Shown piece after piece: positions 1 to 64,000 of a stretch of 64,000 bases of DNA (positions within the stretch are counted from its first letter, which is position 1; each line of letters begins with the position of its first letter). The position numbers were made by a program, and so were the translations under genes. The notes beneath the pieces were generated by a model that ran no database searches, had not been told where the DNA came from, and saw only the letters and a list, made by a program, of their open reading frames with translations. The stretch lies in the NCBI RefSeq assembly GCF_019393635.1, contig NC_057867.1, forward strand, positions 5,032,821 through 5,096,820, written 5' to 3'. The DNA comes from Dromiciops gliroides (Eukaryota > Chordata > Mammalia > Microbiotheria > Microbiotheriidae).

Positions 1-240
1 CTAGGGTATCAACCTTTATGTCTAAATCATGTACCCATTTTGGCCTTATTTTGCTATAAGGTGTAAGATATTGGTCTATGCCCAGTGTCTGCCATACTAT
101 CTTCCAGTTTTCCCAGCAGTTTTTCTCAAAAAGTGAGTTTTTATCTGAGAAGCTGGAGTCTTTGGGTTTATCAAACAGTAGATTACTAAAGTCATTTACT
201 ACTGTATCTCTGCCTCAGTTTCTTTACTTGTAAAATTAGG
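1..240 (-). mobile_element. L1 fragment at the left edge
   Basis: The text around 85-230 (CTTCCAGTTTTCCCAGCAG, then TTTATCAAACAGTAGATTAC) matches the equivalent part of the long L1 near 11210-11320. The fragment is antisense to the plus strand and cut by the window edge. Confidence 0.5.
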
Positions 241-397
241 TCATTAAATGGCTCCTGGTGTATTTTCTCTGTCTTGGAGTCTTAAGTGTTAGTTTGACAT
301 GTATCTGTTCAATTATTATTGAAGAAGATTGGTTATTAATTTCCACAGAACTATATCTCAAAATATAAATTAAACCTTTTTTTCATTATGCTGTTTG

Positions 398-600
398 ACA
401 CAGTGGATAGAAAGCCCTGAATTTAGAATCAGGAAAACCTTCATTCAAAGCTCTCCCTCTGACAATTTGTAGCAGCATAACCCTAGGAAATCCTCTCAAA
501 ATGTCTTTGAGCATCAGTTTCCTCATCTAGAAAATGGGGATAATAATTGGCACCTACCTTAAAAGGCTACTGTGAGGGTGAGTCAGTCAGATAACAAACA
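398..600 (+). repeat. THER1/MIR-type SINE relic
   Basis: A diverged copy running from CACAGTGGATAGAAAGCCC through CAGTTTCCTCATCTAGAAAA and GATAATAATTGGCACCTACC to GTGAGGGTGAGTCAG. These are the successive parts of a mammalian MIR-related element. Confidence 0.55.
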
Positions 601-1760
601 TTTATTAAAGGCCTACTACATGCCAGACACTTTGCTAAGTGTTGGGGATAGGAAAGGAAGCAAAAGACAGTCCTTGTCTGCACAGAGCTCACAATCTAAT
701 GAGGGAGAAAACAAGAAAACAGATCTGTACAAAGAAGCTCTGGCCTGGATCAACAGGAAATGAGAAGGAAAGGAAAAGCAGTGCAATTAAGAGGGCTTAG
801 GGAAAGCTCAGAATTGGGAGTTAGAAGGTGGGATTTGTATTGGGGCTTAGAGGAATCCAGGGAAGCCAGTGCACAGGAGGGAGATCATTCCAGGCATGGG
901 GGACAGACCAGAAGTGCCTAGAGCAAAGAGTTGGAGGGTCTTCTCTGTGGAACAGCCAGGGAGCGAATAGTATGTGTTGGAAAGTCAGGTATAAGAATGC
1001 AAAGGAGGGGGCTAGGCTATGAAGGGCTTTGAAGGCCAACCAGAGAATTTCATATTTGATCCTGGAGACCCATAGGAAGCTCCTGGAATTTATTGGGGAT
1101 GGGGTGGGGGCTTGGTGAAATGATCAGACATGTGCTTTAGGAAAATCACTTTGGGCTGGAGTAGGGAGAGACTTGACAGGCAGACAGACCCTGCCCTCCC
1201 CTCCCAAGTAGGCTGTTGCCATGGTCCAGGCATGGGGTGATGAGGGCTTGGTGGGGGGGAGTGGCAGGGTCAGAGGAGAAAATGGAGCATATTAGAGAGG
1301 TGTTGAAAAGGTTAAATTGATAGGTCTCGGAAACAGACTAGATATGAAGGGTCAGAGAGACTGCAGAGCAGAGGATGACCCACGTTCTGAGCTTGAGGGA
1401 CTAGGAGGATGGAGGCATGCTAAAAAGGGAAGGTAAGGGGCATCTAGGTGGCCCAGTGGATAAAGCACCAGCCCTGGATTCAGGGGGACCTGAGTTCAAA
1501 TCTGGCCTCAGACACTTGACACTTACTAGCTGTGTGATCTTGGGCAAGTCACTTAACCCTCATTGCCCTGGGTGGGGGGGAAGATTATTAAACTAGGAGC
1601 TCCTTAAGGGCAGGGATTTTTAAAAAAGGGAAGGTAGAATTCTAGTGGAGAGGGCATAGAGGAAAGATAACGACTTTGATTTTAGACATATTAAGTTTAA
1701 GATGTCTAAAAGGCAGTTGGAGATGGGAGACTGGAGGTCAGCAGAGATTAGGACATGAAC
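590..1760 (+). repeat. Ancient interspersed repeat of uncertain class
   Basis: Begins ACATTTATTAAAGGCCTACTACATGCCAGACAC and continues with the GGCATGGGGGACAG, AGGGCTTTGAAGGCCAACC, TTTGGGCTGGAG and TAAGTTTAAGATGTCTAAAAGG segments typical of an old family. Other pieces lie at 25488-25990, 31030-31240, 49930-50420 and 55590-55680. A WSINE1-type SINE interrupts this copy at 1437-1580. Confidence 0.55.
1437..1580 (+). mobile_element. WSINE1-type marsupial SINE
   Basis: GGGGCATCTAGGTGGCCCAG head through the CTAGCTGTGTGATCTTGGGC core to CTCATTGCCC. Inserted into the older repeat around it. Confidence 0.85.
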
Positions 1761-2127
1761 TAACGTATGCAAAGTACTTTGCAAACACGAAATCACTAAA
1801 GATGTATCAGCTATTGTGAAATGAATCTAATGTTAATGTCCCTTTCCAACACTTGGCATGGAATAGTCCATTGGTAGAGGAAGGCTTCCCATGTACCTGT
1901 TGAAAAGCAGGCATTGTTCCCAGAGAAGATGGTGCCTGACCCTCTGGAGCGCCAAACCTGATGGAGAAGAGATGGAGGTCAGTATAAGGATGGGATTATA
2001 ATGTGACCTTAAAAACCACAAAACGTGGAAACCAGAAGTGCCACGTGGAACTGCTATAGCCACCACACTCATCACCTTGGGAAGACTCCTGCTTCCTCTG
2101 GGATTGCCATTAGAACCTCACACACAT

Positions 2128-2290
2128 GGGGCAGCTAGGTGATGCAATGGATAGAGCACCAGCCCTGGAGTCAGGAGGACCTGAGTTCAAATCTGGTCTC
2201 AGTCACTTGACACTTACTAGCTGTGTGACCCTGGACAAGTCACTTAACCCCAATTGCCTCACAAAAAACCAAAACAAAACAAAACAAAAA
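2128..2290 (+). mobile_element. WSINE1-type SINE with target duplication
   Basis: Full head-to-tail copy ending in an AAAAC-rich tail. Flanked by direct repeats of AACCTCACACACA (about 2114 and 2289), a clear target-site duplication. Confidence 0.9.
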
Positions 2291-2329
2291 CCTCACACAC
2301 ACAATGGGATAGCACCACTGTCCTAAAAG

Positions 2330-3259
2330 GATGGCTTTTATTTTTGGAAAGAGTTGAAAGAAGTTGAAGTCCCAAACCATGTACCTGGCCCCTAAGTTGA
2401 TTGTTGATTACTCAATACATATGATTTGGGGTCCCAGGAGTCTGAGAGAATAAAGGAATCCAAAGCAGGTTTCTAGTGGGAATATAAATTGGCTCTCAAG
2501 ACAATTCTCAGAGGGGATTCTCAGACTCTTCTGGTTGAGAGCAAGCCTTGAAATATGTTTATAGCCACTCTCTGAATATTTTGAAGGTCAGAAAGCACTC
2601 CTCTCTCTGTCCTGGGTCTGTACTGTTTAGGTCCTGGATCTCATGGGCAAGATTCCTCAACAGCCACACCTAAAGAAAGACCTCTTGAAACTAGTCATCA
2701 GCAGGGTCCATGCAGCCCCCTTTCATTCATCCAGGTCCTCTTTCACATTTTTCCTTATTTGTGTGTTTTTACCCACTTCCTTAATGGTTTGGGGGTGCAG
2801 GGGAGGCAACAGGTTGTGTAAAATGATTTTTAAGGTGCCTCTAAGACCCCTCAAGTCAATGATTCTAAAACAGGGGTTCCACACCTCTTGTGTCATGGCC
2901 CCCTTCAGCAGCCCAGTGGAGAAGCCCACGGACCCCTTCTCAGAACGAGGCTTTTAAATTATTAGATTTCATTTCGATTACGAAACCTTTTCCCTGGGAA
3001 GCAAGAGAGCTCGTTGCCATGGTTACAGGAAACAGGACAGCCACACAGCTCATGCGTCAGTGTGCATAGAGGTTCTAAACAGGTGATGGATTTTGCTAGG
3101 AAGCAGAAGCCGGAATCCCAGGTTTGTTGGAGTCCGTCTTTTTTTTATCTATTTGATTTCTATTTATCTGTATATTGGGACAATATTGGTTTCATAAAAG
3201 GAGTCTCTTAGAGGAACTCACTTTTTCTATCAGGAGTTTCAGGGTCCTATTCTGCATTG
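2330..3259. other. No gene recognised
   Basis: AT-balanced sequence with only short chance frames. There is a diverged repeat scrap around 2850-2960 (AAAACAGGGGTTCCACACCTCTTGTGTCATGGCC). No coding or RNA signal seen. Confidence 0.4.
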
Positions 3260-4950
3260 GGTAATATTTTAAATAAGTTTTTATTGATATTTTCTCTTTC
3301 TTATATCATCCTAATCATTCCATGTATCCTTCACCCTTCCCTCTTCCACAGAGCCATCCTACATAAGAAATAGTATTTTTTTAGAGAGGGGAAAAAATTG
3401 GCACAACTGCTTACTCCATTGAAAATGTCCAAAAACCTGTGCATTGGGTGCCACCTGTGGCCCTCCCACCTCCCCAAAGGGTTGGTTGGGGGGGGGGGGG
3501 CTTCTCATATCATTTCATTCGGGTCTCATTTGATCTTTATCATTCTGCTCCATTCACTTTTGATTTTTTGATGTGTCATTATTCTTTCCATTGAGATGGT
3601 TGTAGTTACTAGGCAGATTATCTTCTTGGATTTACTCACTTTACTTTGCATCAGTTCATGGAGATCTTTCCATGCTTCTTTGTATGCATCACATACATCA
3701 TTTTTCATAGCACAGTAATATACCATGACATGCATGTACCAATGATTGGCATTGATTTTATTTCCAATTCGATACTATCACAAAAAACGCTTCTATAAAT
3801 ATTTTGGTGTATATGGGGACTTCTTTCTTGATGGCTTCCTCAGGGAATAAGTCCCATAATTGAGTCTCTGGTCAAAGGGACGGACATCTTAGTAAGCAAT
3901 GTAAATGGTTTTTTTGTGATCCTAAATATTGTCTCTCAAAGCCTATACTCTGTTGGGGTTTGGCACAAAAGATTGCTGCATTTTTTTCCAGAGGCTTTTT
4001 CTGTATTTACTGAAATGATTTAATGAAATGTGGTTTTGGAAATTTAGGTTTTTAATATGATTAATCATGTTGATTGTTTTCCTAATATTGGACCATCCTT
4101 GCATCCCTGGTATAAATTCTACTCGGTCATATTGAATGATTTTTTTTGGATAAATTGCTGCAGTCTCTGTTTGGCAACATTTTATTTCAAATTTTTGAGT
4201 CAATATGTATTAATGATATGGGCCTATAATTTTTCTTTTGTGTTTTTCATTTTCCTGGTTTAGGTATTTAGGATGATATTTGTCTCATAAAAAGATCCTG
4301 GTAGGGTGCTTTCTTTTTCAATTTTTGAGAATAATTTGTGAAGTGTGGGTACTAATTGTTATGTAAAAGCTTGATAGTATTCTCCTATAAATCCATCAGG
4401 ACCAAGAGGTTGTTTTCCCCTTTGGTAGTTGCTTTTTACAGCTAGATCTATTACCTTTCCTGAGATTGGGTTATTTAAGATCTCTGTCTGGTCTCCTGAG
4501 ACTTTGGTTTTTTTTTTATTTTTGAAGGTATCCTCTATTTCTTTTGTGTTCACAGTTTTGTTAGCATATAATTGCACGTAATATGTTCTCATTATCCTTT
4601 GTATTTCTGCTGGTTTTGTTGTGATTTCACCTTGTATTTGGTTGATTTGATTTTCTGCCATCTTTTAAATCAGATTAGCTAAGGGTTTATCCATTTCATT
4701 AGTCATTTAAAAGAACCAGCTTTTAGTTTTATTTATCATTTCTATGATGATGTTTGTTTCTAATTTATTTCCCCTCTCATTTTTAATATTTTGGTGTGCT
4801 TATTTTAGGTTTATTTGTTGGCATTCTAATTTTTTTAATGCAAATTCAGTTCATCAATCTTCTCTGATTCTATTAGGTTAATACATGTTTGTAGGGATGT
4901 GATTGAAGAAGGATTATTATCAGGAGATGTTTTATAATACCTGAGTATTT
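3260..4950 (-). mobile_element. Internally deleted L1, antisense
   Basis: From 3260 the plus strand reads the reverse of an L1 3' end (TTGGCATTGATTTTATTTCC, ATATTTTGGTGTATATGGGG). From about 3920 it jumps into ORF2. The minus strand over 4359-4661 encodes AENQINQIQGEITTKPAEIQ and LGPDGFIGEYYQAF, matching the L1 reverse-transcriptase N-terminal segment (GPDGFTAEFYQ). Only about 100 codons stay open, so it is dead. Confidence 0.82.
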
Positions 4951-6077
4951 GAAATCTTGTCGGATCTTGTGCAGTGATTACCAGCCCTGTCTGTGTTCAT
5001 GGACTCAGGCCAGCCTGACTGGTGCATCTGCAGACGTTTTACTACCAAAAGGCATTTATTTCTTACAACCCCTAATCTGCCTCTTGTCTCCCGAGGGGGT
5101 TGTCACGTCAGCTCTAGGTTGTCAGGGGAAACAGCGCCTAGTCTGAATTTGCTTCTTTGGTGGAGAAAGGTCACCTGGTCACCTCTGTGCACACATCACT
5201 GCCCACGGTTCTGATCCTTGCTTACTGGAATCATCCGGTTCTTATGATTCATTGTATGCTTTTGATGAACAAAAAACAGGAGCAAAATATATTATTGATG
5301 GGCATTGCTTGGTTTTGTCTGTAAAAATACCAGTGAACCTGACACTTAAGATTTGCTTATTCCTGGTGATAGACATGAAGCAGGGTCTGGCCAGCTGCAG
5401 GGAAAGGAAAAAAAGCTCAGGTTTGGTCTGGAGAGAGAACGCCTGTTAGGTTCAAATTCGGTTCCTCATTTGGCAGGATCAGACAAGAGTTTCCCAATGC
5501 TGCAGCATACGCTTTGTGCAGATGCTCGATTAAATGAATGAATGCATGCATGGAGCCAGAACAGCTTTCTCACATTGGAAGGCAAAACATGTTAGAATGG
5601 GAAATAAAAGCCCATTAATATTCTGGGGATGGAAATTTCTGGAAATGAAACACCAGAGGAATTATTTTTAAAAGTTGAAATGCCAACTATGAAAGCTTCA
5701 CGTGTAATTGCTTTCTGGAACTGCTGTGAGCAAGAAACCATTTTGACAGTTATAAAGTCAGTCACACAATGGGCTGGTGTCTGGCCCTGCTGCACCTTGA
5801 TGTTACGTCTATGACTCAAAGGATAAGAAAGAACAACGTTCTCACCAATTAGCTTCAATTTCTACACCTGTGATCTACACCTGTGAACGATTTTTGAAAT
5901 TTTTCATTATTTACTAATAGTCCCTAATACCAGTACTCAAATGAGAAAATGAGAATTAAAATCTCAAAGCATCAAACTCCAAAATATTTATTTACCTTTT
6001 CATTTTAAAATAATTTTTGGTAAAAATACCAATTTTGGTATTTTTGCACTCTCCTTGACAAATACCATAAGTAGTTT
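4950..6077. other. No gene recognised
   Basis: Mostly unique-looking sequence with short frames below 90 codons on both strands. No domain, RNA gene or intact repeat was identified. Confidence 0.4.
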
Positions 6078-7140
6078 CTTTTTATAAATGAGTTTTTATT
6101 ATTTTTTTCTGTTCTTTACATTAGTTATTGCAAATATTCCTCATTTTCCCATCCCAGACAGCTATCCCATATAGCATAGTATTTTTTAGAGAGTAAAAAA
6201 AATCAACACTAATGATTAATATGTAAGAAGAGTTCAAAATCATATACAATGTGTGACACCTGTGGACCTCCTACCTCCATGAAGGGGTAGGTTGAGGGTG
6301 TTCTCTCATTGGTTGTTGTCCTTTGTGCTAGAAGGGGACCAGAATGACATCACTTATGTCAGGGTCAAGGTACAGTATGTCTGACTGGCTGATCAGACCC
6401 ATATGAGCTTGGAAGGCTCTACCCCAGGTTGGACACAAATAGTCCATATCCATATGAACATATAAGTGCCCTCACATTTTCTCATTGGAGTTCTGTTTGA
6501 ACTTTATAATTTTGTTACATTTACTTTTAATTTTTTTGGTGTGTGACTGTTCTTTCCGTTTACACTGTAGTTACCACGTACATTGTTTTCTTGGCTCTGC
6601 TTACCTGACTCTACATCAGTTCGTATAGATCTTTCTATGCTTCCCTGTATTCATCACACACATCATATCTTATAGCACATCCCATGACATTCATGTATGG
6701 CAGCTTGTTTAGCCATTACTCAATTGATGGGCATCTACTTTGTTTTGAATTCTTAGCTACCAGGGGGAAAAAAGTGCTGCTATAAATATTTTGTAGTAAA
6801 TGGGGACTTTCTCCTTATCAAATGCTTCCTTGGGGTATAAGCCCAGTGATGGCACCTCTGGTTAAAAAGCTATAGACATTTTAGTAATTTTATTTGTTTA
6901 ATTCCAAATTGCTTTTCAAAATAGCTGGACCAATTCACAGCTCCACCAACAATGTTGGAGCATGCCTATCATTCTACATCCCCTCCAATATTGTTTTGAT
7001 TTGTGTTTTTCTTATTATTAGTGATCTGGAGCATTCCTTCATGTAGTTGGGAATATTTTGCAATTCTTTTGAGAACTGTTTTTTCATATCTTTTAAAAGC
7101 TTATCTGCTGAGAAATGGCTATTTGTTCATATCTGAAAAT
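6078..7140 (-). mobile_element. L1 3' region, antisense
   Basis: Starts AAATGAGTTTTTATTATTTT, then CACCTGTGGACCTCCTACC, AATTGATGGGCATCTACTTTG, CTCCACCAACAATGTTGGAG and TTATTATTAGTGATCTGGAGC. The order matches the other L1 copies here. Many small changes; no open ORF2. Confidence 0.78.
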
Positions 7141-7770
7141 GTTTGACTCACTTGACAATTGAGACCATTACCTCTCTGTTAAGGAGGTAGATAGCATGCT
7201 TCATGGTTGGTCCTCTGGCATAGACCTTGGTCACTACATTGATCAGGGCCCTTATGTCTTTCACAATGTTGTTATCACTGTATGGATTCTTCTCCTGGCT
7301 CTGCTTGCCCCACTCTGAATCAAGCCCCATAAATCTTCCCATTTTTTTTCTGAAATCATGCCACTCATCACTTCCCACAGTACATTCATATAACACAATC
7401 CACAGAGCCATTCACCAGTTGATGCATACCTTCTTGAATCCCAGATTTTTGCCATGACATCCTCGTACACATGGATTCCTTCCCACTCTATTTGATTTCC
7501 TTGGGGAAGTGGCTAGATCAAAAGGTTTAGTTTAGTGCAGTTTAGTGGTTTCTGAGTTATACCTCCAAATTGCTTTCTGTAATGGGGGGGGGGAGACTAA
7601 TTCACAGATCTAGCAACAGTGCACCAGTGTGCCTGTTTTCCTGCAGTATCTCCAACAACTGTCACTTTGATTCTCTGTCATTTTTGCCACTCTGGTAGGA
7701 TGTGAGGTGAATGTCAGGGCTACTCTAAGATACATAATCCATTTTCAACCAACTTCTTCATTGTGTGATT
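7141..7770 (-). mobile_element. Second L1-like 3' piece, antisense
   Basis: A separate start (ACCATTACCTCTCTGTTAAGG) is followed by TCTTCTCCTGGCTCTGCTTG, ATTCACCAGTTGATGCATACC, TTTCCTTGGGGAAGTGGC and CTAGCAACAGTGCACCAGTG. The layout is that of an L1 3' end, but the subfamily differs from the neighbouring copy. Confidence 0.5.
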
Positions 7771-8065
7771 TTTAAAAAATTTATATCCTCATCCATACTT
7801 CAAGGTATTATGGCATAATAGCCAGAGAGCTATTATGTTGGGTTTAAGTCCAACCTAATAACAGACACATAATAACAGCTTTGGGACCCTATTGTTAGAG
7901 TTTTCTTACCTAGATGTTGGCAAGGAAATTCTAGGTCTAGTACCTATCCTATGCATTTGGAAATTATTATGGTCTATGGTATAAGCCTGTTTTGTTGTTG
8001 TTGTTGTTGTTTTGTTTTTGTTTTTTGCCAAAATGGCATCCAGAATTTCTGGGAGTTCCTATCCT

Positions 8066-8226
8066 CTCATTTATTTATTTATTTATTGGGGTGGGGCAAT
8101 GGGAGTTAAGTGACTTGCCCAGGGTCACACAGCTAGTAAGTGTCAAGTGTCTGAGGCTGGATTTGAACCTCAGGTACTCCTGAATCCAGGGCTGGTGCTT
8201 TATCCACTGCGTCACCTAGCTGCCCC
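8066..8226 (-). mobile_element. WSINE1-type SINE, antisense
   Basis: TTTA-rich tail, then GGGGCAATGGGAGTTAAGTGACTTGCCC, ending CACCTAGCTGCCCC. Confidence 0.88.
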
Positions 8227-8399
8227 TATTTATTTTTTTAAATAGATTTTTATTTATATATTTTGGTTTTTTTTACATCACCATAGTTTTCCCTCTCCAT
8301 CTCAGAGAGCCATCTCATAAAACAACTAGTATTTTTAATAGTATTCTATTTATTTTTTCCAATTACATGTAAAGATAGTTTTCAACATTTAAAAAAATC

Positions 8400-8579
8400 C
8401 TATTATTTATTTATTTTATTTATTTATTTTATTACTTTTTTTTGGCAGGGCAATGAGGGTTAAGTGACTTGCCCAGGGTCACACAGCTAGTAAGTGTCAA
8501 GTGTTTGAGGTCTGATTTGAACTCAGGTCCTCCTGAATCCAGGGCTGGTGCTTTATCTACTGTGCCACCTAGCTGCCCC
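8400..8579 (-). mobile_element. WSINE1-type SINE, antisense
   Basis: Long TTTA/TTTT tail, GGCAATGAGGGTTAAGTGACTTGCCC, core, and CACCTAGCTGCCCC end. Confidence 0.88.
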
Positions 8580-8612
8580 TAAAGCTGATATGACCCACAG
8601 CCCAGCCCCTAC

Positions 8613-8795
8613 TTTTTTTTCTTTTTCTTTTCTTTTTCTTTCTTTTTTTTTTTTTGTGGTGGGGCAATGCAGGTTAAGTGATTTGCCCAGGGTCACACAG
8701 CTAGTAAGTGTCAAGTGTCTGAGGCCGTATTTTGAACTCAGGTCTTCCTGAATCCAGGGCTGGTGCTTCATCTACTGCACCACCTAGCTGCCCCC
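8613..8795 (-). mobile_element. WSINE1-type SINE, antisense
   Basis: Pyrimidine-rich tail, GGGGCAATGCAGGTTAAGTGATTTGCCC, ending CACCTAGCTGCCCCC. It lies 33 bp from the previous SINE. Confidence 0.88.
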
Positions 8796-9135
8796 TCAAC
8801 ATTTATTTTTGTAAGATTTTGAGTTCACATTTTTCTCTCTTCCTCCCTTTCCTCCTCCCTTCCCTCCTCCCTCCCCAAGACAGCAAGCAATCTGATAAAG
8901 GTTATATGGTACAATCATGATAAACATATTTCTATATTAGTCATGAAGAACTAGTATTTTTTAAGATGAAATAAAATGGAAGAGAAAAAAATCAGTATCA
9001 ACATATCAGAAAAGTCTGGAAATATGTGCAAGGTATAATGTATAACATGGGTGGACCTACCACCTCTGCAAAGGGGAAGGATGAGAGGATGAAGGTGTCT
9101 TCTCATGGCTTGTATTTCAGGCTGTGCTTATTCTT

Positions 9136-9284
9136 TTTTTAAATTTAATTTATTTTTTTAATTAATAAAGTATTTTATTTTTTTCCCGTTACACATAAAG
9201 ATAGTTCTCAACTTTTGTTTATACAAGCTTTCCAATTTCAGATTTTTCTCCCTCCCTCCCCCTCCCCTAGACACCAGGCAATCT

Positions 9285-9326
<42 letters not shown>

Positions 9327-9592
9327 TCAAAATAGAAAAACAACAGCACCAAAACCAAAAGAAATAGTATGGTTCATTCAGCATCTATACTCCACAGTTC
9401 TTTTTTTTTCCTGGAACTCTTCTGTACCATTGCATTGGTGAGAAGAATATAGTCCATCACAGTAGATCAACACTCAATGTTGATGATACTGTGTACAATG
9501 TTCTTCTGGTTCTGCTCATCTCACTCATCATCAGCCCATGCAAGACCCTCCAGGTTTCTCTGAACTCCTCCTGCTCATCATTTCTTACACGT
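9136..9592 (-). mobile_element. 5'-truncated L1 inserted in the long L1
   Basis: Bounded by GTGCTTATTCTT at about 9126 and 9593, a target duplication. It contains CCCGTTACACATAAAGATAG, a (TA)n run, and ATTGCATTGGTGAGAAGAATATAGTCC. Confidence 0.7.
9282..9321. repeat. (TA)n microsatellite
   Basis: About twenty uninterrupted TA units within an L1 piece. Confidence 0.9.
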
Positions 9593-10409
9593 GCTTATTC
9601 TTTATAATTCTGCAAGATTCACTTTTGATATTTTTGTGGTTGTTTTTCCCATTTATATTGTTATAGTTATTGTTTACATTGTTTTCTTGGCTCTGCGGAT
9701 TTCACTCTATCAATGCAGAGATCTTTCCATGGTTTTCTGTATCTATCACATTCACCATTTTTATAGCAGAGTAATATTCATGTACTACAATTAGTTTAGT
9801 CATCCCCCAATTGATGGGCATGCACTTTTTTCCAGTTCTTTACTCTCTCAAAAAGTCCTCCTTATATTCTGGTGTATTTGGGGACTTTCTTTTTATCATT
9901 AGCTCCTTGGGTTATAAGCATAATAATGGAATTGCTGGATCAAAGTGTTTGGATTTTTTCATCACTTTATTTGTGTAATTCCAAATTCCTTTCCACAATA
10001 GTTATACTGAGTCACAGCTCCACCAACAATGCACTAATGTGCCTATCATTCCACAACCCCTTCAGTATGGACTATTCCCATCTTTTATCATCTTTTGCCT
10101 ATTTTCAGGGTGCTAAGTAAAACTTTGAGATTGTTTTGATTTTCATTTCTCTTATTATTAGCAATTTGAACCCTTTTTAATGTGGAGGTCAATAGTTTTC
10201 AATTCTTCTTTTGAAAATAGTTCATATCCTTTGAGTACTTATCTATTGGGAAATGGCTTTTGTTCATATATATGTTTGTGTATGAATATGTATGTGTGTA
10301 TATATATATGCATATATATCATATTGTCTATATACCTTGTGTACTAAACCCTCATCAGAGAAATTTGATATAAATTTTTTTCATTTGACTGCTTTCCTTT
10401 ATTTTAATA

Positions 10410-10820
10410 TACTCCTTTATTTTTTAATTTTATTTTTACTTCAAGTTCCAAATTATCTGGCCCCTCTACCACTCAGTGAGAAGGCAAGAAATATAATACC
10501 CGTCATACATATGAAGTCATGAAAACATATTTCCACATTAGCCATGTTCCAGGGCAGGGAAAGAAAGAAAAATAAAGAAAAAACATGAATCCATCAGTTT
10601 TCTATCTGGAGGTAGTTTAAATAGTATTTATATCATGAGTCTTTTGGAGTTGTGGTGGATCAGAATAACTTAAGTCATTCATAGTTCCTCATTGTACAGT
10701 GTTTCCATTACCATGTATAATGTTCTCCTGGTTCTGCTCACTTCACTTTGCACCAGTGCATATAAACCTTCTCAGGTATTTCTGAAACCATCCCCATCAA
10801 CATTTCTTACAGCACAATAA
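10410..10820 (-). mobile_element. L1 3' piece inserted in the long L1
   Basis: TTTTTTAATTTTATTTTTACTTCAAGTTCC start, CTGGTTCTGCTCACTTCACTTTGC, and ATTTCTTACAGCACAATAAC end. The host L1 text resumes at CTTATCCTAGGTGCATTAATTTTC. Confidence 0.55.
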
Positions 10821-10950
10821 CTTTTTCTTCTTATCCTAGGTGCATTAATTTTCTTTATGGAGAAGCTCTTCAGCTTCATGTATTCAAAGTTATCTATTTC
10901 ATCTTTTGTGATTGCCTCTGTCTATTTTTTGGTTAAGAATCCATCTCTTA

Positions 10951-11080
10951 GGGACAGCACTGGCCCTGGAGTCAGGAAGACCTGAATTCAAGTCTGGCCT
11001 TAGACACTTGACACTTACTAGCTGTGTGACCCTGGGCAAGTCACTTAACCCCAATTGCCTCACCAAAAAAAAAAAAAAAA
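10951..11080 (+). mobile_element. 5'-truncated WSINE1-type SINE
   Basis: Lacks the tRNA-like head and begins GGGACAGCACTGGCCCTGGAG. Ends CCAATTGCCTCACC plus a pure A tail. Flanked by GAATCCATCTCTTA at 10937 and 11081. Confidence 0.9.
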
Positions 11081-11373
11081 GAATCCATCTCTTACTGATA
11101 GATGTGATCTATGGTCTGCTTCTCTTCTAATTTTTTAATAGTAAAATCACATACACATTTAGAAAGTATTGTGAAACATAATGTAAGGTATTAGTCGGAG
11201 CCTCATTTCTGCCAGACTACTTTCCAGTTTTCCTATCAGTTTTTTAAAAAAAATCAAATAGGGAGTTATTTCCTAAGTAATTTGTGTTTTCCTGTTTATC
11301 AAACACTGGGTAATTGAGTGGCATTGTTTCTTATTCTCCCTTCTCTAGTCTGTTCCATTGATTTACCTCTCTG

Positions 11374-11532
11374 GGTTTTTGTTGTTGTTGTTGTTTTTTG
11401 GCATGGCAATGAGGGTTAAGTGACTTGCCCAAAGTCACACAGCTAGTGTCAAGTGTCTAAGGTCAGATTTGAACTCAGGTGCTCCTGAATCCAGGGCTGG
11501 TGCTTTATCCACTGTTCCACCTAGCTGCCCTC
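11374..11532 (-). mobile_element. WSINE1-type SINE, antisense
   Basis: GTT-rich tail; flanked by TACCTCTCTG at 11364-11373 and 11533-11542. Confidence 0.9.
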
Positions 11533-11699
11533 TACCTCTCTGTTTTTTAACCAGTGTCAGGTGGTTTTGATGCCTGCTGCTTTATATATAGTTTTTACAT
11601 AGTTTGATCTCTTGAAGTGATATTTCCCCTTTGTCCATACCTCTATTTATTATTTCTCTTGATATTCTGTATCTTTTGTTTTTCCAAATGAATGTTATT

Positions 11700-11850
11700 G
11701 GGGCAGCTAGATGGCGCAGTGGTTAAAGCACCAGCCCTGGATTCAGGAGTACCTGAGTTCAAATCCGGCCTCAGACACTTAACACTTACTAGCTGTGTGA
11801 CCCTGGGCAAGTCACTTAACCCCCATTGCCCCGCAAAAAAAAAAAAAAAA
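11700..11850 (+). mobile_element. WSINE1-type SINE with target duplication
   Basis: Complete copy with a pure A tail. Flanked by CCAAATGAATGTTATT at 11684-11699 and 11852-11867. The perfect repeats suggest a fairly young insertion. Confidence 0.93.
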
Positions 11851-13623
11851 CCCAAATGAATGTTATTTTATCAAGTCCTATGAAGGATATCGTTAATTAT
11901 TTGATTGGTATCTCATTAAAATTGTAAATTAACTTTGGTAATATCGTCATGTTTATTATATTATCACAGACCCATCATGTGTTGTTCTTGATTTCTTTAA
12001 GAAGCATTTCATAATTAGATCTATACTAATCTTTTATGTGCCTTGGTGGATTGATCCCCAGATATTTTATACATTTTGTTATTTGTGATTTGAAGTGGGA
12101 TTTCTTTTTCTGTGATTGTCTCTTGGATTTGTAGAAATGCAGTTGACTATTGATTGTTCTTTAAAAGTTTGAAAAAATTCTTCTGTGGTATCACGTTGAT
12201 GGTTTGTTTATTTTAATTTTGTCTTCTTTTGAGTTATCTGGATAAAGGTTTATCAACTTTTTCGTTTTTTCATAACCAACTTTTAGTTTTTGTCATTTCT
12301 ATAGGGTTGTTTATGTTTGTTTCTTTTCAGGTTATTTATTTCTCCTCTAATTTTTAATATCTCCTTTCTTGTGCTTATTTTAGGTTTATTCATTGACTTT
12401 CTAATTTTTAAATGCATAGTCAGCTACTTAATTCTCTCTTTATCTATTTTGTTAATGTATGCTCGTAGAGATATTATTTTTTTCCTGAGGACTGCTTTAT
12501 CTGAACATTAGAAATTTTGATATCATTATGATTTTTTTCACATAATTATATTGTTTTTATGATTCATTCTTTGACTCACTCATTATTTAGGATTTCATTG
12601 TTGAATCCCCATTTGTGTCTGTGTGCTTTGTTTATGGTCCCTCAACCAATTACTATTTTTATTGTATTATGGTCTGTAAGGTCTATATTTACAATTGCTG
12701 CCTTTCTACATTTTCTTTCAATACTTCTGTAGCCTAGTACACGATCAATTTTATAAAGATTCCTTGTGGTACTGAGAAATACATATATCCTTTAGTGGTC
12801 TCATTTAGAAGAAGCTGTACATCTTTTAGGTCTAGTTTCTACAGTAATTTTTTCAGGTCTTTATTTTTCCTGTTGTTTATCTTTCTGTTATCCATAACTG
12901 AGAGAGGGATATTGAAATCTCTGTCACTGTTGTGTTACTGTTTAAGTTTTCTTGTAGTTCATTCAGTGTTTCCTTTGTGAATTTCAATGCTAAGTCATTT
13001 GGGAGCATAGAAGTTTAATACTGATTTCATCTTTTGTCTGTGGTTCCTTTCTGCATAATGAAGTTTCTTTGCTTATCCATTTTTATGTTGTAAATATTTG
13101 GTTTTGCTTTGTCTGATATCATGATTGTAACTCCAGGGTTTTTTAGATTCACCTGATGCAGTCAATTTTTTCCCCCCAGTCCTTCATTTTTATTCTGCGT
13201 GTGTCTGTTTTTAAAAAGTACCTCCTGTAAGCAACATTTTGTAGTGTATTGTTTTTCTATCAAATCTATAGTTTTTTTTCCATTTTATTGGATTATTAAT
13301 CTATTCACAAAATTCTGTGAGTTAGGTTTATCTCTAATATGTTTTTTCGAATTAAGATTTTTTCCCCTCTTATTCTTTTGTAAACATCTGTAGGGAGGGC
13401 ATCAGGTGGTTTAGTCCATGATGCTTCAGGCCTCTTTCTACACCTTTTTTCCTATTTGACTAATGCTTTCACCTTTGTCTTGTTGTGTACATTTAGAAAG
13501 TCTCTTAATCATATTTCTGTTGGTATCTTGTTGTGTCCTTGGTTGCTGTATTTGTTTCCCCCTCTTGTATTCCTGTTGTCTGGAATGTTTTTAAAGCACA
13601 TAATTTCTTTTAGGGATGTTTCA

Positions 13624-13768
13624 GGGGGCAGCTAGGTACTGCAGTGTATAAAGCACCAGCCCTGGGTTCAGAAGGCCCTGAGTTCAAATTCGGCCTCAGA
13701 CATTTGACACTTACTAGCTGCATGACCCTGGTCAAGTCACTTAACCCTCATTGCCCCGCCCCCCAAAA
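13624..13768 (+). mobile_element. WSINE1-type SINE
   Basis: GGGGGCAGCTAGGTACTGCAG head to CATTGCCCCGCCCCCC. Flanked by near-identical GGATGTTTCA and GAATGTTTCA. Confidence 0.88.
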
Positions 13769-13952
13769 GAATGTTTCAAACACTTCTTTTTTATTGAATA
13801 TCCATCTTTTTTTCACTAATGGTTAGGCTAAATTTGCAGGGTAGGTCTCTTTGGGCTGCCTCTTGAGCCCTATTGCTCTTTAGAATATGTTATTCAGTTA
13901 TTTGATTGGTATAGCATTAAGAAGGACAGTGGTATAAGAAATATAATTCCCA

Positions 13953-14100
13953 GGGGCAGCTAGGTGGCACAGTGAATAAAGCACTGGCTCTGGATTCAGG
14001 AGGACCTGAGTTCAGGTCCAGCCTCAAACACTTAACACTTACTAGCTGTGTGACTCTGGGCAAGTCACTTAACCATCATTGCCCCGCAAAAAAAGAAAAA
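13953..14100 (+). mobile_element. WSINE1-type SINE
   Basis: GGGGCAGCTAGGTGGCACAG head, CATTGCCCCGC tail and A-rich end. ATTCCCAGG occurs before the element and again after a short TA tract. Confidence 0.88.
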
Positions 14101-14205
14101 GGAATATATATATATACATATGATTCCCAGGGTCTTGGTGAGGGCTGTTACACATAGAAAATGTTCTTTTCACTTCTCATTTTCATTGTGAATCTGTGTA
14201 TTTTT

Positions 14206-14353
14206 TTATATATTTTTTGGGGTGAGGCAATTGGGATTAAGTGACTTGCCTAGGGTCACACAGCTAGTGTTAAGTGTCTGAGGTCGGATTTGAACTCAGG
14301 TATTCCTGACTCCAGGGCCGGTACTCTATCCACTGTGCCACCTAGCTGCCCCA
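14206..14353 (-). mobile_element. WSINE1-type SINE, antisense
   Basis: GGGTGAGGCAATTGGGATTAAGTG to CACCTAGCTGCCCC. Flanked by AATCTGTGTATTTTTT. Confidence 0.88.
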
Positions 14354-14474
14354 AATCTGTGTATTTTTTAGATGTATTTCTTCTGTTCAGTAAATTGCTT
14401 GGCTTTGTTCTGTTATACATTTCGCCACTCTTTTGTTTTTGACTTTGTATTCTTTAATTCATTCTCAATTTATT

Positions 14475-14622
14475 TATTATTTTTTTTGCAGGGCAATGAG
14501 GGCTAAATGACTTGCACAGGGTCACACAGCTAGTAAGTGTCAATTGTCAGAAGCTGGATTTGAACTCAGGTCTTCCTGAATCCAGGGCTGGTGCTTTATC
14601 TACTGCACCATGTAGCTGTCCC
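14475..14622 (-). mobile_element. WSINE1-type SINE, antisense
   Basis: GCAGGGCAATGAGGGCTAAATG to CATGTAGCTGTCCCC. Flanked by TCATTCTCAATT. Confidence 0.86.
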
Positions 14623-15319
14623 CTCATTCTCAATTAAGATCACAATTATTAGACTTGTATTTTCTTCCATTTACTTATTTTATTTTGAATTTTATCCACC
14701 TTGTTCTCTAAGTCAATTTTTTTGTCCCTGTGATTAATTTTGCGTATACAATTTATAGCTCATCTGTACCCACATACTCTCTTCTCACTCCCATTTGTAT
14801 CTCAAGTTCTCTGACTTAAATTATAAATGTCCTTGCTTTCTTTTTCCTTTTTCTTTTAGGTGTTATTTTATCTCTTTTGAGCCTATTCTTTCCCCACCCA
14901 ACTATTCTCCACCCATGTATTCTATGGCACCAAGATTGGTTCTTTGTAGAAAAGTTTTTCAAGAAGTTTAGCAGTGAAAGAGAGTAATAAGATAGGTGGG
15001 TTAGAAGCAGGGATGTGTTGGTAAATATTTAACAACCAGCTCTCCAAAAAAAAGATGTGCCAACACACTTTTCTGTTTAATCTGCATTATTAACATTTTC
15101 TTCACCATTTTCTTAGATTTAGACAATCAACAGAATAATCAAGCCCTGGTTTGTAGCCTTTCCTGATATTCAAGGTATAAATGCTCACACTGAAAATTTT
15201 ACAGTTGACTCTCTTGAGTTCGTTTGAGCTAACTCAAGTATACCACTGGTTAGAAGGACCAAATGAAACTTTTTTTCAGGATTGGGGACCCCTGAGCATG
15301 TATGTAATAATAAAAGTTT

Positions 15320-15530
15320 GCTCTCTATAACACTTTAAGGTTTGCAAAATACATAACATTCATTATTTCATTTGATTTTCACAAAAACCTAATGAGATAG
15401 GCATTACCATTTTATAGACAAGGAAACAGGCTTACAGTAGTTGCATGACATGTCTGTCCATGGTCTCATAGCCAATCCGTGTCAAAGTGGGGATTTCACC
15501 CTACATCTCTCTGGTTGTCAAGTCCAATGC
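15320..15530 (-). repeat. MIR/THER1-type relic, antisense
   Basis: ACACTTTAAGGTTTGCAAAATAC, CCTAATGAGATAGGCATTACC, TTTATAGACAAGGAAACAGG: the antisense order of an old MIR-related SINE. Confidence 0.55.
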
Positions 15531-16224
15531 AGAAAGGAACCCCATGGCAAGGGAGAGATCGAAGATGCTTGTGAGAGCTAGGGTGCTGCTGGACCAGGGT
15601 CCTATAGGAACACAGGGCAGGGAATAGGAGCAAGGGAGCAGGTAGAGGGATTGTGGTTGGTGAGTTGCATAGTCCTCCCTTCTGTGACTAGAGGGAAGGA
15701 GGAAAGAGAGTGTAAAATGCTAAAAAGGCTTGAGGAATAGAGGAGTGGCCTGAGGTAGTTCCCAACTGATGACTTCAATCTTCCTGGTGAAGTCTTCATG
15801 CTCTGAGAGCAAAGTGAATGAATTTAATCCAAATGTCAGATCTCTGCCCAATCCTACCTTTTTTCATCTAACCCGCTTGTTTCTGAAAGCAAAAATATAC
15901 AAAGAGCCAGCTTTGTCAGTATACTGATTTTTATTTATTTGCCATTCTTGCAGTCATTAGCTCAAAATATTGGTGGAGATTTGCAGGAGGGGTAGACAGG
16001 AGAGATGAAAATAAGAAAGAACATGACTTCCCCTTTCACTGGGTGGATGAAGGGCTTCAGTGAAGATGAGTTCTCTGGAAAATTAGGGCTTCTAAAGAGA
16101 AATGGTAAGATTACCTGCACTTCTATCAGATACCTGGTAACCACACCTCTAATAAAGACAACTGAAGAGAGAAGGTCAGTTAAAAATACCTAGTGGTTCT
16201 CAAATTCATCTTAGTTGTTTCTTA
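15531..16224. other. No gene recognised
   Basis: Short frames only (up to 65 codons). No domain or repeat identified with confidence. Confidence 0.4.
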
Positions 16225-17115
16225 CAGAGAAATAGCATTGTGTTTACATTCACACACTATACCTAGTGCAGCCATTCCCCAACTGTTTCCAATTTCTTGC
16301 TACCATAAAAGGTGTTGCTAGAAATATTTGGGGGTATTCAGAACCTTTCCCTCAGTCTTTGACCTTGTGCTAAATGTCTTGCAAAATAATATCACTGTGG
16401 GGGCAGCTAGGTGGATAAAGCACTGGCCCTGGATTCAGGAGTACCTGAATTCAAATCTGGCCTCAGACATTTGACGCTTATTAGCTGTGTGACTCTGGGT
16501 AAGTCACTTAACCCTCATTGCCCCACAAAAAAATAATATCACTGTGTCAAAGGATCTAAACAATTAAATATCTTTCTAGCAGAGTTCCAATTTGTTTTCC
16601 TGAACAATTGGCCCAATTCCCATCTCCACTAATGATGCATTTTGGGACTTTTCTCCCCATAATAGCCCCATCAAACATTAACTATTTCCATCTTTTATCA
16701 TCATCGACAGTCTTCAGGATATGATATAAAATGGCAGAGTTGTTTTGATTTACATTTTTCTTAATATTAGTGATACGGAGCAATTTTTCATATAGGCATT
16801 GATAATTTACATTTCATTTTCTGAAAACTTTGTTCATATTCTTTGACCACTTATCTATTGGGGAATGGCTCTTGGTCTTATGTATTTGTATCAATTCTAT
16901 ATAAATCTAGACTAGCAGACCTTTATCAGAGATATATGCTATGCAGATTTTACCCCCAATCAGTAGTATCTCTTTTTAAGGTTATTATGTTGATTTTTGT
17001 CAGTGCAAAAGCTCTTAAGTTTCATATAATCCAAACAATCTATTTTATCTATTATGATCTCCTCTATGCCTGTCTTAGTTATGAATTCTTCCCAAAACTA
17101 TAGATCCAAAGGGTA
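16225..17115 (-). mobile_element. L1 3' region, antisense
   Basis: TTCCCCAACTGTTTCCAATTTC, CATCTCCACTAATGATGC, CCACTTATCTATTGGGGAATGG, GCAAAAGCTCTTAAGTTTCA. Interrupted by a SINE at 16400-16533. Confidence 0.72.
16400..16533 (+). mobile_element. WSINE1-type SINE
   Basis: GGGGCAGCTAGGTGGATAAAGC with a short internal deletion in the head; ends CATTGCCCCAC plus A tail. Flanked by ATAATATCACTGTG. Confidence 0.9.
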
Positions 17116-17484
17116 CTGCCTTCCATTCTCTGCTGGTTTCTTTTTCTATGATGTGGCCACATATCCAATTGGAGCTTATTTTCGGCCTATTTTCTGACTT
17201 CTGCAGTTGGAGCCACCTGCCACCTGGAAGCCAAATGCTATCCACAGCAGGCTTTCCTGTCACAGGCTATAATGCTAGTTGACTTTGACTAGAAGGAGCA
17301 TTCTCAGCCTTTGGGAGAAAGTGAGTTTGAGTCTAACTCATGGCTTGAACAAAATGACTCAAATTTGGTCAGTGGCTTTGCTTCTGAAGCTCGTGCCACT
17401 GCTGTCACCCAGGACCTTGGCCCAATCTGACCATGCATGGCCCAAGCTGGGACACAATTGACTTCTAGAAATGTTAGCACAAGG

Positions 17485-17630
17485 CCAGCTAGGTGGCACA
17501 GTGGATAGAGCACCGGCCCTGGAGTCAGGAAGACCTGAGTTCAAATCCGGCCTCAGACACTTAACATTTACTAGCTATGTGACCCTAGGCAGGTCACTTA
17601 ACCCCAATTGCCTCACTAAAAAAAAAAAAA
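17485..17630 (+). mobile_element. WSINE1-type SINE
   Basis: AGGCCAGCTAGGTGGCACAG head and CAATTGCCTCACT plus A tail. Flanked by AGAAATGTTAGCAC. It lies just past the 3' end of the TNIP-like coding region. Confidence 0.9.
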
Positions 17631-17801
17631 AGAAATGTTAGCACTTCCTACAGAGAGTGTGGGCACTTGAAAGACAGTGCCCCACAGTCAAGGAAATGTT
17701 GCTCACAGTAGGTGCTCAGCATTTGGATGTTTGTCTTAGCTTTGAGAAAAAGGTTGGGGAAGATGGGTGAGCTCCCTGGAGGGCTTGCCCACTCTGACTT
17801 C

Positions 17802-18319
17802 CTAAAAGTTTCGGTGTGAGGGGGGCACCTGGGCCTCAAACTCCTGCTTCTTATAGTATTTTGTGCCGTCATTGCATTTCAGTGTATGTTGCTCACATTG
17901 CTTGCTGTAGCCACTTGGCCTAGGCCTGGTGCAGTTGACTATGGAAGAAGCAGAAAGCTTCTCCTTGCCATTGCACTCACAGGCCCCACTGATGGGGTTT
18001 ATGCCATGAGGTTTGTTCAGGATCCGTTGGAAGACTTGCTTGTCAGAGCGCTCCTTCTTAAAGTCATCTTCAAAGAGCTTGAGCTACAGAGGAAACAAAG
18101 GAGTCAATGGAGAGGATGGAGGTTGGCTAGAGTGGTAGGCTGGCCTGAGACCATAGAGAGCACCTGCCCAGAGACATGAAGCGACTTGCCTAAAGTCATA
18201 CAGGTAGCCATATCTGATGTCCCACCATGAATAATCCTGGCAAGAAGCCTTTCCTCAGAGCTTGCATTTGCATTTAGAATCAGAGCACCTGACACATTCT
18301 CTCTCTCTCTGTCTCTCTG

Positions 18320-18356
<37 letters not shown>

Positions 18357-18511
18357 TTTTCTCCCTCCCTCCCTTCTTCCTTCCCTCTCCCCCTCCCCTT
18401 CACTGTTTCTCTCTTTTTCTATCTGTCCCTTACTGTGTTTCTTTCTGTGTCTATCCCTCACTGTCTCTGTCTCTGTCTAACCGTTATCCTCTGTGTCTCT
18501 GTGTCTCTGTC

Positions 18512-18545
<34 letters not shown>

Positions 18546-21500
18546 GCTATCCCTCACTGTCTCTTTTTCTTTCTCTCTCTGTCTCTCCATCGCTGTCTCT
18601 CTCTTGTTTAGCACCTAGGTAGAGAAGAAACCTTTTTTCTATTTGTGAATTGTAAAAAGTGATTCTTACCCCTCACTCTCAGTGGAGTTCAATTCAGCCC
18701 AACAAACTTTTCTTAAGAGGTGACCTTACTAGGTACTGGGAAGAGCAATAGGCATATGTGCATGAATCCAGTGCCTTATGTTTACCCAGTACTCATGCAC
18801 CTGATAGAACTGGACCCTGGGGATGGCCCTCCGAGGACAAAGGGATGTGTATCTTTTTACAGGTGAAATAAAGGGAGGTGGTGGAATTTGTTCAAGTCCC
18901 ATGGTGAGCCAGTCCCAGAGTCAGAACCTTGCGGTGATACCTAGTCTAGATGCTAGTTCACCTTCTGTTCTTGGATGGGGTCCCAGCTACTCAGTGCACA
19001 GGTTACTGAGAGGGGCTTGCCCTGGATTTCTGGGCAGGGGACCCTTCCTGCTAATAGTCTGCAGACTCTGGGGCCTCAGTTTCTTGATCAAGGCTTAGCC
19101 TGAAGTGAAGCAGGGAATCCTTGCAATGTGGGGCCTGGAACCAGCTGTACAAAGCAACCAACCTGTTCCTGCAGAAGTGTCATTTGCTGTCTCACGTCCT
19201 CTTCCTTCTTGCGGAGGTTTGCATTCTCTGCTTTTATTCGTTCCCGGGTTTTGTGCTCAGTCAGGAGATCAACTTCAAACGTGTCAGTCTGTTGGAAAAC
19301 ACAGCCAGAGGGGTCACATAGAAAAGCTGAGAACGGGGCTTCTCCCTAAGAGTAGGAACCCCCATTCCCCTGAGTGCTGATGTGCCCAAACATTGACCAG
19401 CAGCCAGGCCAGCAGGGCAACAGTAGGAGGGAATTGACCCCAGCCAGGGCCTGCCAGAGTAGTTGGAAGGGGTGGGTAACCACTGGGGTAGGGTATGGGG
19501 GGATGTCGGACTGCCAAACACCTCCACCTGGATATCCTGCCAGTCAGTCCCTCCAACTAGCCAGAAAGTATCCAAAGCAGAGTCGACTACATCCGTTCCC
19601 CCTGCCCGGGATTGAAACCTTGCAGTCTCCTGTGTCTCCAGAGTCTTCCTCCTCTCCCCCACTGTCAGTTGTTCAGTCCTCCTGATTCTCCTGCTGCAAT
19701 TTCTGGTCACTCCAAGGAATGTCAATAGTCTAGGTCCTGTCCTGGTTATTCAGACCTGTACTAGCACCATGGGCTCTGAATAGACTTCCCCCCTCCAATG
19801 TATGCTGCACACAAAATAGCTGCCTGAGCAGCCTGCAGCAGGCAGGGCCCAGCACTCCCTCACTCACAAACTTTTATTGGCTCCCTGTTACCTCTCAGAC
19901 AGACTCCCCACTTCCTAGTGTGCAAAGGATTGTAGACCGTGTGCCAGTCCTTGACCAGTGGAAAGAATTCTGCATTTGGAGGCTGAGGACCTGGGTTCGA
20001 ATTCCAGCTGTGTGATCAGTCTGCAGCTCTAGAGGTCAAGTCAGAGCTCCGGCTCTTAGCCTTGTGGGAGGTCACAGACACTTGGGGCAGTCCGGTAAAG
20101 AAGCCTCTGGACCCCTCCTCCAAATCGTGCATTTACATGCCTCAAGTAAAATGCATGGGGTTAGAAAGGAAATCGGCACAGTGATCAAAATATCGAGTGA
20201 AAAAAAAACCAAATCCATGGACCCCAAGTTAAGATCTCCTGGATTATGGGGAAAACCAAAGCATAGAGAAAATGCCTCGAGCATCTCAGCAGGCATAAGG
20301 CTCGGCTCAGGAAGCTGGCAGCAAGCTTTTTAAAAAATGCCACCTGCTTGGGGGCAACTAGGTGGCGCAGTGGATAGAGCACCAGCCCTGCATTCAGGAG
20401 GTCCTGAGTTCAAATGCAACCTCAGACACTTGACACTTATTAGCTGTGTGACCCTGGGCAAGTCATTTAACCCTCATTGCCCCACCAAAAAACAAAATGC
20501 CACCTCCTTTGGGATGACAGGAACAGGGTAGGGAGGAGTGGATCGCTTAGTTACAATCCAATTTAGAAAAAAATAATCTTGCTGTCTGGAACATGTCAAA
20601 TTAGTCCCGAGGTGAAGCATGAGACAGTCAAGCATTTTTTCCCGGGCTCTGCCCTGGCTCTAGGCAAGGAAGGAAGCCCTGAGTGATCACAGTACCTGGC
20701 ACTTCAAGGCCTCTAGCCGATGGATCAGGTCAATCACCTCTTTCTCTGAGCTGAAGAGGTCCAGTGGGTGCTTACAGCACATTGTCTTCTGTCCTTTCAC
20801 ATTGCCTAGCCCATGCTTGCGCTGGGCACTGTCCTTTAAGCTCTTTCTGGTCAGCAGGACTGGAGAAGTACCATAGCCTTCTAAGAAATTCTAAGAAAGC
20901 AAGAGGGATTTCAGCTCAGCCATCAATGGCTGCATAGTGTAGGGATGGATCAAAGCCTGCCCCTGTTACCCTGGGACTTCACGGGTACCACCAAAAAAAG
21001 CGAGGTCCGTTTTCTCCTGGTGAATGATATATGCTAACTACTGAGGAATGCTGTGGTTCCTGAGCTGACCACTTCCCTCTCTCATTCATCCTCCATCCAG
21101 TAGGAGTCACCAAACAGAGATGTCTTTAGAATTAGGGAATCCCAGAGTTGGAAGGGACATCTCAGAGGTCATCTCGTTCAACCCCACAGGAGCAGAAACC
21201 CTCTTTACAAGATCCCTGACAAATACTAGTAAGTGTCTAAAGTGGGATTTGTACCTATGCCTTTCTAACTCCACTCTAGAATTCTGCCTCTAATTGCAGA
21301 GTTGGAAGTAGAAGTCAGAGAAGTATTTGTCAGGGATCTTGTTAAAAGGGTTTCTGCTCCTGTGGGGTTGAACTAGGTGACCCCAGGGAAGTCACTGAAC
21401 CTCTTGGGGCCTCAGTTTCCTTATCTGTAAAATGGAGGTAATAATAGCACCTACCTCCTAGGGTTGTCGTGAGGATCAGAGGAGCTAACATAGGTAAAGC

Positions 21501-22666
21501 ACTTTGCAAACCTTGAAACATTGAAGATTCTATGAACTCTGAGCTGCCCGTGCTATCTGCCACTGCCTACCTCTCTGCTGTTTCCAAATGGGAGGAGTGG
21601 AGAGAAATGAGGAGCAAGCCGAATCACCACTCACCACCAGGGTCCGCCTCTCATTCTGGTGCACTTTGCTCTCAAGGTGCTTCACATATTCCTGGAGCTG
21701 CTGGTTCCTTTTAAGCTCCTGGAGAAGGCTTTGCTCATAGTACTCCTTCTTGTTCTGAAGAGAGATGCCAGACAGGCCAGGGGCCCTTTGAAGTACCCCT
21801 CTTGGTGCCCTCAAGAAGAGAGCTTAGTGTAGCCTGCCCGGTTCTTTTGTGTCTTCCTGGCCCTTCACCCACATTCCTGACAACCCCTGCAGTGCCAAGG
21901 TGGGCCTCTGGGCCACACCCCACGAGAGCTCCCGTTGGCTTCTTACCTGCTCGAGTTCCAGCTTTACAGTCAGGCGCTCAGTCCGCTGCTTGAGGCTGAC
22001 CACCTCCATCTGCAGGGTGCTCATCTTCTGCTGCATTTGCAAGGTGGTCGTGTGGTAGATGTGGTCCCATTCCTGATTCAGCTTCATAAGCTGGAGGGAA
22101 AGTTCAAAGTGATGTTGGGGATGGGGGGATCCTCTGAGCCAGCACAACCCCCAATTCAGTCTCTCTTAGCCCGCAGAATACAACAGGACCCTCCATAGTC
22201 CATGTTCCCATCATGGTCCCTGGGGGACTAACAGGAGATACTGATAGTAATAGTTATGGTAACTTTGTGACTCAGAACCCCTGTTTGAGATTATTCCAAC
22301 TATCCTTCACCCATCACTCCTTTATTCCTATCCCTTTCAACCCAACTCAGCCCTGCCTCCCCCATAATGCCCCACTCTGAGGCTACCCACCCTTCCACTC
22401 TGCTCTCCATTGGTGATGGACCTCTTTCCCACTCTTTCCATCTTTTGGCTCTCTCCTGATGACCTGGCCTCCCTGGCCTCCTTTTCTAGCACTGGCTGCA
22501 TTTTCACTGATCCTCCTCCTTGCTTCCCATCCCCACTTCTAGGTTCTCCCCCTACCATGGTCCTTCTTTGAGCTTCACTCAATCCATGCCTACCAGCCAA
22601 TCAGGCAAATGTTAGCAGAAACTTCTCCCCCCCCCACTTCCCCCCTCCTATGCCAATGTTGTACCA

Positions 22667-22703
<37 letters not shown>

Positions 22704-25700
22704 TGGTAGGGAGTGTATATCTATTATAAAGAGCATATCGAACTGAAAAATACCAGTAGCATGCTGAAATATTGGGGCACGTGCCTTTAGATCAATAATA
22801 GAAGGGGCTTCTTAGACAGCTACAGGCTGACCTGGAGGTCCAGAAGGGCCCTTCCCCCTCAGGGAGCCTCTGCTTCTGTCCTTGGCATCCCTGGGCAGGA
22901 GAAGAGTTTGAAGGTAGCTGCTGGGATATCTTCCTCCTTTCTTCTGCCTCTTTTCTTCTCCTCTCTTGCCTTCCCCTTGTTCCCCCCAGAGTCTCCCAGG
23001 ACAAAAAGAGGCCTCTTTGTTGAGAGATTTTACCTCTTTGTTGAGCCTCTGGAGCTCTGTAGTCTTGTTCAGCAGAAGCATCTTCTCCTCATCAGCGGAG
23101 GAGATGTAGGTGGCCCCCTCCTCTGAGTCATTCTTCTCTGAACCCCTGGGCTCAGGATAGGCGTGGAGTTTGGTCTCCCTAGAAGAGAAAAAGCCAAGTG
23201 GGGGAAGCACCTCCGAGTTAGAGCTTGATGAGCTAGATGTTGTAGGACACATATTGGACAGAATATAAGAGGGAGAGTAGCTGGACCCAGGGGATGAGCT
23301 TTCCTGAGGAGGGACTATTAACCCCAAATAAGTCTGCAGCTGGTAGGACGTGAAAGGGGAGATCTTTTTAAGCAGAGGGTCACTATCAATTTAAGCCCAC
23401 CTGCACAGACACACATATGTGCATACACACACAAACACACATACCAACACCAGCAACAACAACATGTCAGACTAAAAAGAATTCTGGATTCAGTGTCATG
23501 GCTTTGGATCCTAGTTTTGCTCCCTCCTCGTTGTGTGACTTTGGGCAGTCATATCTCTCTGGACCTCAGTTCATTTGTAAAATGAGGGATTTGAACAAGA
23601 GAATCTCAAAGGCATTTTCCAGCTCTAAATTCTGTGATCGTGACTCTCAAGTTGAGGGTATAGGAAGTCTTGTCACTAGGGAGGTCTGCTGTCCTTCTGG
23701 GACATAGACTTGGGACATGACAGGGTACTTCCCATGACTTGTCAAGCCAGATGATTCGTGTGGGCATAAAATACAGTGGAAAAAGCACTGGGTTCAAATC
23801 TTACTTTGGGTGGTCTTGGAGAAGTCCTTTGACTTCTCTCGGTTTCCTCATCTGTAAAATGAGGCAGTTAGGCTAGATGGCCTATAGGGCCCCTTCCAGC
23901 TCTGAAATCCTGGACAAGAACCTGGAGACCTTCCAGGAAATGGGTACGCTTTTTACCATTGTTGTTCACAGAAAGTGAGGGCTTCAGAAGAGAAAGGAAA
24001 TTTGGGGAAAGCTGAAAGTTCTCCAGGGGAAGTCAGCTAGGTGTGGGGGGGGGGGTTGGCTTTCCCGAGAAAGAAATTTGAAAGGCACAAAGAGAAATGA
24101 TTCTGATGAAAAGGAAAAACAGAAACACTGACCAACTTAAATTTTAGAATGACATGTACCAAAGGGGAAAGCAAGGGAATGTAACTGAGGATGCTCATGA
24201 AAGCATCTTAAAAATGTCAAGGGACACACTTAACTGAAAATGGTTGAGGCTGGCCAGCGATGCCAAAGCTGACAAGGTGGGGCAGAGAGAGAGGTGGCAT
24301 GGAGGGAGGTTGGTATAAAGCCATTTGAGAATAAGTCTCCAGGTCACATCGGACCCCTGGTTTTTGCCTTTCTCTATCCAGCCTTTTGGGATAGCTCATT
24401 TTCAGCCTGTTTCTGGAGGAGCTGCTCCCCAGGGGGCCAGTCCCTGACACTTCCTTCTTGGGGAAGGTATATTTCTCCAAGACGTGCTAGGTGCCTCTTT
24501 GGGCATAAGCATGCTTTGGACCTGGCCTGGCAGGGTGGGGTAAGACAGACAAAAGGTATGGAGGTGGAAAAGGAGCTTGGGCCCAAAGGGGGAAATCCAG
24601 TGAGGAGCAGCCCCAGAATGAGAGGCGCCAAGGCTTTAGGCTTTGGGGTGGGGCAGAAAACTCGAGGGGCTAGAGTGGGCTCCATCAAGTAAAGGAACCT
24701 GGAGGATAATAGCCGTGGTACCAGTCTCACAGGCTTGTCAGGAGATGATGAGATAAATGAGGTAAGAATGGGGCAAAAGTACTTGGCAAGCTTCTGAATG
24801 CTCAGTAAATGGCCACTAGTATTCCCTCTGGTGGAATGTAAGCTCCTTGAGGTCAGGCGCTTTTATCTTTTCCCCCATAGTACCTAGCACAGTGCTGGTA
24901 GTAAACACTTCATTGGATTCAGGGCATATGGGAAAGGCCCTGTGGGCCCTAGTATTCCCACCAGGAATCTGAGCCACACAGGACCTGGTCACTGCTCAGG
25001 TCATCTCAGTCTCCAGTGGTATCTATTGGCTTCTTGTGTTATTCCCTAATGACCAACAGGGCCTGGCTTCTTCCCACCCAGTTTCAGAAGAGCTAAGGGT
25101 TAACAAGCAATCCCTCTGAAAGCAAAAGAGCTCTGGAGCTGCGCCCCCCCCCCCCTGCCTTGTGTGATCTCTAAGCTGATCTGAGGGCAGGAGGGTCTTG
25201 GAAAGGGGGAAGATGAGTCACTGGACTCTTGCCAACAGTGGGGTCCCTCTTTCTGAGCTATCAATTTTCCCTTCTCCCAGGATATTTCTCTAATCAAAAG
25301 AACTGCCTGTAAGAAATGTCAAAGTTAGTCATTCGGCCTTGTGATTTCACCTGGTTTTCTCTGTTTGGTGGGGGGAGGGGGAGGGTTTTGTTTCCCCATC
25401 TAGTCTGAAAGCCCTTTTTGGGCAAGGCAATATCTTCTCTTCTTTCCTGCCCCACAGAATTAGGCGGGCAGTCAGCCAATCAGCATTTATTAGGCACCCA
25501 CTATGTGCCAGGCATTGTGTTAAATGCTAGGGATACAAAGAAAGGCAAAAGACGGCCCCTGTTCTCAAGGAGCTCAGATCCGAAGCAGGGACACATCGAC
25601 AACTCTGTAAAAACAAGCTATAGACAAGATAGATTGGGGATAAGCAACAGAAGGGAGCCACTGGAACTGAGGAGGGTAGGAAAAGGCTTCCTGGAGGGAT

Positions 25701-27953
25701 TTAGACAGGACTTGAAGGAAGCCAGGAAAGCTGGGAAGTGGAGAAGAGGAGACAGCCTGGTGCTCAGCAAACTCCTGAAGAAATGGGGTGGGGGGCTGGT
25801 TTCTAATATACAAGGGGCATGTTGGGGTAAGCCCCAAGGGGAGCTGGGAGCCAGTGTCCTGGGGTTGTTCTTCCTAGTGGGACCCAGTGGGATGAAGATC
25901 CTTGAGGACAGAGTTTTCATCTGCTGTTGTCCCTGTTAACCTGCACAGTGGCCAGCACATAGTAGGTGCTTAATAAATGCTTGATAAATGAATGAATAAG
26001 TGGGTTGAAGAGATCAAGGAGGAGGCAGCAGTGGTTGTCTCCATGGTAAGTCTGAAATTTTGGAGATAAAAGAATACTTTTGATTTCATTCAAGTGAAAC
26101 ATTCAGTTACAGGTAAAATGAGGTAAATGAATGCAAACTTCTAATTCCCGGCCCCCCAAGGGCATCTTCCTAACGCAAAGGATATAGTCCCCACAGAGCA
26201 GTCAACTCTTGCAAAGCTTCAAAGAAAGAAATGATTGGGACTTTTCCTTCAGTAAGAATGTCTGACTTAGCACAGATTCCAAATGGGTTGGATCTAAGGG
26301 CTCCCCACCACTGCCAGAGACAGGGAAGAGGAACTTCTGTGGAATGACTTGGAGGCAGGCAAAGGTCCCTCAGGAGTGGCGGAAAGCTGTGACAAAGGAA
26401 GAGGAACCTGGCATGGGTGATGCCAGCATTGACATGTACCAGGAGAGGGCACCCTCCTCAGAGAAAGGCTGGCTGCTTGGCTGCCTTCCTCAAAACCACC
26501 CTGTGAGGTTTAGTCATTCAATTAGTATTATAGCCATTTTATAGAAAAAGAGACTGAGGCCCAGAGAGAGGAAGTGGCTTGCCCACAGTTGCACAGGGAG
26601 CCAACACAAAGCTTGGTTCACATCCCACTTAATATCCATGAGACTGTGGGCAAGTCACTCAACACGAGAAGCTCTGTTTCCTCATCTCAAAAGTGGAGGA
26701 GTAACCCTAAGTAGGGGAGCAAGGGAGGCAATTGAGCCTGTGCCTCAGGAAGGGTAGAGAGGCTGGAGGCCGGGAGACCAATAAGGGGATGGAAGGAAGA
26801 GAGATTCTGGAGGGAGGCCTAGCCCAGATGCAGCTGACCTCAGGACCCTCTCGATTTCTCCTGGCCCCTAGGGAACTGGGGTGACTGGGCAGCCTTGCTT
26901 ACAGGCTTTCTCGGAGCCTTGGCTCTTGGCGTCTGAAGTTTCCTTCCGGGCTCCCACAGTTAGTCATGGCATCGCTGTTGCCTGGTACTCAAGAGGAACA
27001 TGGGTTTGGTGGGCTCTCTTCCCCCCAGCCCCCAAAGGAACCACCTTGATGAGGGCCTGTCTGTAAGCAGACAGGCTGAGAGCTGAGCTTTCTTTCCTCA
27101 AAAGTTGCCCAAGAGACTGGTAATGAACAAACCCTTTGAGGCTCTGCTGAGACCAGCCGAGAGAAGTAACTGGTCTCAAAGGAGGCGCTTTGCCTTCCGA
27201 GAGCTGTGTGCCAAGGCCAGTGATAGCATGAGCCCTGGGGAGAGGCAGGGTCCAAATAAGAAAGTGTGAGCGGCCTGTGCACAGTGCCTTCAGGAGAAGC
27301 AGGCAGGCTGGACCAGAGAGCTTGGTGCTTTGGGAGCCTGGCCCAGCAGGGAGGAGTGAGCAGAGGATGGCAGGGTTACAAAGACCAGGTCTGAGTGGTC
27401 TTTGTAGGAGACTAGTGAATGAGGGTCACGGCTTTGAGAGCAGAGGGTGGGACCCAAGGGTGAATGTGAGCCCCTAAGAGGTCTCTGCACTGAGTCTGTG
27501 GAGTGGCCTGAGAGGGAGACCAGAACAAGACAATTTGAGGGGGCAGCTAGGTGGCTCTGCAGTGGATAAAGCACCAGCCCTGGATTCAGGAGGACCTGAG
27601 TTCAAATCTGATCTCAGATACTTGACATTTACTGTGTGACCTTGGGCAAGTCACTTAACCCTCATTGCCCTGCCAAAGACAGAGAGATGATGATGATGGT
27701 GTTCCCCTGTTGTGACTCCCAGCCCCCTCCCTTCAATTCTCCATTACTGCCTGCCCCCCTTTCCTCCAGGCCCTACCTACCTGGAGAGAGAATTCGAGTT
27801 CAGAGGTGGAGGCTGGCAGTTCTTGTCCACCGGAGCAAGTGTTGGGGTTTGGGTCTGGTGGTTAGCCCCATCTGGAAACCTTCTTTCCCGACTTGTCCAG
27901 AAATATGAGCTGTCCTGCTGACAGGCAGGCAGGGAAATGGAAGGACTGCTCAT
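17802..27953 (-). CDS. TNIP/ABIN-like coiled-coil protein with UBAN ubiquitin-binding motif
   Basis: Hand-built model with coding exons 27953-27781, 23178-23034, 22090-21947, 21754-21635, 20890-20696, 19288-19163 and 18083-17802. It gives 1,185 nt, 394 residues and a TAG stop. All junctions are GT-AG; the first is phase 2 and the rest phase 0. Residues about 1-90 are Ser/Pro-rich and look disordered. About 90-195 is heptad coiled coil, including KLNQEWDHIY, which resembles the VNKQWDQHF segment of ABIN-1. Residues 302-320 read LKLFEDDFKKERSDKQVFQ, very close to the ABIN UBAN core (I/FEEDFQRERSDRER). The last 65 residues contain CEC, a lone C, and a C-x2-H-x3-C group. Family knowledge: ABINs bind linear/K63 ubiquitin and A20 and damp NF-kB signalling in the cytosol. 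TNIP1, TNIP2 and TNIP3 lie elsewhere in eutherians, so this may be an extra paralogue. The first exon is the least certain part; the UBAN exon is secure. Confidence 0.8.
18298..18605. repeat. CT/GTCT-rich simple repeat
   Basis: Polypyrimidine tract on the plus strand with TCTC, CTCC and about ten pure GTCT units at 18505-18545. It lies in the last intron of the TNIP-like gene, where it is purine-rich in transcript orientation. Confidence 0.9.
20350..20490 (+). mobile_element. WSINE1-type SINE in a TNIP-like intron
   Basis: GGGGGCAACTAGGTGGCGCAG to CATTGCCCCACC plus A tail. Flanked by near-identical AAATGCCACCTGCTT and AAATGCCACCTCCTT. Confidence 0.88.
21380..21530 (+). repeat. MIR/THER1 3' half
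   Basis: GGGGCCTCAGTTTCCTTATCTGTAAAATGG, ATAATAGCACCTACCTCCTAGGGTTG, GTAAAGCACTTTGCAAACC. An old relic inside an intron of the TNIP-like gene. Confidence 0.65.
22671..22701. repeat. (AC)n microsatellite
   Basis: About fifteen AC units in the second intron of the TNIP-like gene. Confidence 0.9.
23500..23915 (+). repeat. Two MIR-type relics in tandem
   Basis: Both 23500-23640 and 23770-23915 show TGTGTGACTTTGGGCAGTC- or TGGTCTTGGAGAAGTCC-type cores, then CTCAGTT or GTTTCCTCATCTGTAAAATGAGG. Both lie in the first intron of the TNIP-like gene. Confidence 0.5.
25488..25990 (+). repeat. Ancient interspersed repeat piece
   Basis: GCATTTATTAGGCACCCACTATGTGCCAGGCATTGTG to CATAGTAGGTGCTTAATAAATGC. 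Same old family as at 590-1760. A 173-codon frame across it is accidental. Confidence 0.5.
26903..26967 (-). other. Possible alternative first coding exon of the TNIP-like gene
   Basis: Inside intron 1 an ATG at 26967 opens 21 codons beginning MTNCGSPEGNF. They run into a GTAAGC donor after two bases of a codon. This is the same phase 2 as the main first exon, so it could splice to the exon at 23178 without shifting the frame. It is only a phase and motif match. No promoter element was recognised and chance is a serious alternative. Confidence 0.25.
27540..27678 (+). mobile_element. WSINE1-type SINE
   Basis: GGGGGCAGCTAGGTGGCTCTGCAG to CATTGCCCTGCC. It lies about 100 bp downstream of the first-exon donor of the TNIP-like gene, in intron 1. 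Confidence 0.88.
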
Positions 27954-28417
27954 GGTTCTCCACAGGAACAGGAGGATCCCCTAAAGCCCCAGGTTCTGCT
28001 GAGGTGGGAGGGAAGTTCAGCAGTTAGAGTGAACCCTTCAGAGAGGAAGTGACATCTGTTCTCTGCTGAGACATGGAGGGAGAGAGAATGAGCCCCCTCC
28101 CTTTGAGGACTTCACCGGCTCCTTTAGTCTAGGCCCCTCCCTCAGGCCCCTCCTCCCATGAAGAATCCCTTGGAATGTCTCAGCAGTTAAGACCCTCTCT
28201 CCATGCCAGCCCCCTCCCCCTCCCACTCTATCCATGCCCAGGCATTCTCTTGAACCAGGGTGAAGACTTTTTCTCTGAACCATCTTGGTCTGGGGTCAAG
28301 TTTGGAGTCTGCCCCTTCCGTGGTAGGAGAAAAGGGCCTTTGGTGGTTAAGGACATGCATTCTTCCAAGAACAGTGTGGTATGGGAGAGATGAGGTGTCA
28401 AGAGACCTCAGCTCTTG

Positions 28418-28553
28418 GGGCAGCTAGGTGGTACAGTGGCTAAAGCACTGGCCCTGGATTCAGGTGGACCTGAGTTCAAATCTGGCCTCAGACCCTTACA
28501 AGCTGTGTGACCCTGGGCAAGTCACTTAACCCACATTGTCCCACCAAAAAAAA
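28418..28553 (+). mobile_element. WSINE1-type SINE
   Basis: GGGGCAGCTAGGTGGTACAG with a small deletion before CTTACAAGCTGTGTGACC. Flanked by CCTCAGCTCT. Confidence 0.9.
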
Positions 28554-30007
28554 GAGAGAGAGAAACCTCAGCTCTCATTCCAATTCTACTGCTAGTTAGC
28601 TGTGTGACCTTGGATCACTTATTGATTAGACTAGAGATCCCACCATACATAGCTGTCATGTTCTATAATTAAGCTTCACGAATGCGGGCTGATTGCGGAG
28701 AGGCCGAGCTTCTCTGCCACCTATTCCTTGTGTGACCTTAGGCAGATCACTTAACCTCTTTCATCCCAATTTCCCCATCTGAGGTGGTTGGACTAGATGA
28801 CTTCTGATGTCCCCTTCTGGCTTTCAATCTATGAAGGACCCAGGGTACTTCTGGTTGAGTGGGGACCACACTTCTCTTGGCTTGAATCCCCACACAGAAC
28901 TTTGGGAGAATCTCGCCAGTGAAAGCTGGTACCAGTCACCATTCCCAACCCCACTTTGTTAGACTGAGCTGGGCCTCCTAGGAAAGCTGGAAGTCAAAGG
29001 CTGCTCGGTGGGATATGCAGCCTTGAGGTAAGCTTTGCTTTAAGGTATCGAGAGATAGAGCTTCTCCAAAGCCTCTTTAACCCCATGGCACCTCACCAAG
29101 GCCTTTCCATCTCCTGATTGGATTTCTTCTTAGAGATATTATAGAAATCACTTCCCATTCGCTAAGATCCTCTCACATAGACCCTGGATTCATAGAGCAA
29201 CCCCCAGATTGCTTTTCTATATACCTTTCCAAAGAATACTGACCTGAGCCAAGCTTCCTGCCCAAGGAGTGGATCTGTGTGGTGATTGGGTCAGGTCATG
29301 GATACTACAGCCCTCAATGAAGTTTTGAGCTCCCACTGGCTTCTCTCTCCCACGGCTTATGCTACCACAGCCTCCTTCTACCTTAACTTAGCCTCCTCAA
29401 TGGCATCTTTATATAGCCTCTCCTTAGGATGTCCACAAAGTGGTGCAGCCCCATATCTTGGCCTTTCCGGTGATCAGGGCAATAATTAGGACACATTCCA
29501 CAGTTATCACCTCCCCCTGTGGTCACTGTTGTTCTTCCTTTAATCAGGAACAGTACGTCCATGTCATTCTCTTGTGTCCCTGAGATTGCAAACTTGCAAC
29601 AGTAAATTCTGAAAACCATGTTGCCATGGCTTGGACAAATCCCAAAGATGGATCTTTTGTTGTACCTCATGTTGGGGGAGGTTCACCTCCTGGATGGCGA
29701 GGGAGGTCACAGATCAAGAGTTGGACAGGACAGGAAGTGAAAGACCGGAAGCTAAGACCAATGGGGTTAGTCGACAAGGCCAAAGTTAGATAAATAATCA
29801 TTGTCAGAGGTGGAATTTGAACCCAGGTCCCCTGGTTCCACAGTCAATGTCCTTTCCATTGTATTACCCTGAGTACACTTCCCAGAGCAGCCATTTCCTA
29901 GCTAAGTGACCCTGAGTGAGTTAGACTTAGCCTCAGTTTCCTTGTCTAGAAAATGGGAGTGATAAAAAAAGAAAACAGGAGTGATTCTCCATGTGTCTCC
30001 TACCTCA

Positions 30008-30248
30008 CAGCTAGATGGCACCTCAGTGGATAAAGCACTGGGCCTGGAACCAGGAAGACTAGAGTTCAAATCCAGTCTCAGATACTTACTAGGTGTGTGA
30101 CCCTGGGCAAGTCATTTCACTTGTTTGCCTCAGTTTCCTCAACTATGAAATCGGGTTCTTAATAGCATCTCCCTTTCAGGGTCATTGTGAGGATCAGATG
30201 CACTTAGCACAGTGCCTGGCACATAGTAGGTGCTTAATAAATGCTTAT
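30008..30248 (+). repeat. Nearly full THER1/MIR-type SINE
   Basis: CAGCTAGATGGCACCTCAGTGG head, GTGTGACCCTGGGCAAGTC core, CCTCAGTTTCCTCAACTATG, and the GTGCCTGGCACATAGTAGGTGC 3' end. Confidence 0.75.
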
Positions 30249-32987
30249 TTCCTTCCTGCCTCCCCTCTCCGGTTTGTTATAAACCTTCAAGCCCTCTCAA
30301 CGAGGGAGTTATCACTATGACCAAGTTCCTGCAGATCCTATAAGGAGGCATTTTGCTTCTCACTCTCCAGGGGGTCTCTGGAATACAGAGGACACCAACA
30401 TTGGAAAGGAAGCTTTCACAGGAAGAGGAACAAAGCCAATGGCACAGCAACACTGTGAACCACGTAGGTGGCACAAGTCACTGCTACCCCCATTTTAGAG
30501 GGGAGTGATGAAACTGAGGTCAGAGTGGTCCCCCAGCCAGAGTGCAAAAGTCATCCAACTCATGCTCTTTTACAATGTAACAGTGTCTGGTCAGTGTCAG
30601 GGAGCGGTCACTTTAATGGTCCAATGCTTCCGGAGGTCTCCAAACAGAGGCTGGCAGAGAGGTCCCCCATATCAGGTACAGGTTGCACTAGATGCCCTCT
30701 GGGCTTCTTCCTTAATGCCCTGTTCTCTCTGCACAAGTGACCTCCCCTCACCCTTGGCTCCCTGCTGCTCTCTGCTGTTCCTAGCTGTCTGGCCACTGAG
30801 GCTCCCCACCCCACCCCACCCCCATCCTTGAGTGCTCTCCAAATCTTCCAAGTCTGGAGAAGGACCGCCTCCCCTGGCCCTGCCATTGTCTTCTGCGCTC
30901 CACTAGGGAGAGCGTCGCTCCCCGAAGGAGCCCTAACACCAGCGAGGGCAGGAAGGCCAGGAGAGGGCTCAGCCAACAGTAAGTAAATGGGGCCAGTTGA
31001 AATGGAGAGTATGTGACCGAGAATGTCCTGAGAGATAAGGCTGAAGGGTACTTTCAAACCAGAGCTTGAAGAACTTTGAATGCTCGGTCTGGAATCTGGG
31101 GAGTTTTTATTGTCAGCCTGGGGAGCTCCTAAAGCTCTCAGGGCAGGAGAATGGGATGATCAAAGAGAGTTTTAGGAAGATAGAGCAGTCTTGTCTCCCG
31201 CAGCCTCAGATTCTGGCAGATTACAGTAGGATTGTTGGCCTTGAAGAAACCTTGGCTCCTCCGAGACTCAGGGGCCTCCAGTAGAGAATGGAGATATTAA
31301 GAGCCATGCTATCTATTCCACTCTCTACTACAGACAAGCAAGTGTTGTTATTGCTATTGTTTTTATAGGCATCATCAGCAGCAGGAACAGCATTACAGGA
31401 AGGTCTTTTTTCATTCTTACACATTATCCTGTTTTTAACATAAAAAAGAGCTGTATTTTAGGAGGCTTTCCCTGCAACTATTGAAGTTGTGGTGGCTGTT
31501 TTGTTCCATGGGGCCCTTTCTCTGCCTCATCATCCTTTGTTTGGGAGTCTCAGAAAAGGATTTCAATCACGCTACAATTCATTTTTTTGTTTGTTTGTTT
31601 GTTTGGGGTTTTGCCTCTAAGATTCATTTGCGAATCTGTCTGCACACAAAATGTTTGGGTTTCCCTCTGTAGACTCCTCACTCGCTACTCGTTCCTTGTC
31701 TCTTTCTGAGATCTGATTTTAGAGAGCTTAACTTGAAGTCTGAAGGACCTGACTCGGGCTTAGTGACCCTGGGCAAGTCTCGAGTTCTGTTTCCTCCTCT
31801 GTAAAAGGGCAGACCACCTGTTGTGAGATTTAAATGAGCCAATGCAAGGGAAGCTTTCTGCTCAATTTAAAGTTCTCTCTCAGTGGGAGGTACAATTATT
31901 TTGCTATCTATAGTATGTTGTTAAATTCTATATTTTTTATTCCTATAGCCGCTCATCTATTTGATTTAGGTTTTTTGTTTGCTCACCATATACTTTAGTA
32001 GTTAGTTTCTTTCCAATCCTTTTCTTTAATTCCTTTCTGCATGTTGAGAATTCCCCTTTTCAGTTTTGATTTTGCTATCTTTGAAAAATGATCGAATAGC
32101 AAATAGCTGACCAATACTTAAGTCTTCACTCTCCTTCTCCCCAAACTACCCACTGACGTTATGGAATGGTCTCCAGCCAATCTTCTCAACACCCTAGTAG
32201 CCCACCTTGTTAATGATGTGCTCCAACTTTTCAATATCCTTCCTTCAATGTGGCTCCCAGAGTTAAGGCCCGGAAGTCTAGATGAGATCTGAGCAGGGCA
32301 GAAGTCAGTGGGACCTTAAAGAAAGCCTTTTATAAAGCTGAACTTCAGTATCTCCCTTTGTAAAGTACATCCTGGCCTGTCTTCTTAGGAATCTAGTTCT
32401 CCTTGTTCCTAGGGACTTCCCCTGCAGGATTGCCCAAGCCCAAGTTTGGGGTTCAAGTGCTACTGGATTTTTTCCTTGTTTTTTTTCTTACTTTTTTCAA
32501 AGTAAGCCCAGTACTTTGGGAGTTTGTGTGGATGGGGAATGCTGAATGTCTTTTGCCTTGGAGAGGGCTCTTGGCTATCTATGTACCCCTGGGGTATGTG
32601 GTACTATTATGGGAGGCTAGGGGGGCCAGAATGTGCAATCATGGTGTTCTTATGGGACCTCTCTTATAACAGACACTTTGTCATGAGATTTGAGAATCAC
32701 AGATTGAGTATATAATGTTTGTTAGTTCTTCCTTGTTCAGTTGAACTCAAATGATTTGAGCTTGGAATAAAATAGACTTTTACTGATGTTTCCATACAAT
32801 GGGATTCTTATCTCCCTTCCAACTTCTGGTAATCCAAAATGATGACACAATTATGGTATATTTGCTGCATGGAAGTGAAAAGAAAAGATACAGTATTAAG
32901 ATTCCTAAGTGGCAGAGGCCTAGCCATTCCTAGAGAGGTCTAAAGTCCTCAATTCCTGGTTAAGATCTGCATTCTCAACTTCACTTT

Positions 32988-33138
32988 TTTTTTTCAGCCT
33001 TGGTGGGGCAATGAGGGTTAAGTGACTCGCCCAGGGTCACACAGCTAGTAAGTGTCAAGTGTCTGAGGCTGGATTTGAACTTAGGTCCTCCTGAATCCAG
33101 GGCCCGTGCTTTATCCACTGTGCCACCTAGCTGTCCCC
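32988..33138 (-). mobile_element. WSINE1-type SINE, antisense
   Basis: T-rich tail, GGGGCAATGAGGGTTAAGTGAC to CACCTAGCTGTCCCC. Flanked by CTCAACTTCACTTTT. Confidence 0.9.
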
Positions 33139-33872
33139 CTCAACTTCACTTTTGGCAAAGGGCCAGTCATACAGCAGCCTTTTGTAGAGAAGAGCAATTC
33201 CATATGGAAATCACAGTGAAAGAGAACCATCTCAACTATCAATGGCCGGTGGCATTCATGACCCTGGCTCCTATAAGGATAGGATTTGCTTCCTGGCTGA
33301 TTGTCAGCTGCAACCTGAAGTTGATGAAGTTCCCTGGAGAGCTTGGTGCCAGGAGCTGTCTTCCTCCAGGGGCCAATAGTGCCAGAATCTTGGTGTTAGG
33401 GTTAGCTCACCAGGCAGGCTGTCTTTCTCTGGCATAGCTGGCTTTTTCTCCTGTTTACCCTCTAGCATCTATAAATCAGATGACTGGTTTTAAGTGGCAC
33501 TGTATTAAACAGTTGCAACCAACACCTTTGACAGTCAGCCCCAGGCCATTTAACTTCCGGCTCCCTGCATTTTCCCTTCTCTCTGCTGCCTAGAAATGGG
33601 CAAATACCGAGCACCTTTGGGTTACATGGGTAATGCTGAATGAACTTGAAGTTCATAATAATAATAGCAGTTAACCATACTCAAGTCAATGGGATCTGCA
33701 CTCTCATTCATTTGGAAGCTCTTCTCAATGATATGGGATATAAGGGTCACCTTCCCACCTTGATGAGGAGTTGGTTACCCTAGGGATTATGACCCCCACT
33801 TTACAGATGAAATAGAGGCTCAGACAGTTTGAGACCTGTCCATGGTTACACAGATTATAAGAAGTGTTGGTG

Positions 33873-34001
33873 GCATGGATAAAGCACGGGCCCTGGATTC
33901 AGGAGGACCTGAGTTCAAATCCAGCCTCAGACACTTGACACTTACTAGCTGTGTGACTCTGGGCTAGTCACTTAACTCTCATTGCCCCACCCAAAAAAAA
34001 A
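33873..34001 (+). mobile_element. 5'-truncated WSINE1-type SINE
   Basis: Begins GGTGGCATGGATAAAGCACGG and ends CATTGCCCCACCC plus A tail. AAGTGTT occurs on both sides. Confidence 0.85.
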
Positions 34002-34044
34002 AGTGTTAAAGGTAGAATTCACAGGTAGGTATCCCTGGATTCCT

Positions 34045-34290
34045 GCAGCTAGGGGGCAGTGATAAGTGACAGAACAGGAATCTGGAAGACCTGATTTCCA
34101 ATCTGGCCTGAGACACTTCCTAGCTGTGTGACCCTGGGCAAGACACTTCACTGCCTCAGTTTCCTTATCCATCAAATGAGCTGGAGAAGGAAATAGAAAG
34201 CCACTTCAGTATTTCTGCCAAGATACTCCCAAATGGGGTCACAAAGAGTCAGACACAACTGAAAAACTGCTCAACAAAAACAACAATCCC
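34045..34290 (+). mobile_element. MAR1-type SINE
   Basis: GCAGCTAGGGGGCAGTG head, CTGTGTGACCCTGGGCAAG core, then GAGCTGGAGAAGGAAATAG and GGGGTCACAAAGAGTCAGAC, the 3' end that separates MAR1 from WSINE1. Confidence 0.75.
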
Positions 34291-34920
34291 TTGACTCCTT
34301 CCTGTTTATTGAGTTGGACTCAGTTGAATTGAAGGGAATTCACTCAATTTAAGCAGAATTAATTCAGCTTGTATTGTGTATCAGGCACTGAGGATACACA
34401 AGGCATAGCATGACATTTCCTGACCTCAAGGAGATGACACTGTACTGGTAGGATGCAACACCTTTTATTTATTTATTTATTTTTGTTTGTTGTTGTTGTT
34501 GGGTTTTTTTTGTGGGGCAATGAGGGTTAAGTGATTTGCCTAGGATCACACAGCTAGTAAGTGTCACGTGTCTGAGGCCAGATTTGAACTCAGGTCCTCC
34601 TGAATCCAGGGCTGGTGCTTTATCCAATGTACCACCTAGCTGCCCCCACACCACATTTTATTAAAGAGGACCTGAGGCCTAGAGGTAAGATGACTGACCC
34701 AACATCACACAGTGTCCAGGTTCTCTCGCCAGAGGCAGCACTTTATTGTAGCAGCTAAGCGGCTGGATTCTACTGATCTCAATAACTATCTGAACTGACT
34801 ATATGGCAGGAGACTGACATGGACTGAGAGAGCAGTGAACTGAATCGAACTGATCTGCACCAAAAGAAACGAATTAAATTGAGTCCAGTGGAATTGGATC
34901 GAACCAAACTGAACGGTAAG
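34280..34920. repeat. Degenerate GAACTGAAT-like tract split by a SINE
   Basis: 34295-34375 (GACTCAGTTGAATTGAAGGG, ATTAATTCAGC) and 34770-34915 (GAACTGACT, GAACTGAATCGAACTG, AATTGGATCGAACC, AACTGAACGG) share loosely repeated AACTGA/AATTGA words. The tract ends about 250 bp before MAGE exon 1. Origin unknown. Confidence 0.45.
34466..34647 (-). mobile_element. WSINE1-type SINE, antisense
   Basis: TTTA/GTT tail, GGGGCAATGAGGGTTAAGTGATTTGCC to CACCTAGCTGCCCCC. Confidence 0.88.
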
Positions 34921-35049
34921 GAGAAGGCTGGGATGACCTCTTGTCAGGGATGCCGGGGAGGGCCCCCGCTGGCGGGGGTATACTGACGAGAGCTAACCCT
35001 GGTTGCCGCCAATTCTCGGATGGGTGGGGGTGGGGGCCCTAATAGGGGA

Positions 35050-35167
35050 GTTCACCCTACGTGACCTCGGGTGCTGACGTGGCCTGTCCCCATTGGTTAC
35101 TGCCAGCTTGATAGTAACCCGAATTTGCGTGCGCCCTCAGTTGTGCCGCAGCTCGGGAAGGGAGAAG
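35050..35167 (+). promoter_or_regulatory. MAGE core promoter candidate
   Basis: Just upstream of the MAGE start lie TACGTGAC at 35059-35066, CTGACGTGG at 35074-35082 (a CRE-like half site) and an inverted CCAAT box (ATTGG) at 35092-35096, with no TATA box. The start codon sits in AAGATGGCAGCC at 35166-35177, which resembles the YY1 element AAGATGGCGGC found at many TATA-less promoters. The transcription start was not determined. Confidence 0.5.
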
Positions 35168-36730
35168 ATGGCAGCCAAGCAGCCCCGAAGAGGCTCGGCC
35201 CGAGGTGGCGGCGCCGGAGGCCCTCAGAACGTAGGAGAGGAGATGGAGGCAATGATGGATGCCTGGCACAGGCTGGGCACCCTCACTGATCTGCAGGGCG
35301 ATTCTGGGGGCCGGCCCCAGCGGGGCCGCTCTCGCACCCGCTGGGCTCGCTGGGCCCCAGAGGGAACCCCGCCGCCGCCATTCGCGGCCTCCAGCGCCAG
35401 ACTAGGTGCAGGCGAAGCCCTGGAGGATGCCCGCTCTCAGGAGGAGGGGGCCTTTGGGCCTGTGGGGGCCATGGGGGACGTGGCAGCAGCGGCGGCTGGA
35501 GCCACCTCGAGGTACATGGCTGCTGGGTATGGGGGGTAGGTAGTGTGTTACACGTGTGTGTGTGGGGGGGCGATTCCTTAACTTCTCGTGTATGGGGGGA
35601 GGTGGCTGGGCCCCACAGGTGTGCTTCCCCCCCCCTCGCGTGTTTGGGGGGCTCACGGCACGTGAGCCGAGCTTGACCGCGCAGGCGCCCCTCCACTCCC
35701 TCCTCTCCTCACCCCCGCCCCTCGGTTGGGGGGGGGGCTTCCGGTGGGCGCTGTGGCGCACGCGCCGTGTCTCCCTTCTCCTCCGCAGTCCCTGCCCAGA
35801 CGTGTGGGGAGGTCAGCAGCTGAGGGAGAGCGAGGACAGTGAGGGGAGCGAGGCAAGCGAGAGCAGCCAGCGGCGCAGGGAGCGCAAGGCCGCGGCCGCC
35901 GCCGCCGCCGCCGCGGCCGCCCCCCCGGCCCAGCTCCTCTTCCTCGAGGCTCCCCGAGCCATGAGCGGGAATCCAAACTTGGCGCTCGGGGCCCGCCCCC
36001 GGCAGCCCATGGGCGGGCGGGGCCGGGGCCGCCCGCGCGGGCGGGGCCAGAGCCGCGGGGAACTGCGCGAGGCAGGCGGCGAGGAGGCGGGGGCGGGGGC
36101 AGGCGCGAGCGCCGGCGGCCGTTGGCGGGCCGCGAGCCCCTCCCCGCCCCCCGTGACGCACCCCCTGCGCTACTCGCTGCGCTCCCGGGCCCGCGGAGTC
36201 GTGGCGGTGGGCAGCTTGGAGGAGGGCCCCTCCACTTCGGCCTTCGGGGTGGCTGGAGCCAGGTGAGGAAGGAGGGGCCTCGGCGGGGAGGGGGGGGAAG
36301 GCGCGAGGTAGAGGGGGGCCTTGGCAGAAGGGGCTCCGGGGGGGGCGGGGCTCGGCCCATCGGGATGGGGGGAGGCGTAGGCAGAAGGGGCCCCGATTGG
36401 GGAGGGGAACAGTTAATAATTCAGTTAGTGGAAGCTTCTGGAATAGGGATGGGAGGAGCAGTCGGGAGGGGAGGCCGTGGGATAGAGGGGACTTTGGTCG
36501 TGCGGTGGGGGCTACATGAGGGAGGATTCGGCCTATGGAAGCCGATAGAATTCCATGGGGGGGGGGCGGCGGGAGGACTGCGGTGCTTGACGGGGCTCGG
36601 GAGAGAGGGGGTGGGGAATCGAGCGCGTCGGCGGCCTCCGCCATCTCCGGGCTGGGGGCGGGGCCTGGCGGGGCGGGGCCCGGTCGAGGAAGGTTCGCAG
36701 CCGGCGGCGGCCTGTAGGGGGAGCCAAAGC
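35130..36730. promoter_or_regulatory. CpG island over MAGE exons 1-2
   Basis: By eye this stretch is very rich in G, C and CpG, unlike the flanking DNA. It covers exon 1, intron 1, exon 2 and the start of intron 2. Long reading frames on both strands here, such as a 347-codon one on the minus strand, reflect the lack of AT-rich stop codons. An island is expected for a broadly expressed or germline-demethylated promoter. Confidence 0.75.
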
Positions 36731-39700
36731 CCTTGGAAGCTGGGAGTGTCACAACCTGGTAGCTTCTGGAAGAGGGAGGGGAAGGAGGGAATCGGGCGGC
36801 CCCTGGAGAGGAGGGATGCAGCCCCCGGTGGTCTTGGAGGGGGAGTTGGGCCGAAGGAAGCCTAATTAGTCTAATTTGGGGGTGGGGATGGGGGGCAGGG
36901 GCAGCCAGGCCTTCAGCTAGCTTTCAGGCGGGGGAACAGGTTTGGTGAGACACCTAGTTGTGGCTGGGGAGAAGGCAGATGGAGCCTTCTAACAGTGGTG
37001 GGGGGTGGCTTCAACAGTGCTTTTCCGGATCAAGATACAGCAGAGGAGAAAAAGTCACCTAGAAAGAAGAGAGGCCCACGCAGAAAGACCTTGCAGGTTC
37101 CTCTAGAGGTGAGTCTCCTATCATCCTGGCACTCAAGGTCCCTGCATGGTCCTCAGTAAGGAAAGAGAGCCCTCTTGTCCCTCTCATTTCTTTTTCCAAG
37201 CCCAGAGCAGCTAGCAGAGGATGCTCTCTTTGTACTTTAGAACCAGCCTTGGCCTATCCTTGGAGGCTCTCCCCACGTGGCCTCCAGGGATCACATTTTT
37301 TAAAGGTTTTTTTTTTTTTAATTAACATTTTTATTTAAAGTTTTGAGTTTCAAATTCTATCCCAAGGGAGTGCATTTTGAATAATTTTTGATCCTGCCTT
37401 CAATATTAGTGTTTCCTTTCACCAACATCTCCAGTTGGGAAATGAGACTCACCAGCTCCTGATGCCCCTTAGGCAGGAACAGCTTCCCAGATTTAGGGAT
37501 ACATGCCTCACAGAGGAAGTCAAAGTCAGGTACCTCCTATGGTAGGGAAGCCCATCTCTTATCTTTGTTCTCGCCACTGCAGGTGGAGAAGTCTAACAGT
37601 GATGAAGAAAGAGATGAGACTAGCAGGCCAACCTGCCCTGAAGAGGAAGAGGAGGAGGAAGATGATGAGCCTGCGGGGGCAGGTTTGGGAAACGTGCAGC
37701 AGAGGACTCAGTCCAGCATTGAAAAGAAGGTATGAGCTTAGTATTCTCTTTTCCTCCACCTCAGCATGTCTGTCATGCTGCCGTCTTTAAAATCTTCTCC
37801 CTGTTTCTTGTGCTTTGTCATCTCAATTCTCCATCTTCCTTTTGCCTTCCTCTGATAGCCATAGCCTTCTGTCTCTCTTGAGAGCTAACCTCATGTCCTC
37901 TCCCCAGGTCTGTGAGGTGGTCCAGTACCTGCTAGTGAAGGATCAGACAAAGGTGCCAATCAAACGAACTGGTGAGTGATCTCCTACCTCTCAGCTCAGC
38001 CCCAAGGAGCCTGCCTTCACCAGATGTAGCTTCCTTCTTCCCCCTTGTCAGACCTTAATTAAGCCTGGATTTGGATCAAGGGGGTTAGATTTTCCCCATC
38101 ACCTTATCTGCCAAAGTCTCAGAATTGCAGGGCAGAGGTAACATACCCGTTGGTTTTGCCTTGTGTGGAGATCCAGAAAAAGAGGTTGAGAAGGAACAGA
38201 CAGGTTGTAGGTGAACTAGGAAAGGACAGTTTGATGAGAACCCAGACAGCAGCAAGTGGCCAACCCCAGGGCCAGGAATGAGGACCTCGTTGGAGGGGCC
38301 CTGGAGGCAGATCTAGGTTTTGATGGGAAGCAAGTTGGAGCTGTGGCTCTCCCTTCTTCCCTGTAGATATTGTGAATACCATAATTAAAGAATACAAGGA
38401 AATGACCACAGAAATCATCAACCGAGCTGGGCAGATGTTGGAGCAGGTCAGTGGATGCTGCAGAATCATCCATTGTAACCATGATCACCCAATCATCCAT
38501 GCTGGAGGATATCCAATGTAACCCTCCCTCATTTTCTGGCTGGAGATGAGAGCCCTCCCCTCCATTAGCATTTTCAGCCCATGCCCCTCTTTGTCCTTTT
38601 TCATTTGCCCAAATTCTTCACAGGGCATCTGGATGTTAAGTTCACGTCTATGTTCTCTTTCTACTGCCATTGGGGTTCAGTGAATGCTGGTTGATGGCAT
38701 TTTCCCATGATATTCACAGTTTCCAGTCCTTTAGTATCTTCTCCATCTCTTCCTTATCTGACCACCCCCCCTTCTCTCCCTTCTCCCTTGACAGGTGTTT
38801 GGAATAGAGTTGAAGGAGATAGATGACAAAGCTCCTGCTTATGTGCTCCTTAACAAACTGGAGCCCCTGGAAGATGACTGCATGCGGCCGTAAGAAGGGA
38901 GGGTCTGAGCCCATTTCCCCCATTCCCACTCCCAAAGGCTTGTGACCTCCCCTTCCTCCAGGCCAGTGATAACAAACTGAATGGAAACTGTCCAGAGCAG
39001 GGAACACATGAGAAGACTTAGTGTGAGGAACTCTAGCCTGGCCTGTGCAACTGAGAGGCCCTTTAGCACTGACCTAGGGTCCCCTACTCCTGCTTCACGT
39101 GGTCCCAAGAGGGGAAAGTGTGTCAGGTCAATTGGCGATGGGGAGCAGAAATCAAAGCAAATATAAAAAAGGCATTTTAGAGATGAAAGGGGCCCTAGAT
39201 GATTGAGTCTAGTCCAGCCCCCTCATTTTATGGAGGAAGAAACTGAGGCCCACAAGTGACTGGTCTAAGGTTCCACAGTGAATTGGCATAGCTGGTGCTT
39301 AGGAGATTGGGGGACTAGGTTGAAGCCCTTAGATTTTGGAGAGCAAAGAAGATGGGGGGAATCTATTTGGTTCACTGGGTCTTGGTGCTTCCCTTGGACA
39401 TCAGCCACCTGTGAAGGTGACAGCTTTCTCCATTTGCCTTCTAGAAAACATGATACAGCAAAGATGGGGCTTCTGATGGTGATTCTGAGCCTCATTTTCA
39501 TGAAGGGGAACTGTGCTAAGGAGGGTAAGTAGCCCCAACCTTCCTCTGTGGGAGGGAAGCAGAATGCGATCTAAGGGAACCAACCTGCACATTCACCCCT
39601 TTTCTCCTTATTCTCTCTTTCTTCAACAGCTGTGGTTTGGGACATGCTTAGGAAGATGCGACTTGACCCAGAGTACGGTGTAGTGATTGAATACTTTCCC

Positions 39701-42077
39701 TTCTCTTTTCTGTGACACCCTCCCCCAAGGATGGGATTTGTCAGTCTCCTGGACACCTGGCTCCTCCCTCTAGGCTGGCTGGCAGGCAGGCAGGCTGACT
39801 GACAGATTCCTGATGGTGCTAGAAGTTGATATAGAATCAAATGGATTATTTATTTATTTATGGGTCAGACAAGACCGTTTTCAGCAGAGTCTTTGCTGAT
39901 TCTGAGATCTAGGAGCAATGGGAAGAAGTCAGAGGGGACCTTTTAGGCTAATGATTAGCGCAGACCCTGAGAAGAGGCTGCCCCAGCATACAGCAGGCTC
40001 CCCTTTGCTAGAGGTCTTCAAGTGAGGACATGGGGCTTCCCTTAGAAAATCCACCTCCCTTGAAGGCAATAGCCAACCACTTGGTTGGAAGGGAAGACTT
40101 GTTCACATGCAGCTTGGGTCAAGGGCCCTTCCAGCCCCAAATCTGAGATCATGATAAATCTTAACCATTGCAAAGGACTTTAGAGGTCCTCCAGCCCCTC
40201 TTCCCTCTGGGGTGGGGAGTGTACTCTGAAGCCATCTCTGCTCAAAGACCCATCTCACTGCCCCTGAGTTAGTTCATTCGATTATGGGACAACTATTATT
40301 TTTCAAAGGTCCTTTCCCATGGGAATTTGAAATTTGTCTCCCTGTGAATCCCACTCTCTGCTCCTGACCCTGCCCTGGGGGTCCTAGCAGAACAAACCTC
40401 AATTTTTCCTCCCCATAGCAGCCCTTCAGGGAAGCTAGGTGACACCGCAGTGGCTAGAATGCTGGGCTGGAAGTTAAGATGACCTGAGTTCAAAGACAGT
40501 CTCAGACCCTTACTGTCTAGGTGACCCTGAGCATGTCACTTCCCTGTTGGCCTCAGTTTCCTCATCTGTAAAATGAGCTGGAGAAAGGAATGGCAAACCA
40601 CCCCAGGATTTTTGCAAGAAAACCCTGATTAGGGTCATGAAGGGTAGGACATGACTAAAATGACTGAATAGCAGCCCTTTGGATGCTTTAGGACATTAAT
40701 CAAAGCCTCTCTCAGGATTCTTTTTCTCAGGGTAAGCATGCCCTCGTTCTCTTAAGGACATATTTCCTTGAGAAACGTCTCTGTCTCTGACTTTGCTGCC
40801 CAGATGATTCCTTTGCATAAGCTAAAATGGTTTTTCTTTCTGGCTTTAGCAAAAAGCATCCACTCTTTGGGGATGTGAGGAAGCTGATCACTGATGAATT
40901 TGTCAACCAGAGGTGAGTTGGTGGCACCTTGAGTAGGTCTCTCTAGAGCCCTTAGCAGTGCTGAATTTTGTGTTTTGGAAAGTTGGTTTGGGTCCAGTCT
41001 CTTTTCCTACTGGTGCTGACAGCCAGTTCTCCTTGAACAAGTCCCTTTCCCTCTCTGGACTCTCAGATGTCAATAATAAACCGTACTCTATCTCCCTTAC
41101 ATAGTAATTGTGGGTCATGAACCGTTATCATTCCCTTGGTTTCCATGCTCATCTGTTGGTTTCCCTGTTACAAGCAGCCTTGTGCTTGCACAGAAATTCC
41201 CCATGACCCTTGGCTGGCAAGAACGGTGTGATCAGAGCAGTCGGCAGAGAGCGTGGCCAGGCTGTTTACCACACACCGCACAGTAAAGCCCGTGAGGTCC
41301 TTCAATCACAGGGGGGCAGAAACATTTGCCTCACTGTCTCTCAGTTGACCATACATATCCAATCCAGCAAACCTCATGCTTGTGAGAGCAAGAGGTGATA
41401 GGGCTTGGGTTTACAAGGAGGACTGCCTCTAGGGATCAGGGGAAGGCCTTCTGCAGATGGATAGGCCTTTGTCCCTGGGAGTCTGGGTGGGAGGGAGAAG
41501 GCCAAGCTTGGAGATGAAGGCTGTATTTTCCCTCATCTCCAAGGTATTTGGAGTACAACCGGATTCCCTACACTGACCCTGAGGAATATGAGTTTGTCTG
41601 GGGACCCAGAGCTTTCCTAGAGACCAGCAAGATGCAGGTCCTTCGCTTCGTGGCTAAGGTAGTAAGGATGGGGTGAACTTGTGGGGAAGGGTTTGAGATG
41701 GGGATAATCACCAGGTGCTCACCCCCTGGGCCTGAAGTAGAGGGGACCCTGTTACTGCTCAGAATGCTGACTTCTAACAGGCAACCAACTCTGCTTTTTC
41801 CTAGATCCAAAGGAGGGACCCTCGTAGCTGGGCGATCCAATACAATGAAGCCCTTCGGGAGGAAGTGGCAACTGCCTCTGCCTCTGCCTCTGCTTCTCCC
41901 TCGCCCTTGGCCTTGGCCTCGGCCTCCGCCTCGGCCTACGTCTACGCCTCCGCCTCCGCCTCCGCCTCCGCCTCCGCCTCGGCTTCGGCTTCAGCTCTGG
42001 CAGAGGCCGAGTCTGAGGCTGAATCTGAGGCCGAAGCCTGTGCCTCTGCCTCCGACTCTGGAAGTTTCCTGGAGTAG
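35168..42077 (+). CDS. MAGE family protein, MAGED/trophinin-position founder type
   Basis: Twelve coding exons: 35168-35511, 35789-36262, 37018-37108, 37583-37729, 37908-37971, 38367-38446, 38795-38889, 39445-39524, 39630-39672, 40850-40912, 41544-41658 and 41805-42077. Together they give 1,869 nt and 622 residues, with every phase closing. Residues 1-350 are low-complexity: Gly/Arg-rich, a polyalanine run in exon 2, a basic KKRGPRRK stretch and an acidic Glu run. Residues about 353-555 are a full MAGE homology domain with [53 protein letters not shown] and [16 protein letters not shown]. Residues about 556-622 are Ala-Ser repeats, then alternating acidic residues, ending SGSFLE. MAGE domains fold as paired winged helices that bind RING E3 ligases. 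The many introns and its place beside PFKFB1 match eutherian TRO/MAGED2 rather than the single-exon MAGE-A/B/C genes. I leave the symbol blank because TRO and MAGED2 probably split after this gene. Confidence 0.93.
37300..37400 (-). mobile_element. Short L1 3' piece in MAGE intron 3
   Basis: T-run, then AATTAACATTTTTATTTAAAG and TTTTGAGTTTCAAATTCTATCC, resembling the 3' tip of the L1 pieces at 8.3-10.4 kb. Confidence 0.4.
40430..40668 (+). mobile_element. MAR1-type SINE in MAGE intron 9
   Basis: GGGAAGCTAGGTGACACCGC head to GGGTCATGAAGGGTAGGACATG end. Flanked by ATAGCAGCCCTT. Confidence 0.82.
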
Positions 42078-42200
42078 GAGAGTGGCCAGTCTGAGTGCCC
42101 CATTGAGGTGGCAGTTCCAAAGCACAAGAAGCGTCGTTTCACACGAGCTATGTGCACAGTAGTTATGAATTAGGACCCATCCCCTCTGTAGTCCGGGTCC

Positions 42201-42206
42201 AATAAA
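42201..42206 (+). terminator. MAGE polyadenylation signal
   Basis: AATAAA lies 124 bases after the MAGE stop codon and is followed within about 30 bases by GT-rich sequence (CTCTGTGGTCTCTTTGTG). This implies a short 3' UTR. Confidence 0.7.
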
Positions 42207-43593
42207 CTTGCAAGTTGATCTCTGTGGTCTCTTTGTGCGCCTCCGGGCCTGCTCTGGGGGGTTTGTAGATGAGGTTCACCACACATTCCCTGGCCTCCTG
42301 TGGGCGAGGACTTGCTTGGCCTTGGAGCCACAGACATGGCATGATCTTTATCCCACCCCCCAGCAGATCGTCCACATGTGTATATTTGTCCTGCTTCAAA
42401 GTTGCCCCCCATCCAGGACTGTCCTTACAGTTTTTTGAGAGTGGATGGGATCACAAGAGAATATTGGGAAAGCACTTAGCACATAGGGGAAGCTTACTAA
42501 ATGGTTGTCCCCTTCCCACCCAAGTAACTGACATTCTTGGGCTCCCTTGAGATTCTCCTTAAGTCGCTTCTGGACTCTGGGTTGTGCTGAAAGACTGAAC
42601 TGTACTTGCATAGTGTCATATCACTATTGAGTCATTTCAGTCATGTCTGATTCTTCCTGACTCCACTTGGGGTTTTCTTGGCAGAGATCCTGGAGTGGTT
42701 TTGCCATTTTCTTCTCCAGCTCATTTTACAGATGAAGAAACTGAGGCAAAAAGAGTTAAGTGAATTGGCCTAGGGTCACATGGCTAGTAAGTGTCCAAGG
42801 CCAGATTTGAACTCAGGAAGTTGAGTCTAACTGACTGCAGTTCTGGTGCTATGCCACTTAGCTGCCCTCTACTGGCATGACCTTAATAATGGGAAGCTGC
42901 CTCTACCATTCCTGGGCTCTGGGGGTCAGCTTGAGCAACCTCAAGAGGGAAGTGGGAGGGAGCCTGATGATAGCTCCTACCCTAGTCAAACACAGGTGGA
43001 GATGGGAACTGAACCTGGGAGTAGCAAATGCTCTGTGATTTGAGTCAGTTTCCTAGGACACCAGTGGAAGGTCACACAGCCAGTAGGGATCAGGGTGGCT
43101 CTGAGGCCAAGCATTGTAATATCTTGGTGTAGCATTAAGCTGGGTGATTGTGATTCTGAGGCAGAGGAGTTCACAGGACTGCTCCTTCAGAGCTGGCAGC
43201 TTCCTAAGGGGTTGCCTAATCCAATCTCGAGTGTTTCAGAGAAGGAAGAAACCTTGGGGATAATCCAGTCCAAAGGTCTATTTGCGAGAGGGGAGAAATA
43301 AAGAGCTGTGATTTTGCCACTGTCTCCAAAGGTGTCATGGTTCTAAGATAACATGGATGCTGGTGGCCAGGGAGCATGGGGGGGGGGGTGCAGTGAGCAC
43401 AAGGCACACTTGGCATTTGCTGCCACCACCACCCCACCTCCCCACGGCCACAGAAACACTGGATTGTCTTGTGATTGGCTGCCGAGTACAGCAGTCTTGT
43501 TTCACCTACAGAATAATCCATAGGAGGTACTCCAGATACGTCAGTGGGTTCAATTAAGCAGATGATCTCCCCACACAGAGAGAACTTGGTGAT
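42207..43593. other. Intergenic space between convergent MAGE and PFKFB1
   Basis: No gene is seen. The space holds an antisense MAR1-type SINE at about 42628-42870, MIR-like scraps near 43060-43100 (GGTCACACAGCCAGTAGG), and otherwise unique sequence. Confidence 0.6.
42628..42870 (-). mobile_element. MAR1-type SINE, antisense
   Basis: ATTTCAGTCATGTCTGATTC, GTTTTGCCATTTTCTTCTCCAGC, GGTCACATGGCTAGTAAGTG, CACTTAGCTGCCC: the reverse order of MAR1. Confidence 0.82.
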
Positions 43594-43599
43594 TTTATT
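43594..43599 (-). terminator. PFKFB1: Candidate PFKFB1 polyadenylation signal
   Basis: TTTATT on the plus strand is AATAAA on the minus strand, about 400 bases past the PFKFB1 stop. If used, the two convergent genes end only about 1.4 kb apart. Confidence 0.45.
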
Positions 43600-43997
43600 G
43601 TGTTGAAGGGTAAGTCCACATGGAGGGGTGGATCAACTCCTTTGGTTTCAGTATGTGAACTGGTGGGGGTGCCTTAGATGGAATTCTGGGTGCTGGCTAC
43701 CACATGGCCTAGGTAAGGGCCTGATTGGGAACTGCCTTACTGGGTTACTGGCTAGAGCTTCCCTATTCCTTTGCATCATTGGCTTCTCTTCCTCTGCCAC
43801 TCCCCACCCTCCTTTTCCTATCTGCCTTAGTTTCCAAAATGAAAGTGCTAAACCAGGGCCTGGCTTTGGTCTCTGGTCAGCTGTGAGACTGCAAAGATGG
43901 ATGGGGGGTGTGGATCCCTTTGCTAGGGTACCCCCTAGCCAGCCTCTGGCTGTGGGAATGAGAAGAGGAGGGGGCTCTCTGGCCTGTCCTAAGATGT

Positions 43998-58505
<14,508 letters not shown>

Positions 58506-59130
58506 GTCGGGCCTTCCTCCCTTTCTCTGCTCCCTCCCTCTCTCTCTCTCTGCTCCCTCCCTCTCTCCCTCTCTCTCCACTTTCCCACCTCTGTCTGTTA
58601 CTCCCAGGTCCCAGACTGCCTTGGCTGGGGCTCAGCCGGCTCTTTGTAATATTGGCCTTCCCCTTGGCCTCTTTGTGGAGGTGGCCCCAGGCAGGACAGA
58701 GGTCAATAAGGGAGGCCTCTGAACTCCCACCACCAAGTGCCTGTCCCCTAACTGTGTATGGAGCCGATAACCTCCAGGCCCCCTCTCCTCCTCCCTCTCT
58801 CTGCAGGGCTGCCAATGGACAGAGGGCTTTGGGTGTCAGCAAGTCCCCTCCCTCCTGCAATACACACCCTGCTTTGGGGGTGGGGACCAGGATGGCCCCT
58901 GGGGTCAGAGAGGGCAGAGGTGGCTGCTACCCTCTGAGGAAGCTGCCCAGGCAATATCCACCCCCATTTTCACCCCCGAAATGGCACTTTGTACCTGCCT
59001 GGGAGGCCCAGGGGAGAGAGGCAAGAGGGAAGGATGGTGATACAGAGTACACTGAGGGCACTGAGGCACTGAAGGGTAGATGGGGAGACCGTGAGAAGGC
59101 CAAAGGGAAGGAACGATGGAGGGAGGCCCA
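58506..59130 (-). promoter_or_regulatory. PFKFB1: PFKFB1 liver-type upstream region
   Basis: DNA immediately upstream of the liver-form start codon. On the minus strand it has a CCAAT box at 58651-58655 and a CT/GA-rich stretch at 58520-58580. No TATA box was recognised. Transcription start not determined. Confidence 0.35.
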
Positions 59131-59139
59131 GAGGGCTAT

Positions 59140-59845
59140 AGGAAGGAAGGAGGGAGGGAGGGAAAGAAGGGGGGAGGGAGGGAATGAAGGAGGGAGGGAA
59201 GGAAGGAAAGGAAGAGGGAGGGAAGGAAGGAAGGAGGGAGGGAAAGAAAGGGAGAGGGAGGGAAGGAAGGAGGGAGGGAGGGAAGGAGGGAAGGAAGGAA
59301 GGAAGGAAGGAAGGAAGGAAGGAAGGAAGGAAGGAAGGAAGGAAGGAGATAAGGAAGGAAGGAGGGAGGGAAGGAAAGAGGGAGGGAAGGAAGGAAGGAA
59401 GGAGGGAGGGAGGGAAAGGGAGGGAGGGAAGGAAGGAGATAAGGAAGGAAGGAGGGAGGGAAGGAAAGAGGGAGGGAAGGAAGGAAGGAAGGAAGGAAGG
59501 AAGGAAGGAAGGAAGGAAGGAAGGAAGGAAGGAAGGAAGGAAGGAAGGAGGGAGGGAAGGAAAGGGAGGGAGGGAAGGAAGGAGGGATGAGGGAAGGAAG
59601 GAAGGAGGGAGGGAAGGAAGGAGGGAGGGAAGAAAAGAGGGAGAGAGGGAAGGAGGAAGGAAGGAGGGAGGGAAGGAAAGGGAGGGAGGGAAGGAAGGAG
59701 GGATGAGGGAGGGAAGGAAGGAAGGAGGGAGGGAAGAAAAAAGGGAGAGAGGGAAGGAGGAAGGAAGGAAGGAGGGAGGGAAGGAAGGAAGGAAAGAGGG
59801 AGGGAAGGAAAGAGAGAGGGAGGGAAGGAAGGAAGGACCGACCGA
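59140..59845. repeat. GGAA/GGGA tetranucleotide array
   Basis: About 700 bp of GGAA, GGGA and GGAG units on the plus strand, with pure GGAA runs of roughly sixteen to twenty units near 59285-59345 and 59475-59548. Higher-order blocks ending in GGAGATAAGGAA recur at about 59342 and 59432. The array ends at ACCGACCGACC. The long plus-strand frames of Glu-Gly-Arg-Lys repeats here are only the array read as codons. Confidence 0.95.
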
Positions 59846-60279
59846 CCAGAGAAACAGCAGAAGAAGGAAAGATTGCTAGAGGAACTGAGGGAAAGAGAGA
59901 TGGAGGGAGTCAGTGAAGGAGGGAAGGGAGAAAGGGAAAGAGGGAGCCAGGGCAGACGGTAAGGAGGAAGAGGAGGCTTGGGTTTGGGGGAGACTCTGAA
60001 TGGGGAGGCCAGGGCAGTGTCGGGGTCACTGCACTACGCTGGCCCCAGGCCCAGGACTCCCCTGGGAGCAATGGCCTGTAAGTAGGACAGATGAGTCCCT
60101 GGCCCGGAGAGAGATCACACAGCAGCCTCCCCCACCCCACGTGCGGGGCCCGTGGGCCTCGCTGCCCTCTCAGCTCTGAACGCCAGGCTCCTGCCTCTTC
60201 ATCCCTTCAAGAAGAGGGCATAAGGCCAAGGCTGATCTCAGCCTGGAGCCCCAGGGGCAGCATGGGGTGGGGCATGGCT

Positions 60280-60510
60280 ACTTCTTTTTCTCCCTCCCTT
60301 TCCTTCCCTTTCTCCCTCCCTCTCCCTTTCTTTCTCTCTCCCTCCATTTCTCTGTGTCTTCCCCTCTCTGTCTCTGTCTCTTGCTCCCCCTTCTCTCTCC
60401 CTTCATCATGTCTCTCTCTCCGGGTCTCTCTGTCTCCATCTCTCTTCTTTGCTGTCTCTCCTTTGCATGTCCCCTTCTCTCTGCCTCTGGCTCCCTTCCC
60501 CCATCCCTCC
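60280..60510. repeat. CT-rich simple sequence
   Basis: Polypyrimidine stretch of CTCC, TTTC and TCTCTG units. The 163-codon frame across it is low complexity and not supported as a gene. Confidence 0.8.
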
Positions 60511-60784
60511 AGTATTAGACCCCTTTTCCCTGGGGCTCCCAGAGACCCCAGCCCTCATCTCCTCCCAGCTTCAGGATCTTAACACAATTTAAATCCCTTT
60601 CTTGGCCTGCCACTAACTCTCTAATGGAGAACAGCTTATACTCGGCCTGTGGCTTTACAATGAACGCTGTGATCTTTTCACAAGAACCCTGTGAGTGGAC
60701 TGGAGATATGTGAGGGGGACATGTTCTTCCATACACTTCACAGAAGGGAAGACTGGGGTTCTGAGGGTATCAAGGCTGGTTAAT

Positions 60785-60955
60785 GGCAGAGATGAGATTT
60801 AAACCTGTCTCCAGATACTTCCTAGCTGAGTGACCTGTCACTTCACTCGGTGTGCCTCAGTTTCCTCTTCTGTCAAACGAGCTGGAGGGGGAAATAGCCA
60901 AGCACCCAAATGGGCTTACGGAGAGTTGGGCATGACTGAAACAACTGAACACACA
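60785..60955 (+). mobile_element. MAR1-type SINE fragment
   Basis: TTCCTAGCTGAGTGACC, CCTCAGTTTCCTCTTCTGTC, GAGCTGGAGGGGGAAATAG, GGCATGACTGAAACAACTGAAC. Confidence 0.72.
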
Positions 60956-62430
60956 CTTGCCTCTTTCTGTTTCCTATTTTACAGGGGAGGAAACCAGCCC
61001 AGAGGGGCAACTATGTGCCTGAGGGTGCACAGGCCCCTTGAGGTCCTAGTCCTCACCAGGCTTCTACACACTGCCCTTCCTGCTTGACTAAGTGGTGGAG
61101 GAAGATGCTAATTGGCTTACTGAGGGGGGAACCCAGGGTCAGAGCCAGGAAGCAGCTTAGTGATCAGGGAGTCTGACTTTCTTATTTTATTTCTTGATAG
61201 AGGAAATAGAGCCTGAGACAGGGAAGGGACCTAGAACCACAGAACATCAGATCTAGTGGGACACTTTAACGGTCATACAGCCTGACCCTCCTAGAGTTAC
61301 AGAGCAAGAAACTGAGGCCTAAGGCTCATTGACTATGACTCTTGTCACATCACAAAAGAGTCAGGGAGGCCTGAAGCAAAAAGCTTAGACTTAGAAGAGC
61401 CCTGTCTAGGAAGTGACAAAAAGGGGCTACCCAAATGCCTCCAGTTGGGGAAACTGAGTCTCTGAAGGGTTTGCCCGAGGTAGCACCACTGGAGGTGGCC
61501 CCACACCTCCACCCTGGTGTGTTTCAGAAAGCCAGCTGAATGAGGAACCTGGGGGATCAATCAGCCTTTCTCCAAACCTTGGAGTTTTCTACTTCTCGGG
61601 GTAGAGAAGGATCCCCACCCTCCCAGCTCTGCCCAGTTTCTGCCTCCTCCCCCCCCATCATCTACACCTTCCTTTGCAAGCTTTTATGCCCCCTACCCTT
61701 ACCTGCTCTCTTGACTGTTCTGTCCTCCATGGCTTAGCTAATTCACCCGAGACAGCCCCAGTGGGGCCTTTCGATTTGAAAATGGGGTAAAGTTGTCGTG
61801 TGCTTGCTCCCCCAGGAGAGTGGAGAGCCAGGGGAGAACCCCTTGGATAGGGGAGGCTGTGGCCTGGCTTGGCCAGAAGAGGCAAGGCACAGTGAGTGGA
61901 GGCAGGATGGGGGGGGGGTGCAGTTAGGCTGCAATCAGCTGTTGCTAGCTCTTGCTAAAACTGCCTGGTAAATCTTTCCCCTGAGTCCCCCCCCCCAAAG
62001 GTCAAAGCTAATTTTAAACATGTCCTGGCTCAAGAAAGGAATATAAAACCACACACACACCCATCCCTCACCCCTCAATTGGTATTTGCTGGCTACAAGA
62101 ACAAGAGATGTTGGCCAATAGCTTCAGAGCCTCTGGACCTAATGAAGGGAGCTGGGAGACCTGACTTTGAGATTTGATCTTGTTACTTGCTAGGTATGAC
62201 ACTCAACGCCTGGCACTTGAATCCTCTCACTAGGCCCCAGTTTCCTGTCTACATAAAGAGCTTGGGGCTGAAAGATTGGAACGGAAAGACATTGGCTGGG
62301 TGGGACTTCCCTTATCTTTGAGATTCAGTTTCCCTTGCCTGTAAGAGGACAGGACGTTTGGAGTCAATTAGATTTACACTCCCTTCCTCTCTTTGGGTCT
62401 CATTTGCCCTTATCTATAAAATTATGGGTT
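60956..62430. other. No gene recognised upstream of PFKFB1
   Basis: Contains MIR-like scraps (GAAACTGAGGCCTAAGG near 61310) and otherwise unassigned sequence. In eutherians APEX2 lies upstream of PFKFB1, but no APEX2 exon is visible before the window ends. Confidence 0.4.
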
Positions 62431-62434
62431 TGGG

Positions 62435-62609
62435 GGGGCAGCTAGGTGGCGCAGTGGATAGAGCACTGGTCCTGGAGTCAGGAGTACCTGAGTTCAAATC
62501 CGGCCTCAGACACTTAACACTTACTAGCTGTGTGACCCTGGGCAAGTCACTTAACCCCCAATTGCCTCACTAAAATAAATAAATAAATAAATAAATAAAA
62601 AATAAAAAA
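62435..62609 (+). mobile_element. WSINE1-type SINE, first of a same-site pair
   Basis: Full copy with an AAAT-rich tail. Preceded by AAATTATGGGTTT at 62419-62431 and followed by the same word at 62611-62623. Confidence 0.92.
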
Positions 62610-62625
62610 TAAATTATGGGTTTCG

Positions 62626-62818
62626 GGGGCAGCTAGGTGGTGCAGTGGATAGAGCACCGGCCCTGGAGTCAGGAGGACCTGAGTTCAACTTGGGCCTCAG
62701 ACACGTAACACTTACTAGCTGTGTGACCCTAGGCGAGTCACAACCCCAATTGCCTCGCCAAAAATAAATAAATAAATAAACAAATAAACAAACAAACAAA
62801 CAAATAAATAAATAAATG
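62626..62818 (+). mobile_element. WSINE1-type SINE, second of a same-site pair
   Basis: Full copy with an AAAT/AAAC-rich tail. Preceded by AAATTATGGGTTT and followed by a third, slightly changed copy at 62819-62832. Confidence 0.92.
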
Positions 62819-63026
62819 AAAATTATGGGGTTGGAATTGATGGGTCTCCAAATTTACTATCTCTTTCTAGGCCTCAGTTTCCCCACCTATAAAATAAGGA
62901 TGTTAAGAGTTAATGGGATTCTCCTAATTGATGGAGATTGATTATCGATGTTCTTCATCTGCATAGGGCAGAATTGGTGAGAGCCTGGGAGAAGAGAGAT
63001 ATTGGTCTTCTGGCTTTCAGTTGTTT

Positions 63027-63190
63027 TTTTTTGTTGTTGTTGTTGTTGTTTTTTGTGGGGCATTGGGGGTTAAGTGACTTGCCCAGGGTCACACAGCTAG
63101 TAAGTGTTAAGTGTCTTAGGCCAGATTTGAACTCAGGTACTTCTGAATCCAGGGCTGGTGCTTTATCCACTGCGCCACCTAGCTGCCCCC
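63027..63190 (-). mobile_element. WSINE1-type SINE, antisense
   Basis: GTT tail, GGGGCATTGGGGGTTAAGTG to CACCTAGCTGCCCCC. Flanked by TCTGGCTTTCAGTT and TCTGGCTTCCAGTT. Confidence 0.9.
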
Positions 63191-63194
63191 TCTG

Positions 63195-63560
63195 GCTTCC
63201 AGTTTTAAGAAAGAAAACACATGGTTCCAGGCTCTCTTCAGATCTCTGAAGGGAGAGAAAGACTCTAGGAAGAAGTGGACATGTAGCAGAGTCAACACCT
63301 CAATCATGTCCCTGTCTCCAATGACTACAATAGAGACTTCAGGGAATTTCTCCTTCAGTGAGATCTGGGATTCTGTCTTGCTCCCAATGAGAGACCGCAT
63401 TCGTTCTGTGTATTGTCTGCTATATCCTAATCTGAGCAGTTCTCTGATTTCTGTTTGCTATTGGCTTGAATAAAGGGGTTTATTTTCTATTTTTTCTCTG
63501 TGTCTTCTTTATAAAACTGGCATTTGGTGGGGAGTCGAACCTTGGATTTGGAGCTTGGGG
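63195..63560 (+). mobile_element. Possible LTR fossil with adjoining primer-binding-like site
   Basis: AATAAA at about 63469, then a T-rich stretch ending ...GGCA, followed two bases later by TGGTGGGGAGTCGAACC, which looks like a tRNA-type primer-binding site. This is the layout at the 3' end of a retroviral-type LTR. Family unknown and 5' limit not determined. It is a fragment at most. Confidence 0.35.
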
Positions 63561-63819
63561 TCCTGTTTCCCTGTTATGGGATAGTGAACCTAGAAATGAC
63601 TTCTCCAAGACTAACAATATTTAGTAGGCAGATAGATTGAAATGTAACCTTTCTTGGAGGAGAGCAGAGTGGCCAGCCTCTAGTATTAATCTCTTGCCTC
63701 CCCTCCTGGCAAGAAACAAAAGTCTTCCTTGGAGAAGGGTGGATGGAGGAGACTCGAGCAGTAGTGTCAAACTCAAATGGTCACTTACTGACTTAGAAAA
63801 CATTTCCCAATTGCATTTT

Positions 63820-63961
63820 TTTTTAGTGAGGCAATTGGGGTTAAGTAACTTGCCCAGGTTCACACAGCTATTAAGTGTCAAGTGTCTGAGGCCAGATTTG
63901 AACTCAGGTCCTCCTGACTCCAGGACCAGTGATTTATCTGCTATGTCACCTAGCTGCCCCC
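63820..63961 (-). mobile_element. WSINE1-type SINE, antisense
   Basis: GTGAGGCAATTGGGGTTAAGTAAC to CACCTAGCTGCCCC. Flanked by CCCAATTGCATTTT. Confidence 0.9.
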
Positions 63962-64000
63962 CAATTGCATTTTAATCTGGTTCTGGTCACACTAAACCCC

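Follow-up and report, generated by a model that had tools for sequence, protein, structure and literature searches.

The ABIN (TNIP) proteins restrain inflammation by way of ubiquitin. To our knowledge, eutherian mammals have three ABIN genes, all of them on chromosomes other than the X. Among the ABIN homology domains (AHDs), AHD3 is confined to ABIN1 and ABIN3, and AHD4 occurs in all ABINs. In one account, AHD1 is needed for binding of A20 and the UBAN, termed AHD2 there, for polyubiquitin (PMC8286839). The AHD1-UBAN region of human TNIP1 has been placed at about residues 417-509 (PMC7697625), and the D472N substitution in TNIP1 is described as impairing ubiquitin binding (PMC11940065). The gene considered here lies in a window of 64,000 nucleotides of the Dromiciops gliroides genome (C7:5032821-5096820). 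Judged on its sequence, it is likely to be a protein-coding, X-linked fourth ABIN of the TNIP1/TNIP3 type, strongly diverged and with no close copy found.

TNIP1 (ABIN1) has in common with the window gene a WD-type segment, a 42-codon UBAN exon, a spacing of 153 residues and phase-0 introns that precede the WD segment and flank the UBAN exon. The two differ in that only 44 of 231 residues are identical, AHD1 is out of place in the window gene, other internal introns do not correspond, and a second UBAN-like core is found in exon 7 of the window gene. TNIP3 (ABIN3), in its human form, shares the motif DFKKERSD with this exon 7 core, but it has a locus of its own on contig C6, with an apparent remnant there, and its spacing is 154. 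TNIP2 (ABIN2) belongs to the same UBAN family and also has a phase-0 intron before the UBAN; it differs in a spacing of 83 in the human protein and in its whole-protein profile, which scores no better than shuffles, and no zinc finger was found by Pfam in the window protein, as against TNIP2. In CEP55, OPTN and IKBKG/NEMO, the likeness is a UBAN-like segment after a phase-0 intron.

Gene model and chromosomal setting

The gene is predicted on the minus strand of the window as seven exons with GT-AG boundaries at all six introns (phases 2, 0, 0, 0, 0 and 0, in order) and a frame of 394 residues; the exon coordinates and strand of the initial annotation hold. Exon 1 (27781..27953) carries the ATG and residues 1-58, which are not coil-like. 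The coiled coil begins in exon 2 (23034..23178; residues 58/59-106), where ELQRLNKEL resembles the AHD1 core. Exon 3 (21947..22090; residues 107-154) starts with LMKLNQEWD, aligned to LLEVNKQWD of TNIP1, and exon 4 (21635..21754; residues 155-194) is coil in which SKVHQNERRT resembles AHD3 of TNIP1, in a different order. Exon 5 (20696..20890; residues 195-259) is a spacer ending in LEALKCQ. Exon 6 (19163..19288; residues 260-301), with 42 codons and phase 0 on both sides, stands at the position of the TNIP1 UBAN exon and holds a worn UBAN, and exon 7 (17802..18083; residues 302-394 and the stop) has the second UBAN-like core at its start, followed by a non-coil tail.

When GT-AG choices at most 4 bases from the exon edges were combined, an open frame was obtained in two combinations, of 394 or 393 residues, the exon 4 donor being the sole difference. 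A scan of the 1185 coding bases detected no stops, no frameshifts and no non-GT-AG junctions. Splice sites and frame are intact, and the architecture of the coil and UBAN exon is collinear with that of TNIP1. A codon-usage model trained on 1420 codons from the TNIP1, TNIP2 and CEP55 exons of the same genome supported exons 2-6 in their coding frame and was positive for codons 1-20 of exon 7. For exon 1 and the final stretch of 73 codons, at least one of the other two frames scored as well as or better than the coding frame; of 1285 overlapping, stop-free draws from introns, 71 attained the score of the tail, which is mild support; the 5' and 3' ends of the predicted gene are provisional. Donors scored with a simple matrix were low for exon 5 (-0.02), exon 6 (2.0) and exon 2 (2.24), and are outscored by two unused donors inside exon 7 with last bases at 17981 (2.73) and 17897 (3.53). 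Use of either could possibly lead to further exons and another C-terminus. The closest AATAAA lies about 1.9 kb beyond the stop.

The genome searched comprises 3.30 Gb in 17 contigs. Contig C7 (85 Mb) also contains IKBKG, at 80.24 Mb, and because IKBKG is a gene that we take to be X-linked, the contig was taken as the X chromosome, which bears out the X-linked position proposed for the window gene. PFKFB1, named as a neighbour, is likewise supported by PFKFB1-type exons on the minus strand at 48.9-56.2 kb of the window. Among four open reading frames tried there against Pfam, three match 6PF2K and one matches His_Phos_1, with one 6PF2K match and the His_Phos_1 match falling just under the family cut-offs. 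The MAGED neighbour is unconfirmed, as both open reading frames judged MAGED by eye (37.8-38.5 kb, plus strand) gave no Pfam match. On the other side, positions 1-17500 of the window contain no stop-to-stop open reading frame of at least 110 codons; several stretches there look by eye like decayed LINE open reading frame pieces and tRNA-derived SINE copies.

Placement within the ABIN family

Human TNIP1-3 and CEP55 served as reference sequences. Against the family profiles, the window protein scored 20.3 bits for TNIP1 and 18.8 for TNIP3; none of 2000 heptad-preserving shuffles reached either score, the best attaining 8.5 and 6.6 bits, respectively. CEP55, whose core (D-R-Q) recalls that of exon 7 (D-K-Q), was ruled out as nearest relative (-6.7 bits, reached by 1687 of 2000 shuffles). 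With two versions of the TNIP2 row, the TNIP2 profile gave -5.1 bits (1775 of 2000 shuffles) and, corrected, -1.9 bits (1174 of 2000); the highest-scoring single stretch had 5.9 bits (7 of 2000). Human TNIP1 used alone as a profile gave 30.0 bits (0 of 2000 shuffles, best 7.9). As yardsticks for the TNIP1 family profile, human TNIP3 scored 154.7 bits and human TNIP2 20.8. The TNIP1 profile match is restricted to the central coil and UBAN of the window protein. The protein is far diverged: its best PDB match, TNIP1, has only E 3.3e-4, and Pfam CC2-LZ is matched with E 1.3e-4 and 22.8 bits, below the family cut-off of 35.3.

A gapless diagonal with human TNIP1 (offset 206) joins 44 identical residues in 231 (about 19%) with a sum of +102, against -5 for the runner-up diagonal and 26 for the best of 1000 heptad shuffles, none of which reached it. 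Positive segments cover residues 94-106 (+9), 107-154 (+70), 260-301 (+65) and 302-324 (+21), and unmatched ones residues 155-194 (-18) and 195-259 (-45), with 8 identities in 105 positions over 155-259. By exon, identity amounts to 12/48 in exon 3, 6/65 in exon 5 (negative sum) and 15/42 in exon 6. Equal spacing of 153 residues was set aside as proof of exon-by-exon homology and is not relied on because the middle of the coil is without match. The diagonal superposes three of five introns, all in phase 0, on those of TNIP1 of the same genome, namely the one preceding LMKLNQEWD and the two that border exon 6; two internal introns of the aligned stretch are absent from TNIP1 positions. Coincidence of at least three of five by chance has a probability of about 9e-5 in a simple uniform simulation.

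Four tree runs on an 84-column block, which is small for deeper questions, separated TNIP2 and CEP55 from TNIP1, TNIP3 and the window gene (UFBoot 98-100). The window gene forms a long branch beside TNIP1, with no firm branching order among these three; it does not nest tightly inside TNIP3 or another known member. OPTN and NEMO, when added, both landed beside TNIP3 without support. Altogether, profiles, diagonal, shuffles, introns and trees agree with the initial annotation that the gene belongs to the ABIN family.

Of the other homology domains, AHD1 gave no profile match at its expected place just upstream of the UBAN, so A20 binding by the predicted protein is doubtful. The AHD1 profile scored 7.6 bits on ELQRLNKEL of exon 2 (5 of 2000 heptad shuffles reached this) and 2.3 bits on a stretch of exon 4, and the AHD3-like LESKVHQNERRT scored 14.3 bits (5 of 2000) out of TNIP1 order; these motifs are short, weak and misordered. 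The WD segment LMKLNQEWD, assumed here to correspond to AHD4, follows a shared phase-0 intron, and the WD profile alone gave 7.5 bits (31 of 2000 shuffles). By its sequence the window gene is classed as an ABIN homologue through homology of the central coil and UBAN, and not as a complete ABIN.

Two UBAN-like exons

A UBAN profile built from nine sequences matches the window protein twice, at residues 253-298 (17.0 bits, profile positions 2-47) and 294-319 (22.6 bits, profile positions 1-26), and both segments have an intron at the identical profile position. Scored as pieces, exon 6 reached 23.1 bits (equalled by 6 of 3000 heptad shuffles) and exon 7 29.1 bits (0 of 3000, best 27.4); among the 1122 of 1243 other coil windows of human TNIP1-3 and CEP55 that were scored, the best had 19.6 bits. 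By this measure, the UBAN likeness of exon 6 is modest. The motif LKLFEDDFKKERSDKQVFQ (18027..18083, minus strand), named the UBAN core by the initial annotation, matches the profile at the start of exon 7 and is UBAN-like beyond chance. However, it is a second, truncated core in the exon that follows the positional UBAN, which we assign to exon 6, with its worn core, because of the gapless TNIP1 diagonal, the exon length and the introns. The converse arrangement, with exon 7 as positional UBAN and exon 6 as pre-UBAN coil, is permitted by the phmmer alignment, but these same three features favour exon 6.

Over 47 residues compared, exon 6 shares 18 with TNIP1, 11 with NEMO and 9 with OPTN. Residues 1-22 of exon 7 share 9 with the TNIP1 UBAN of the same genome and 9 with human TNIP3. 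TNIP1 has a 22-codon exon where the window gene has exon 7, and exon 7 was rejected as a plain homologue of this post-UBAN exon, with which its first 22 residues share 5 identities (6 with the human sequence) against 9 of 22 with the UBAN. The simplest account of the two UBAN-like exons is probably a tandem duplication of the UBAN exon.

Counterparts of TNIP1 D472 are found at D266 in exon 6 and D308 in exon 7, and, going by NEMO structures, the neighbours of D472 are ubiquitin contacts as well. By reading, exon 6 retains equivalents of D472, R480 and E481 but has L in place of F473 and H in place of R477. Exon 7 retains D472, F473 and R477 in an F-x-x-D-F-x-x-E-R patch, whereas K and Q replace R480 and E481, respectively, and its helix ends at the helix-breaking NKPHG, so that the second half of the UBAN helix is missing. 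With one core worn and the other truncated, binding of ubiquitin by the window protein is uncertain. For the same reason, a role as regulator of ubiquitin-dependent NF-kB signalling, proposed by the initial annotation, is an inference.

These changes bear on the strongest rival, an ABIN copy that is decaying or died recently, with splice sites and frame kept but ubiquitin-binding function lost. The state of the two cores would fit such a copy, as would the displaced AHD1, the weak coding support at both gene ends, some weak donors and the presence of another ABIN remnant, that of TNIP3, in the same genome. A long-dead gene, however, would be expected to show stops, frameshifts or broken junctions, and the 1185 coding bases are free of lesions despite about 19% identity to TNIP1 over 231 residues; decay is unlikely in our judgement. 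If the gene is instead a diverged, functional ABIN, its product would pair into a parallel coiled-coil dimer, as other UBAN proteins do, and would present two UBAN-like segments from consecutive exons, each with different contact residues altered. The most likely role, as a best guess from sequence, would be in NF-kB and cell-death signalling, as a polyubiquitin adaptor or competitor of weakened or altered activity that does not dependably bind A20.

Relatives in the same genome and the TNIP3 locus

A genome search with PF16516 returned six matches, two to OPTN (C5), two to IKBKG (C7), one to the TNIP1 UBAN exon (C2) and one, below cut-off, to the TNIP2 UBAN exon (C6); names were read from translations, and tblastn searches with the human sequences confirmed those of TNIP1 and TNIP2. 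When the window protein was searched exon by exon against the whole genome, it recovered its own seven exons; two further matches (E 0.40 and 1.7) were unconvincing, and no close paralogue was found. Because this search also missed TNIP1, it rules out close copies only, not distant ones. The window gene is distinct from TNIP1 (C2), TNIP2 (C6) and the TNIP3 locus (C6), in keeping with its description as an extra family member.

Human TNIP3 gave 28 genomic matches at E <= 10, two of them below 0.001, at C6:271957176 and at the TNIP1 exon. The former is a TNIP3 UBAN exon, 59% identical to human TNIP3 over 44 residues, with an in-frame TAG and EENF where EEDF is expected; the remnant occupies about 1679-1810 of C6:271955501-271958500. 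It lies 144 kb from NDNF, which we take to be the neighbour of TNIP3 in human. No second convincing TNIP3 exon was present among the plus-strand matches of the best 40 in the 11 kb read there, 8 kb of it upstream. From the in-frame stop, the changed core and the proximity of NDNF, TNIP3 looks dead in the part of the locus read. An elaboration that we hold improbable is that the two tandem UBAN-type exons contribute complementary contact halves and that the X gene would partly replace the dead TNIP3 as an inducible NF-kB brake.

It could also be supposed that TNIP3 itself moved away from the NDNF locus, left this remnant behind and diverged on the X. The damaged exon near NDNF, the TNIP1/TNIP3-type tree placement and the about equal match of exon 7 to the human TNIP3 UBAN and that of TNIP1 are compatible with such a move. 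The C6 exon, however, is nearer to human TNIP3 (59% over 44 residues) than are the X-gene exons (15/47 and 12/26) and is therefore TNIP3 itself, and the window gene fits TNIP1 at least equally, with the spacing of TNIP1 (153; TNIP3, 154), which makes translocation very unlikely. Least probable of all is a coiled-coil gene of another family made ABIN-like by heptad composition, for although coiled coils yield spurious matches (against the UBAN profile, the best of the other coil windows has 19.6 bits, and 6 of 3000 shuffles equal exon 6), no shuffle attained the TNIP1, TNIP3 or diagonal scores and introns coincide with TNIP1.

A diverged fourth ABIN may be either an ancestral gene lost in eutherians or a marsupial duplicate. 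In human, the corresponding interval lies beside MAGED2, and the locus offers a clean test of whether eutherians lost a gene there. A literature search, with automatic annotation of genome records outside its scope, found no mention of TNIP4, of TNIP3 in marsupials or of mammalian TNIP3 gene loss. If transcribed and conserved, the gene would give marsupials a fourth, sex-linked ABIN, in a species, Dromiciops gliroides, that seems to have lost one autosomal ABIN. A regulator of inflammation that depends on ubiquitin would then come under the paternal X inactivation of marsupials, and from its split or doubled UBAN it could be learnt how far a ubiquitin-binding helix tolerates change.

CEP55 combines an EABR segment with a NOA/UBAN. 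A genome search with the Pfam family EABR gave two matches, by position CEP55 and TNIP2, the window locus being absent from them. The TNIP2 match, to a family named for CEP55, lies at C6:94972021-94972110 and scores 57.7 bits, above the cut-off, a hint of shared ancestry of ABINs and CEP55.
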